A stretch of 64,000 nt of DNA from Mytilisepta virgata. Its lineage: Eukaryota; Mollusca; Bivalvia; Mytilida; Mytilidae. Location: the NCBI GenBank assembly GCA_028015205.1, contig CM051513.1:44830841-44894840 (forward strand), read 5' to 3'. Of the stretch, positions 1 through 64,000 are shown piece after piece. The position numbers and the translations under genes were made by a program. The number at the start of each line of letters is the position of its first letter. Position 1 is the first letter of the stretch. Below the pieces are notes generated by a model. That model was not told where the DNA came from. It made no database searches and was given only the letters and a program-made list of their open reading frames with translations.

Positions 1-480
1 TAACCGGGCCAAATATCAAAAATCTAAATACATGGTTAGATTCAGCATATCGAAGAACCCCATATATTCAATTTTTGTTGAAATCAAACAAAGTTTAATT
101 TTGGACCCCGATTTGGACCAACTTGAAAAATGGGCCCATAATAAAAAAAACTAAGTACATGTTTAGATTCAGCATATCAAAGAACCTCAAGAATTCAATT
201 TTTGTTAAAATCAAACTAAGTTTAATTTTGAACCCTTTGGACCTTAATGTAGACCAGTTTGAAAACAGGATCAAAAATTAAGAATCTAAATAAACGGTTA
301 GATTCGGCATATCAAAGAACCCCAATAGTTCAATTTTCGATGAAATCAAACAAAGTTTAATTTTGGACCCTTTTGGCCCCTAATTCCTAAACTGTTGGGA
401 CCAAAACTCCCAAAATCAATCCCAACCTTCCTTTTGTGGTCATAAACCTTGTGTTTAAATTTCATAGATTTCTATTAACT
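1..480. repeat. Degenerate tandem repeat, period about 128 bp
   Basis: Three successive diverged copies of a unit that contains 'ggttagattcagcatatc' and later 'tttaattttggaccc' can be read here. Related partial copies recur at about 1680-1890 and 17140-17340, so it is an interspersed family as well as a short array. No coding capacity is seen. Confidence 0.7.
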
Positions 481-483
481 TAT

Positions 484-580
484 ACTAAAGTTATAGTGCA
501 AAAACCAAATGTCTTCGGACGACGACGACGCCAACGTCATACCAGTATACGACCGCAAAAATTTTGCGGTCGTATAAAAA
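484..580. repeat. Repeat-end segment with GCGGTCGTAT hairpin
   Basis: A GACGACGACG-rich stretch is followed by a short inverted repeat, about 549-575, in which 'acgaccgcaaaa' pairs with 'ttttgcggtcgt'. Similar ends occur near 4974-4999 and 7315-7342, suggesting the conserved end of one interspersed family. Confidence 0.55.
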
Positions 581-1400
581 CTGAACATAATTTTTAAAGA
601 GGACCATCCAAGGAACATTCCACCAAAGTTTGGTTAAAATTGGCTAAGCAGTTTCAGAGGAGATGAAGAAAATGTTAAATTCCCATAGGGTCCATTTTAA
701 ACTATGTCGCGCCATGCCGGCCATATTGGATAGCACTCTGCAAAACCGAACAAAACCGCACATAATTTTTAAAGAGGACTGTCCACTGAACATTCCATTA
801 ATGTTTTGTTAAAATTGGCTAAGTGGTTTCAGATGGGTTGAAGAAAATGTAAAATTCCCATAAGGTCCAATGTTAAACCATGTCGAGCCATGGTAGTCAT
901 ATTGGATACCACTCGGCAAAACTGAACATAACGTCTAAAGAGGACCATCCAAGGAACATTCCACTAAAGTTTGGTTAAAATTGGCTGAGCAGTTTCAGAG
1001 GAGTTGAAGAAAATTCCCTAGGGTCCTATGTTAAACTATGTCAAGCCATGGCAGCCATATTGGATAGCATTCGTCAAAACAGAACATGACTTTTAAAGAG
1101 GACCATCCAAGGAACATTCCATCAAAGTTTGGTTAAAATTGGCTAAGTGGTTTCAGATGAGTTGAAGACACTGTAAAATTCCCATAGGGTCCGTTGTTAA
1201 ACTATGTCGAGCCATGGTTGCAATATTGGATAGTGCTCGGCAAAACTGAACATAATTTTCAAACAGGACCATCCAAGGAACTTTCCACTAAATTTGGTTA
1301 AAATTGGCCCAGTGGTTTCAGAGGAGTTGATGAAAATATGAAAAGTTTACACTGGCGACGACGACGGATGCAAAGCGATGAGAAAAGCTTGCATGGCCTT
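578..1400. repeat. Tandem repeat, period about 165 bp, about five copies
   Basis: Copies begin near 578, 748, 920, 1080 and 1245, each with a variant of 'aaagaggaccatccaagg' followed by 'cccatagggtcc' and 'gccatattggat'. The array ends in a GACGACGACGG stretch and 'gtgagctaaaaa'. The same internal blocks, diverged, occur in the array at 5630-6780, so both belong to one broader family. Confidence 0.75.
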
Positions 1401-1479
1401 TTAGGACAGGTGAGCTAAAAAGATGTAACTTTCTGCAAAAATAAATTCAATATATCTTAAAGACTGAAACTTATACTGC

Positions 1480-1665
1480 AATAAAATTTTTCGCAGGATG
1501 CAGCTTGATACAACTGCAGAGGTAAAACCTGAACAGTATGGCAAGTATGTACACATATTCCAAGCTTAATACAGCTCTGAATTTGGATTGTATTTAAATA
1601 TTTGATACAGCATAGGTTTCTGACACAGAATGAATGTGGTGGTCAAATAACTTAAAAATTTGAAA
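1480..1665 (+). repeat. Interspersed repeat; uninterrupted paralogue of the LINE A target site
   Basis: This stretch ('gcagcttgatac', then 'ggtttctgacacagaa', then 'aacttaaaaattt') matches 7355-7493 continued directly by 17041-17075. It therefore shows the target repeat without the LINE A insertion and supports the LINE A boundaries independently of the target-site duplication. Confidence 0.7.
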
Positions 1666-1679
1666 TGGGACATTTTATA

Positions 1680-1890
1680 CCAATACCTGTCCAATATCCA
1701 AAATCTAAATAAATGTACATGGTTAAATTTTAATGAAATCAAACAAGTTTAATTTTGGACCCTTTGGACCTCATGTTGACCGATTTGATAGCTGAGCCCA
1801 AAATCTTATACATTTGTAAATGATTAGATTAAGATATCAAAATGCCCAATATATTCAACTTTTGTTGACATCAAAGGAAATTTAATTTTG
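1680..1890. repeat. Two partial copies of the 128-bp repeat family
   Basis: Blocks near 1700-1770 and 1800-1890 repeat the 'tttaattttggaccc' and 'tggttaaatt/gattagatt' segments seen at 1-480. They are diverged and truncated. Confidence 0.55.
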
Positions 1891-2138
1891 GACCCATCAT
1901 GCCCATACATGTATTTGGACCAACTTGGTGTTGTTTAAATTAGCTTTGAATTTTACTCGAGTAATACATGTAATATATCTAAATTTCAAAAACTTTATAT
2001 TGTTTAGGATAGTGATGACTGCTCTTTTCATATAAACCAAATTTAATGAGAAATTTGCACAAATGTAGTTATCATTATCAATTGATACAGGGTAAAGTTG
2101 AATAAGCTGTAACATGGAATGAAACTTAATATACTCAC

Positions 2139-2239
2139 TCTGCATGGTCACACAATACGTAAACTTTGTTGGTACATGTACCTATCACCTCTGATGGCCA
2201 CATCACTGGGGACCCTTTAATCTTAGCCCAAACAAAATT
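2139..2239 (-). CDS. Internal exon, PWWP-like segment of a large minus-strand host gene
   Basis: Read on the minus strand, a T-rich tract ending in AG precedes an open exon that starts in phase 0 and ends at a consensus GTGAGT donor in phase 2. Its translation contains VWAKIKGSPVMWPSEV, which resembles the start of a PWWP domain (VWAKxKGxPxWPxxV), a chromatin-binding fold for methylated histone H3 tails and DNA. The usual PWWP core is altered here to PVMWP. A weaker alternative donor at 2187-2188 would end the exon in phase 0. The exon joins in phase with the one at 2621-2690. The continuation at lower coordinates was not found. The PWWP assignment is tentative because only about 30 residues are visible. 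Confidence 0.55.
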
Positions 2240-2620
2240 CTAAAAAAAATAAAGCATTTATCTTTTAAACAACTCTCCATATAGACCAAATGTTGTTGAT
2301 GTCAGCAATTATAAGTCACAGTAGAATTCTTCAAGGGGCTACTAACTAATACATAGTCCAATAGTCCCCTATTTTTTAACGACACAAGTCGGTAATAAGA
2401 TAGGTTTATTCAATTTGACCTAAAGGACGCTTCACTATGGAAATGGCATGTATGATGTCACTAATCTTTACTCTCTTTACTCTGACTGGACAAAATTACA
2501 GAATTGAACAAAAACCAACAAAAAAAGATACATGCTGCAATAAAGGGCTAACATTACGGACATAAAATAAAACTTAAAAATTAAATTATAAAGAAAAACA
2601 AATGTAGGTGTCATTATCAC

Positions 2621-2690
2621 CTTTAATTTGCCAACTTGATTGTTTTGAATATTGTAGACTTTGCCTTCAAACATGAACAGGTAACTATCA
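2621..2690 (-). CDS. Internal exon preceding the PWWP-like exon
   Basis: The acceptor is 'acctgtcag' on the minus strand and the donor is GTGATA. One base completes the previous codon, then 23 open codons follow (YLFMFEGKVYNIQNNQVGKLK region, first residues Asp-Ser) ending in phase 0. This matches the phase-0 start of the next exon at 2239. The preceding exon, which must end in phase 2, was not found. No domain is recognised in this piece alone. Confidence 0.5.
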
Positions 2691-3585
2691 CTGACAGGTT
2701 CAGTAATTAGATCTATAATTGAAGCTATAAATTAACTGACCAGTCAATTTGACTATTTATAGCTTACAGCCTGAGTTCTATAAATATATCTTATCGACTT
2801 TGTGTACTTGAAAGTGCAGTCTAAAACTTCACAGGCCTAATAATAAGAGTATAAAATATTTTACTTGAAATAAAGAATATCAAAATACATATATCACAAT
2901 TTTGATTAATAGTCAAAAGCTGTATTATACAGATCAACTCTCTTTACTTTTCTCTCTAAAGTAAAAATGTAAAATTTGGGACTTTATAGGCACAGCCCAT
3001 TGGATGCAGGAATGTAGTTATTAATTATGTAAGGAATTTTCACTTGCCAGATCAAAAAAGTGAAAATTTTCTACTTCTGTTAAATGATGAATTTTTTTTT
3101 GACACTTAACATGATACTTTGGCAGTGATACATTGATATCCTTTCCCTTTCTCATCAGAATCATTATTTTTTTAACCCATTACAATGTATAGTGAAAAAT
3201 AACAGTCTTATGAATATATCTTTATTCTGGTAGGGTAAAAAATGTTAAAATACAAATTTCAAATACACGATTTTGACATGCCAATCATTTATAATTGTTA
3301 TGTTGTCTGTAAGATAAGAAGCAGAGGTGTCAAGTTTTTAGAAGAACTTTGAGCGAGATCTCACACAAAGACATTTTTCTTTGAGGGAGATTTACCATAG
3401 TGTCATTTATGCGTCAACATTTTGTGTCTGTTAAATGAAAAAATACAATTTAACTTCTTTATTGTAAGACCCACCAACTCATAATATTATACACCAATTA
3501 TCCAACATTACAACCAGTTAGACTTATTTATTTTTAAAGTCTCTATTTAACATTCATTTGTCATGTTTGTAGGAAGACTCATATC
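2691..3585. other. No gene seen; intronic AT-rich sequence
   Basis: No convincing exon, repeat or RNA gene was recognised. The stretch lies inside the proposed minus-strand gene and is treated as intron. Confidence 0.4.
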
Positions 3586-3599
3586 ATATTTATTGTAGC

Positions 3600-4144
3600 C
3601 CAGGACGACTCATTCTTTTATTTTAGAGAATGAGCCGCCTCCTGAGTGTATTCCCTGCCAATGTCGACATAGTATTAAACATCTTTTAATTGACTGTGTA
3701 GATAAATCCGACATTATTAGTCGGTACTACACAGTCAACAATATGAAAGAGTTGTTTACAAAGGTTGCTGGCAACCGTATTTTAGAATATTTGAAAGACG
3801 TTGGACTGTATTCAAGAATATAGTCTACCAGCATTCCTGAATAGAGTCCAATACCTTTAAATTTTTTCATATGTTTTGCATGTTATTTAATAGCGTATCT
3901 GTGATATTATTTTGAAATTTCGTTTGTTATTTTGCAAAGTTCGTCTGTGATAATATTTTACATAATGAAAGTTTGTCTCGTATTTGTTTTATTGTTTTAT
4001 TTTCTCCTTAAATATTATTTGTAAATAGCCATCTTTTGTTTTAGATAGTATTTGTTTTAATCAAACTTAATATAATTAGTTCTTGCCGTGATATGGCTTA
4101 AATGTCGGCCACACGGCGTAAAACAATATTCAATCAATCAATCA
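3600..4144 (+). mobile_element. 5'-truncated LINE, same family as LINE A and LINE B
   Basis: The sequence matches the last 0.5 kb of LINE A (16521-17039), including the C-terminal CxC...H...C segment of ORF2, the 3' UTR and the (AATC)n tail. It is bounded by a 14-bp target-site duplication, atatttattgtagc, at 3586-3599 and 4145-4158. The short 5'-truncated form, tail and target duplication are what target-primed reverse transcription leaves behind. It cannot code for a working enzyme. Confidence 0.92.
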
Positions 4145-4158
4145 ATATTTATTGTAGC

Positions 4159-4430
4159 TGCTTTTGAAGACTTACATGTATAAACTTTAAGATTATATTA
4201 TTTTTTCTATCCCCACCTGAATTCACTTTGGACAGTTCCCAGTTTTAAGCATTTTGCATGTTGAGTGCTTAATGCATGTCTCTTGACATCATATGACAGA
4301 CAAAAATTACTGATAAACATCCATTATGACATGTCACATTAAGACTGAAAACGACTGTAACTTTAACTACGACATCTGTACAAGTTGATAGGCATTTGTC
4401 AATCTGAGACATAATTTATATGCGCGGAAA
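4159..4430. other. No feature seen
   Basis: AT-rich sequence between two repeats; nothing recognisable on either strand. Confidence 0.35.
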
Positions 4431-5005
4431 CATTAAAAAAATACCATTTTTAACCCCTTTGGACCCCTAGTTTCCAAACCGGTATGGGTAGGACCTCCAT
4501 TTTCAATCCCTAGCTTTATATTGTAGTAAGGATCATTGTATGAAAATTTCATGGCAATCAGTCAACTTGAACAAAAGTTATTGCACGGAAACCAAAAAAT
4601 CATAATTTAGGGCCTTGGCCCTTTTAGAGCCCTTGTATCTTGGAAACGGTAAAAGATACCTCAAATCCGTTAGCATACTACTGAAAGATATTTTCATAAA
4701 ATATCTAAAGAAAAAATCCGCATCAAAATCGGACAAAAAATAAACGCTCTATGCCCAAAAGTATGAAACTACCAATTTCAGCCCCTTTGGGCCTCTAGTT
4801 TCAAAATAGGTGGAGGTAGAACCTCCATTGTCAATCCCTGGCTTTATACTGTAGTTAGGATCATTGTGTACAAATTTCATGGCAATCGGTCAACTGGAAC
4901 AAAAGTTATTGCATGGAAACCAATGTATCTACAGATGGATGACGACGACAACGACGACTACAGACTCATAATACAATCGCAAATTTTTTGCGGTCATATA
5001 AAAAT
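4431..5005. repeat. Interspersed repeat ending in the GCGGTC hairpin motif
   Basis: Two internal blocks repeat one another: 'gacccctagtttccaaaccgg...aggacctccat' near 4465 and 'gcctctagtttcaaaataggtgg...agaacctccat' near 4790, each followed by 'tggcaatcagtcaac'-type text. The right end has a GACGACGACAACGACGAC run and the short hairpin near 4974-4999. Non-coding. Confidence 0.55.
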
Positions 5006-5629
5006 CTACATTCAAACTGGAAACAAAGGTAACACTTAATGACCCCTTTTGCCTAGCGGCAGTGGCATAAAAATAGGTCTGTCACAAAATACATGGTACA
5101 AAACATTTTGAATGACAGAGGCAGTACAAACCAGAGTTTCTTCAGCTCGTTTTTCTGTTTTTCTCTTTCTTTTTGGCATTTTTAATATATATATAATTAA
5201 AAAACAAAGTTTTACTAGACTTACATGACTTATACATTGACAGTACACAATGAGACTTTTCATTGTGGGATTATTAACTTAAGAATTCTGAATTTGGATT
5301 AAACTTTATGAGACTTTTTAATAGTGCACAGCGAGACTATGCATTAAGACACTTTTCAACTTGATAACTCTTAACTAGAGGCTCTCAAGAGCCTGTGTCG
5401 CTCACTTGTATCTAATGTGATTTTGGAAATTATGTAAAATTATATAATGATTGAGACCAAGATTGGTTTAATTTGACACAGTATTTAAAATTAAAAACAG
5501 GTCATCTTAGTGTAGTCTTACAATAGCTACTGAAGACATCTTATCATTATTATTTTTGAATATGTGGTCCAGTTGTGACCATTCAGAATTTTTTTTTTTA
5601 CAATTTTCTGATAGACTTCTAAACATTTT
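5006..5629. other. No gene seen
   Basis: AT-rich sequence with only short open frames lacking splice context. It leads into the tandem repeat at 5630. Confidence 0.35.
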
Positions 5630-6780
5630 GGATGATGGATCGGCAACAAAGTAACAACACTTGGTCAGCACCTCATAAGGAACATTCATGCTATGTTTTG
5701 TTACATTCCATTCAGTGGTTCTCTAAAAGAAGTCATTTGTATGCATTTCCCATAGGGTCCTATGTTAAACTAAGTCCCCCTCTGGCGGCAATCTTGGATG
5801 ATGGATCGGCTACAAAGTAACAACACTTGGTCAGCACCTTATAAGGGTTCATTCATGCCAGATTTAGTTTCATTCCATTCAGTGGTTCTTTAAAAGAAGT
5901 CATTTGTATGCATTTCCCATAGGGTCCTATGTTAAACTAAGTTCCCCGCTGGCGGCCATCTTGGATGATGGATCAGCTACAAAGTAACAACACTCGGTCA
6001 GCACTTCATGAGAAATATTCATGCCATGTTTGGTTTCATTCCATTAAGTGAGTCACTAAAAGAAGTCATTTGTATGCATTTCCCATAGGGTTCTATGTTA
6101 AACTAAGTCCCCCACTGGCGGCCATCTTGGATTATGGATCGGCTACAAAGTAACAACACTTGGTCAGCACCTTATCAGGGTGCATTCATGCCAGATTTAG
6201 TTTCATTCCATTCAGTGGTTCTCTAAAAGAAGTCATTTGTATGCATTTCCCATAGGGTCCTATGTTAAACTAAGTTCCCCACTGGCGGCCATCTTGGATG
6301 ATGGATCAGCTACAAAGTAACAACACTTGGTCAGCACTTCATAAGGAATATTCATGCCATGTTTGGTTTCATTCCATTAAGTGAGTCACTAAAAGAAGTC
6401 ATTTGTATGCATTTCCCATAGGGTTCTATGTTAAACTAAGTCCCCCGCTGGCGGCCATATTGGATTATGGATCGGCTACAAAGTAACAACACTTGGTCAG
6501 TACCTCATAAGGAACATTCATGCCATGTTTGGTTTCATTCCATTCAACGGTTCTCTAAAAGAAGTCATTTGTATGCATTTCCCATAGGGTTCTATGTTAA
6601 ACTAAGTTCCCCGCTGGCGGCCATCTTGGATCATGGATCGGCTACAAAGTAACAACACTTGGTCAGCACCTCATAAGGAACATTCATGCCATGTTTGGTT
6701 TCATTCCATTCAGTGGTTCTCTAGAAGAAGTTCAAAATGTAAAATGTTAACGACGACGACGGACGCCAAGTGAGCTAAAA
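5630..6780. repeat. Tandem repeat, period about 166 bp, about seven copies
   Basis: Copies begin with 'ggatgatggatcggctac' (or close variants) near 5630, 5796, 5963, 6130, 6297, 6464 and 6631. The units share 'catttgtatgcatttccc' and 'actggcggccatcttgg'. The array closes with a GACGACGACGG run and 'gtgagctaaaaa', as the array at 578-1400 does. Short open frames inside are by-products of the repeat. Confidence 0.85.
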
Positions 6781-7354
6781 ATAATGCAAAGATTTATCGT
6801 AAAACACATGATTCTACACTGTGTTGCTATTCATTGTGGGACATTTTACTTTAAATTACTGAATTAAGACGAAGTTTTATTATACTTGTATGGATCATCA
6901 AACAGTGAGACTTTTCATTGTGAGGCTCCTCATGCACTTTTAACTCATCCTGTGAACAGTGCGCGGGGCTTAATGGCATGATAATGTTGACATTTTCAAT
7001 TGAAAATTCCTGAGAGATTTTTACAAATTCCCTAGCATTTGATCTATATGCCCTACTAGAAAAAAATGGGTTTTTAAATTCTGAAAAATTCAGTATTTCA
7101 GGAAATCTTTCATTTATAATGTCGTAATATGTAATAAATTTGCAATTTGCAAACAGGACTGTTACAAACCTAGTGACACAGAAGTATAGGGATCATTATT
7201 TTAAAATGTCATTTGGATCGGTTCACCACAGCAAAAGAAAAGTTGCTAAAACCTAAGTGTCCAAAGACAGAAGACACAGACCCCAACACCAAAACCGTCA
7301 TTGCCATAAAATAATATGACCACAATTTTTTTGTGGTAGTATAGAACTAAAAAA
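6781..7354. other. No gene; AT-rich, with a repeat-end hairpin near 7315
   Basis: Apart from a degenerate copy of the terminal hairpin ('gaccacaatttttttgtggt', about 7318-7337) no feature was recognised. Confidence 0.35.
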
Positions 7355-7493
7355 ATGCCTGCTGGGCGCAGCTTGATACGACCCTGAACAGTTGGGGAAA
7401 GTATGGACACAACATTCAACTTGATACAGCACTGAATTTGGATTGTGAATAAATATTTGACACAGCATAGGTTTCTGACACAGAATTAATGTG
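7355..7493 (+). repeat. Left half of the interspersed repeat split by LINE A
   Basis: It matches 1480-1640 and ends in the LINE A target-site duplication 'cagaattaatgtg' (7481-7493). The right half resumes at 17040 after LINE A. Confidence 0.75.
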
Positions 7494-8989
7494 CCCCCGT
7501 GTGGGTCCCGGGGACACAATAGAATAGGCCCACAGCTCCTCGGCTTGGCGTAAGAGGCCCCTAAAGAGGCGACATGTTTGCCGTGTGTCGCAAACCCGTG
7601 TCGGTAATGGGGAGTGTTCCTGGATGGCCGGAAAAACGGTTCTGATCACCATCTGGGGCACAATCTTTACCTACACGGGAGGCCGGATGGACCCGATTCG
7701 GTCAATCGGCTGGTCACATCAATCCCTTTTTGTAACACATTATATATTTATTTTTTTTCCCCTTCAAGACTGATTAATATAAATTCTAAATTGCTGTTTG
7801 GCGGGATTGGTGTTGGCTTATGGGTCACAAATTTCAACAGGCTCAAAATTTTACTTTTGAATTTGTGAATTTAATATTTTAGTGTTATTTTTGTTTTGTT
7901 ATTTTTATTTTATATACGAATATTGAAATTTGGATTTTTTTGTCAACTTGGTTAGTTTTTCACCCCCTTCAAATATATTTGGATTGTTTTTTATATACAC
8001 CCAGTTTAAAGAATGGCTGGATGACCCCGGTTCAGTCAAAACTGGTCATGTCTTGCCCTCGGCTTTTTCTCGTGGTTATTTGAAAAGATCCTGAGGAACC
8101 CTCAATGACATCCAGATACAATGGGTTGGATGGGCGGAATGCATGTATCATATGGATTGATGTTTGGGTTCCGGGGTCTTTGGAAAGTAACCACTGACGG
8201 AATTGCGGAGAAGGCGGTGGCTTATGGGGCAAGGCTTCCTCGGCTTAATGAGGCCACATGTTTGCCGTGTGTGGATACCCGTAAGGATAGAGGACGGGAT
8301 CCTGGTGGCTGAAACACGCCACTTTGGCCCTTACTTTATCTTAAACGGGCGGTCGGATGGGCCCGGTCCTGATCAATCGGCTGGTCACGCCAAGCCCTTG
8401 AACTTGACCTATTTCCAGAATGTACAACAACAGTACCACTTATTAGGTTGGGTTCAAGAAGGCGGTGGCTCATGGGTCAATCGTGTAGATGTTACTTTGG
8501 GCGGTTGTCTTGCCGGGCAACCCCTGGCACAAGGCTTGCGCCCATTAAGAGGTACTCTATGCGAGTATCTTATTCTAGTATCCCTAGTGCTTGTTGCAGA
8601 TGTGGCGGGCGTGCGTCGTTTTGATGTATTCTGGTATCCATCATGAATGCTAGAGTGCATCAAGGCGATGTATGCATCACGCTTGTCGCAAATGTGGCAA
8701 GCATACATCGTGTTGATGCTGCTCCGAGGTGGGCGGGGAGCTAGGGTAACGAATCATATATACATCACCATGGAATTTCCAAATAAAAACCCCCCAAACA
8801 ACCAATCAAAAAACAAAAGAAAATTAGATACCAGTGATGATGAGGAACATGCAGCTAAGTTGCCAAATACTTTTTCGGACAATTTTCCAAAATTTTTAGT
8901 TATTACATCAGTAAACAATGCAAAACCTGTCACTAAAATTTCTCCTTTTGTTATTCAAAAAACAATGTACCATAGTTCTGTAAGATTTC

Positions 8990-9245
8990 TATTCAAAAAG
9001 TGTGAGGTTATCTGCACATAACCTATGGGAGGAGTTAGGCATTTTGATTGGTTGGCTAAAAAGAAAAAAGAAAAATCACATTTTTTCAGAGATTTTGTTT
9101 TTGAAAAGCTTAAGCAAAATGACTGAAAACAGCTTTTCAAAAACAAAATTCTATGAAAAATGTGATTTTCTCTTTTCTTTATAGCCAACCTATCAAAATG
9201 CCTAAATCTTCCCTAGGTTGTGTGCAGACAACATCACACTTTTTG
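8990..9245. repeat. Foldback inverted repeat, arms about 120 bp
   Basis: The stretch 'attcaaaaagtgtgaggtt' at the left pairs with 'catcacactttttgaat' at the right. The arms continue through 'ggcattttgattggttggct', pairing with 'agccaacctatcaaaatgcc', towards the middle near 9121. The arms are imperfect. It could be a MITE-like foldback or the structured left end of the Crypton-like insert. Confidence 0.75.
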
Positions 9246-9263
9246 AATGAAAACGATAATCAG

Positions 9264-9545
9264 AGACAGACAAAGTAACCCATATTTCACTGAGACGGAC
9301 AAAGTGACTCGCATTTTACAGAGACGGACAAAGTGACCCGCATTTTACGGAGACGGACAAAGTGACCCGCATTTTACGGAGACAGACAAAGTGACCCATA
9401 TTTTACGGAGACGAACAAAGTGACCTGCATTTTAAGGAGACAGACAAAGTGACCCATATTTTACGGAGACAGACAAAGTGACCCACATTTTAAGGAGACA
9501 GACAAAGTGACCCATATTTCACGGAGACGGACAAAGTGACCTGTA
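9264..9545. repeat. 29-bp tandem repeat, about ten copies
   Basis: The unit is a variant of 'gacggacaaagtgacccg' followed by 'cattttacgga', with one to three changes per copy. It lies just beyond the stop of the recombinase gene (minus strand) and inside the insertion in LINE A. No reading frame is conserved across the copies. Confidence 0.85.
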
Positions 9546-9643
9546 AATTCTGTGTAAATACTAAAATGAAAACAATTTATTAATAATGATTTAATACCAC
9601 AGATAATCAAAAGTTTTATTTTATAATTCAAATATCCCTCTCA

Positions 9644-11550
9644 TCAATTCGACACTGACTTCTTGAAACAAATCAAAAGTGAACGAATCATTACTTGATC
9701 CTTATGAAAAATAACGAAAACAAATTGAAATCGATCTATTTTGATGTATTTCTTATTATCTTGTGGGCTGAAGTTGAAAACACATCCATTGAAAACACTT
9801 GTCGTAGCTGTCGCCGGATCGACTTTCATATCTTCTACATCTTTTGGCATACTTATTGTTTCACATTTCACTTTTTTCGTGATCCCTTGTGGCTCTAAAA
9901 CATTGGAAATATCTTTCAGCATTTCTCTTGACGGGCGTTTATATTTTCTTACACTCTCGACGGATCGATGGCCTGTGCGGGCCATAATTTCTTGCTCTGG
10001 CACTCCGGCTTGATAAAGCATAGTAGCGCATGTCCTTTTACCCGAATGGTTAGTGTAATAACCATCTAATCCACAATCGGAACACATTTTTTTCATGATT
10101 GTTCCCAATTTATTTATTCCGAGTGACTGTACCGAAAATCCTTTTCCTTTCATGGGCCGACGGTAAAAAGCATCACCACCTAATTTCTCAACTGTGCCCA
10201 CATAATCTCGATAGATATCATACAGTAAATCATTATGACAATAATGCTTGATGTTCTTTGGAGAAATGTGTCTTTGATTCAGGCCACCTAAAACATGTAA
10301 ATAAAATATATTAAAGAAAAGAAACTGATTTTCAGAAAATGATTTTTAAACGCGGACGTTGTTGAAAGCCCTTTTGAGCAACTATTCTATTTTCGGTTTC
10401 ACCGTATGAAACAATGTTCACAGTTCAGATGTTTATATATATGCATTTGTCAATATAAAGTTTATAAAAACAAGGTCATGGAATGGAGCGAGATTCCTTG
10501 TAACAATATTGCGTGGAATATTACATTCACACCATAACTCTCCAATCGTTGAGTACAATTAGGTATATATTCTCAAAATTAAAAATAAATGACATACTAT
10601 ATAATTTTTAAATTTATTTTCTACTAACCTCTATATGTCTTATTGGCTCTCCCGTTAAATAAAATAAACCTTCCATTCTCGTCGGCTCCAACATTTATTT
10701 GCTGTACTGATAATGCACGATGTTCATCTACTCCTCGTAGGCCAAATAGTTTGCTGTTGTAAAAGAACATGGTATTGATGGTTGATTCTGAGCTGTTGTT
10801 CCCCAATAATCCTTTTTCCCATAGCAAATTTTCGGTTTCGGCGCTGATCGGTTCGGCCTGTTTTGTTGTAGTTCCTACTCCTTGAGTTGTCAATTCACAC
10901 ATTCGGGCACTCAGAGCACGACGAAATTCATAAAATTCAGAGTTTTTCTCATCAAGAAAGTTGTAATGGACACCATGTTCACGGAGAAATCTCAATAGTC
11001 CAACAAACAGCATGTACAATGTCTTAGGTGGATACGGTTTCCCATCTTTCCGCCTCGTTTCGACGGCAAATTTACTGAACCAAATGTTAACATCCGCTTT
11101 TGTAAAAGCCTCCAATTCTGGAATAACACATCTAGTTGCCTTAATCCTTGCACCACGCCAGTCATTGAAAGTTGACGCACTCCAATTAGTGTTTTTCCTT
11201 GTATTTTTACTTTCATTTGTACGAACTAAGTTCTGTATGTCTGCATCTTCGACAAAGGAATACCTCTTATCATCGCTGGAATGTGTGGCATTTTCCAGAA
11301 TTCCAATTACATTATCGGGGGTTATTTCCATCTCTATTAGATTGAAGTCGGCAAAATCTGGCAAAGAGTCCATTTTTACATCTACTTCATACCTGTCCAA
11401 AGCTTGGGAAAGCGTTATATCGTCCATTATAGATGACATTTCATGGTCGTTTTGAATGTCCGTGCACATTTGCGACAACGATAAATCGTCAATTGATGAA
11501 TCCCAATGTGCATCTAGAAAATCTATATCCTGTAATTTTGAGGGCTCCAT
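9644..11550 (-). CDS. Crypton-type tyrosine recombinase, two exons
   Basis: I read exon 1 as 11550-10629 and exon 2 as 10287-9644, joined by a GTTAGT donor and a TTTTAG acceptor. The splice keeps frame and gives 521 codons. The frame is open for five codons above the ATG, but that ATG (minus strand, 11550) is the first. Residues about 100-310 form the N-terminal core-binding part (WSASTFNDWRGARIKAT, then VDEHRALSVQ with the first catalytic Arg in FGLRGVDE). Exon 2 has HSGKR (the H-x-x-R motif), GHRS (second His) and RKYKR with the likely nucleophilic Tyr, so the R-HxxR-H-Y set looks complete. This is the fold of Cryptons and their ZMYM/QRICH1-type host derivatives. Exon-intron structure and intact motifs suggest a fairly young or functional copy. 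Confidence 0.85.
10288..10628 (-). other. Intron of the tyrosine recombinase gene
   Basis: A 341-base AT-rich intron with a GT donor at 10628-10627 and an AG acceptor at 10289-10288 (minus strand). The split Gly codon and the uninterrupted motif order on both sides support it. Confidence 0.7.
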
Positions 11551-11689
11551 GTTTTTAAAATCCAACCGACACTCTCAAAATCTTGTCGAACACTAAAATT
11601 TTGCGGTTAATCTGCACGGATTTTCTGTCAAGTTCCCGGGAAAATCGGCACGAGCTACTTGTAACGTTAATTGGAACTTTGGCACATGT

Positions 11690-11831
11690 GATTTACCAAA
11701 TGAGAAATGATTGGTTATGTTGATACCTTGAAGGGAGGAGCATAAATTACACTCGAAAGCAGAGCTTTCTCGTGAATTTATGCTCCTCCCCTTCAAGGTA
11801 TCTACACATAACCAAACATTTCTCATATGGT
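11690..11831. repeat. Inverted repeat (hairpin) at the right end of the Crypton-like insert
   Basis: Two arms of about 68 bp face each other around 11760: 'taccttgaagggaggagcat' pairs with 'atgctcctccccttcaaggta', continuing into 'gagaaatgattggttatg' against 'cataaccaaacatttctc'. It sits upstream of the recombinase start, so it may hold the promoter or a recombination site. Confidence 0.75.
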
Positions 11832-13089
11832 AACTAAAACTTACAAGGCTGTGCCGGCCAGCTTAAAAAAGTTACAAAAATGAGAAATGGAAATCTGCTA
11901 GTTGAATGTCTCAGATCACAACAGGCCAAAAATTTACTCTCTCTTACAACAATTTCTGATGTCCACATCTCTGTTACACCCCATAGATCACTGAATTCAT
12001 GCCAGGGTGTGATTAGAGACAGAGACCGTGATTTAGCTGAGTTGACGGAAGAAGATATATGCGAAGAACTGAAATCTCAAAATGTTTCCAAAGTCAAAAG
12101 GTTTACAAAACGACATGAAGGTAATATAATTAAACTTAACACTTATCTCATCACTTTTGACCTTACCCGTGTGCCTGAACATATCTTCATAGGTCCCTAC
12201 AGAATCAGAGTTGACACTTTCATACCTAACCCTACCCGTTGCTTCAAATGCCAGAAATTTGGGCACGGTAAGAGTTCATGTAGAGGTGTTGTCAAATGTT
12301 CTGTAGAGGGCCACTCCAATTTTGATTGTGACGGCCACGTTAAATGTGTAAATTGCGGACTAGATCATATGGCCAATTCCAGAAACTGCCAATCTTACAA
12401 AACAGAGCTTGAAATTCAGAAAACTAAAGTAGAAAAAGGTATAAGCTATCAGGAAGCAAAAAAAATGGTCTCTGCCTCTAACAACTCTACTCCTACAACA
12501 TCATATGCTGACAAAGTTAAATCACCTAAAACCAATAGATCCTTTTCAACTCAAACTGATTTCACTTGGCCTGACGGAACAGAATTTCCTGTTCTCACCG
12601 TCAAACCCAAACAAGCAAGTGAAAAATCTTCTCATTCTAAAAAGTCTTCATCCAATTCTTCACAAACGTCTGACACTTCTCTTTCTTCAAATGTCAATAA
12701 TCAGCAAAAACCAACTCCAAAACAAAGGTCTTCTATATCCTCAAACAAAAAATCACCTCAGAAACCGTCACAGAGAGCTGCACGTTCCTCATCACAAGAT
12801 AAATCAAAAAACAAAAACTGTTCAAATCGCCTCTCGAAGGCTGAAAAAACTCAAAAATTCAACAAGTTTCGAGACCTCTGCTCAGAGTTTGACGATGATA
12901 TCGATGAAGACTCTGAGCAGATGGATACCACTGAAATAGAGTCAATCTGGGGTGATCCAATAGTAACATCTGTGGATTCCACACGCCCAGTTACTGACCC
13001 CAGAGCTTCGGATGGACGACACAGAAGTTCCTCCCGTGAACACCCAAAGAAGAACTATTCTCCCATCCGTCCTCCAACAAAATAAATAA

Positions 13090-16000
13090 CATAATACAAT
13101 GGAATTGTCCGGGTTTAAAAATTAACTTAATAGAGCTATCGTTACTTGTACAAGCTTTCCTTCCTGTTGCCTTTTGTCTTCAGGAAACACATTTAAAGGA
13201 AAACGATAATGTAAACATTAAAAATTACTCGATTTACAGCACTCAAGTTAAAAAGGATGAGCCGCTGGCGGTTCATCAATCCTGGTTAAAGATGGTATTA
13301 TACATAGTCAAATAAAACTTAATACCGAATTACAAGCAGTTGCTGTCAAACTCTCCCTTCAAAAAACTATAACATTGTGTTCTGTCCATCTCCCCCCTAA
13401 TACGTCCTTGGAAATAAATCAACTTAAATCTTTAACAGATCAGTTGCAAGCCCCTTTTCTCCTTATGGGTGATTTTAACGCCCACAATCCAATATGGGGC
13501 AGTAACTCCCAAAATGATAAGGGGAAAAAAGTTGAAGACTTCTTAAACCAGGAAGGCTTGTGCATTTTTAATGATGGCTCAGATACATATCTCCACCCGG
13601 GAAATGGTTCTTACTCGGCTATCGATCTAACTATTTGTGACCCTTCGTTATTACTGGATTACTCGTGTCGGGTCCACGATGATTTGTGTGGAAGTGATCA
13701 CTTTCCAATTATTTTGGAAAATATTTTTCCCTCTTCCTCTGAGAGAGTTGCTCGCTGGAAATTTGACAAAGCCAATTGGCCTTTGTTCGAGCAACTCTGT
13801 CGAGATGAACTTAAGAAAGAGACTTTTAATAATGTTATTAATCCAGTCCTTAAATTTAATGAAACGTTAGTATCGATAGCTGAGAGGTCCATTCCTAAAA
13901 CCTCGACAAATCCAAAACAACCAAGCAAACCCTGGTTCGATGAAGACTGTGAGGAAGCTAAGAAACACAGAAAAAAGGCCGAACGACGGTTCAACATGAA
14001 TCCAACCTCTGACAATCTCAGTAATGTTCGTATATTCCGTGCTAAAGCACGTCGCACATTTAAACAAAAGAGGCGCAAGTCTTGGCAAAACTTCGTCTCT
14101 AAAATAAACTCTCATACACCTATGAATAAAGTCTGGAATTTCATCCAAAAAATTAATGGTAAAAACAGAAAGACCAATCTTCCACCATTTAAAAGATGGC
14201 CAAACTCTTTTGACTTCAGAAAATGACATCTCGAATAAACTCGGTGAAACTTTCTCAAAACATTCTTCTTCTCTGAATTATTCCCAGGAATTCCAAAGGA
14301 TCAAAAACCGAACTGAGAAAAATAAACTCAATTTTAAATCAAACAATGTAGAAGATTACAACCGCCCTTTTTGTTTGGATGAGCTGAAAATTTCTCTGTC
14401 GAAAGCCCATGACACTGCATGTGGCCCAGATGATATTCACTATAAACTTTTGAAACACCTTCCTGACACTTCTCTTAAAACACTTTTAGATCTTCTTAAT
14501 AATGTATGGGAAACTGGCGACTTGCCTTCCATTTGGAAACTTGCCACAGTTATCCCTATTCCAAAACCTGGGAAGGATCATTTTGAACCGTCGAATTATC
14601 GGCCAATTGCCCTCACAAGTTGCGTTTGTAAGACAATGGAACGGATGATCAACGACCGCCTTGTTTGGTTCCTTGAGGCGAATGGCCTCCTGTCCAATAT
14701 ACAGTGTGGATTCCGGCAGGGAAGAAGCACGTTAGATCATCTTGTTCGCTTCGAGTCTTTCATACGCAACGGGTTTGCTAAGGGTGAACACGTGGTGTCG
14801 GTCTTTTTCGACCTTGAAAAAGCATACGACACCACGTGGAAATATGGTATTTTAAAAGACCTAAATGATATGGGGTTGAAAGGTAGGTTACCTACCTTCA
14901 TTGAAAACTTTCTTTCAGACAGACAGTTCAAGGTAAAGGTTAACACGACCATGTCTGACCCTTTTGAACAAGAGATGGGTGTTCCTCAGGGAAGTATCCT
15001 CTCCGTCACTCTATTTAGTATAAAAATAAACAGTTTAGCTAAAACATTAAAACAGAATGTTGAAGGCTCCCTCTATGTAGATGACTTTTTGATATGTTAT
15101 AGGGCTAAAAATATGAACAATATTGAAAGACAACTACAGTTGTCTTTAAATAAAATTGAAAAATGGGCTATGGAAAATGGTTTTAAATTTTCCAACTCAA
15201 AAACAGTGTGTATGCATTTTTGCAATAAACGAAAACTGCATTTGGACCCCGAACTAAAAATTTATAATTCCCCGATTAAAGTCGTCAAAGAAACAAAATT
15301 TCTAGGTATTCTGTTTGACAATAAACTTACCTTTCTACCCCATATCAAAATGCTTAAAGCTAAATGCTTGAAAGCATTGGATATTTTAAAAGTTGTTTCC
15401 AGCTGATAAAAACATATTGTTAAATTTATATCGATCGCTTGTACGATCAAAACTTGATTATGGTTCAATTATATATGGATCTGCTCGCAAATCCTACATA
15501 CAAATTTTAGATACTGTTCACCACCAAGGCCTACGTTTGGCCTTGGGGGCGTTCAGAACGTCTCCTGTGGAGAGTTTGTATGTAGAGGCGAACGAGCCCT
15601 CTCTTTATAACCGTAGGATACAACTTGGTTTACAATACTTAACCAAGCTAAAAGCATATCCTTCAAATCCTGCCTACGACTGTGTTTTCAATCCTCTCTA
15701 TGAGGATATATTTGAACAACATGAAAATAAAATTCCTCCATTTGGTATTCGGATGAAACCACATATTTCTGGTTCTCACTTAAACCTTGATGAAATAGCC
15801 CCTATTAATATACTCAATCGCCACCTTGGCTTGTACCCAAACCTAAATTTATTTTTGACCTCAGAAAATATAAAAAGTCTGAAACAAACCCAATTATAAT
15901 TCAGCAAAATTTTGCTGAAATCAAATCAAAATTTGCATTTCATGACTCAATTTATACTGATGGATCCAAGGACGGGGACAAAGTGGCTGCCGCAGCTGTT

Positions 16001-16744
16001 CATGGGCAGCAAGCAGCAACTCTCCGTCTTCCATCTTCCAGTTCAATATTTACTGCAGAAGCTAGAGCCATCATTCTTGCTTTGAAATTTGTCAGAACGT
16101 CTGATAAACTGAAATTCCTTATTTGTTCAGATTCTCTTTCATGTTTGTTGGCTATAGAAGGTCAGAAATATAAAAACCCTTTAATTGCCCATATTATTGA
16201 GTTCTATAAAAGACTTGTCCAAATGGGCAAAGAAATAGTTTTTATCTGGATACCAAGTCATATTGGTATCCGAGGAAACACAGTCGTAGATAGTATAGCG
16301 AAGGATGCTTTAAATGACCCAGTTACTAATATGTCAGTGCCGTATACTGATTTTAAACCTTTGATTTATAAATATGTTGTACGTCTGTGGCAGTCCCAGT
16401 GGGATCTGCTTACAGACAATAAATTGCATGCTATTCAGCCAACTGTTGGCACAAGTATTTGTTTTTTCGGCAGAAGCCGGAGAGAACAAGTGGTTTTAAC
16501 TAGATGTCGCATTGGCCACACCAGGACGACTCATTCTTTTATTTTAGAGAATGAGCCGCCTCCTGAGTGTATTCCGTGCCAATGTCGACATAGTATTAAA
16601 CATCTTTTAATTGACTGTGTAGATAAATCCGACATTATTAGTCGGTACTACACAGTCAACAATATGAAAGACTTGTTTACAAAGGTTGCTGGCAACCGTA
16701 TTTTACAGTATTTAAAAGATGTTGGACTGTATTCGAGAATATAG
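13090..16744 (+). pseudogene. LINE A ORF2 (endonuclease, reverse transcriptase, RNase H), broken
   Basis: Compared with LINE B there are at least four lesions: deletions near 13265-13280, an extra base near 14190, a deletion of about 16 bases near 15400 that removes the junction after 'gttgtttccag', and a one-base loss near 15815. The surviving pieces are endonuclease (MGDFNAH at about 13467), reverse transcriptase (FFDLEKAYDT, GVPQGSILS, LYVDDFLICY) and RNase H (TAEARAIILAL, WIPSHIGIRGN). The family copies RNA into DNA at a nicked target. This copy cannot make an intact protein. Confidence 0.9.
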
Positions 16745-17052
16745 TCTGACATTCTTGAATAAAGTCCAATAATTTTTAATTTGTTCATATGTTTTGAATG
16801 ATGTTTATTTAATAGCGAATCTGTGATATTATTTTCCAAATTTTGTCTGTGATAGTATCTTTGATTTTGAGTGTTTGTCTTGTATTGTTTTATTGTTTTA
16901 TTTTCTCCTTAAATATTATTTGTAAATAGTTCATTCGTTTTACATAGTATTCGTTTTAACATAGTACTTAATTTAATTAGTTCTCGCCGTGATATGGCTT
17001 CAATGTCGCCCACACGGCGTAAAACAATAATCAATCAATCAGAATTAATGTG

Positions 17053-17340
17053 GTCTAAGAACTTAAAAATTTTAATTTACCTATTCAAACCATATCAGTA
17101 TTATTTGCTTTTATATATAAATCAGAAATAACCAATTTAAAATGGAAAATTTTAAAGAAGTTTAATTTTGGACCCGTTGGACCTTAATGTAGACCAATTT
17201 GAAAACGGGACCAAAAATTAAGAATCTAAATATCCCTGTCTATGTCTTGTCCTCTGTCAACGTCTTGTCCCCTGTCACTGTTAAGTCTCTCTGTCTATGA
17301 TGATGAAATCAAATAAAGTTCAATTTTGGACCCTAGTTAA
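17053..17340. repeat. Remainder of the LINE A target repeat plus copies of the 128-bp family
   Basis: 17053-17075 completes the repeat split by LINE A. 17150-17235 and 17300-17335 match the 'tttaattttggaccc' and 'aagaatctaaat' blocks of 1-480. A foreign segment interrupts them at 17234-17299 (separate entry). Confidence 0.6.
17234..17299. repeat. Stray 66-bp copy of the host exon's 18-bp repeat
   Basis: This segment is nearly identical to part of the Asp-rich coding repeat near 18854-18918, with one extra base, and lies inside an unrelated interspersed repeat about 1.6 kb away. It is not part of an exon here. Confidence 0.75.
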
Positions 17341-17500
17341 TTTGAGGCCATTAATAGCTCACTTTGAGGTGTGAGTCAAGGCTCCATGTTGAAGACCGTA
17401 TTGTGACTTTTCTGTGATTATATTTACTACTGAAGGCCTTGGATGGAAAGTTGTCTCATTGGCAATTATACCAAATATTCATAGGTTTATACCAATTAAA
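17341..17500. repeat. Probable interspersed repeat
   Basis: The stretch includes 'ccttggatggaaagttgtc' and 'tcattggcaattatacca', text I recall as common in bivalve genomes. It is not repeated within this window, so the call is weak. Confidence 0.35.
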
Positions 17501-17547
17501 AATTCAGAATGTACATTTTTTAAAAATACAGTATGTAAAAAGCATAC

Positions 17548-17589
17548 CTTCTTAACTCTTAGAAGTGTGGTCATATATGCATCAATTAT
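17548..17589 (-). CDS. Internal exon, possible Ulp1-like segment
   Basis: The minus strand has a 'tttgtttcag' acceptor, 14 codons IIDAYMTTLLRVKK, and a GTATGC donor. It is in phase 0 at both ends and joins exactly to the exon at 17849-17960. The junction reads LRDKVSDE-IIDAYMTTLL, reminiscent of the LxDevIxxYlxxL start of Ulp1/SENP (C48) cysteine proteases, which remove SUMO-like modifiers. The catalytic His, Asp and Cys parts were not found, so the family call is tentative. The next exon must lie beyond LINE A. Confidence 0.6.
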
Positions 17590-17848
17590 CTGAAACAAAA
17601 ATAAAATCATCCAACTGTTATAAAGTAAATTAAGCAACTATTGTGATATTTTAATAGATCAAAAAGTTTGCAATAATTGAAAGTCACATTCATTAATTTC
17701 ATTTGTTATTTTCCATTACAATATTTTTGGTATTTGTAGAGATTAATTATAGTTCAATGATTTTTTTTATAAAACTATACTTTTGATAGTATATAGTTTG
17801 TTATTCTACCTTAGGACTTACTCTTCTCATGCTAAAAGTTATCCTTAC

Positions 17849-17960
17849 CTCATCTGAAACTTTGTCTCTGAGAGTGAGGAATGCTGAGGCATTCAAACGA
17901 ATATCCTCACATATGGTCAGCAAAAAGTCTTCCTTTGTTAATTTTGTGTTCCAAAGTTTC
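17849..17960 (-). CDS. Internal exon of the minus-strand host gene
   Basis: The acceptor is 'actgttgtaag' and the donor GTAAGG on the minus strand. One base completes the previous codon, then 37 open codons follow, including KLWNTKLTKEDFLLTICEDI and LNASAFLTLRDKVSDE. It ends in phase 0, matching the following exon. The amphipathic, charged composition and clean splice sites look like a genuine coding exon. See 17548-17589 for the possible Ulp1-like reading. Confidence 0.65.
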
Positions 17961-18124
17961 CTTACAACAGTAAATAAATAATTATTTAAAATATTGTATT
18001 GCTAAAACTTGCAATTATAAGTGTGTTGTTTTTTTTAATAATAAACACTTTAAAATAATAACATTACTGACAGTGAAAACAAATAAACTTCTATGTTAAG
18101 GGGTTAATTATAAAATTCAGTTAC

Positions 18125-18143
18125 ACCAGATCCAGAGAAGCAT
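18125..18143 (-). CDS. 19-base microexon of the host gene
   Basis: A 'cttaattcag' acceptor and a GTAACT donor enclose 19 bases. The two leading bases complete a codon left open by the exon ending at 18758, and the two trailing bases complete with the first base of the exon starting at 17960 (giving a Val codon). The phase fit on both sides is the main evidence; alone the exon is too short to be sure of. Confidence 0.5.
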
Positions 18144-18429
18144 CTGAATTAAGAAAACAGACAAACTTAAAAATGTGATGATAATACTGATATTATTGTT
18201 AATCACAGTCATCCATATTTCAAATATAAATTATCTTAAATGCAACATAGAGGCAGCAGATATCAATTATGAATTTTTTTTAAAAACTTTTTTAAACAAA
18301 CAACCATGCACCCCTATGAAAATCATTTTTTTCATAAGGTCACAAGGACAAAGAATATGTGACTTAGGCAAATTTGTTACAATCATTTAAAAGCTTAAAG
18401 AAAAGGAATTTCACACCACAGACATATAT

Positions 18430-18625
18430 CACAATACATTACTGTGGATACATTTTTTGTTGGATACCAATTTTTGTGGGTTTCGTGGGTACAGGTGAAC
18501 CACAAATACAAATGTTCAACAAAACACATATTTTCAATAGGTTTTGTGTACAGAGATTTCAAAACCACGAAATAAAATATCCACGATTATGCAAATTTTC
18601 AGCAATCCACGAAAATAAATGAATC
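18430..18625. repeat. Interspersed repeat (non-coding)
   Basis: The text around 'ttgttggataccaatttttg', 'gtgggtacaggtgaacca' and 'gcaatccacgaaaat' resembles a repeat I remember from bivalve sequence. Only one copy is in this window. It sits in the intron between 18143 and 18758. Confidence 0.4.
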
Positions 18626-18757
18626 CTCAGTAGTTGCATAGTTCTTGAGAGTGACTTTAATTAATATACTCTAAATATAAAAGTTATTTACATCTTAAAA
18701 CTTTATGACTATATGTCTGTTCAGTCTGTTTATCTGTCATGTCTACACCAGTCTTAC

Positions 18758-19387
18758 CATCCATCTCTTTGTCAGTGATCAGGATGTCTGTGTCCCTATC
18801 AATGTCTTGTTCCCTGTAACTGTCCCTCTGTGTATCAACGTCTTGTACCCTGTCTATGTCTTGTCCTCTGTCAACGTCTTGTCCCCTGTCACTGTTAGTC
18901 TCTCTGTCTATGTTTTGTCCTCTGTGACTATCAGTCTCCTTGTCTATGTCTTGTCCTCTGTCAACGTCTTGTCCCCTGTGACTGTCAGTCTCCCTGTCTA
19001 TGTCTTGTTGTCTGTCAACATCTTGTGCCCTGTCTATGTCTTGTCCTCTGTGACTGTCAGTCTCCATGTCTATGTCTTGTCCTCTGTCAACGTCTTGTCC
19101 CCTGTCAGTCTCCCTGTCTATGTCTTGTTCTCTGTCAACGTCTTGTCCCCTGTCAGTCTCCCTGTCTATGCCTTGTCCTCTGTCAATGTCTTGTCCTTTG
19201 TTAATGTCCGTCTCTGTATCAATGTCGTGTCCTGTGTCAATGTCTTGTCCCCTGTCATTGTCTTGTCCTGTGCCAATTCCTGTCTCCCTGTCAATGTCTG
19301 TCCCTGTAATTATGTCAGCCCCGCTGTCAATGTTGTCTGGTGTGTTTACCAAAATACCATTGCCTTCATCTTGTTCTACACTGTCAA
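18758..19387 (-). CDS. Large repetitive exon: Asp/Gln/Arg-rich 6-residue repeat
   Basis: The minus-strand acceptor is 'tcctagag' (second AG) and the donor GTAAGA. The 630-base exon opens with two bases that complete the codon of the exon at 20362-20443, and closes in phase 1, which fits the microexon at 18143. After a unique start (VDSVEQDEGNGILVNTP) it consists of units such as DRGQDI, DREQDV and DRETDSH built on an 18-base repeat, about 30 in all. The result is a highly acidic, probably disordered segment. If the donor is ignored the frame would continue to a stop at 18684. The opposite strand is also open, but that is a shadow of the repeat. Confidence 0.65.
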
Positions 19388-19639
19388 CTCTAGGAAAAAA
19401 ATATAATAATGTGGGTTATTACAATTATAAAAAATATCAGTTACTACATACTCGTACATATATGAAAAGCATACATAATAAAAATTTATATAAATATATA
19501 CAGAGAATGAAAAACAATATCTACATATGCATGTTCCTTCCAAAACGTTTTGATACTAAACATTCAAAAAGAGAGAGCAAAAAAGAGAGACAATCTTTCA
19601 GTTCAACAACTTCAATTTGATTCTATAAATGAATAACTT

Positions 19640-20340
19640 TCAGGACATTCTAACCTTCCCAAAAATATTAGTTGACAAAATATTTATTCTTCAAATGAGG
19701 GACTTTCAAGATTGAAGAAATGATTGTATTAAGTCAGAATGTATTTTAAGCCAAATAAAATAAGAGGTGTTGTTCAATTTTCTGTATCTCCCCTTAATTT
19801 CATAGACAGCTTCACAGTGCACTTCTACATGCTGTTGATAAGTTAGCTACTGCAGCTGATTTGTAGACTAATACAAGAGATAACTTGCAATGCAAGAACA
19901 GATTTAATTGGTTTATTTCGGAATTCCACAAAGGTCTTGTCCAGTCTAAAATGTTTAAACAGTGGTATATTATATTTTTATTATAATACTGACAAAGGTT
20001 TGCCTTTTAACGTTGATCCAAATTTGACAACTCTTAAAAAACTCACCAACAAATCAATCAATTAAGTATTGGACTTGTATAAATATAATGTTTGAATAAT
20101 AAATATTAGTTTTTTGGTCATTGGTGTGTCCTTGTCTTATTAAACCTTTTAGTTTTAAATTAAATACTTGGACATTTTGCTGTGCTTTTGGTTTTATTGA
20201 TCTTGTTTTGTTTAGGGCCATCCAGGCTGTCTGTCTGTTAGTTCCTGCTAATCAAAGTTCATGTGTTTCCCAATTTCTTATTGTATTGCAGTTAGTGAGT
20301 CGGTATGTCTTTGTGTCATTAATGCATATCCATTCTTTTT
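19640..20340. other. No feature seen; intron
   Basis: AT-rich intronic sequence between exons 19387 and 20362; no repeat or exon recognised. Confidence 0.35.
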
Positions 20341-20361
20341 CATATTTATTATCAGTCATAC

Positions 20362-20443
20362 CTTCTGTCACAATTTCACCTCTCTGCAAATAAAACATTG
20401 CAAAATTAGGTGCTGAATTGCCATCTTCGTACCAATTCTTGGC
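20362..20443 (-). CDS. Internal exon of the host gene
   Basis: Minus strand: 'taattttag' acceptor, 27 codons starting AKNWYEDGNSAPNFAMFYLQ and ending IVTE plus one base, then a GTATGA donor. The single trailing base is completed by the first two bases of the exon starting at 19387. An internal 'ttgcag' could serve as an alternative acceptor in the same frame. No domain recognised. Confidence 0.55.
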
Positions 20444-20487
20444 CTAAAATTAGAGAGATAATGATAATGAAATAGAGATGAATAAAA

Positions 20488-20662
20488 TTTAGTACAGTAT
20501 GACTTGTCTATATATTCCTGTAACTCGTTTAAAAGAAAATGATAATATCAATATTAAAAACTACTCTTTATATTGCACTCAGGTTTCTAAGGACATTATT
20601 GATATTATCATTTTCTTTTAAACGAGTTACAGGAATATATAGACAAGTCATACTGTACTAAA
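20488..20662. repeat. Perfect palindrome with 66-bp arms, containing a LINE ORF2 fragment
   Basis: 20488-20553 and 20597-20662 are exact inverted copies around a 43-base loop. From about 20515 to 20590 the sequence also matches the start of the LINE ORF2 endonuclease region (the KENDNINIKNYSLY segment, compare 26645-26690). A small LINE piece therefore lies in the left arm and loop, and its first part has been copied back into the right arm. Confidence 0.85.
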
Positions 20663-20841
20663 TACGAAATTCGTGAGATATGAAATCAACAATAAATAAA
20701 TTAATGTTTTCATTTTTAAATTAATTACTTAATGCTTAAAATAAAACAAAGTTTAAAACGTTGATAAAATTCTTCCTTTTAAAAGAAGATAAAAAATATA
20801 GATAAAAAGTGTATACCCTCTTTACAATCAGTTCATATTAC

Positions 20842-20879
20842 CTCTCTATTCTCCTCTTCAAGCTCCTTGTTTGAATAGC
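20842..20879 (-). CDS. Small exon, Glu-rich
   Basis: Minus strand: acceptor 'cttaatatag', 38 bases, donor GTAATA. If two bases complete a previous codon the rest reads YSNKELEEENRE and ends in phase 0, which fits the exon at 20443. The upstream exon at 21437-21475 ends in phase 0, so at least one exon between them is missing from this model. Confidence 0.45.
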
Positions 20880-21436
20880 CTATATTAAGTAGATAAAAAA
20901 TTAAAAAAAACATATATTGTATTTTCATTTATACATTTACAGTAAGTGACTTTAACATGTTAATAAAGTTTAACATATAAAAATAAGCAGTTGTATAAAA
21001 TTCATAATGTTTAGAAGTTTCAAATGAGACTTAAAAATCAAAACCACTTATAATTATGACATGTAGGCACAATTTGATTCAAAAGTGTATGGATCCTTTT
21101 CATATAATCCTGCAGCTAATGTTTTAAAAAATTTCCTGCAATCTTCACATGTATCAGTTTATGTGCATTAAAATTTTGTTACTGAAATCATGTTAAATAA
21201 AAAAACAAAAGAAGAATGTGTCGTAAGGATACAGATGCCACTAATGACTGCAAATCGAACTTGACCTGTGTTTTAAGGTACTTAGCATTGTGTATAAGTT
21301 TCAAAACATTTGGTTGAGGCAAACTGAATTAATTAACAGAAACAAATTTGTATGTATGGACAAGGGTAAAGATTAATGCCACTGTCAACATATGGCGGGG
21401 GCATATAAATATAAATCATCTGTTAATATAAGTTAC

Positions 21437-21475
21437 CTTAACTGTCTCAATGGTGTTGGCTTCCTCTGTCACATT
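21437..21475 (-). CDS. 39-base exon of the host gene
   Basis: Minus strand: 'ttttacag' acceptor, 13 codons NVTEEANTIETVK, and a GTAACT donor; phase 0 at both ends, with the other two frames closed. Its function cannot be told from this piece. Confidence 0.5.
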
Positions 21476-22189
21476 CTGTAAAATGTAAAAACATATGTAG
21501 CAACTGGTGGTAAAGGTCAAAGTATGGCTAAAATATGTCACTGTTACCATTTTACCCATTGGTGGTTTAATAAAATTGTTCAGTATCTATTCTTTTTGAA
21601 AAAAAAAATGTCCATGTAACAAATTGGTGTTATATTATATATGTATCAGGTGTGTAGATATATTTTTTGTGAGCATTTGTTCCTTGACAAGTAAATCTGT
21701 AAATTTTACTTGTGCAGGAAAAAAAAACACTTGCCCTGAATTTCACAATAAAAATTGAAAGTATTTCACCGTAAAACTGTTTAGTATCACAATACAATTG
21801 AAGTGTAGAAATAAAAAGGAGGTGTAGGGTTAACATCAATGAAGTTTCTTCACGGGAGAGCCAGGTGAAATTTTCGTCTAGAATTCTCAATAACATGAGG
21901 CCTGGGTGCCCAAAGTAATTTTTTTAATTTTGCTTATCAATATTTTCTTTTTATTTAATTCATGATCATTGATTTTTGATTTGAATATGTTTTTCACATG
22001 TTGATCATTAGTTTCCTTTACCTAAAATAATACATATTAATAAGTATATAATAATTCTATATTTTTGATTTAATAAATTAAATTTGTCAAGTGTAATTTT
22101 TTACTTGTCCATGTCAGAGCCACCTAGACAAAAAATTACTTGTCCTGGTGTTCAAATGTACAAGTCAGGAGAGTCAGAAATACAAGCCT
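21476..22189. other. No gene seen; scattered seeds of the minisatellite
   Basis: Isolated pieces such as 'aatgtccatgtaacaaattgg' near 21606 look like an ancestral or stray minisatellite unit. Otherwise AT-rich intron. Confidence 0.35.
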
Positions 22190-23809
22190 TGGTATACATA
22201 TATGTATGTATATCTATTTTATGAGACAAAACATTTCCATGTAACATGTGGATGGTGGTTGTATACATATATCTGTTCTATGTGACATAAAATGTCCATG
22301 TAACAAATTGTTGTTATAGTACATATATGTATAAAATGTATCTGTTCTGTGTGGCAGAACATATCCATGTACTATGTGGATGGTATATGAACACAATCTA
22401 TTCTATGTGACAATAATTGTCCAAAAAACAGTTATTAGTATAGTTCACCATGTACCTGTTCTATGTGATAAAACAGGTTTTAGTATATGAAACAACATGT
22501 ATTTGTTATATGTGACAAAAATGGTCTATAAAACAGGCAGTGGATAAGTATAAAATGTATCTGTTCTATGTGACAAAATTTGTCCTTGTAACGGTGGGTG
22601 GTATTAGTATACATGTATCTGTTCTGTGTGACAAAATTTGTCCTTGTAACGGTTGGGTGGTATTTGTATACATGTATCTGTTCTGTGTGACAAAATTTGT
22701 CCTTGTAACGGTTGGGTGGTATTAGTATACATGTATCTGTTCTGTGTGACAAAATTTGTCCTTGTAACGGTTGGGTGGGATTAGTATACATATATCTGTT
22801 CTGTGTGACAAAATTTGTCCTTGTAACGGTTGGGTGGTATTAGTATACATGTATCTGTTTTGTGTGACAAAATTTGTCCTTGTAACGTTGGGTGGTATTA
22901 GTATACATGTATCTGTTCTATGTGACAAAATTTGTCCTTGCAACGGTTGGGTGGTATTAGTATACATGTATCTGTTCTGTGTGACAAAATTTGTCCTTGT
23001 AACGGTTGGGTGGGATTAGTATACATATATCTGTTCTGTGTGACAAAATTTGTCCTTGTAACGGTTGGGTGGTATTAGTATACATGTATCTGTTTTGTGT
23101 GACAAAATTTGTCCTTGTAACGGTTGGGTGGTTTAAAATACATGTATCTGTTCTATGTGACAAAATTTGTCCATGTAACGGTTGGGTGGTTTTAGTATAC
23201 ATGTATCTGTTCTATGTGACAACATTTGTCCTTCTAACGGTTGGGTGGTTTAAAATACATGTATCTGTTCTATGTGACAAAATTTGTCTTTGTAACGGTT
23301 GGGTGGTATTAGTATTCATGTATCTGTTCTATGTGACAAAATTTTTCCATGTAACGGTTGGGTGGTTTTAGTATACATGTATCTGTTCAATGTGACAAAA
23401 TTTGTCCTTGTAACGGTTGGGTGGTTTAAAATACATGTATCTCTTCTATGTGACAAAATTTGTCCTTGCAACGGTTGGGTGGTTTTAGTATACATGTATC
23501 TGTTCTATGTGACAAAATTTGTCCTTGTAACGGTTGGGTGGTATTAGTATACATGTATCTGTTCTATGTGACAAAATTTGTCCATGTAACGGTTGGGTGG
23601 TTTTAGTATACATGTATCTGTTCTATGTGACAACATTTGTCCTTCTAACGGTTGGGTGGTTTAAAATACATGTATCTGTTCTATGTGACAAAATTTGTCC
23701 TTGTAACGGTTGGGTGGTATTAGTATACATGTATCTGTTCTATGTGACAAAATTTGTCCATGTAACGGTTGGGTGGTTTTAGTATACATGTATCTGTTCT
23801 ATGTGACAA
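22190..23809. repeat. 59-60 bp minisatellite, left part
   Basis: The unit runs 'acatgtatctgttctatgtg', then 'acaaaatttgtccttgtaac', then 'ggttgggtggtattagtat'. About 21 good copies occupy 22550-23809, preceded by several decayed copies from 22190. Variants (tattagtat against tttaaaat; ctatgtg against ctgtgtg) recur in blocks, suggesting amplification of multi-unit segments. LINE B inserted at 23809/23810. Open frames on both strands are by-products of the period. Confidence 0.95.
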
Positions 23810-25110
23810 CCCCCGTGTGGGTCCCGGGGACACAATAGAATAGGCCCACAGCTCCTCGGCTTGGCGTAAGAGGCCCCTAAAGAGGCGACATGTTTGCCGT
23901 GTGTCGCAAACCCGTGTCGGTAATAGGGAGTGTTCCTGGATGGCCGGATAAACGGTTCCGATCACCATCTGGGGCACAATCTTTACCTAGACGGAAGGCC
24001 GGATGGACCCGATTCGGTCAATCGGCTGGTCACACCAATTCCTTTTGTAACATGAAATATTTTTTATTTTTATATATCACATAAACATTCTAAATTCTAA
24101 ATTTCTGATCTGATGGATTGGTGTTGGCTTATGGGTCACAAAACTCAACAGGTTCAATTTTTGCTTTTCAGTTTGGAATTCCTTTTTGTTATTGTTGTTG
24201 TTTTCTATTTATTATTTCTGAATATTTAATTCCAAAGCATAGTTATTAAACTTCTCTTTAATTAAAATATTATTTATCATGTTTTTCCCCCTTCAACTAT
24301 TTTTGTTACATACATTTTTGAACTTTTAATTTGGAAAATTTAATTATTTGTACACCCAGTTCAAACAATGGCTCGATGGTCCCGGTCCAGCCATTTACTG
24401 GTCATGTCTTGCCCTCTGCTGTTTTCTCGTGGTTGTTTGAAAAGATCAAAGGGAGCCCTCAATGATACCTTGGATGGGTGGTAACACTGCATCTAGGTTG
24501 ATGTTTGGGTTCCTGGGTCTTGGAAGATGATCACTGACGGAAACACGGAGAAGGCGGTGGCTCATGGGGCAAGGCTTCCTCGGCTTAATGAGGCCACATG
24601 TTTGCCGTGTGTGGATACCCGTATGGATAGAGGACGGGATCCTGGTGGCTGAAACACGCCACTTTGGCCCTTACTTTATCTTAAACGGGCGGTCGGATGG
24701 GCCCGGTCCTGATCAATCGGCTGGTCACGCCAAGCCCTTGAACTTGACCTATTTCCAAAATGTACAACAATAGTACCAATTATATAGGCTGGGTTCAAGA
24801 AGGCGGTGGCTCATGGGTCAATCGTGTAGATGTTACTTTGGGCGGTTGTCTTGCCGGGCAACCCCTGGCACAAGGCTTGCGCCCATTAAGAGGTACTCTA
24901 TGCGAGTATCTTATTCTAGTATCCCTGGTGCTTGTCGCAGATGTGGCGGACGTGCGTCGTTCTGATGTATTCTGGTATCCATCATGGATGCTAGAGTGCA
25001 TCAGGGCGATGAATGCATCACGCTTGTCGCAAATGTGGCAAGCATACATCGTGTTGATGCTGCTCCGAGGTGGGCGGGGAGCTAGGGTAACAAAAAATAT
25101 ATACATCACC
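23810..25110 (+). promoter_or_regulatory. 5' UTR and presumed internal promoter of LINE B
   Basis: A GC-richer leader of 1.3 kb, shared with LINE A (7494-8769), precedes ORF1. It contains two related blocks around 'cctcggcttggcgtaagagg' (about 23855) and 'cctcggcttaatgagg' (about 24578), each followed by 'cacatgtttgccgtgtgt'-type text, so it is partly an internal duplication. The frame of ORF1 is open upstream for 117 codons, but I take the ATG at 25111. Confidence 0.6.
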
Positions 25111-26571
25111 ATGGAGTTCATCAATAAAAAACAAAACCAAACCTGTAAACGAAAATTAGAAACTAGTGACGAAGAGGAACACGCAGCTAAATTACCAAAT
25201 ACTTTTCCGGACACTTTTCCAAAATTCTTAGTAATAACATCAATCAACACTGAAAAACCTGTAACCAAAATTTCCCCTTTTGTTATCCAAAAAACACTAC
25301 AAAGCTGTGCCGGCCAGCTTAAAAAAGTCACCAAAATGAGAAATGGAAATCTTCTAGTTGAATGTCTCAGATCACAACAGGCCAAAAATTTACTCTCTCT
25401 TAAAACAATTTCTGATGTCCACATCTCTGTTACACCTCATAGATCACTGAATTCAAGCCAAGGTGTGATTAGAGACAGAGACCGTGATTTAGCTGAGTTG
25501 ACAGAAGAAGATATATGTGAAGAACTGAAATCCCAAAATGTTTCCAAAGTTAAAAGGTTTACAAAACGACATGAAGGTAATATTATTAAACTTAACACTT
25601 ATCTCATCACTTTTGACCTTACCCGTGTGCCTGAACATATCTTCATAGGTCCCTACAGAATCAAAGTTGACACTTTCATACCTAACCCTACCCGTTGCTT
25701 CAAATGCCAGAAATTTGGGCACGGTAAGAGTTCATGTAGAGGTATTGAAAGGTGTGTTAAATGTTCTGTAGAGGGCCACTCCAATTTTGATTGTGACGGC
25801 CACGTTAAATGTGTAAATTGCGGACTAGATCATATGGCCAATTCCAGAAACTGCCAATTTTACAAAACAGAGCTTGAAATTCAGAAAACTAAAGTAGAAA
25901 AAGGTATAAGCTATCAGGAAGCAAAAAAAATGGTCTCTGCCTCTAACAACTCTACTTCTACAACATCATACGCTGACAAAGTTAAATCATCTAAAACCAA
26001 TAGATCCTTTGCAACTCAAACTGATTTCACTTGGCCTGACGGAACAGAATTCCCGGTTCTCACCGTCAAACCCAACCAAGCAAGTGGAAAATCATCTCAT
26101 CCTAAACAGTCTTCATCCAATTCTTCACAAACGTCTGAAACTTCTTTTTCTTCAAATGTCCGTAATCAACAAAAACCAACTCCGAAACAAAGGTCTTCTA
26201 CATCTTCAAGCAAAAAATCGCCTCAAAAACCGTCACCATCACAGAGAGCTGCACGTTCCTCATCACAAGACAAGTCAAAAAACAAAAACTCTTCAAATCG
26301 CCTCTCGAAGGCTGAAAAAAGTCAAAAATTCAACAAGTTTCGAGACCTCTGCTCAGAGTTTGACGATGATATCGATGAAGACTCTGAGCAGATGGATACA
26401 AATGAATGTCTGGTGTCGATCTGGCCGGACCCAATAGTTCCACCTGAGGGTTCTGGTCCTTCTGAAAATCGTAACAGAAGTTGTTCGTCAGATCGATCTA
26501 GAAAAAAATATTCCCCAATTCGACCACCTAGAAAACGAAAAACATCATACAATGGAATTGTCGAGGTTTAA
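25111..26571 (+). CDS. LINE B ORF1: zinc-knuckle nucleic-acid-binding protein
   Basis: The ATG at 25111 is chosen for its ACCATGG context and because LINE A shares it; the product is 486 residues. ORF1 proteins of this group bind element RNA and act as chaperones during retrotransposition. An N-terminal region with a basic patch leads to three consecutive CCHC knuckles at about residues 195-255: CFKCQKFGHGKSSC, CVKCSVEGHSNFDC and CVNCGLDHMANSRNC. The last third is rich in Ser, Lys and Gln and ends in a basic PIRPPRKRK stretch. The 3' end overlaps the ORF2 frame by 40 bases. Confidence 0.88.
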   Translation: MEFINKKQNQTCKRKLETSDEEEHAAKLPNTFPDTFPKFLVITSINTEKPVTKISPFVIQKTLQSCAGQLKKVTKMRNGNLLVECLRSQQAKNLLSLKTISDVHISVTPHRSLNSSQGVIRDRDRDLAELTEEDICEELKSQNVSKVKRFTKRHEGNIIKLNTYLITFDLTRVPEHIFIGPYRIKVDTFIPNPTRCFKCQKFGHGKSSCRGIERCVKCSVEGHSNFDCDGHVKCVNCGLDHMANSRNCQFYKTELEIQKTKVEKGISYQEAKKMVSASNNSTSTTSYADKVKSSKTNRSFATQTDFTWPDGTEFPVLTVKPNQASGKSSHPKQSSSNSSQTSETSFSSNVRNQQKPTPKQRSSTSSSKKSPQKPSPSQRAARSSSQDKSKNKNSSNRLSKAEKSQKFNKFRDLCSEFDDDIDEDSEQMDTNECLVSIWPDPIVPPEGSGPSENRNRSCSSDRSRKKYSPIRPPRKRKTSYNGIVEV

Positions 26572-29500
26572 AAATTAATTTAATTGAATTATCTCTTCTT
26601 GCTCAGACTTTCCTTCCAGTTGCCTTTTGTCTTCAAGAGACTCATTTAAAAGAAAACGATAATATAAATATTAAAAATTATTCTCTCTACACCACACGAG
26701 TGAAACAGGATGAAAGAGCTGCTGGCGGCTCATCCATCCTTGTTAATAATGACATCATTCACAGTCAGATATCCCTGAAAACTGACTTACAGGCAGTTGC
26801 TATTCGTATAACACATAACAAAACTATTACATTATGTTCTGTCTATATCCCTCCGAACTGTCCTTTAGAAATAAACCAACTTAAATCTTTAATAGATCAG
26901 TTGCCTGCCCCTTTTCTTCTTATGGGTGATTTTAACGCCCATAATCCTATTTGGGGCAGTGGCTCTCAAAATGACAAAGGCAAAAAGATTGAAGATTTCT
27001 TAAATCAGGAAAGTTTATGCATTTTTAACGATGGATCGGACACCTACCTCCATCCGGGGAATGGTTCTTACTCGGCTATTGATCTAACAATTTGTGATCC
27101 TTCACTATTATTGGATTATTCATGGCAAGTCCATGATGATTTATGTGGAAGTGACCACTTTCCCATAATTTTGGAAAATTTATTTCCATCGACCTCTGAA
27201 AGAGTTGCTCGCTGGAAATTTGACAAAGCCAATTGGCCTTTGTTCGAACAGCTCTGCAGAGATGAACTTAGAACAGATATTTTCCATAGTGTAAGCGATC
27301 CAATTCTAAAATTTACTGAAATTTTAGTATCGATAGCGGAGAGAACCATTCCTAAAACCTCGACAGATCCAAAACAACCAAGCAAACCCTGGTTCGATGA
27401 CGACTGTGAGGAAGTTAAGAAACACAGGAAAAAGGCCGAACGACGGTTCAACATGAATCCAACCTCTGACAATCTCAGTAATGTTTGTATATTTCGTGCT
27501 AAAGCACGTCGAACATTTAAACAAAAGAGACGCAAGTCTTGGCAAAACTTCGTCTCTAAAATAAACTCCCATACACCAATGAATAAAGTTTGGAATTTCA
27601 TACAGAAAATTAATGGAAAAAACAGAAAGAACAATCTCCACCATCTTAAAGATGGCCAGACTCTTCTCACATCCGAAAAGGACATCTCTAATAAACTTGG
27701 AGAAACATTTTCTAAGCATTCCTCTACTCAAAATTACACTCAGGAATTTCAACAAATCAAAAATCGCACTGAGAAAACTAAACTTAATTTTAGATCTAAA
27801 AATACAGAAGACTACAACAGCCCTTTCTCTTTGGATGAACTAAAAAATTCTCTGTCAAAGGCCCATGACACGGCATGTGGCCCTGATGATATCCATTATA
27901 AACTACTGAAGCATCTTCCTGATACATCATTACAAACACTTTTGAATATACTAAATAGCATTTGGGAAACTGGTGACTTGCCTTCTATGTGGAAGCTGGC
28001 TACTGTTGTCCCTATTCCAAAACCTGGGAAGGATCATTTTGAACCGTCGAATTATCGACCAATTGCCCTCACAAGTTGCGTTTGTAAGACAATGGAACGG
28101 ATGATCAACGACCGCCTTGTCTGGTTCCTAGAGGCGAACGGCCTCCTGTCCAATATACAGTGTGGGTTCCGACAAGGCAGAAGCACGTTGGATCATCTTG
28201 TTCGCTTCGAATCCTTTATACGCAACGGGTTTGCTAAAGGGGAACATGTGGTGTCGGTCTTTTTCGATCTTGAAAAAGCCTACGACACCACCTGGAAATA
28301 TGGTATTTTAAAAGACTTAAACGATATGGGGTTGAAAGGTAGACTACCTACCTTTATTGACAATTTTTTGTCAGACAGGCAGTTCAAGGTTAAGGTTAAT
28401 ACAACTATGTCTGACCCATTTGAACAGGAGATGGGTGTTCCCCAGGGAAGCATCCTCTCTGTTACTTTATTTAGCATTAAAATAAATAGTTTGGCCAAAA
28501 CCCTACAAAATAATGTTGAAGGCTCTCTTTATGTTGATGATTTTTTAATATGTTATAGAGCTAAAAATATGAACAATATTGAAAGACAATTACAATTGAC
28601 TTTAAATAAAATTGAAAAATGGGCTACGGAAAACGGTTTTAAATTTTCCAACTCTAAAACAGTATGTATGCATTTTTGTAATAAACGGAAATTGCATTTA
28701 GACCCCGAACTGACACTTTATAATTCTCCAATTAAAGTGGTCAAAGAAACCAAATTCCTTGGACTCCTGTTTGACAGTAAACTTAGCTTTCTACCCCATA
28801 TCAAAATGCTTAAAGCTAAATGCTTGAAAGCATTGGATATTTTAAAAGTTGTTTCCAGCACTGACTGGGGTGCTGATAAAAATATTTTATTAAATTTATA
28901 TCGATCTTTAGTTAGATCAAAACTTGATTATGGTTCCATTATATATGGATCTGCTCGCAAATCCTATATAAAAATTTTAGATACTGTTCATCACCAAGGC
29001 CTACGTTTGGCCTTGGGGGCGTTTAGAACTTCTCCTGTGGAGAGTTTATATGTAGAGGCGAACGAGCCGTCTCTTCATAACCGTAGAATAAAACTTGGTC
29101 TACAATATTTAACCAAGCTGAAAGCCTATCCTTCAAATCCTTCCTACGACTGTGTTTTCAAACCTCTCTATGATGATTTATTTGAACAGCATGAAAACAA
29201 AATCCCCCCTTTTGGTATCCGGATAAAACCACACATTTCTGGATGTAACATCAACCTTGATGAAATAGCTCCTATTGATGTACCTCAATCGCCACCTTGG
29301 CTTGTACCAAAACCCAAATTCATTTTTGACATCAGAAAACATAAAAAGTCTGAGACTAATCCGATTGAAATTCAGCAAAAGTTTGCTGAAATTAAATCAC
29401 ATTTTCAAGAGTTTGATACAGTTTATACTGATGGATCAAAAGACGGAGATAGAGTAGCTGCTGCTGCTGTTTATGGACAACGGGCAGCGACTCTTCGTCT

Positions 29501-30215
29501 TCCATCTTCCAGTTCTATATTTACAGCTGAAGCAAGAGCTATTATTCTTGCTTTGAAATTCATAAGATCTTCTGATAAACAAAACTTTCTAATTTGCTCA
29601 GATTCTCTTTCATGTTTACTGGCTATAGAAAGTCAAAAGTATAAAAGCCCTTTAATTTCACATATAATTGAATTCTATAAAAGGCTTGTCGATATGGGTA
29701 AACAAATAATATTTTTCTGGATACCTAGTCATATTGGTATAAGAGGAAACACAGTTGTAGATAGGATAGCGAAGGATGCTTTAAAGGATCCCATTACTAA
29801 TGCGTCAGTGCCATATACTGATTTTAAACCTTTGATTTTTAAGTATATTATACGTCTGTGGCAGTCCCAGTGGGATCTGCTCACAGCCAATAAATTACAT
29901 TCTATTGAGCCAATTGTTGGCAAGAATGTTTGTTTCTCTGGCAAAAGCCGAAGAGATCAAGTTGTTTTAACTAGATGTCGCATTGGCCACACTAGGACGA
30001 CTCACTCTTTTATTTTAGAAAGTGAGCCGCCTCCTGAGTGTATACCTTGCCAATGTCGACATAGTATTAAACATCTTTTAATTGACTGTGTAGATAAATC
30101 CGACATTATTTCTCGGTACTACACAGTCAACAATATGAAAGATTTATTTACAAAGGTTGCTGGCAGCCATATATTACAATATTTGAAGGACGTAGGACTA
30201 TACTCGGGAATATAG
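26532..30215 (+). CDS. LINE B ORF2: endonuclease, reverse transcriptase and RNase H
   Basis: The frame is open from 26532 but has no ATG near its start. It lies in the -1 frame relative to ORF1 and overlaps it, so frameshifting or reinitiation is likely. The APE-type endonuclease begins at once (WNCRG about 26553, QETHL, MGDFNAHNPIWG about 26920, SDHFPIIL about 27150). The reverse transcriptase has GPDDIHYKLL, NYRPIALTS, FFDLEKAYDT, GVPQGSILS and the YVDD site (LYVDDFLICY, about 28530). RNase H has TDGSKDGD, TAEARAIILAL, CSDSLSCL and WIPSHIGIRGN (29420-29755). A C-terminal CxC...H...C cluster follows at about 30040. All catalytic residues I can check are present. It nicks target DNA and copies the element RNA in place. 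Confidence 0.92.
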   Translation, partial: KTKNIIQWNCRGLKINLIELSLLAQTFLPVAFCLQETHLKENDNINIKNYSLYTTRVKQDERAAGGSSILVNNDIIHSQISLKTDLQAVAIRITHNKTITLCSVYIPPNCPLEINQLKSLIDQLPAPFLLMGDFNAHNPIWGSGSQNDKGKKIEDFLNQESLCIFNDGSDTYLHPGNGSYSAIDLTICDPSLLLDYSWQVHDDLCGSDHFPIILENLFPSTSERVARWKFDKANWPLFEQLCRDELRTDIFHSVSDPILKFTEILVSIAERTIPKTSTDPKQPSKPWFDDDCEEVKKHRKKAERRFNMNPTSDNLSNVCIFRAKARRTFKQKRRKSWQNFVSKINSHTPMNKVWNFIQKINGKNRKNNLHHLKDGQTLLTSEKDISNKLGETFSKHSSTQNYTQEFQQIKNRTEKTKLNFRSKNTEDYNSPFSLDELKNSLSKAHDTACGPDDIHYKLLKHLPDTSLQTLLNILNSIWETGDLPSMWKLATVVPIPKPGKDHFEPSNYRPIALTSCVCKTMERMINDRLVWFLEANGLLSNIQCGFRQGRSTLDHLVRFESFIRNGFAKGEHVVSVFFDLEKAYDTTWKYGILKDLNDMGLKGRLPTFIDNFLSDRQFKVKVNTTMSDPFEQEMGVPQGSILSVTLFSIKINSLAKTLQNNVEGSLYVDDFLICYRAKNMNNIERQLQLTLNKIEKWATENGFKFSNSKTVCMHFCNKRKLHLDPELTLYNSPIKVVKETKFLGLLFDSKLSFLPHIKMLKAKCLKALDILKVVSSTDWGADKNILLNLYRSLVRSKLDYGSIIYGSARKSYIKILDTVHHQGLRLALGAFRTSPVESLYVEANEPSLHNRRIKLGLQYLTKLKAYPSNPSYDCVFKPLYDDLFEQHENKIPPFGIRIKPHISGCNINLDEIAPIDVPQSPPWLVPKPKFIFDIRKHKKSETNPIEIQQKFAEIKSHFQEFDTVYTDGSKDGDRVAAAAVYGQRAATLRLPSSSSIFTAEARAIILALKFIRSSDKQNFLICSDSLSCLLAIESQKYKSPLISHIIEFYKRLVDMGKQIIFFWIPSHIGIRGNTVVDRIAKDALKDPITNASVPYTDFKPLIFKYIIRLWQSQWDLLTANKLHSIEPIVGKNVCFSGKSRRDQVVLTRCRIGHTRTTHSFILESEPPPECIPCQCRHSIKHLLIDCVDKSDIISRYYTVNNMKDLFTKVAGSHILQYLKDVGLYSGI

Positions 30216-30534
30216 TCTGTCTGACTGTATTCCTGGTTATAGTCCTTGTCCAGATTTTTAAATTGTTATGTTTTGACTGATGTTATTTTATTGATTATAT
30301 TTTCTTGTAGCGTTTCTGTGATATTTTTCAGGTCTGTGATATTATATGTTTCGTAAGGTTTTGTCTAATATTTTTTTTTATTGTTTATATTGTCATTAAT
30401 ATTTTATTTGTAAATAGTCAATTGGCTTTAATTGTGTTTAATTTTAACCAGCTCCGTTTAGATTAGTTCTCGCCGTGATATTGGCTGAAATATCGCCAGC
30501 TCGGCGTAAAACAATAATCAATCAATCAATCAAT

Positions 30535-32425
30535 CTATGTGACAACATTTGTCCTTCTAACGGTTGGGTGGTATTAGTATACATGTATCTGTTCTATGTG
30601 ACAACATTTGTCCTTCTAACGGTTGGGTGGTTTAAAATACATGTATCTGTTCTATGTGACAAAATTTGTCCTTGTAACGGTTTGGTGGTATTAGTTTACA
30701 TGTATCTGTTCTATGTGACAAAATTTGTCCATGTAACGGTTGGGTGGTATTAGTATACATGTATCTGTTCTATGTGACAAAATTTGTCCTTGTAACGGTG
30801 GGTGGTATTAGTATACATGTATCTGTTCTATGTGACAAAATTTGTCCTTGTAACGGTTGGGTGGGATTAGTATACATGTATCTGTTCTATGTGACAAAAT
30901 TTGTCCTTGTAACGGTTGGGTGGTATAAAATACATGTATCTGTTCTATGTGACAAAATTTGTCCTTGTAACGGTTGGGTGGTATTAGTATACATGTATCT
31001 GTTCTATGTGACAAAATTTGTCCTTGTAACGGTTGGGTGGGATTAGTATACATGTATCTGTTCTATGTGACAAAATTTGTCCTTGTAACGGTTGGGTGGT
31101 ATAAAATACATGTATCTGTTCTATGTGACAAAATTTGTCCTTGTAACGGTGGGTGGTATTAGTATACATGTATCTGTTCTATGTGACAAAATGTGTCCTT
31201 GTAACGGTTGGGTGGTTTTAGTATACATGTATCTGTTCTATGTGACAAAATTTGTCCTTGTAACGGATGGGTGGTTTTAGTATACATGTATCTGTTCTAT
31301 GTGACAAAATTTGTCCATGTAACGGTGGGTGGTATTAGTATATATGTATCTGTTCTATGTGACAAAATTTGTCCTTGTAACGGTTGGGTGGTATTAGTAT
31401 TCATGTATCTGTTCTATGTGACAAAATTTGTCCATGTAACGGTTGGGTGGTATTAGTATTCATGTATCTGTTCTATTTGACAAAATTTGTCAATGTAACG
31501 GTTGGGTGGTATTAGTATACATGTATCTGTTCTATGTGACAAAATTTGTCCTTGCAACGGTTGGGTGGTTTTAGTATACATGTGTCTGTTCTATGTGACA
31601 AAATTTGTCCTTGTAACGGTGGGTGGTATTAGTATACATGTATCTGTTCTGTGTGACAAAATTTGTCCCTGTAACGGTTGGGTGGTTTAAAATACATGTA
31701 TCTGTTCTATGTGACAAAATTTGTCCTTGCAACGGTTGGGTGGTATTAGTATACATGTATCTGTTCTATGTGACAAATTTTGTCCTTGCAACGGTTGGGT
31801 GGTTTTAGTATACATGTATCTGTTCTATGTGACAAAATTTGTCCTTGCAACGGTTGGGTGGTTTTAGTATACATGTATCTGTTCTATGTGACAAAATTTG
31901 TCCTTGCAACGGTTGGGTGGTTTTAGTATACATGTATCTGTTCTATGTGACAAAATATTATCCTTGTAACGGTTGGGTGGTATTAGTATACATGTATCTG
32001 TTCTATGTGACAAAATATTATCCTTGTAACGGTTGGGTGGTATTAGTATATATGTATCTGTTCTATGTGACAAAATTTGTCCTTGCAACGGTTGGGTGGT
32101 TTTAGTATACATGTATCTGTTCTATGTGACAAAATATTATCCTTGTAACGGTTGGGTGGTATTAGTATACATGTATCTGTTCTATGTGGCAAAATATTAT
32201 CCTTGTAACGGTTGGGTGGTATTAGTATACATGTATCTGTTCTATGTGACAAAATTTGTCCCTGTAACGGTTGGGTGGTTTTAGTATACATGTATCTGTT
32301 CTATGTGACAAAATTTGTCCCTGTAACGTTTGGGTGGGATTAGTATACATGCATCTGTTCTATGTGACAAAAATTGTCCCTAAAACAGGTATTGGTATAT
32401 ATAGTATAACATGTATCTGTTCTAT
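30535..32425. repeat. 59-60 bp minisatellite, right part
   Basis: The same unit as 22190-23809 continues for about 31 copies after LINE B. Some blocks carry 'aaaatattatccttg' in place of 'aaaatttgtccttg' (31950-32220), again in runs of neighbouring copies. The last copies decay near 32380-32425. Confidence 0.95.
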
Positions 32426-32439
32426 GTGACTGATTTGAT

Positions 32440-32690
32440 TTTTGATTTTTTGTGTTTTAACGCCACTTTTAAGCAGCGCATTTAGGCTATTTTGTGGTGG
32501 CCAGTTTTTATTGGTGGAGGAAGCTGAAGTGCCTGAAAACCACGACCTTCAATAGGAAAACTGATAATGCGAGTCAATTAAGATTGGAGTCCATTGCACC
32601 CGCACGAACGGGGATCTAACTCACAACCTTAGTGTTGACTGGCTAGTGATAACAGTAGCGACTACTTAGACCACTCGGCCACCGCGGCCC
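32440..32690 (-). mobile_element. tRNA-headed SINE with conserved core (copy 1)
   Basis: On the minus strand the head reads GGCCGCGGTGGCCGAGTGGT (A-box-like), followed by a decayed B box near 'gtgagttagatcc'. The body contains the 'cttcctccaccaataaaaa' core and ends near 32445. It is a diverged homologue of the copy at 44385-44635. Such SINEs are non-coding, transcribed by RNA polymerase III and moved by a LINE. Confidence 0.75.
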
Positions 32691-32743
32691 CTTTATATGT
32701 GACAAAAAATGCACTTGTAACTTTTGGGTTGTATATATTTTAC

Positions 32744-32804
32744 TTGATGAGCCACTTGTCGAGCTAACCAAATAGTCAGTTCGGGTTTCTAACCATTGGC
32801 ATTG
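32744..32804 (-). CDS. Probable second exon of the host gene
   Basis: Minus strand: 'gttttccag' acceptor, 20 codons QCQWLETRTDYLVSSTSGSS plus one base, donor GTAAAA. Its phase-0 start fits the end of exon 1 at 33037. It ends in phase 1, so an exon not found here must follow before 21475. The other two frames hit stops. Confidence 0.4.
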
Positions 32805-33036
32805 CTGGAAAACTATTGAAACTTCACGTAAGTTTATTATAATCAAACAAAACAGGTTTTTTCTGTACAAAAATGTGTATCATGTTTATAAATTATACTT
32901 GTAAATGTGTTCTTTCAAATAAGCTGCCCATGGTCTATATTATTATTAATAAACTGTTCACAAAAAATAGTATTCCTATAGGTAAAATTTTGATTAATGA
33001 ATAGGGCACAGCATGTTCTGCATTCATTATTTTTAC

Positions 33037-33081
33037 CTGATCTCTCACATCATTAGAATTCATATTCAAATCTTCCGCCAT
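33037..33081 (-). CDS. First coding exon of the large minus-strand host gene
   Basis: Minus strand: an ATG in AAAATGGCGG context starts 15 codons MAEDLNMNSNDVRDQ, followed by a GTAAAA donor in phase 0. A GC-richer patch with NRF1-like and CRE-like motifs lies 15-50 bases upstream. If the exon chain down to 2139 is one gene it spans more than 31 kb and hosts both LINEs and the minisatellite in introns. Confidence 0.5.
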
Positions 33082-33094
33082 TTTGAAAATTCCA

Positions 33095-33130
33095 TCCCAA
33101 TGCGCATGCGTTTTGTTATACGTCACTGTT
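33095..33130 (-). promoter_or_regulatory. Candidate core promoter with NRF1-like and CRE-like motifs
   Basis: TGCGCATGCG at 33101-33110 matches the palindromic NRF1 core, and ACGTCA at 33120-33125 matches a CRE half-site. The local CpG density is unusual for this AT-rich region. The patch lies immediately upstream of the ATG at 33081. Confidence 0.45.
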
Positions 33131-33159
33131 TTCAGTATTCCGTTTTGACACGATTTTTG

Positions 33160-33600
33160 TCCACATATATACCCCCTGGGAGATGGCAAAATATTAATAG
33201 AAAAAACAGGATTTGCACAGTTTGTAATACGGGGGATGAATTTCATTATATTATGACTTGTCCTTATTTTTAAAATTATAGAAAGCAGTATGTCAAAAGT
33301 CGTTACATTCATAGAACAAATGTTATTAAATTTAAAAAAAAAATAAAGAACGGTAAGAATGTAGCCGAGATGATCAATCTTTGCAAGTTTATAAGAATTA
33401 TAAGTAATAGGTTAAACTCTCCAGCTAGGGTAATATTAACTTAATATATTTGCTAGTATATTTTTGAATTGTATGGTTATTCTTTTCTGTTTTGTGTTTA
33501 CATAATCCTCTGTCTTACATTTGTATGTATGAATTTGTACATGTGCTGTATATTGTTAATACTTTGCTGTATCGTGTTTGTTGGTTTATGAGAATAAATA
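33160..33600 (+). pseudogene. 3'-end relic of a different LINE
   Basis: From about 33167 the plus strand reads RWQNINRKNRICTVCNTGDE then FHYIMTCPYF, the CxxC...H...C tail typical of many LINE ORF2 proteins. A TAA at 33271-33273 replaces one codon, after which the same frame continues (NYRKQYVKSRYIHRTN...) to a stop near 33441. The AT-rich 3' end with 'aataaatatatatat' runs to about 33600. It is not the family of LINE A and B. Confidence 0.7.
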
Positions 33601-34527
33601 TATATATTTTGCTATCATGTCGCTATTAGCAAATATTTTGTAGGTTTTTTGGAGGATTTAGGTTTTAGACTATATATTTTCTCAATATATTGGAATAGTT
33701 ACACATTTAATTGTTTTCGGGACAAATAAATGCTTGCTGTCGCTTAATGAAGACCAAGCAATGACCAATAGATAATAAAGTCTAAAATAATTACATGGTC
33801 TCTTTTTAATTATTGAGTACAAAAAAAAGCATTGCGCGCCAAATGAATTGTTATTGATAGCAAGTATCGAAATTGTAACTGTCTTTAAATTAACTACAGT
33901 TTTTAAAATTTAGAAATTAGAATCGCTTATATTATCTTCACAAATTAAGACATGTACTCAAAATACAAGCACATCTCCTTGAAAAGGCCGGTGACATATT
34001 GTAATCGCAAGTGTTGCTAAAGTTCCGTATTTATGCTGAATTTGAGGGGGAAATCAGGCGGATTTTTTCTTGTGACGGAAAATGTATTCATGTTTTTTAA
34101 TTTTTTGGCGGGAGACCAATAAAATGATGTTTTCAATTGTCAAAATATATTAGAAAGATTAAAACACACAAACCAAAAGGTTTGAATAATATGTGTAATG
34201 TGCAAAAAATGTGGATTTACTTCAAATAATTAAAGAACTATTTCAAATTTTAAGTAAGTACCGATAATTCACAAAAACGAGAAAAACAACAAAATTAATG
34301 TTGCTTTGACACCAAACGAGTCCGGTGACCACATATTTTTATTTACTATTTCGATGCGAAAATGGCCCAAAAAATGTAAAATCAAAACCATCCAAGAAAC
34401 TTATGCTTGGACTGATGACAACTAGGTCTGTTATGTTTTTGTGAACGTTATAGAGGCTAACTTTGGAAATTAACTGTGTCATCAAAGAAAGCTTTTTCTC
34501 AATTTTATAAACATTTCATATTAGGGT
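33601..34527. other. No gene seen
   Basis: AT-rich sequence without a recognised exon, RNA or repeat. Confidence 0.35.
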
Positions 34528-35388
34528 GTAAGAGGTACTAAATTGAGCTATCTGTCAGATTTTTATGAAATTTTGTATGCAACTGGAGCAAGCATCTGAA
34601 GTTTCAAATAATAATTTATATAACTTTAATTATCACCGAAACATTGCGTATAAAGTTTTGGAAAATAGGATGTGTAAATATTTGAATTCATGTAGATATC
34701 GTTTCAAAAACCCCATTTTTTTAATTTCAAATTAGGATACCTCAAAATCCCGTCCGCATTTAAATGATATATTAATGGTTATAAAAGATTATATTATATT
34801 CTTTATATCCATTTTTTTAGTATATTAAATTGATAAGTACATATTGAGTGAAAACAAGCGTCAAACAGTCAAAATAAGCGTAACTTCGGACGTTTTTACA
34901 TGAAATATGGGTAAAAGACATTATGAATTTTAAATCAAATTGACTGAGCAAATATATTTAGATATATAAAAGAAGCGATTTTTGTTATTCTAGCTTTATG
35001 CAAAATTTCATACAAATCCGTAGCATCGGGGATTTAGATACCTCTCTCAATCACACTTAAACATCTCCAACTGGATATACAGTATATATACCACAAAATA
35101 ACAAGAAGTTCTTAAGGGGTTACAGAAACTAAGGGAGTTAACTCTTTAAATCAGCTGACCGTTTTAATCCCATACAATTAGTAAAGAGAAATCAAACATC
35201 TCAATGATCAAAATTAGTGTTTGTCAAACTGCTATATATCCAATGAAATTATTCCCGTAAATTGTGTGGTTCAAATTTCTTGAAATTTGTATATTTCTGT
35301 ATCCAGGTCAAAGTAAAAATTTCATCAAAATTTTATAGAAATTTAAACGAGCCAAATCTATTTTAGTCAAAGTGTTGGGTACCCCCTT
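34528..35388. mobile_element. Probable non-autonomous DNA element, copy 1
   Basis: The left end 'gtaagaggtactaaattgagc' and the following 60 bases are homologous, in opposite orientation, to the right end of the element at 37893-38693. The right end, 'gttgggtaccccctta', is a weak inverted counterpart. No coding capacity. Confidence 0.5.
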
Positions 35389-36777
35389 AATTTAACCTCA
35401 GTATGTGCAAGAGAGTTCTTATCAAACATATACATGAACCAGATGACAGATTATATCGATCCACAATACAATTATTTAGTTTGTATTTTTAATGAAAGGA
35501 AACGAATTTCTCAATCAAAATTAGAATTTTCAAACTGGAATTATCTTGTCCCCAAGTTTAATGTATTTGAAGCATTTTCAAAGTGGATTCTAAGAATATA
35601 ATTCAGCTTGTTTGACTTGATACGTGTCATGTGTTGTTTTAAAGGCGTGATTCCCTTACAATGTAACATTTTGTATCATTGATTGATTTATTTATTTTTC
35701 GTTTAAATATTTAATACGATGAAGAACAGCGGTTAAAGGGTAAAAGTTTAACGTGAATACAATGGTTTAGGAATGAACTTTAAATTATATAACAAAAGCT
35801 CGGCCAATTATATGTTGACCTTTTAACTTTGGTCAATTATATGGTCATAAAGAAATTATTGTAAGTTTTCTAATCACCTTATTCTGTAAGTGTGCAGGAT
35901 AATATTCATCTATGGTTATTCTGTAAGGTATAGACTTGTGTCGGGATCATATTCATTGTACGAGCATTCTACATTCATGGTTATTCTCCGGTTAGCCAAG
36001 ATTTTCAGAATCATGAATAAATTTTCAGTCCATAAATTTTGAAATTTTCAGAAAATATTCAAGCCATTAAGTATCGCACGTGATTGGAACATCAATCTCA
36101 GATGCAGCACCCAATAGTGCATTTATATGATTTTGTCATGCATATTCATTAAAAATGTAAGGAGTGGGGATATCAATCTCAAATATATAACCATATAGTA
36201 TCTAAGGGGTAGGGAATGACCTACGGGTAAATATTCCGTTTGGGATCCAAGATATTCAACAATATAATGTATTGGGTGTTCCTAAAATGCAGAAAATATG
36301 CCATCAAGGAGGGTTACCGAAATATTCAAAATGCCGTATTGGGGTCGGGCATCTACGGGCTACTAGAAACTAAACGTAAAATACAGTTTCCCTTTTGTGG
36401 ATATCACGGGTGGGATGTACTGCACGTTGTGGGTTACTTAATCACAGCATATACTTATCTAGTTATATATAAAACAAATGGTAATAAGGATTTATACATT
36501 AATTTATTAAAATGTCCTAGGATTAAAAGTTTTACATAATACATTTTTTAAATAAGAGACGGATAATCCAGGATTAGATGTCAAATCCATAATCTCTTTA
36601 TTAGATAATTATATGTGCACTGTTAGTAATTTCACCCTTTATCGGTTTTCACTTGATAAAGCTTTGACGTTCACAAATTTGAGTAATGTGAAATTGCTAC
36701 CTTATTTTAGCTTTTTAAAGAATTGTGTCCATCAAAGTAAGAAAGCACTATAATGTAAATATGAGTTTTTAGATATT
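35389..36777. other. No supported gene
   Basis: It contains a 99-codon open frame at 36240-36539 (plus strand) with no recognisable domain and no splice or promoter support, which I do not call. Otherwise AT-rich. Confidence 0.35.
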
Positions 36778-36783
36778 TTTATT
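36778..36783 (-). terminator. Polyadenylation signal AATAAA
   Basis: AATAAA on the minus strand, eight bases after the stop codon of the gene at 36791-37438. Confidence 0.5.
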
Positions 36784-36790
36784 CATATTA

Positions 36791-37438
36791 TTACGAACTT
36801 GTTGAACAAGGTCCAAAAATTGCGTCATAATCTGGAGGCAGATCGTCTCTGTCATTAAAGTCAATAGCACTATAATCTGGCGGAAGTTCCGGAAGTGAAA
36901 GTAAATCGTCCATGTGAAGGCTTCTGTTGTCATCATAGTCAGCATCACATCGAATCCGAGGTATTCCAAACAGTGTAAATGATTTCACGCCAAGCACTGA
37001 AGTACAACAGTCTGATGATCTAGTTGTTTTAAATACGTTGAAACTTACATCATTTTCCAAAGGGTGACTTATAAATCTAGCCACGCGGTTAACACCGGGA
37101 GAATCTTCCTCAATAATCGTAGCTGCCATATGTAGATTTGCTTTACGGCGCCAATCCGTCCATTCTTTTACTTTTGTAATATCAAAGTCAGAATCGCCCG
37201 GAAGTTTTTCCAGATTTAACCCAGGAGTATAAAATTTATAACTGTCCTGCCGTCTGACATGATTCGGAAATCTTTTCCTGCGACAGTCTGATGGAGCATT
37301 AAAACATTCCGATGTATATGATTGGTCTAATCGAACGTGTCTGGCAGTATTATTAGTTCTGGCAGATATGGTGCTTCTGTTTGAATGACTAGACAAAGAC
37401 GTACTTTGAAATGAGGTATATCCTAAAGCCGTGGCCAT
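36791..37438 (-). CDS. Host protein of 215 residues with tandem LPPDY motifs
   Basis: The ATG at 37438 starts a 215-codon frame. Upstream on the minus strand an acceptor ('aaatttcag', exon from 37465) suggests a 5' UTR intron. The N-terminal third is Ser/Thr/Arg-rich. The middle holds a charged segment (KEWTDWRRKANLHMAATIIE), and the C-terminus has LPPDYSAIDF and LPPDYDAIF about 20 residues apart. L/PPxY motifs bind WW domains, typically of Nedd4-type ubiquitin ligases; that is family knowledge, not shown here. No signal peptide or membrane segment is evident. Protein family unknown. Confidence 0.65.
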   Translation of the reverse strand: MATALGYTSFQSTSLSSHSNRSTISARTNNTARHVRLDQSYTSECFNAPSDCRRKRFPNHVRRQDSYKFYTPGLNLEKLPGDSDFDITKVKEWTDWRRKANLHMAATIIEEDSPGVNRVARFISHPLENDVSFNVFKTTRSSDCCTSVLGVKSFTLFGIPRIRCDADYDDNRSLHMDDLLSLPELPPDYSAIDFNDRDDLPPDYDAIFGPCSTSS

Positions 37439-37892
37439 TATCTCAGTCGCATAGGTTTTCTCGATCTGAAATTTAAATATAAATTTTAATATTTATCTTC
37501 ATACGAAATAAATAGAATTGGCGGTTTTTTCGTGGAAATGTCTGTTACTTCAAATTAACTTCTGACTAACTTGGATTGCTATGTTAAAATGTCACATCTC
37601 GACTGGTAAACCTTTGAAATGACTCCTCATACTGCTTTGCAGACTCAATAATATGCTTAATACCGCAATATTTAGGATCTATATACAACAAAACCAACAT
37701 CTGTCGATAATGCTTAGAGAATTGTCATTATGTATCAGTATAAGGGTGTATTGATATTTTAAGGGGATTATACCTTTGGTGATGGTAAAAGAGTGTGTAA
37801 TTTTTAAAAATGTTTGCAGTCGTCTATGTTCAGTAACGTTGCTGATTCTCATTGTCTGATTTACCATCGGTAGTAAAGTGAGGCTATTTAAG

Positions 37893-38693
37893 GTAGGAGG
37901 TACCTAAATCCGCTAAATTACGGATTTTCGTGGACTTTTACATTCAGTTAGAACATTCGAAACTGCATTTAAATATCGAAAAAAAAATATGGATTTAGCG
38001 TTTATATTTCTTCAATAAGGTTGATTTAAATTCATTGAAATAAAGGACTTTTACTGTAGATTTCATATAAAAACTGCCGAAAAAAATTAATAATTTCACT
38101 TTAAATCGTCATTTCTCAAAAACTAATCCCTAGAATTTTCTATAAAAACGATATGTTATTGCTTTCGACATTTTTGTTACAATGATACTAAAACATAGGG
38201 TCATCAGCTTCGTTTTCGATGTGGTAATCATTCAACTAATAGGTCCTGTCTGTAAAAACAATAAAAATCTACATTTTTTATCGCGACGTCGTGACGAGGT
38301 TACGCTTACATTTATTTTGGCTTTTTGACACTTATTTTCACTCTTCAAACAGTAATCTATCTAAATTACTAAAAAAAATAAATCTGATGACCCCCAATAA
38401 ATTTTATATCAATAAAAAGGGAATTTCAGTTGCAATACTATATCAATTTTTTTTTATTCTAGGGACGCGATTTTGAGAAATCATAATTTAAAGTCTAAAT
38501 ATTTGAATTCTTGGAGCGATAACTGTGTGTATTCTATCTATTTACCATGTTTGCCAAAGCTTGAAACACCATATTTTGGAGAGGGACCTACATTATTTTT
38601 TTTATATTCAGATGCAGTTCAGCGTACTCTAGTTGCAAGCTAAATTTTATAAAAATCTGAAATATAGCCCAATTAGGTACATGTACCTCCTAC
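37893..38693. mobile_element. Probable non-autonomous DNA element, copy 2
   Basis: It is bounded by inverted ends: GTAGGAGGTAC at 37893-37903 and GTACCTCCTAC at 38683-38693. The right 65 bases match the left end of the 34528 element in inverse orientation ('gcaa..ttataaaaatctgaaatat..cccaatt'). The interior is AT-rich and non-coding. A clear target-site duplication was not identified. Confidence 0.6.
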
Positions 38694-39515
38694 ATTAATT
38701 ACGCATGTTCAACTATTACGTTATTTCAAAAAAATAAGTAATTCTCTTTAGTACACTCATATCACAGGGTGACCAATAAAAATTACAAAAGACCTTCTTA
38801 GTACACAGAACAGCAAAAAGATGCATTAAGACATTAATAAGATTCAACTGAATGTCATAAAACAGCATTATCTAATCATACATTCTAATTCCAAATGTGT
38901 GAGGAAAATCATAAATTGGGTCAGGAATTTTGTTCCCGGTTACAAGGCTAAAAAAACACATAAGTATAGTCTACCAAACTTAAACGTAAAATAAAATAAA
39001 CCTTTTATATTTACAATTCATCTTTAGGTTGTATTTTTGTTGGTTTTTTTTTATTGACCTTGACAAAATATCTTTACATTACTTTTTGAACAACTTATCG
39101 GGTAACATCTGATAATTTGGAAGATGGTAAATAAGAAAATATTTTCTTAATATCGAAATATGCAGCCATATAATGAAGAGGGACCGGATATCTCGGCCCG
39201 CGGGGTATCCATCCTAGGACACGATCCCGTGTCATCTGACTACTCGGTCTATACTGGAAAGCAAATGTTTTGATTTTTTTTTCGTTTTTCGTTAATTTGG
39301 ATTATTTGAAAATATTTATTAAGTGGAAAATAATTCGCTGGCAAAAGTATCTTTAGGAAATGATTTCAAGCAGATTGAAAGATAAAGAAATAGTTTAGTT
39401 AACTGATATTATGAATTTTATCATCATCACTGCAACCACTCTACAAATGCTATAGACCACTAGAATTAATAATCCATATAAAATATTTTATTAATCATCA
39501 CAAAAACACTAAGTC
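38694..39515. other. No feature seen
   Basis: AT-rich sequence; nothing recognised. Confidence 0.35.
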
Positions 39516-39642
39516 TTATATATAGACCGGACAGAGAGGGGGTGGGCTTGGTCGATTTGGCCGAGGACGAGATGTCAGTGAAAATAGGTTGTTCACTTTC
39601 CAGTAAAAATTGTCTTGGTGACGAGGTCTAGCTGCCACAGCC
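39516..39642 (-). CDS. Probable terminal exon of a minus-strand host gene
   Basis: Minus strand: 'actgtttttag' acceptor, one base completing a codon, then 41 codons starting AVAARPRHQDNFYWKVNNLF and ending in a Pro-rich tail (RPNRPSPPPLCPVYI) before a TAA. Codon composition stands out from the AT-rich surroundings. Upstream exons must lie at higher coordinates and were not identified. Function unknown. Confidence 0.5.
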
Positions 39643-42600
39643 CTAAAAACAGTTAAGAATTTTTGCGGAATAATAATGCATTAATGCATAAATGTATGCT
39701 TACACCCCATATCTCACGATTAATGAACGAAATTTATAACTTGGATAGATGTTCCAATTGTTTTAATTTAATGCTAATTTCTTAGAACCATTTTACTGAT
39801 AGAAAATGAAATATAGCAAATATTTTTTCAATAATTGACAGAACACAGAACTTCAATTTGGTTTATGAATTTTTACATACACTGAAGCTATTATACAAGA
39901 AATCGCAACTTTAATCTTACAATAAGTGCTGAATAATCGATACATGTAAATGGTGGTGGAACAGAAGAATTCACGATTTTAATATTCTATACTTGATCGG
40001 TGGATTGGATATACTTTTTTCTTTTTAACTTCTTAAACTGATTTACCTATAATATGTGTGGTGAAGGATAAAATTTAATCGACTCCATTGGAGGTGTGCC
40101 TACATTGGCAGAATATATCTAGACACAGATACAGTACATTGTATCCTGCAGGTCTGTTGTGTCCAACTTTGAAAATATTTTATCCTTTTTTCAAGTAAAT
40201 TCGAAAAAATTACCTCTTCATTAAACATTCTTGAATTTCTTGTGTTTTCTCGAAAGTTTGAAATTTAATTTTAATTACTTTATTTGAATTATCTTTGAAT
40301 ACACTGTCCGTTATTGTTTGTTTCCGTTTTCAATGTACCAAAATTATTTTTATGGGATTGGACGAATCGCACGAAATCTGGATATGACTCGAGATGATAC
40401 AGTCGCATATAAACTATTGTTAGACTTATGAATCAGGGTTTATCCATCCTTAAATGTATTAACTTCGGTGTGTATGAAAATTCATAAACTAGATGCAAGT
40501 TCGGTGGCATTTCAATTATAAAAAATAAATATTTCCTATATGGGCTAAGTGCACTTTGCCCCGACTATACGGTACAGAGGCATTTAATTCGCACTTTTGT
40601 TAGTCCATACTACATTTTCTGTCAATTAAATTTAAACTAATTATTCAAAATCGTAATCTTGTACTAACAAAAATTTCTGATGAAATTGATTATGAAACTT
40701 GAGCTAGAAAATTATTTTTTATTAATTATATTTTAGGAAATTTTTATCTATCGCGTGCATTGAATTTGAATTGTGTCAATCGACCAATATATACATGTAC
40801 CTCTTGTTGTAAGAAACATGCAGTAATAAAAAATTGTACTCCTCCTTTTAAACTTCGATCTTTTTTGTTTGATTTGTTTGCTTAACCTTATTGGTATATA
40901 TATGCATTTAATAAAGTTAAAGTTAAAAAAATAACTTAACCGAAAATCTGCTCCGATGTTTTCCTAATATATAAGTAATTCTGAAAGACAGATTTGTTAC
41001 ATTCTCAATAACAAATTAGCTTTGTCTTTTTATTGTGTCTATCTATATTTAAAAATATGGCAAACGATACCTAGGATAATAAGATACAGACAATTGTATA
41101 AGTCTATAATGTTTTAGTAAATCGAGAAAGTGGTTTGCAATTTTTGATACAGTTTAAGGAAATACGGATTTATGAAAAAATAATATAATAAATGCATACC
41201 TTTTTACAGCTAACAATAATATCCAATTGTCTTTATCCGAATCTATGGTACAGTTTAACAACTCTTTATCAAAGCATATGTTTCACATCGATTTAAGAAC
41301 TTCCATTATCACCCAGATAGTATGGTTTCTCAACTATCAACTGACCAATGAAATTATCCCGTCCTCTTATTTCAGTCAATCAATCATCTCGTCAAAATTT
41401 GACAAGTTTAATAAAAAGAAATTAATCGACCTTTTCATTGCATAATAACTCTAAAGTAAATTTAAACAGTTAGATTACATAATCCGTGTAAATAGGAATT
41501 AGTTTGTGCGGTATCGATAACAGGCGTAATAAATCAACAAAAATATCATTGACACATGATAAAGTTTGTTTGTATCATCGTTTAATCATATACATCAATG
41601 ACAGATTTATAATTTGACGGATTAGCAGGAAATTGTAGACACAATATTTTGATAACCATTTTGTTCCTGATAACAAAATCTAAAGTTTTTTCATTTTTAA
41701 AATTTATTTTTTACTTTTTTTTCTTTTTTTGTTAATAAAATATGTACATTATGTTTATCAAAATTTATTTTTTGTATTTACACCGGAATTCTATATATAG
41801 GTAACCTGTTCCGAACCTCTATGTTTAAAGATGAATTTTATTCTTTAAAATTTCTATGTAATTTGCGATTCTTTGACATATAAATATATGTCAAATGTGT
41901 ATAAAAGAAAGAAAAGTTTTATTCATAGACTTTTTCTTTGTTATTTCGGTGGTACAAAAATATACCAAGAGTTTAAAGCAAGGATCCTTGTTAAAGTTAC
42001 GTAAAGTAATGTTTTCTAATGCTCTACGTGATGAGTACTACTTTTTTTCTTGATTGTTATCAGAAAAATAATATACTAAATCCGTTGATTTCCTGAATTA
42101 AAAGAAACAAAAAAGATTTTTTTCAGCAATTTGAGACTAAAATAAAGCAGTCATTAGAATTGCGAAAATAGGGTCAATATCGACCAAAAGTTTAAATTTA
42201 TTTTTTAAATGATTTATAATGTCTTGTCTATATAAGTAAAATGTATTTAAGCAAATGAAATAACTAGTTGTGCATTTTTTATTTTATTTGTATTTATCTT
42301 GATCTCTTCATTTTATTTTTTCAAAGAAACTCTTAATATTATAGATATCTATTGACACAGTATCTTTAGTTTAGCAAACGATTTGACATGTTTCGAATTT
42401 TCACCCACTTCATCCGTTGGCAGGTGAAACACATAACAATTAAATTGACAATTTTACTGCTTAAGGTCGATCAAAACAACATTTGGACGTTATCATAAAA
42501 AAAAATCAGTTAAGAATTCCGCTTTAACGATGCAAACTGGGTCCCGAATAAATGTTTTTTATAACCATTTATGAAGAGGACAGAATAAATTTTGAATTCG

Positions 42601-43367
42601 GACAAATTTATTTTCAACACGAATTTTTGTCGGAATCGATGTAAATTAAAATAAGTATTGATAATTTCTCTGAAGAGCTAAGCTATTATAGATTGAGAAA
42701 AAATATAAAAATATAAAAAAAATATCCGAGGGGATATAATTTTTACAACTAGAAAATGTCATGTAAGAAAATATATTGATGCAACCTCTTAAATATTTCT
42801 TAAAGCACTAGTTGAAACCATGGTGAAGGCCGTGTATAAATATTGTATGAAAGTTATACAATATTTATATCGCAGGCGGATCTTATATTACAGGAACACT
42901 ATTTTTTTTTGTTAAATACTGAAATGTAAAATATGTTGATGCATGTACTGTGTATTATTTTCTCTTTTCCGAAACTCGCCTATATCAGTATTGTTTCTTG
43001 CTGGTGTCGAAAATTGTTTTAAACGTCAATACGTTTAAAATTGATATATAAAACTAAGAAAGATAAGTTTAAATTGAAACGCCTTCTTAATTTAGCAAGT
43101 AAGATATTTGGATTTTTATGGAGGATTTATAGAAACGGACATTTCGGTCAGATTAATTGTTTTGGAAATTATATATTTTTAGGACAAAAAATAAAGGTTT
43201 TTTTATCGTCATTTGTTGCATACTATTATCATCATTTCTCAACTGTTGATTTTTAGGGAATCTAACACTTTTATGATCATATTATTTTTTTGAAAATAAA
43301 TTGGAAGGCATTCGAAAAACAAATTTATAAAGTGTTGTTTCCGATACAATGTGCCCGTATGCTCTAG
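39643..43367. other. No gene or repeat confidently recognised
   Basis: Long AT-rich stretch with only short open frames (for example 41227-41445 and 43041-43256, plus strand) that lack domain or splice support. It may hold introns of the flanking exons. Confidence 0.35.
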
Positions 43368-43581
43368 GAGACATTTGTATCACATCAGCACATGTGTAAA
43401 AGAAACCGCTATATTTGATCGAAAAGTCAACTTCCCAAAATGTCCTAGACCAAAAAATCCATTAGTTAAAAGGTCTTATATGTTTTCTGCCGCAAGATTT
43501 AAGCCAGATTTATTTTATACTAAAACGGCTCCAACTTATGATTTATCTTTGTTCCCAACTTGTGTTGTAATTGACGATTAA
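43368..43581 (+). CDS. Probable terminal exon of a plus-strand host gene
   Basis: A 'gctctag' acceptor precedes one base completing a codon and 70 codons ending at TAA. The frame reads RHLYHISTCVKETAIF, then NPLVKRSYMFSAARF, then TYDLSLFPTCVVIDD. Dense Pro/Lys/Tyr content and the absence of stops in an AT-rich setting favour coding. The pattern recalls short ciliary or sperm microtubule-associated proteins, but I cannot name a family. Upstream exons not found. Confidence 0.45.
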
Positions 43582-44384
43582 AAACTGATTTTTTTATTTG
43601 TTTATAGACAAATATGATTTGAAATTTTGACGTTAATAGGTAGATTGAAAGTGGCCGTATGTCTTTCCCCTAAGACAATTAACGAAAATGCTTATGTCAA
43701 AAAACGATACGGAAAAACTAAATTTCTGTTTTATATATTTAAATGAAAAGTACCACCGGAAAAATTCTTACACCATTCAAATGAAACATTATCTGGTCAT
43801 ACTATTTTTATTATTTTTTTTTTGTCAACAAATCAGCAGATTAGAAATAAATGTTTTCAATGTATACATTGATTTGTCTTTACTAAACCTGTGAAATCAG
43901 GACAAATAAGGTACGGTTCAAGTACGGTTAAGGATCTCTCCAGTAAATAAACCGGTGTGAAATACGGGTCAATTAAATAATAATGTAAACTATATTGTTA
44001 GTTTATTAGGTAACAGCAGAACACATAACTTAAATATAAAATAATGATTATCAAAGATGACAACACAATTTAATTTAAAAATTCCTTAAAAAGTCAAATG
44101 TTGGTCCAGAGAAATGACTTATGTATTTGCTGTTTATATGAACAAATCTCGCTTGTCATAAATTATATTTGACTATACAATAACATATGTAACAACGATA
44201 TATAAACAAAGGCATTTTGAGTTCGGTCTCTGCTCACATCTTCAAAAGAAATATTCCCCAAAAGTTATGTAAATTTATGAAACAGAAAATAAGTCCTAAT
44301 ATCTATTTAGGTATAAGATTTAGAAAAACTGAATGTTATACGGTATTGATATGTGTATATATTTCTCCTATTAAAATCTATCTT
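43582..44384. other. No feature seen
   Basis: AT-rich; no recognised exon or repeat. Confidence 0.35.
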
Positions 44385-44635
44385 CTGCCTTTAACGCCGT
44401 TTTCAGCACATTTGGCCATTTCGCGGCGGCCAGTTTTTATTGGTGGAGGAAGCCGGAGTACCCGGAGAGAACCACCGACCTTCGGTAGGAAAATTGGCAA
44501 TCCTTGTCAATTAAGATCGGAGTCGAACACACTCCGCCACAGGTGAGATTCGAACTCACAACCCCAGCGTTGACAGGCTAGTGATCATTAGTAGTCATGA
44601 CGAACTACCTAGACCACTCGGCCACCGAGACCCCC
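44385..44635 (-). mobile_element. tRNA-headed SINE with conserved core (copy 2)
   Basis: The minus strand begins GGTCTCGGTGGCCGAGTGGT (A box) and has GTGAGTTCGAATCTCAC (B box) about 60 bases on, like a class II tRNA head. The core follows ('ggtcggtggttctctccggg', 'cttcctccaccaataaaaac') and the end is near 'aacggcgttaaagg'. It is better preserved than the copy at 32440-32690. Confidence 0.85.
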
Positions 44636-46354
44636 TATCTTCTGTCCGACATATTTCTATTCTTTATACTTATATTTAAAAAAATATTTTCTTGTACCTT
44701 TGTATAACTGGTTAGAGAACTAAAAAAAAATAGTTGAAAAAATGGATAATTCCGAAAGTTCAAGATCATTCTTCCTATAAAAGCACCAAATTGATAATTT
44801 AACGTCAACAATCTAAATGTAAACTACTTGTATTAACTGATATTGTAGTTCGGTAAATCAACACATTCCGAGTTTTTTCTTTTCTTTTCTTTTGTTCAAA
44901 CGATTTTTTTTTCCGGAATGAAAACCGTAGTTCTGTATAATCGTCATGTTCCAGTTTTACTTTATCATGGCCAGTGAATTATTTAACGAGTAAAACTATT
45001 TGTGAAAATTTACATTATTTATTTTATAAACACTTATTTAACTATTAAAGTTAAAAGTTCAAGTTTCAATACTTTCTGTGACAATACACATTACATAATA
45101 AAAATTTTCCTCCAAAATATTTACCTCAGATTAACCTTTATCCTTTAACCTTTCTATAGACCATTATAATATACCTTTAAATTCCATAGTTTGTGAAAAT
45201 TGATTTACTATTGAACTGGTTTATATATTATGAAACGTAAAAACCAACATTACTGATTAACCTCGATATGGCCACTTTGTCCAACATTACTGATTAACCT
45301 CCTTTTGGGCACTTTGTCCAAACATTTCCATACGTATTACATGTTGTATTATCGCAGCAATACCGATGACGTAAATTTCAAGAAGATCCGATCAGGGAAT
45401 ACACTTTGTTTGCGAGGGGGGGGGGGGGGGGAGTAATAAATTCGTTGACTTTTCTGTGACGGTTGTATATCATTGTAGAAGAACTAATTTATAAGTGAAT
45501 ATATAGTTATGGACGATGGCCAACTTGTCGTAAAGTGTTGTTATCATTGTAAATTATAAAGGCAGTCAGTTTTGTTAGTATTGGTAGCCGGAGTACCAGG
45601 AAACCACTGACCTCTGGTAACACACATGTCGAGTGCACCTGAGTATTTCATAGCAATATTGCAAACGACGAATCCCACTTCTTACTAAAATACAGTAAGA
45701 ATGAAGATATTAGAAATAAATTTTGCGATAGCATACTAGTAAAAAAAAGAAACGATAGAGGGTAATGGATATATTCATAATTTCAAATAATCTTACTGAG
45801 CAGTAAAATAGACCCACATGTCTGATTTTCATGGTAGATTGTTTTCTCATCAAAAGCATGGGTTTTGTGCAAAACTTTGAAATAAAAATCACATTTTTCA
45901 ACCAAAATTTAAAAAATCACTATTTTTACCCCGTTATTTGAATCATAATGTCTGTTTGACAAAAGATTTGAGTTTTTTCTACTGATTTCAGACACTGGAT
46001 TTTCATTTTACAAAATGTGTGTCGATTTTCTTCTCGATTTCCCGCAAATGTAATTTTAGCCTCTTTTGGAAATTTCCATTTTCCAACATTTCAAGTTTTA
46101 TCCAAATTTCAAAATGAGACGCATTAGATCAAGAAATGAAGTAGCAAACTACTGTTGCCCTCATACTTAAGTATTTTTAAGGAATTACCAAGATATTTGG
46201 TTCCGAACTCGTGTATCGTTAATTTTGTTGACTAGTATATTAAAATAATTACTATGATCGGTTTTTTAACTTTTACTCCCACAGAAAAATTTACTATGCT
46301 TTTGTCGGATTTATGCACATTTTTACAACACTCGTTAGCATTGAGACAATGATG
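44636..46354. other. No gene; SINE scrap and poly-G run
   Basis: A fragment of the SINE core ('gccggagtaccaggaaacca') lies at about 45588-45650, and an uninterrupted run of about 14 G residues starts near 45416. Otherwise AT-rich with nothing recognised. Confidence 0.4.
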
Positions 46355-46360
46355 TGCATG
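46355..46360. repeat. 6-bp target-site duplication, left
   Basis: TGCATG immediately outside the palindromic element; the exact partner is at 61239-61244. Six-base duplications are characteristic of Polinton/Maverick integration by a retroviral-type integrase. Confidence 0.85.
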
Positions 46361-46409
46361 AGTAGTATGTGGGCACAGTTCAGGTCGCATTTGAGGTGGT
46401 TCTGAGGTG

Positions 46410-46800
46410 GTGCTACCGGAAGTGACGTCAACCGGAAATGACGTGACCGGAACCGGAACTCAGGTGACCGGAACCGGAAGTGATTTTTGCGCGCATGCGC
46501 AACCGGAAGTGGGTGTTTTTTTCCGCCCTTTGTTGACGGAAGTGACGTAAGTCACGTGGTAGGACCCGGATGTGTGTTCTGCGCATGTTCAAGAACCGGA
46601 AGTACCCGGAAGTGGTTTGCGCAACCGGAAGTAGGGTGTTTTTTCCGCCATTTGTTGACGGAAGTGACGAAAGTCACGTGGTAGGACCCGGATGTGTGGT
46701 CTGCGCATGTTCGGGCGGAACCGGAAGTGGTTGGTGCAACCGGAAGTAGTGGGTTTTCTCCATTGACGGAAGTGACGCAAGTCACGGACCCGGAAGTTTC
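46410..46800. promoter_or_regulatory. CpG-rich terminal cluster of ETS, CRE, NRF1 and E-box motifs (left)
   Basis: In about 390 bases there are about nine CCGGAAGT (ETS core), a TGACGTCA (CRE), three GACGGAAGTGACG, GCGCATGCGC (NRF1-like) near 46491 and two TCACGTGG (E-box). A block of about 115 bases ('gacggaagtgacg', 'tcacgtggtaggacccgga', 'ctgcgcatgttc') is repeated twice. This composition is that of TATA-less CpG promoters and contrasts with the AT-rich flank. It lies 1.1 kb upstream of the polymerase start. Confidence 0.7.
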
Positions 46801-47234
46801 ATGCTTCACCAGATTGAATTATCTCCCCTTTTCCCGCATTTCTCGGTCGTCTCTGGTTCTTTCATCGGTCTGATACTCTCACTGATATGTCGAAGTCCGA
46901 GAGTATACGAAGTACACTATTGGATTATCTCCCCTTATCCCGCTATTTTCAACTGTGGGGGTGCTGTTTTCTGTGAGGACTAGGATTGGATTATGTCCCC
47001 TTACCTCCAAGTGATGCTTGTCACCAATGGAGGGGTATCCTTAGCAACCGCCTTAGCAACGGCGGTCCATTTCATTGCATTCACTTAGTTTCTCTTCTCT
47101 TGCCCCATCCCGTTCTTTGCTGCTCATGGCTACTCAGGCTTGTTGCTGTTCGTCATCGCTGCTCATCTCTTGTTCTTTGCTGCTCAACGCTGCTCTGTAC
47201 TCAGACCTGAAAGCACCCTAAAGACAATCGTTTA
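46801..47234. repeat. Outer copy of the arm module
   Basis: It contains 'gtccgagagtatacgaag', 'attggattatctccccttt', 'ttggattatgtcccctta', 'acggcggtccattt' and a 'ttgctgctcat' low-complexity run. The same blocks in the same order recur, diverged, at 52676-53539. The polymerase gene is thus bracketed within each arm by diverged direct repeats. Confidence 0.75.
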
Positions 47235-47335
47235 CCCTAACACTAGTTCTGCTTTGCAGCCTGCTTCAAAGTCATGTTTCAAAGGGTGGATTGGTTTCAA
47301 TCCCTTATGACTTTGAAGTGGTACTAGTGTTAGGG
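47235..47335. repeat. Stem-loop repeat ending in CCCTAACACTAGT / ACTAGTGTTAGGG
   Basis: The 101-base segment has inverted ends CCCTAACACTAGT and ACTAGTGTTAGGG and an inner pair CTTCAAAGTCAT / ATGACTTTGAAG. Another version occupies 53540-53645 in the centre, and the mirror of this one is at 60249-60349. Confidence 0.8.
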
Positions 47336-47344
47336 ATAAGATTA

Positions 47345-47590
47345 TTTTAGGGTTAGGTAAGTATTTTATTATTTTATAATTTTTTTTCTATTTATATTAT
47401 CATATTTTTTTTTATTTAATATATTTACATATTTTTTTAATTTTTTATTATTTTTTTTTTTTTATATATAATATTTTTTTTTATTATTATTTTTTTTAAT
47501 TTTTATTATTATTATTTTTATTTTTTTAATTTTTTAATTTTTAATTTTTTTTATTTTTTATTATTATTATTTTTATTTTTTATATTTTTT
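47345..47590. other. T-rich low-complexity stretch upstream of the polymerase (left)
   Basis: Almost entirely T and A with T runs of up to about 14; mirrored at about 59995-60240. Such a stretch is easily melted; whether it helps replication is speculation. Confidence 0.7.
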
Positions 47591-47659
47591 GGCGTCCATG
47601 TTGGATCCCGTTAATGTGACGTCATGGAAATTTCCATTAGAAAACGTGTTGAAACATGT

Positions 47660-47870
47660 CGGTGGACGCGGACCTGAGCGTAGACACTCATGGTGCCCTC
47701 TTTTACGTCCGCGTTCAGGAAAAAAAAATCGAAAATTTCGGTCGACGATGACCTGAACGAAGACACCCATGGTGCTCTCTATTCCGTCCGCGTTCAGGAA
47801 AAAATCGAAAATTTTGGTCGACGCGGACCTGAGCGAAGACACCCTTGGTGTTCTCTTTTGAAAAGGTAAC
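47660..47870 (+). repeat. Tandem repeat of about 80 bp just upstream of the polymerase ATG
   Basis: About two and a half copies of a unit with 'gacctgagcgaagacaccc', 'atggtgctctctattccg', 'tccgcgttcaggaaaaaa' and 'tcgaaaattt.ggtcgac'. The third copy runs into the coding start. It probably forms the 5' leader. The GCGGACCTGA core recurs near 53500. Confidence 0.75.
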
Positions 47871-47874
47871 GACT

Positions 47875-50800
47875 ATGTTCTCTTGCGAGAAGTGCAGTAA
47901 GACGTTTACGGAGAAGAGAAGCCTGATTCGCCACCAGAAGACACATGCTGTTGCGGACCAGACGTATTCATGCCAGGTATGTGGAAAGGAGTTTACCAGA
48001 GCAGATGTCAGGAATCGCCACCAGGAGTCCCACCAGTACACCCTGGAGTGTCCAGACTGTGGGCAGTACTTTAACAGATCGGACAACCTTGCTCGCCACA
48101 GACTGTTGCATACCAAGCCAGATGCCAAGCCCAGGATGATGAAACCAGTCAAGAGACCAGCCTCGCCACTACCTGGCCCCAGTGCGGAAAGACGCAGGAT
48201 GAGCAGACCAGACAACCTACCAGTGAAGACAGCCATCAACCTTCAGCCAGACGTATTGCCAGAAGATCCCGATACCAGGGTTTTGTACCTGAGACACTGG
48301 CAGACCATCCGGACAGAAGAAAATACCGGCAACCGTGTCCAGGATCGGTTCAACTTTACGTTGAACGAAATTACAACTGGTACCTTTCCTGACATGGTTC
48401 GCCACATGTTCGAACTGCAGACCACGGCCTTCAAGATCAACGTGTCGTTTGGCTTTGTACTGAGGAACGTAGAGACCGGAGAACTTAGATACTTCCATTC
48501 CAGCCAGAACAACGCCAGGTTTTTCAACATACCACACCTGATAAGAAACGAAGAAGACATAGAGCAGTTTCTGGAAGAATTGAGCCGTCACGACATTTTG
48601 GAGTTCATCCGGCAGCAGAGACCAGATACCAAGTGGGTGGTGCATTTACTGACAAATGCCACGTTTTATGTCAACAAGTTGGTGGAACATCCCATAGGAG
48701 CCAGAGTCGTGTTACCAGACTTCATTTTGAAAAACCGTGGTGTCGTCGCACTGGTTGCTGGATCCCATGGGCCATATAATGACAATTTGTGTTTTTTCCG
48801 ATGTTTGGCCGTCCACCGTGGAGCTCCCGTGAAAGACGTAGAAGTACCTGCCAAGACTTACCATCGCCAATATTTGCAGAAGACAGAAATGGCCGGCGGT
48901 GATTTCAAGGGGATTTGTTTAGACGATTTGGCGTACATCGAACCACTGTTCCAACTCAACATCTGTGTGTACGATCTTCAAGAGACAGAAGACGGCGACG
49001 TAGCGGCGAGATTAGTACGACGTTCTCCTTACAGTTTCCAGGACACCATGAACTTGAATTTGTACGACAACCATTTTAGTTATGTCAGCAACATGGAGAA
49101 ATACAGCCACAGTTACCTGTGTTCAAAATGTGACAAGATGTGGAAGCATGTGGGTATGCTTCATAGACACGAGAGAACCTGCACCGGCGAAGTACTCTAC
49201 AAATACCCCGGCGGAGTGTACCATACACCACAGACAGTGTTCGAACGTTTGGAGGACGAAGGAATCCAAGTTCCGGTAGAAGACAGATATTATCCGTACA
49301 GAGCCACCTACGATATAGAGGCGATGCTTCAACCTACAGACAAACCGAGGTCGGATAAATTGGAATGGACCAGTCAACACGTTTTGCTCAGCGTTTCCGT
49401 GTGTTCCAACGTACCGGAGTTTACAGAGCCAATTTGTTTCGTGTCCGAAGGCGATAGCAGTGAAACAGTTGATTCGTGTTTGATACATTTGACAGAAATA
49501 AGTGACAAAGCCTTTCGCCTACTGATGCCCAGGTACGCTGGTGTATTTGAAGAGATCCAAGAGAGACTGGACCGGGACCTGGAAGAATACCAAGACGACG
49601 AAGAGCGAGAACGCCAGGAAAAGAAACATCACCTGTACAAGTTGAAGCAGCAACTAGAACGACATCTCCAAGAATTACCCGTGATTGGGTTCAACACCGG
49701 GAAATACGACGTGAACGCCATGAAGATAGATTTCTTCACTCGTCTGGTGGAAAGTCACAAGATAAAGTATACAGTGAAGCGCAATAACAATTTCATGTGT
49801 ATCAAGACGGAGAAGTTGAAATTTTTGGACATCACCAACTACCTGGCGCCCGGCTTTAGTTACTCACAGTTTTTGAAAGCCTACGGCTGTGCGGAAGAGA
49901 AAGGATTTTTTCCATACGAGTGGATGACGGGTTTAGACAAGTTGGCAGTGACGGAGTTACCACCACACCAGGCATTTTTCAGTACGCTGAAAAACGAGAA
50001 CATTGCACCCGAAGAGTACCAGCTGTGTCGCCAAGTCTGGCAGGAAAAGAAAATGAAGAACGTGAAAGAGTTCCTGATATGGTACAACAACAAAGACGTG
50101 GAGCCCATGCTGGAAGCCATCGAGAAGATGTTTGTATATTACAAGGGATTGAAGGTGGACATGTTTAAACACGGCATCAGCGTACCGGGACTCACACTGA
50201 AAACCATGTTCGATGGTCTATCCGATTATTTCACCGTTCCGGACGAGAAGAACAAAGATCTGTACGAGTTATACAAAGAAAACATAGTGGGTGGACCCAG
50301 CATCGTCTTCCACAGATACCACGAGAAAGACCAGACCTTCATCCGGCCTGCTGAATACGAAGACCCAAAACCGTGCAAGAAGATCTACGGTGTGGACGCC
50401 AATGCTTTGTACCTGTGGAGCATCATGCAGGATATGCCAACGGGTCACTTCGTCCGACGCAAGAGCGAGGACCATTTTAAAAGACAGACACCTCGAAGGT
50501 ACGAAAGAATGGCAATCGAGTGGATGGAATGGGAAGCCAAGGAGACAGGACACCACATACGTCACCAGGGGAACGACACGGAAAAACTGATCGGACGTCG
50601 GCGCCTTCCCGTGGACGGCTACTGTAAGGATACTAATACAGTTTACGAGTTCCAGGGCTGCCTGTGGCACGGACATTGTTGTCGCCTGACTCGGGGAAAG
50701 ACAGAAAACCCGTTGAACGGAAAGAGCTTGGAAGAATTAAACAAGGCCACCCGAGAAAAAATAGAGTACATTACAGAAAACGACTACCAAGTGAAACAGA

Positions 50801-52068
50801 TGTGGGAGTGCGAATGGGATCGGTTAAAGAAAGAAGACCAAGGAATCAAGACCTTCGTGTCTCAGAGACAGAGACCCTGCGATCGTTTCGCCACCATGAC
50901 CGAAGACGACATCATGAGAGCCGTGATGGAGGACAAGTTGTTTGGTGCCTTAGAAGTGGACCTGCACGTACCTGAGGACCTAAAGTCAAAATTTGCAGAA
51001 ATGCCTCCAGTCTTCAAGAACGTGGATGTGTCCAGAGACGACATTGGGGACCACATGAAGGGTTATGCAGAAGAAAAAGGAATCATGTCCCAGCCTAGAA
51101 AGTCTTTAATCGGCAGCATGTTTGGAGAGAAGATCATGGTGATATCCCCGTTGCTGAAATGGTACGTCAACCACGGACTGAAAGTCACCAAGATTTACCA
51201 AGTGGTGGAGTACACACCATCGGCGTGTTTCAGAGCCTTCGGAGATCAAGTCAGTGATGCCAGGCGAGCCGGAGATACCGACCCAAATAAGAAGATAATT
51301 GCCGAAAACGAGAAACTGAGGGGAAATTCCAGCTACGGCAAGACGGTGACCAACAAGGAAAGACACACGGATGTGATTTACTGCCAGGAACACCAGATCA
51401 GTCGCTACCTCGTGGATCCTTCTTTCCGCCGGTGCAACCAGCTGAGTGACAAAACTTTCGAAGTGGAAATGAGTAAGAAGACCATACACCTGGACCTGCC
51501 CATGCACATTGGGTGTTTCGTTTACCAGTACGCCAAGCTTCGGATGTTGGAATTTTATTACGATTTTATGGACGTTTTTGTGGATCGCCGTGATTATCAA
51601 TATTGTGCAATGGACACCGACAGTGCCTACATGGCTCTCTCTGGCGATAGTTTGGAGGAAGCGATCAAACCGGAGTTGCGTCGGCGCTTTGAAGCAGAGA
51701 AGAAGAATTGGTTTCCCCGTACCGACACACCACAACTGGCTGCTTGGGACAAGAGGACTCCAGGACTATTCAAGACAGAATTCAGTGGTGACGGGATGAT
51801 TGCCCTGTGTAGCAAGACGTACTTCTGCTTTGGAGACGAAACCAAGTTCAGCTGTAAAGGAGTCAACAGGAGAACAAACGACATCAACAAGGAGAAATAC
51901 ATGGACGTTCTCCTGTCGAAGAACTCTGGCTCCGGAACCAACAGAGGGTTTCGCTCTGTAGACAACCAAATCTATACCTACTTGCAAGAGCGAGCTGGTT
52001 TTTCGTACTTTTACCCAAAACGTAAAGTTTTGGCGGACGGGGTGTCTACGACACCCTTAGATATTTAA
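47875..52068 (+). CDS. pPolB: Protein-primed-type family B DNA polymerase with C2H2 fingers (left copy)
   Basis: The first ATG is at 47875; the frame is open ten codons further up but only from a TTG. The product is 1397 residues. C2H2 fingers lie at residues 4-24, 33-53 and 59-79, with a fourth near 415-435. A segment YNDNLCFFRCLAVHRG lies near 305. The 3'-5' exonuclease signatures are YDIEAM (about 480), GFNTGKYDVN (about 605) and WYNNKDVEPM (about 738). Polymerase motifs are YGVDANALYL (A, about 841), LRGNSSYGK (B, about 1150), YCAMDTDSAY (C, about 1246) and SKTYF (KxY, about 1313). An insert with TVYEFQGCLWHGHC near 925 resembles the endonuclease-like insert of such polymerases. All catalytic Asp residues are present, so the enzyme looks active. 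It would replicate the linear element from its ends; no separate terminal-protein gene is seen. Confidence 0.92.
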   Translation: MFSCEKCSKTFTEKRSLIRHQKTHAVADQTYSCQVCGKEFTRADVRNRHQESHQYTLECPDCGQYFNRSDNLARHRLLHTKPDAKPRMMKPVKRPASPLPGPSAERRRMSRPDNLPVKTAINLQPDVLPEDPDTRVLYLRHWQTIRTEENTGNRVQDRFNFTLNEITTGTFPDMVRHMFELQTTAFKINVSFGFVLRNVETGELRYFHSSQNNARFFNIPHLIRNEEDIEQFLEELSRHDILEFIRQQRPDTKWVVHLLTNATFYVNKLVEHPIGARVVLPDFILKNRGVVALVAGSHGPYNDNLCFFRCLAVHRGAPVKDVEVPAKTYHRQYLQKTEMAGGDFKGICLDDLAYIEPLFQLNICVYDLQETEDGDVAARLVRRSPYSFQDTMNLNLYDNHFSYVSNMEKYSHSYLCSKCDKMWKHVGMLHRHERTCTGEVLYKYPGGVYHTPQTVFERLEDEGIQVPVEDRYYPYRATYDIEAMLQPTDKPRSDKLEWTSQHVLLSVSVCSNVPEFTEPICFVSEGDSSETVDSCLIHLTEISDKAFRLLMPRYAGVFEEIQERLDRDLEEYQDDEERERQEKKHHLYKLKQQLERHLQELPVIGFNTGKYDVNAMKIDFFTRLVESHKIKYTVKRNNNFMCIKTEKLKFLDITNYLAPGFSYSQFLKAYGCAEEKGFFPYEWMTGLDKLAVTELPPHQAFFSTLKNENIAPEEYQLCRQVWQEKKMKNVKEFLIWYNNKDVEPMLEAIEKMFVYYKGLKVDMFKHGISVPGLTLKTMFDGLSDYFTVPDEKNKDLYELYKENIVGGPSIVFHRYHEKDQTFIRPAEYEDPKPCKKIYGVDANALYLWSIMQDMPTGHFVRRKSEDHFKRQTPRRYERMAIEWMEWEAKETGHHIRHQGNDTEKLIGRRRLPVDGYCKDTNTVYEFQGCLWHGHCCRLTRGKTENPLNGKSLEELNKATREKIEYITENDYQVKQMWECEWDRLKKEDQGIKTFVSQRQRPCDRFATMTEDDIMRAVMEDKLFGALEVDLHVPEDLKSKFAEMPPVFKNVDVSRDDIGDHMKGYAEEKGIMSQPRKSLIGSMFGEKIMVISPLLKWYVNHGLKVTKIYQVVEYTPSACFRAFGDQVSDARRAGDTDPNKKIIAENEKLRGNSSYGKTVTNKERHTDVIYCQEHQISRYLVDPSFRRCNQLSDKTFEVEMSKKTIHLDLPMHIGCFVYQYAKLRMLEFYYDFMDVFVDRRDYQYCAMDTDSAYMALSGDSLEEAIKPELRRRFEAEKKNWFPRTDTPQLAAWDKRTPGLFKTEFSGDGMIALCSKTYFCFGDETKFSCKGVNRRTNDINKEKYMDVLLSKNSGSGTNRGFRSVDNQIYTYLQERAGFSYFYPKRKVLADGVSTTPLDI

Positions 52069-52177
52069 TCGGATGAACGGCTGACCGACTCGATTGTACA
52101 TATGTACTTTATGTAGTGGGAAAGCTTTTCATTTGATGTATGAACAGACCACTCTTTTTTGAGTCGTATGTTAACTG

Positions 52178-52345
52178 ATAACAAAAAAAAAAAAAAAAAA
52201 AAAAAAAAGAAAAAAAGAAAAAATTAAAAAAGAAAAAAAGAAAAGAAAAAATTAAAAAAGAAAAAAAGAAAAAATTAAAAAAAAAAGAAAAAAAGAAAAA
52301 ATTTTAAAAAAAAGTAAAAAGTAACAAAAAGAAACCAAAAAAAGG
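52178..52345. other. A-rich low-complexity tract downstream of the polymerase (left)
   Basis: Runs of A interrupted by 'agaaaaaattaaaa' text; mirrored at about 55240-55407. It could follow a retro-copied tail or be simple slippage. Confidence 0.7.
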
Positions 52346-52424
52346 AAAGGTTAATGCAGCCTATGTATATACTTGTATATATGTAGACAGTTACCAGCCT
52401 GTCAATGCAGAGTAGCCTTTTTAT

Positions 52425-52495
52425 GAACTAGGAACCTGTGATCAAAAACACAGGAGCTCAACCGACAGAGCTGCCTAGCCCGTCCCCCAGGTGGC
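52425..52495 (-). ncRNA. tRNA-like relic (left arm)
   Basis: The minus strand reads GGCAGCTCTGTCGGTTGAGC (A-box and D-arm-like), then CCTGTG...CACAGG (anticodon-arm-like, eight-base loop), then a poor T arm 'ttcctagttc'. The folding is imperfect, so it is a relic of a tRNA or SINE head rather than a working tRNA. Confidence 0.35.
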
Positions 52496-52675
52496 GGATA
52501 GGGGACCCCCTCTCATTGAGGGTTGTCAGGTCATAATACGAAAAGCCTGACCGCGGACCATAGTGGGTGTTTGGAAAAAAATAAACTATGTTTTAACAAA
52601 AATATTAATTTGTTTGTGTTATTAACTAAATTTACAATCATATTACACTTTCTGATATTCAGCTTATAGAGGAAA

Positions 52676-53539
52676 GTGATGTTGCTGTTCTTCTCTTGCT
52701 CCACGCTGTTCATCGCTGCTCTTGTCTTGTTCTGTGTTGTTCTTGTCTTCTTCTGTGCTGTTCTTTCCTGTCAGTTATGGCGAGGTCCGACAGTATACGC
52801 AGTACAATGGGACTATTTGGTTATCTCCCCTTTTCCTGTGATTTTCATTCTCGATCGTCTCTCGGTCTGTCATTGGACTATATAGGGTTAGGGTATTGCA
52901 TTGTGTCCCTAGGGGCTATTCCTCTTACTGTTTAAGTCCGAGAGTATACGCAAAACAATGGGACTATTGGATTACCTCCGGGTCTCTGGGTCAGTCATCG
53001 GACAGTATAGGGTCTCGCCTCGAGTGTCTAGGGACTGATACTCTCATTGTTATGTCGAAGTCCAAGAGTATACTAAATACGGAGTGGATTATGTCCCCAT
53101 TTCCCAAACTTTTCACCCCGGGTGGTGTTTTTCGTTTGCTCAAGGAAAGTCCAAAGGTTGGGTTGGATTATGTCCCTTTAACCCCAGCTGATGCTGTCAC
53201 CGCTAGGTCAATAGAGGGGTGTCCTGAGCAACTACCTTAACAACGACGGTCCATTTAATTGCTCTATGCTGCTCTTTGCTGTTCATCGCTACTCATGACT
53301 GTGCTCATTTCGGTTTTTTTGGGGGCTACTTGTCACTTTTCGCTGCTGCTGCTGCTCCTGGTGGTGGTCGCTGTTAGTTGTTGTTGGTGCTGCTGCTGCT
53401 GCTGCTGCTGAGGAGGTCGGATTCTTACTGTTTCGTTATAAGTCACCTCTGGGTCTCGTTGATGTAACGATGGACATCAAAGATGGCTGCGCCCACATAA
53501 CGCGGACCTGAAAGAAAGCACCCTTATGACAAACGTTTA
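52676..53539. repeat. Inner copy of the arm module
   Basis: Diverged duplicate of 46801-47234, with three or more 'gagagtatac' blocks (52785, 52940, 53063) followed by 'ggattatgtcccc'-type text, then 'acgacggtccattt' and 'tgctgctctttgctgttc'. A (GCT)n run lies near 53340-53410. Open frames such as 52896-53240 are unsupported. Confidence 0.7.
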
Positions 53540-53645
53540 CCCTAACACTAGTTCTGCTTATCAGCCTGCTTCAAAATCATGTTTCAAAGGCTAGCCCAAT
53601 CTTGGGCTAAATCCCGGATGAATTGAAGTGGTACTAGTGTTAGGA
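53540..53645. repeat. Central copy of the CCCTAACACTAGT stem-loop
   Basis: It has the same ends and 'cagcctgcttcaaaatcatg' as 47235-47335, but the loop differs ('ggctagcccaatcttgggct'). It straddles the left arm/spacer junction and has no mirror on the other side of the spacer. Confidence 0.75.
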
Positions 53646-54038
53646 TTAGGGTTAAGTTAGGATAAGGTTAGATTTAGGATTAAGGTTAAAATTATGTTAG
53701 GGTTAGTGTTAGGGTTAGAGTTAAGTTAGATTTAGGGTTAGAGTAAGGGATTAGGGTAGGGTTAGCATTAGGGTTAGAGTTAGGGCTATAGTTAGGGTTT
53801 ATTTAGGTTTAGGGTTAGAGTAAGGGGTTAGGGTAGGTTTACATTAGGGTTAGAGTTAGGGCTAGAGTTAGGGTTAGGTTTAGTGTTAAGTTAGTGTTAG
53901 GGTTAGTGTTAGGGTTATTGTTAGGGTTAGGGGTTAGAGTTATGGTTAGTGTTAGAGTTAGGGTTAGGTTTAGGACTAGGGTTAGGGTTAGGGTTAGGGA
54001 GGGTTAGGGTTAGAGTTATGGTTTAGGTTAGGACTCGA
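53640..54038 (+). repeat. Degenerate TTAGGG-like array forming the centre of the palindrome
   Basis: About 400 bases consist of GTTAGGGTTAG-type units mixed with 'gttagagttaag', 'gatttaggg' and 'gttagtgttag'. Only one strand orientation is present, so it is not part of the palindrome. The animal telomere repeat is TTAGGG, but the array is too irregular to be a recent telomere. Confidence 0.8.
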
Positions 54039-54039
54039 G

Positions 54040-55079
54040 TTAGGGTAAACGTTTGTCATAAGGGTGCTTTCTTTCAGGTCCGCGTTATGTGGGCGCAGCC
54101 ATCTTTGATGTCCATCGTTACATCAACGAGACCCAGAGGTGACTTATAACGAAACAGTAAGAATCCGACCTCCTCAGCAGCAGCAGCAGCAGCAGCACCA
54201 ACAACAACTAACAGCGACCACCGCCAGGAGCAGCAGCAGCAGCGAAAAGTGACAAGTAGCTCCCAAAAAACCGAAATGAGCACAGTCATGAGTAGCGATG
54301 AACAGCAAAGAGCAGCATAGAGCAATTAAATGGACCGTCGTTGTTAAGGTAGTTGCTCAGGACACCCCTCTATTGACCTAGCGGTGACAGCATCAGCTGG
54401 GGTTAAAGGGACATAATCCAACCCAACCTTTGGACTTTCCTTGAGCAAACGAAAAACACCACCCGGGGTGAAAAGTTTGGGAAATGGGGACATAATCCAC
54501 TCCGTATTTAGTATACTCTTGGACTTCGACATAACAATGAGAGTATCAGTCCCTAGACACTCGAGGCGAGACCCTATACTGTCCGATGACTGACCCAGAG
54601 ACGGGGAGGTAATCCAATAGTCCCATTGTTTTGCGTATACTCTCGGACTTAAACAGTAAGAGGAATAGCCCCTAGGGACACAATGCAATACCCTAACCCT
54701 ATATAGTCCAATGACAGACCGAGAGACGATCGAGAATGAAAATCACAGGAAAAGGGGAGATAACCAAATAGTCCCATTGTACTGCGTATACTGTCGGACC
54801 TCGCCATAACTGACAGGAAAGAACAGCACAGAAGAAGACAAGAACAACACAGAACAAGACAAGAGCAGCGATGAACAGCGTGGAGCAAGAGAAGAACAGC
54901 AACATCACTTTCCTCTATAAGCTGAATATCAGAAAGTGTAATATGATTGTAAATTTAGTTAATAACACAAACAAATTAATATTTTTGTTAAAACATAGTT
55001 TATTTTTTTCCAAACACCCACTATGGTCCGCGGTCAGGCTTTTCGTATTATGACCTGACAACCCTCAATGAGAGGGGGT
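54040..55079. repeat. Inner module of the right arm
   Basis: Mirror of about 52506-53545, including the (AGC)n run near 54175-54245 and the 'gtatactctcggac' blocks. Confidence 0.7.
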
Positions 55080-55089
55080 CCCCTATCCG

Positions 55090-55160
55090 CCACCTGGGGG
55101 ACGCGCTAGGCAGCTCTGTGGGTTGAGCTCCTGTGTTTTTGATCACAGGTTCCTAGTTCA
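55090..55160 (+). ncRNA. tRNA-like relic (right arm)
   Basis: Mirror of 52425-52495 on the plus strand, differing by a few bases ('ctctgtgggttgagc' against 'ctctgtcggttgagc'). Confidence 0.35.
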
Positions 55161-55239
55161 TAAAAAGGCTACTCTGCATTGACAGGCTGGTAACTGTCTA
55201 CATATATACAAGTATATACATAGGCTGCATTAACCTTTC

Positions 55240-55407
55240 CTTTTTTTGGTTTCTTTTTGTTACTTTTTACTTTTTTTTTTAATTTTTTCTTTTTTTCTTT
55301 TTTTTTTAATTTTTTCTTTTTTCTTTTTTTTTTAATTTTTTCTTTTTTTTTTTTTTTTTAATTTTTTCTTTTTTTCTTTTTTTTTTTTTTTTTTTTTTTT
55401 TTGTTAT
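55240..55407. other. T-rich (A-rich on the coding strand) tract, right arm
   Basis: Mirror of 52178-52345; the run lengths differ, as expected for slippage-prone DNA. Confidence 0.7.
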
Positions 55408-55516
55408 CAGTTAACAGACGACTCAAAAAAGAGTGGTCTGTTCATACATCAAATGAAAAGCTTTCCCACTACATAAAGTACATATGTACAATCGAGTCGG
55501 TCAGCCGTTCATCCGA

Positions 55517-58500
55517 TTAAATATCTAAGGGTGTCGTAGACACCCCGTCCGCCAAAACTTTACGTTTTGGGTAAAAGTACGAAAAACCAGCTCGCTCTTG
55601 CAAGTAGGTATAGATTTGGTTGTCTACAGAGCGAAACCCTCTGTTGGTTCCGGAGCCAGAGTTCTTCGACAGGAGAACGTCCATGTATTTCTCCTTGTTG
55701 ATGTCGTTTGTTCTCCTGTTGACTCCTTTACAGCTGAACTTGGTTTCGTCTCCAAAGCAGAAGTACGTCTTGCTACACAGGGCAATCATCCCGTCACCAC
55801 TGAATTCTGTCTTGAATAGTCCTGGAGTCCTCTTGTCCCAAGCAGCCAGTTGTGGTGTGTCGGTACGGGGAAACCAATTCTTCTTCTCTGCTTCAAAGCG
55901 CCGACGCAACTCCGGTTTGATCACTTCCTCCAAACTATCGCCAGAGAGAGCCATGTAGGCACTGTCGGTGTCCATTGCACAATATTGATAATCACGGCGA
56001 TCCACAAAAACGTCCATAAAATCGTAATAAAATTCCAACATCCGAAGCTTGGCGTACTGGTAAACGAAACACCCAATGTGCATGGGCAGGTCCAGGTGTA
56101 TGGTCTTCTTACTCATTTCCACTTCGAAAGTTTTGTCACTCAGCTGGTTGCACCGGCGGAAAGAAGGATCCACGAGGTAGCGACTGATCTGGTGTTCCTG
56201 GCAGTAAATCACATCCGTGTGTCTTTCCTTGTTGGTCACCGTCTTGCCGTAGCTGGAATTTCCCCTCAGTTTCTCGTTTTCGGCAATTATCTTCTTATTT
56301 GGGTCGGTATCTCCGGCTCGCCTGGCATCACTGACTTGATCTCCGAAGGCTCTGAAACACGCCGATGGTGTGTACTCCACCACTTGGTAAATCTTGGTGA
56401 CTTTCAGTCCGTGGTTGACGTACCATTTCAGCAACGGGGATATCACCATGATCTTCTCTCCAAACATGCTGCCGATTAAAGACTTTCTAGGCTGGGACAT
56501 GATTCCTTTTTCTTCTGCATAACTCTTCATGTGGTCCCCAATGTCGTCTCTGGACACATCCACGTTCTTGAAGACTGGAGGCATTTCTGCAAATTTTGAC
56601 TTTAGGTCCTCAGGTACGTGCAGGTCCACTTCTAAGGCACCAAACAACTTGTCCTCCATCACGGCTCTCATGATGTCGTCTTCGGTCATGGTGGCGAAAC
56701 GATCGCAGGGTCTCTGTCTCTGAGACACGAAGGTCTTGATTCCTTGGTCTTCTTTCTTTAACCGATCCCATTCGCACTCCCACATCTGTTTCACTTGGTA
56801 GTCGTTTTCTGTAATGTACTCTATTTTTTCTCGGGTGGCCTTGTTTAATTCTTCCAAGCTCTTTCCGTTCAACGGGTTTTCTGTCTTTCCCCGAGTCAGG
56901 CGACAACAATGTCCGTGCCACAGGCAGCCCTGGAACTCGTAAACTGTATTAGTATCCTTACAGTAGCCGTCCACGGGAAGGCGCCGACGTCCGATCAGTT
57001 TTTCCGTGTCGTTCCCCTGGTGACGTATGTGGTGTCCTGTCTCCTTGGCTTCCCATTCCATCCACTCGATTGCCATTCTTTCGTACCTTCGAGGTGTCTG
57101 TCTTTTAAAATGGTCCTCGCTCTTGCGTCGGACGAAGTGACCCGTTGGCATATCCTGCATGATGCTCCACAGGTACAAAGCATTGGCGTCCACACCGTAG
57201 ATCTTCTTGCACGGTTTTGGGTCTTCGTATTCAGCAGGCCGGATGAAGGTCTGGTCTTTCTCGTGGTATCTGTGGAAGACGATGCTGGGTCCACCCACTA
57301 TGTTTTCTTTGTATAACTCGTACAGATCTTTGTTCTTCTCGTCCGGAACGGTGAAATAATCGGATAGACCATCGAACATGGTTTTCAGTGTGAGTCCCGG
57401 TACGCTGATGCCGTGTTTAAACATGTCCACCTTCAATCCCTTGTAATATACAAACATCTTCTCGATGGCTTCCAGCATGGGCTCCACGTCTTTGTTGTTG
57501 TACCATATCAGGAACTCTTTCACGTTCTTCATTTTCTTTTCCTGCCAGACTTGGCGACACAGCTGGTACTCTTCGGGTGCAATGTTCTCGTTTTTCAGCG
57601 TACTGAAAAATGCCTGGTGTGGTGGTAACTCCGTCACTGCCAACTTGTCTAAACCCGTCATCCACTCGTATGGAAAAAATCCTTTCTCTTCCGCACAGCC
57701 GTAGGCTTTCAAAAACTGTGAGTAACTAAAGCCGGGCGCCAGGTAGTTGGTGATGTCCAAAAATTTCAACTTCTCCGTCTTGATACACATGAAATTGTTA
57801 TTGCGCTTCACTGTATACTTTATCTTGTGACTTTCCACCAGACGAGTGAAGAAATCTATCTTCATGGCGTTCACGTCGTATTTCCCGGTGTTGAACCCAA
57901 TCACGGGTAATTCTTGGAGATGTCGTTCTAGTTGCTGCTTCAACTTGTACAGGTGATGTTTCTTTTCCTGGCGTTCTCGCTCTTCGTCGTCTTGGTATTC
58001 TTCCAGGTCCCGGTCCAGTCTCTCTTGGATCTCTTCAAATACACCAGCGTACCTGGGCATCAGTAGGCGAAAGGCTTTGTCACTTATTTCTGTCAAATGT
58101 ATCAAACACGAATCAACTGTTTCACTGCTATCGCCTTCGGACACGAAACAAATTGGCTCTGTAAACTCCGGTACGTTGGAACACACGGAAACGCTGAGCA
58201 AAACGTGTTGACTGGTCCATTCCAATTTATCCGACCTCGGTTTGTCTGTAGGTTGAAGCATCGCCTCTATATCGTAGGTGGCTCTGTACGGATAATATCT
58301 GTCTTCTACCGGAACTTGGATTCCTTCGTCCTCCAAACGTTCGAACACTGTCTGTGGTGTATGGTACACTCCGCCGGGGTATTTGTAGAGTACTTCGCCG
58401 GTGCAGGTTCTCTCGTGTCTATGAAGCATACCCACATGCTTCCACATCTTGTCACATTTTGAACACAGGTAACTGTGGCTGTATTTCTCCATGTTGCTGA

Positions 58501-59710
58501 CATAACTAAAATGGTTGTCGTACAAATTCAAGTTCATGGTGTCCTGGAAACTGTAAGGAGAACGTCGTACTAATCTCGCCGCTACGTCGCCGTCTTCTGT
58601 CTCTTGAAGATCGTACACACAGATGTTGAGTTGGAACAGTGGTTCGATGTACGCCAAATCGTCTAAACAAATCCCCTTGAAATCACCGCCGGCCATTTCT
58701 GTCTTCTGCAAATATTGGCGATGGTAAGTCTTGGCAGGTACTTCTACGTCTTTCACGGGAGCTCCACGGTGGACGGCCAAACATCGGAAAAAACACAAAT
58801 TGTCATTATATGGCCCATGGGATCCAGCAACCAGTGCGACGACACCACGGTTTTTCAAAATGAAGTCTGGTAACACGACTCTGGCTCCTATGGGATGTTC
58901 CACCAACTTGTTGACATAAAACGTGGCATTTGTCAGTAAATGCACCACCCACTTGGTATCTGGTCTCTGCTGCCGGATGAACTCCAAAATGTCGTGACGG
59001 CTCAATTCTTCCAGAAACTGCTCTATGTCTTCTTCGTTTCTTATCAGGTGTGGTATGTTGAAAAACCTGGCGTTGTTCTGGCTGGAATGGAAGTATCTAA
59101 GTTCTCCGGTCTCTACGTTCCTCAGTACAAAGCCAAACGACACGTTGATCTTGAAGGCCGTGGTCTGCAGTTCGAACATGTGGCGAACCATGTCAGGAAA
59201 GGTACCAGTTGTAATTTCGTTCAACGTAAAGTTGAACCGATCCTGGACACGGTTGCCGGTATTTTCTTCTGTCCGGATGGTCTGCCAGTGTCTCAGGTAC
59301 AAAACCCTGGTATCGGGATCTTCTGGCAATACGTCTGGCTGAAGGTTGATGGCTGTCTTCACTGGTAGGTTGTCTGGTCTGCTCATCCTGCGTCTTTCCG
59401 CACTGGGGCCAGGTAGTGGCGAGGCTGGTCTCTTGACTGGTTTCATCATCCTGGGCTTGGCATCTGGCTTGGTATGCAACAGTCTGTGGCGAGCAAGGTT
59501 GTCCGATCTGTTAAAGTACTGCCCACAGTCTGGACACTCCAGGGTGTACTGGTGGGACTCCTGGTGGCGATTCCTGACATCTGCTCTGGTAAACTCCTTT
59601 CCACATACCTGGCATGAATACGTCTGGTCCGCAACAGCATGTGTCTTCTGGTGGCGAATCAGGCTTCTCTTCTCCGTAAACGTCTTACTGCACTTCTCGC
59701 AAGAGAACAT
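55517..59710 (-). CDS. pPolB: Protein-primed-type family B DNA polymerase with C2H2 fingers (right copy)
   Basis: A complete second copy, 1397 residues, with its ATG at 59710 on the minus strand. All fingers, exonuclease and polymerase motifs are as in the left copy. Only two residues differ: Gly to Ser near 1062 (MKSYAEEK here) and Ala to Val near 1263 (EEVIKPEL here), neither in a catalytic motif. Both genes point towards the centre. Near-identity over 4.2 kb means either a very recent origin of the palindrome or continuing gene conversion between arms. Confidence 0.92.
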   Translation of the reverse strand: MFSCEKCSKTFTEKRSLIRHQKTHAVADQTYSCQVCGKEFTRADVRNRHQESHQYTLECPDCGQYFNRSDNLARHRLLHTKPDAKPRMMKPVKRPASPLPGPSAERRRMSRPDNLPVKTAINLQPDVLPEDPDTRVLYLRHWQTIRTEENTGNRVQDRFNFTLNEITTGTFPDMVRHMFELQTTAFKINVSFGFVLRNVETGELRYFHSSQNNARFFNIPHLIRNEEDIEQFLEELSRHDILEFIRQQRPDTKWVVHLLTNATFYVNKLVEHPIGARVVLPDFILKNRGVVALVAGSHGPYNDNLCFFRCLAVHRGAPVKDVEVPAKTYHRQYLQKTEMAGGDFKGICLDDLAYIEPLFQLNICVYDLQETEDGDVAARLVRRSPYSFQDTMNLNLYDNHFSYVSNMEKYSHSYLCSKCDKMWKHVGMLHRHERTCTGEVLYKYPGGVYHTPQTVFERLEDEGIQVPVEDRYYPYRATYDIEAMLQPTDKPRSDKLEWTSQHVLLSVSVCSNVPEFTEPICFVSEGDSSETVDSCLIHLTEISDKAFRLLMPRYAGVFEEIQERLDRDLEEYQDDEERERQEKKHHLYKLKQQLERHLQELPVIGFNTGKYDVNAMKIDFFTRLVESHKIKYTVKRNNNFMCIKTEKLKFLDITNYLAPGFSYSQFLKAYGCAEEKGFFPYEWMTGLDKLAVTELPPHQAFFSTLKNENIAPEEYQLCRQVWQEKKMKNVKEFLIWYNNKDVEPMLEAIEKMFVYYKGLKVDMFKHGISVPGLTLKTMFDGLSDYFTVPDEKNKDLYELYKENIVGGPSIVFHRYHEKDQTFIRPAEYEDPKPCKKIYGVDANALYLWSIMQDMPTGHFVRRKSEDHFKRQTPRRYERMAIEWMEWEAKETGHHIRHQGNDTEKLIGRRRLPVDGYCKDTNTVYEFQGCLWHGHCCRLTRGKTENPLNGKSLEELNKATREKIEYITENDYQVKQMWECEWDRLKKEDQGIKTFVSQRQRPCDRFATMTEDDIMRAVMEDKLFGALEVDLHVPEDLKSKFAEMPPVFKNVDVSRDDIGDHMKSYAEEKGIMSQPRKSLIGSMFGEKIMVISPLLKWYVNHGLKVTKIYQVVEYTPSACFRAFGDQVSDARRAGDTDPNKKIIAENEKLRGNSSYGKTVTNKERHTDVIYCQEHQISRYLVDPSFRRCNQLSDKTFEVEMSKKTIHLDLPMHIGCFVYQYAKLRMLEFYYDFMDVFVDRRDYQYCAMDTDSAYMALSGDSLEEVIKPELRRRFEAEKKNWFPRTDTPQLAAWDKRTPGLFKTEFSGDGMIALCSKTYFCFGDETKFSCKGVNRRTNDINKEKYMDVLLSKNSGSGTNRGFRSVDNQIYTYLQERAGFSYFYPKRKVLADGVSTTPLDI

Positions 59711-59714
59711 AGTC

Positions 59715-59925
59715 GTTACCTTTTCAAAAGAGAACACCAAGGGTGTCTTCGCTCAGGTCCGCGTCGACCAAAATTTTCGATTTTTTCCTGAACGCGGACG
59801 GAATAGAGAGCACCATGGGTGTCTTCGTTCAGGTCATCGTCGACCGAAATTTTCGATTTTTTTTTCCTGAACGCGGACGTAAAAGAGGGCACCATGAGTG
59901 TCTACGCTCAGGTCCGCGTCCACCG
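59715..59925 (-). repeat. Tandem repeat of about 80 bp upstream of the right polymerase
   Basis: Mirror of 47660-47870. Confidence 0.75.
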
Positions 59926-59994
59926 ACATGTTTCAACACGTTTTCTAATGGAAATTTCCATGACGTCACATTAACGGGATCCAACATGGACGCC

Positions 59995-60240
59995 AAAAAA
60001 TATAAAAAATAAAAATAATAATAATAAAAAATAAAAAAAATTAAAAATTAAAAAATTAAAAAAATAAAAATAATAATAATAAAAATTAAAAAAAATAATA
60101 ATAAAAAAAAATATTATATATAAAAAAAAAAAATAATAAAAAATTAAAAAAATATGTAAATATATTAAATAAAAAAAAATATGATAATATAAATAGAAAA
60201 AAAATTATAAAATAATAAAATACTTACCTAACCCTACAAT
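59995..60240. other. A-rich low-complexity stretch (right arm)
   Basis: Mirror of 47345-47590. Confidence 0.7.
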
Positions 60241-60248
60241 AATCTTAT

Positions 60249-60349
60249 CCCTAACACTAGTACCACTTCAAAGTCATAAGGGATTGAAACCAATCCACCC
60301 TTTGAAACATGACTTTGAAGCAGGCTGCAAAGCAGAACTAGTGTTAGGG
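60249..60349. repeat. Mirror copy of the CCCTAACACTAGT stem-loop
   Basis: Inverse of 47235-47335 in the right arm. Confidence 0.8.
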
Positions 60350-60784
60350 TAAACGATTGTCTTTAGGGTGCTTTCAGGTCTGAGTACAGAGCAGCGTTGA
60401 GCAGCAAAGAACAAGAGATGAGCAGCGATGACGAACAGCAACAAGCCTGAGTAGCCATGAGCAGCAAAGAACGGGATGGGGCAAGAGAAGAGAAACTAAG
60501 TGAATGCAATGAAATGGACCGCCGTTGCTAAGGCGGTTGCTAAGGATACCCCTCCATTGGTGACAAGCATCACTTGGAGGTAAGGGGACATAATCCAATC
60601 CTAGTCCTCACAGAAAACAGCACCCCCACAGTTGAAAAGAGCGGGATAAGGGGAGATAATCCAATAGTGTACTTCGTATACTCTCGGACTTCGACATATC
60701 AGTGAGAGTATCAGACCGATGAAAGAACCAGAGACGACCGAGAAATGCGGGAAAAGGGGAGATAATTCAATCTGGTGAAGCATG
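60350..60784. repeat. Outer arm module (right)
   Basis: Mirror of 46801-47234. Confidence 0.7.
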
Positions 60785-61195
60785 AAACTTCCGGGTCCGT
60801 GACTTGCGTCACTTCCGTCAATGGAGAAAACCCACTACTTCCGGTTGCACCAACCACTTCCGGTTCCGCCCGAACATGCGCAGACCACACATCCGGGTCC
60901 TACCACGTGACTTTCGTCACTTCCGTCAACAAATGGCGGAAAAAACACCCTACTTCCGGTTGCGCAAACCACTTCCGGGTACTTCCGGTTCTTGAACATG
61001 CGCAGAACACACATCCGGGTCCTACCACGTGACTTACGTCACTTCCGTCAACAAAGGGCGGAAAAAAACACCCACTTCCGGTTGCGCATGCGCGCAAAAA
61101 TCACTTCCGGTTCCGGTCACCTGAGTTCCGGTTCCGGTCACGTCACTTCCGGTGACGTCATTTCCGGTTGACGTCACTTCCGGTAGCACCACCTC
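60785..61195. promoter_or_regulatory. CpG-rich terminal cluster of ETS, CRE, NRF1 and E-box motifs (right)
   Basis: Mirror of 46410-46800 with one additional CCGGAAGT/CRE unit near 61140-61160. Confidence 0.7.
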
Positions 61196-61238
61196 AGCAC
61201 CACCTCAAATGCGACCTGAACTGTGCCCACATACTACT

Positions 61239-61244
61239 TGCATG
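61239..61244. repeat. 6-bp target-site duplication, right
   Basis: TGCATG directly after the terminal CATACTACT; matches 46355-46360. Confidence 0.85.
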
Positions 61245-61890
61245 TTAATCAAAGCTCAAACTTCTTTTCTTAAAACTATTTATATTTAAATTACAGATTT
61301 GTACACGATGTTTAATTGTATATTTTTTTTATTTTTATTTAATTTGCTTGACCTTAACAGGTGAAAATGCAAATAAATAAATTAGCTATATTTTTATAAA
61401 TTACTTTATTAACTCATTACGGTTAAGCAAACATAAAATAACAAATTCTAGTATATTATATGAGCCTTGACCATAAGTTTAGATAAAATATAATATCAAG
61501 CAGACCTTTAGTTTATTAAGGATTCTTTTGGTATAAGGATCAGTGATTTTTGTTTTTATTTCCTTTTTAATAATTTTTTTATTTTTTTTTTAAATTTATC
61601 ATGATATATATAAAATTTTCCTTGCAAAAATTATTAATACAATGTTTTTAATAAAAAAAAAATATTCCGCCCTAAGTTATTCTATGAATAATCGCAAATC
61701 ACATTATTTTGATATTTAATTATCATTCTGCTCATCACCAAAAATTAGTTTTTTTTTCAAAATACGAATTTCAAACTACCTAGTCTATTACAGAATAATG
61801 GAACACAAAATACGTATCCCAATCAACACCGTGGTTTAGGAGCATAATGCTCAGAAATAGATTTCAAAATATTTTGAAATTTTTGCATCT
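61245..61890. other. No gene seen
   Basis: AT-rich flank of the palindromic element; no exon or repeat recognised. Confidence 0.35.
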
Positions 61891-61894
61891 TGTA

Positions 61895-62620
61895 GACAAT
61901 AGAACTATCCCGCTAGGAACAAACCCGGTTACAACCTAGCCGCAAGAGTACAAACCCTTATTGATTTCATAAATCGCACATTTCTGTATTTTTACCGTCC
62001 CGAAGATGAAAGTCTTGTTGGAACAAAAGGCCGTGCAAGTATTTTGCAATACATACCTTAGAAAAGCGAAATTTGGTGTCAAATTGTGGATGCTTTGTGA
62101 AGCAGTTATGGGTTATATACTGCAAATTTAGGAAACAAATATGAACCAGAAAACCTGCAGGAACAAGGTAAAAATGTTGTAATTAAATTAATACGAAATG
62201 CTTCCTTACTTGGCAAAGGATTCCACATTTTTACTGAAAATTTCTTTGGATCTGTGAACCTTGCTCGCGTGCTACTGGAAGACAATTCTTTTCTCGATGG
62301 AACATTAAAACAATCAGCGAACTTAATGCCGGCCAGGTAGTCTATGGCAGAAACGGCCAAATGTTAAAATGTGATAACAGTGATGGGATCCGTAGTTGAA
62401 AGCCAGTTAAACGTAATACACACAACTTTCGATGACGCCTTTATTGCCGCTTATTAGAAGCCACGAGTTGTTAATCTGTATAACCGTTTTATGGGTAGGC
62501 TCAATCTTTCCGACCAAATGCTTAGCTTATATATTGATAAAAGAATATTTCAAAAGTCTGGAAAAAATTATTTTACACATATTTCACCAGATTCTGTTGA
62601 ATTCGTATATTTAGGGTCCC
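61895..62620 (+). pseudogene. Relic of a piggyBac-like (DDE_Tnp_1_7) transposase
   Basis: Pieces in changing frames follow the family order: FYRPEDESLVGTKGRASILQ with QYIP (about 61980-62060; family pattern DExMxxFKGRxxxxQYxP), KFGVKLWMLCEAVMGYIL, then GKGFHIFTENFFGSVNLARV (about 62212) and NRFMGRLNLSDQML (about 62480). Stops and frameshifts separate them. The second catalytic Asp of the family appears as Glu (TENFF) and the third as Asn (LNLSDQ), so it is inactive. Its terminal repeats were not found. Confidence 0.7.
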
Positions 62621-62675
62621 GCATAGGACCCTATAGTTTTCACTGCATCCGTCTGTCCGTCAACAATTGTTTTTA
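62621..62675. repeat. Start of an interspersed repeat
   Basis: 'gggtcccgcataggacccta' contains an inverted GGGTCC/GGACCC pair and leads straight into the tandem repeat. I recall similar text as frequent in bivalve DNA. Confidence 0.35.
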
Positions 62676-63190
62676 GCTCCCTAGATTCTACATTTCTCAA
62701 CAGATTTTAATTAAATTTATATTGAAGGGGTATATCGGCAATACCTTGATTAAGTTCGAAAAAGAGCGTTATCGGATATTTTTTTTTGGGAGTCACTGCC
62801 TTTGACTTAGTTTTTCCCTATCAACTTCTTCTTAGCGCTCTCCATTCTACATTTCTCAATAGATTTCATACAAATTTATGTGGAATGTGTATATGGGAAA
62901 TACCTTGATCAATGTAGAAAAGGAGCGCCATCGGATAATATTTGTGGGAGTAACTGTCCTTGACTTAAATTTTCCGTATCAACTTCTTGTTAGCGCTATA
63001 TATTCTACATTTCTCAACGGATTTCATCTAAATTTATGTGGAAGGTGTATATGGGCAATACATTGATCAAGTTCGAAAACGAGCACTATCGGATAATGTT
63101 TGTGGTTGTTACTGCCCTTGACTTAGTATTTTCCCTATCAACTTCTTGTTAGCGCTCTAAATTCTACATTTTTTTCCATTTTAACCAAGT
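62676..63190. repeat. Tandem repeat, period about 160 bp, about three copies
   Basis: Copies start near 62676, 62837, 62993 and 63153 with 'attctacatttctcaa', and share 'aataccttgatcaa', 'gcgccatcggataat' and 'tatcaacttcttgttagcgct'. Non-coding. Confidence 0.85.
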
Positions 63191-63703
63191 TTATTTGAAA
63201 GTTGTATATTGACAATGCCCTATCAGTCACTTGAAATATTTTTCTGTTCTCTACAACAATATATATGCAGTGGGTGCCGTTGTGATGATCACATCACACT
63301 ATTCTAGTTTGTACTATCAATATACTTACAATACTCCGGGCTTGTCTCGTTTGGAATTGATATAATCTGTTATTCAGAGTCTGTCTGTAGAACATTTGAG
63401 AAAAAAAAATTACAACGTGAGACGACATATTTGTAAAGTGCAAGGAGGAAAGCTAAAAGACACGTTTAAATACATCAAAATTATATTTTTATTAATTACG
63501 GTAAACATGATTTAAAAAAAAAGACTTGTAAAATTATGTTATTTCAAGATTTTTAACGTACGCTTTAAAACAAATCGGTATGTAACCACCGCCGATACCC
63601 CGGAAAATAGAGAATACATGATGGTGATATTTATACAATTTTACAAAGTTCTGAACAGTATATAAGGTGTGAAAAAGCCAACAATCTGCAAATCACTTGG
63701 ATG
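63191..63703. other. 3' flank of the terminal exon; AATAAA at 63488-63493 on the minus strand
   Basis: AT-rich; the only notable item is a polyadenylation signal on the minus strand about 210 bases after the stop at 63704. Confidence 0.4.
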
Positions 63704-63799
63704 TCAACCATGATATGACTCGTACACAGGACTTCGTACATGGGTTTTCATCGGCTGTAACGATGTCTCTAGATCTTCTTTCAGAGTAAGGAGTGGAAC
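63704..63799 (-). CDS. Probable terminal exon of a minus-strand host gene
   Basis: Minus strand: 'ctgaacag' acceptor, phase 0, then 31 codons (VPLLTLKEDLETSLQPMKTH, then VRSPVYESYHG) to TGA. Balanced composition against an AT-rich background and a downstream AATAAA support it. The rest of the gene lies beyond the window. Function unknown. Confidence 0.5.
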   Translation of the reverse strand, partial: VPLLTLKEDLETSLQPMKTHVRSPVYESYHG

Positions 63800-64000
63800 C
63801 TGTTCAGTTTAAAAATATTAAAAAAATATTGATGTACAACTTTTGCGAATTTCTGTAATTTGGCTTCTTCCCGTCCCTCTGTATATAAACGCTTAGTACT
63901 AATCAGAAAGCTTGAACGTCCAGTAGTATATTTTTTCTCTCATAAAGTTGATAATAAAATTCTTCGGTACCAATTTTGATGCACAAGATGTGCACATTTC

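What the first reader, a model, noticed from the sequence alone, without database searches (positions are those of the whole stretch)
46361..61238. A 14.9-kb near-perfect palindrome is one integrated Polinton-like element with a DNA polymerase in each arm
Seen: exact 6-bp duplication TGCATG outside inverse ends starting AGTAGTATG; arms of about 7.2 kb almost identical in inverse; one complete family B polymerase per arm; a non-palindromic 492-bp spacer. Known: Polintons/Mavericks have 6-bp duplications, AG starts and terminal inverted repeats, usually of hundreds of bases rather than half the element. Inference: this is a head-to-head (snap-back) form of a protein-primed replicon fixed by integration, an architecture I do not know as a described class.
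Basis: partly seen in the sequence, partly recalled or inferred. Interest (0 to 1): 0.93.

Follow-up and report, generated by a model that had tools for sequence, protein, structure and literature searches.

The report
Palindromic satellites of a virus-like transposon
The 15-kb mirror-image stretch is real and belongs to large families of mirror-image mobile elements that probably descend from a virus-like transposon in the same genome, much like the fold-back defective genomes known from virus stocks but here inserted and multiplied in an animal chromosome.

Summary
Bases 46361-61238 are one inserted palindrome: TGCATG duplicated outside, arms of about 7.2 kb at 99.5% identity, an intact 1397-aa family B polymerase ORF per arm, and a 474-base centre of degenerate TTAGGG repeats. 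It is not a lone accident. Its terminal 27-mer has 368 sites in the assembly. Of 42 two-ended copies classified, 28 are symmetric palindromes, 2 asymmetric ones, 6 have a Polinton/Maverick layout, 2 are single-arm and 4 unresolved. There are two palindromic families: polymerase arms (this copy) and a larger one with PC4-gene arms (about 150 copies by hit count). No integrase or capsid gene was found in the palindromes read; the one same-ended asymmetric copy read in full has an integrase and capsid candidates. Arms of one copy are sisters in trees (9 of 10 copies for the outer 1.3 kb). Best reading: fold-back (snap-back) satellites of a Polinton, replicated by protein priming through a full-length hairpin and inserted by the helper's integrase. 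Structure and families are shown; origin, helper dependence and hairpin are inferred; gene conversion between arms is not excluded. My literature searches showed no such class. New variant of a known kind.

The parts
46355..46360 (.). left target-site duplication TGCATG
   Evidence: sequence
46361..53555 (+). left arm of the palindrome (about 7.2 kb)
   Evidence: 99.5% identical to the reverse complement of 54030-61238
46361..46786 (+). outermost ~426 bp, the part also found inverted at the right end of the asymmetric Polinton copy (its TIR)
   Evidence: L034 7209-7637 matches arm 1-426
47875..52068 (+). intact 1397-aa ORF: N-terminal C2H2 fingers and protein-primed-type family B DNA polymerase
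   Evidence: 20 amino-acid differences from the PolB of L033 over 1396 codons
52597..53555 (+). inner arm segment with no continuous match in the asymmetric Polinton copy; its innermost part is shared with PC4-family palindromes
   Evidence: L033 match ends at 52596; 53394-53529 matches L041 at 88%
53514..53644 (+). inner block similar (84%) to the subterminal block near arm position 864-989, same orientation
   Evidence: also L033 1081-1238 at 82%
53556..54029 (.). unpaired centre (474 bp)
   Evidence: alignment ends
53635..54032 (+). degenerate TTAGGG-type array; in several PC4-family copies a CCCTAA array on the left and a TTAGGG array on the right flank a short hairpin loop
54030..61238 (-). 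right arm of the palindrome
55517..59710 (-). second intact 1397-aa polymerase ORF
   Evidence: 2 nucleotide differences from the first
61239..61244 (.). right target-site duplication TGCATG
   Evidence: sequence

Best explanation
It is an inserted, integrase-less, fold-back (snap-back) satellite of a Polinton/Maverick that lives in the same genome. Origin (inferred): during protein-primed strand-displacement synthesis a strand carrying the left end (terminal repeat plus polymerase gene) folded back and copied itself, giving a molecule with two left ends and a polymerase gene in each arm. Multiplication (inferred): such a molecule has an origin at each end. A displaced single strand folds into one hairpin with a 7-kb stem, whose open end looks like a normal terminus and can be primed again. 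Differences between arms are erased in that stage, so both arms of each new insertion descend from one arm. Insertion (inferred): the integrase of complete Polintons acts in trans on the shared AGTAGT ends and leaves 6-bp duplications. Shown here: the architecture, the target duplications, the shared ends, the high copy number, no integrase beside the polymerase palindromes examined, a same-ended Polinton-type copy with an integrase, and sister arms within most copies tested.
For: Palindrome with its own duplication. Of 10 further elements fetched as halves, 9 are palindromic over most or all of their length; 9 of the 10 (the asymmetric one included) have exact 6-bp duplications and one has a single mismatch. 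Mirrored probes: 18 of 30 further pairs give an inverted match of at least 240 bp at 98% or more, and 2 more have same-family arms in opposite orientation. Polymerase motif: 252 sites; integrase motif: 110. Of the first 100 polymerase sites, 40 form 20 head-to-head pairs, 16 of them 4.0-4.5 kb apart; 44 have an integrase downstream on the same strand; 16 have neither; no pair has a listed integrase (100 of 110 sites) within 12 kb and none lies in another orientation (about 0.12 pairs expected by chance). PC4-family motif: 303 sites; 90 of the first 100 form 45 head-to-head pairs, none in another orientation. Sister arms: 8 of 8 PC4-family copies on an inner core and 9 of 10 palindromic copies, this one included, on the outer 1.3 kb (this copy's outer 450 bp: 99.8% to its own partner, at best 97.5% to another copy). 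A divergent PC4 allele is the same in both arms of each copy. None of the integrase, ATPase-like, 258-aa, penton-like and capsid-like proteins of L034 matches any of the 18 palindrome halves or the window element. PC4-family arms carry the left-end type of the asymmetric copy beyond its ~430-bp repeat (L041, L043, L049 and L051 tested), and left and right outer ends are alike. Adenovirus displaced strands form primable panhandles (PMC9863843, passages).
Against: No replication intermediate was seen. Gene conversion between arms after insertion would also make arms sisters. In the window copy the substitutions are clustered: a 3.7-kb stretch has none (one 1-base indel lies inside; P about 0.002 under uniform placement after dropping 7 of 19 sites in a poly-A tract or at the arm's inner edge), which fits patchy conversion at least as well; in E35 and E49 differences are spread evenly. 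Within the polymerase gene, several copies tie with or are nearer to other copies than to their own second arm (E35, E65, E69, E77, E97, E109), while WIN and E107 are closer within. PC4-family copy L043/L044 is nearer to another copy over its 773-bp overlap, and E85 and E95 tie. E39's outer arms are not sisters in the tree. In most PC4-family copies the tandem arrays of the two arms differ in length and align out of register at 14-18% difference. The PC4-family arm is rearranged against the Polinton (PC4 inverted, a polymerase 5' fragment in plus orientation), so one simple fold-back does not explain it. The inner arm segment of the window copy has no source in the one Polinton copy read.
Confidence: 0.68

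Rival explanations
1. The palindrome arose once or twice by fold-back, but the arms are kept alike by ordinary chromosomal gene conversion between closely facing repeats, not by copying one arm at each cycle.
For: Substitutions in the window copy are clustered, with a 3.7-kb free stretch; arms lie only about 0-1.1 kb apart in several copies; long inverted repeats are known to convert (recalled).
Against: Within-copy likeness recurs at many unlinked loci and reaches the outermost 1.3 kb; differences are evenly spread in E35 and E49. Not decisive.
Confidence: 0.3
2. Chromosomal inverted duplication: a single-arm element (7.2 kb, short right repeat) was duplicated head-to-head in the chromosome and the compound was then mobilised as one unit.
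For: Single-arm copies with exact duplications exist in both families: C13:83170609-83177803 (GAGGAG) and C13:1739768-1747053 (CACCAT).
Against: Palindromes of both families have a TTAGGG-type array at the centre, in several PC4-family copies inverted around a short loop, which fits fold-back at a repeat better than duplication of a whole insertion. The single-arm copies can equally be deletions of palindromes.
Confidence: 0.12
3. Assembly artefact: fold-back (template-complement) long reads produced a false mirror.
For: Fold-back artefacts in long reads are described (PMC12870357, search listing only).
Against: Flanks are not mirrored at the window (2.75 kb) and give no inverted match longer than 44 bp at 12 further end pairs, two of which belong to Polinton-layout copies. 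Target duplications are direct repeats. Arms differ at 19 bases. The layout recurs at many unlinked loci.
Confidence: 0.01
4. The palindromes are kept because convergent transcription gives a hairpin RNA that silences the helper (an antiviral or self-limiting role).
For: The two polymerase ORFs converge on the centre; double-stranded RNA from snap-back dimers is proposed for AAV (PMC8235507, passages).
Against: No expression data. Both polymerase ORFs of this copy are intact. The larger family carries PC4 and only a short polymerase fragment.
Confidence: 0.07

Closest known systems
Polintons/Mavericks (polintoviruses, adintovirus-like elements)
   Same: 6-bp target duplication; (AGT)2-type ends as reported for vertebrate Mavericks (PMC8097293, passages); protein-primed-type PolB; a same-ended asymmetric copy with RVE-chromo integrase, PC4, an ATPase-like fragment and capsid candidates
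   Different: this element lacks the integrase and capsid genes and is palindromic from end to end, rather than having terminal repeats of a few hundred bases (about 430 bp in the asymmetric copy)
AAV snap-back genomes (5'-SBG and 3'-SBG)
   Same: self-complementary genome of one end of the parent, symmetric or asymmetric, replicating with helper functions (PMC8235507, passages)
   Different: parvovirus virion DNA replicated from hairpin ends, not described there as inserted in numbers in chromosomes; here the parent has protein-primed-type PolB and an RVE integrase
Adenovirus left-end palindromic defective genomes (for example the Ad12 symmetric recombinant SYREC)
   Same: two left ends in inverse around other DNA, in a protein-primed replicon (recalled; no paper seen)
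   Different: laboratory virus-stock products, not a transposon family (recalled)
Panhandle intermediate of adenovirus replication
   Same: displaced strand anneals its inverted ends and can be primed again (PMC9863843, passages)
   Different: there the stem is the ITR only; here it would be the whole arm
Non-autonomous DNA transposons (MITE, foldback elements)
   Same: same ends as an autonomous partner, no integrase of their own
   Different: 14-kb palindrome with a polymerase or PC4 gene in each arm

Membership tests
Polinton/Maverick (as a complete element) | protein-primed family B polymerase | tested here: met
   1397-aa ORF in each arm; homologues near 50% identity carry PF03175; the ORF itself gives no PF03175 hit; protein priming itself not testable
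Polinton/Maverick (as a complete element) | RVE-family integrase | tested here: not met
   tblastn with the L034 integrase finds nothing in the window element or in any of 18 palindrome halves; no listed integrase site within 12 kb of any of 20 head-to-head polymerase pairs, the window copy among them
Polinton/Maverick (as a complete element) | packaging ATPase and capsid genes | tested here: not met
   tblastn with the L034 ATPase-like, penton-like and capsid-like proteins finds nothing in the window element; in L034 itself the ATPase hit is weak and the capsid call rests on names and recall
Polinton/Maverick (as a complete element) | 6-bp target duplication and AG-type inverted ends | tested here: met
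   AGTAGT end as in PMC8097293
Non-autonomous derivative of a Polinton | same termini as complete elements in the same genome | tested here: met
   same 27-mer end at L033/L034; 6 of 42 two-ended copies have the Polinton layout, five of them seen by probes only
Non-autonomous derivative of a Polinton | dependence on helper enzymes in trans | not testable with these tools
   inferred from the missing integrase
Snap-back (fold-back) defective genome | both halves derive from the same parental end | tested here: met
   window arm matches the L033 left end and PolB to 52596, and both arms are 99.5% identical; the inner ~1 kb has no source in L033
Snap-back (fold-back) defective genome | both arms of a copy copied from one arm | tested here: inconclusive
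   sister arms in 8 of 8 PC4-family cores and 9 of 10 outer ends, ties in the polymerase gene of several copies; gene conversion not excluded
Snap-back (fold-back) defective genome | single-stranded or hairpin intermediate | not testable with these tools
   needs extrachromosomal DNA data

The most novel reading that the evidence does not exclude
A lineage of satellite mobile elements whose normal genome is a single long self-complementary molecule: every cycle passes through a 7-kb hairpin that rebuilds both arms from one, so that arm divergence dates each insertion as LTR divergence does for retrotransposons. Two such lineages, one carrying the polymerase and one carrying a single-strand-binding-type PC4 gene that swaps alleles, coexist with and together outnumber their helper Polinton.
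Probability: 0.4. Interest if true: 0.88.

Novelty: new variant of a known kind. Interest (0 to 1): 0.77.

Why it matters
Fold-back defective genomes are known from virus stocks; here they appear as multiplied chromosomal families beside their probable helper, so the ecology of a virus-like transposon and its defective forms can be read from one assembly. If the hairpin cycle is right, arm divergence becomes an insertion clock and a way to test protein-primed replication of Mavericks, whose particles have not been observed (PMC8097293, start of abstract). It also matters for annotation: half of a palindrome looks like a strange polymerase gene, and 14-kb palindromes may be collapsed or lost in assemblies.

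Tried and rejected
A telomere-fusion reading of the TTAGGG centre was considered: the array also appears weakly near the outer ends (window 47101-47400 and L033 1001-1300), and the block just outside it resembles the subterminal block, so an origin from the element's own end is simpler. The 161-aa and 177-aa ORFs of the PC4 family were considered as genes: dN is close to dS between copies, and part of the 177-aa ORF lies antisense to a polymerase fragment, so they show no sign of selection. The low outer identities (79-90%) in several PC4-family copies first looked like different ends on the two arms; a global alignment shows 97.4-99.9% over the outer 1.3 kb, so they were out-of-register repeat matches. 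Flip-flop of the centre loop (L045 against L037) was considered as hairpin-transfer evidence and dropped, because insertion in either orientation gives the same picture. Complementary arm differences in the window were looked at as small loop inversions and gave no such pattern. Searches of viral contigs with the polymerase confirmed no relative. In PDB searches of the polymerase the listed matches (best 60 of 192 and of 85) are zinc-finger proteins. The capsid candidate has no Pfam hit. A search of the own genome with the whole polymerase protein did not complete.
Full report
What is there. The window holds a single insertion from 46361 to 61238. The hexamer TGCATG stands directly outside both ends in direct orientation, and the ends read AGTAGTATG... 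and ...CATACTACT. The left arm (46361-53555) and the reverse complement of the right arm (54030-61238) agree at 99.49% over 7204 columns, with 19 substitutions and a few indels. The unpaired centre is 474 bases, most of it a degenerate TTAGGG array. Each arm has an intact 1397-aa ORF; the two differ at 2 nucleotides. Flanks do not mirror each other, so a fold-back sequencing artefact is very unlikely.

The ORF. Pfam finds only the N-terminal C2H2 fingers. A search of 5.8 billion proteins with residues 100-1397 returned 981 proteins among 7997 scored candidates, the best at 69% identity, many near 45-50% over most of that stretch, among them lancelet and echinoderm proteins. Several carry PF03175, DNA polymerase type B, organellar and viral; three of the five re-scanned proteins pass its cut-off, and six of 15 aligned members match it. 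The 15 aligned members keep DANALYL, KLxGNSxYGK and MDTDSAY; that these are the PolB motifs is recalled. An OTU-like stretch (DNLCFFRCLA) is seen by eye only.

How common it is. The terminal 27-mer has 188 forward and 180 reverse sites with up to 3 mismatches in the 1.03-Gb assembly. Of the 100 sites listed there, 84 form 42 two-ended elements (plus, then minus, 7 to 21 kb apart); 16 listed ends without a partner in the list were dropped. I classified all 42. The window copy is one. Ten were fetched as halves: 9 are palindromic and one is not. Thirty were tested with mirrored probes of 400 or 1000 bases: 18 have an inverted match of at least 240 bp at 98% or more. Two more (L061/L062 and L111/L112) have arms of the same family in opposite orientation at shifted positions. 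Five have the Polinton layout: polymerase on one side and right-half genes on the other, or, for L055/L056, right-half genes plus polymerase and integrase sites. One is a single-arm copy, and four stayed unresolved (L067, L079, L089, L103). The 7.2-kb element L053/L054 is a second single-arm copy. In sum: 28 symmetric palindromes, 2 asymmetric ones, 6 Polinton layouts, 2 single-arm, 4 unresolved. The list was ordered by similarity to this window's end and cut at 100, so the shares are not genome-wide estimates.

Motif counts point the same way. A 33-base polymerase motif has 252 sites, an integrase motif 110. Among the first 100 polymerase sites listed (all exact, contigs C1 to C10), 40 form 20 head-to-head pairs, 16 of the pairs 4.0-4.5 kb apart; 44 sites have an integrase downstream on the same strand within 8 kb, 38 of them at 3.7-4.1 kb; 16 have neither. 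No pair lies in any other orientation within 12 kb and no pair has a listed integrase within 12 kb (100 of the 110 integrase sites were available). About 0.12 such pairs are expected by chance. One of the 16 is C1:30106575, a palindrome whose second polymerase is cut short, so unpaired sites include decayed palindromes. A motif of the second palindromic family has 303 sites; 90 of the first 100 form 45 head-to-head pairs and none lies otherwise, hence my figure of about 150 copies. The tool warns that its counts are lower bounds.

The probable helper. The asymmetric copy C1:29511834-29527107 (L033/L034) has the same polymerase (20 amino-acid differences in 1396 codons), then a PC4-domain protein (PF02229, E 3e-18), a weak poxvirus-A32-like ATPase fragment (PF04665, E 0.008, below its cut-off), an integrase with RVE core and chromodomain (E 6e-15 and 9e-10), and a CARD plus PC4 protein. 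A 434-aa ORF matches scallop proteins that NCBI calls F54H12.2-like; it has no Pfam hit. That this name marks Maverick capsid proteins, and that the ORF before it looks like a penton protein, is recalled. Its terminal repeat is about 430 bp. Polintons as described carry pPolB, RVE integrase, FtsK-like ATPase, protease and capsid genes in 15-20 kb (PMC4028283, passages); I found no protease in L033/L034 but searched for it only through Pfam. tblastn with the integrase, ATPase-like, 258-aa, penton-like and capsid-like proteins of L034 finds none of them in the window element or in the 18 palindrome halves L035-L052.

The second family. Eight of the ten halves-fetched elements share arms with: terminal region, a 31-bp tandem array, an inverted PC4 gene whose protein is 77-100% identical to the L049 copy, and a polymerase fragment. 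The array was measured in L049 only. The PC4 frame is free of stops in 14 of 16 arms; both arms of L045/L046 have one. Between subclades PC4 differs with dN 0.12-0.16 and dS 0.48-0.92 while the 177-aa and 161-aa stretches differ far less, which suggests allele exchange and purifying selection on PC4; in each copy both arms hold nearly the same allele. In five of the eight copies the TTAGGG-type array is plainly inverted around the axis (L037, L039, L041, L045, L047), L051/L052 shows both orientations on its two halves, and L043/L044 and L049/L050 show it clearly on one half only in the stretches counted; the four axes printed show a stem around a loop of about 16 bases.

Arms of one copy are sisters. 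On a 2.46-kb core, the two arms of all 8 PC4-family copies pair in the tree (supports 0.75 to 1.00). Identity is 99.5-99.9% within copies; between copies it is mostly 94-98.6%, with L041-L044 forming a closer cluster at up to 99.6%; L043 entered with only 793 bases. On the outer 1.3 kb, a tree of the 10 palindromic copies pairs the two arms of 9, the window copy (support 0.998) and L035/L036 (1.000) among them; E39 fails. In pairwise global alignment the outer arms of a copy agree at 97.4-99.9%. Within the polymerase gene, where all copies are nearly identical, several copies tie or are nearer to others; with short probes, PC4-family copies E43, E85 and E95 are exceptions or ties. So in most copies both arms go back to one arm more recently than different copies do. 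Copying one arm at each cycle explains this; so does gene conversion after insertion. The window copy's substitutions are clustered, with a 3.7-kb stretch free of them (P about 0.002 after dropping 7 of 19 sites), which leans towards conversion or uneven mutation; in E35 and E49 differences are even, and in most other PC4-family copies only the tandem arrays stand out, at 14-18%. I leave this open.

Mechanism. The anatomy fits fold-back genomes. For AAV, sequencing of single molecules found symmetric and asymmetric snap-back genomes of either end that replicate with helper functions (PMC8235507, passages). In adenovirus the displaced strand anneals its ends into a panhandle that can be primed again (PMC9863843, passages); for a palindrome that panhandle would be a full-length hairpin. 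Left-end palindromes of adenovirus such as SYREC are recalled. I infer that complete Polintons supply the integrase. Selection on the polymerase of palindromes is not shown: window against L035 gives 12 differences (dN 0.0021, dS 0.0059), too few to judge.

Novelty. Five library searches (listings only) showed no title or abstract start that describes palindromic Polintons. The main texts of PMC8097293 (vertebrate Mavericks) and PMC10294476 (bivalve transposons) hold no word beginning with palindrom. The library lacks most subscription journals, and Repbase was not searched. I rate it a new variant of a known kind.

Host. No call names the organism.

Noticed in passing
window 24748-30215 (+) and 11838-16744 (+): Two copies of a non-LTR retrotransposon: an ORF of 607 aa (no Pfam hit) and one of 1227 aa with endonuclease, reverse transcriptase and RNase H domains; the first copy is broken into several frames.
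   Followed up: partly
window 9644-11574 (-): Tyrosine-recombinase-type gene in two pieces: PF00589 phage integrase, and DUF3504 with QRICH1, as in Crypton-type elements (recalled).
   Followed up: partly
L034 5987-7036: A protein joining a caspase recruitment domain (CARD) and a PC4 domain near the right end of the asymmetric Polinton copy; about 50 residues of its start recur just upstream of the polymerase, in the window too.
   Followed up: partly
L037-L052, PC4 gene: PC4 alleles of the second palindromic family differ at dS up to 0.9 while neighbouring stretches differ far less, which suggests gene exchange.
   Followed up: partly
L037, L041, L045, L047 centres: A stem around a loop of about 16 bases at the axis, inside inverted CCCTAA/TTAGGG arrays, with the loop in both orientations.
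   Followed up: partly
G000:C13:83170609-83177803 and C13:1739768-1747053: Single-arm copies of 7.2-7.3 kb, one of each family, each with an exact 6-bp duplication; possible parents or deletion products of palindromes.
   Followed up: partly
G000:C10:44748258 and C10:44748718: Two terminal 27-mers 460 bases apart in the same orientation beside a CA repeat, perhaps a duplicated end.
   Followed up: no
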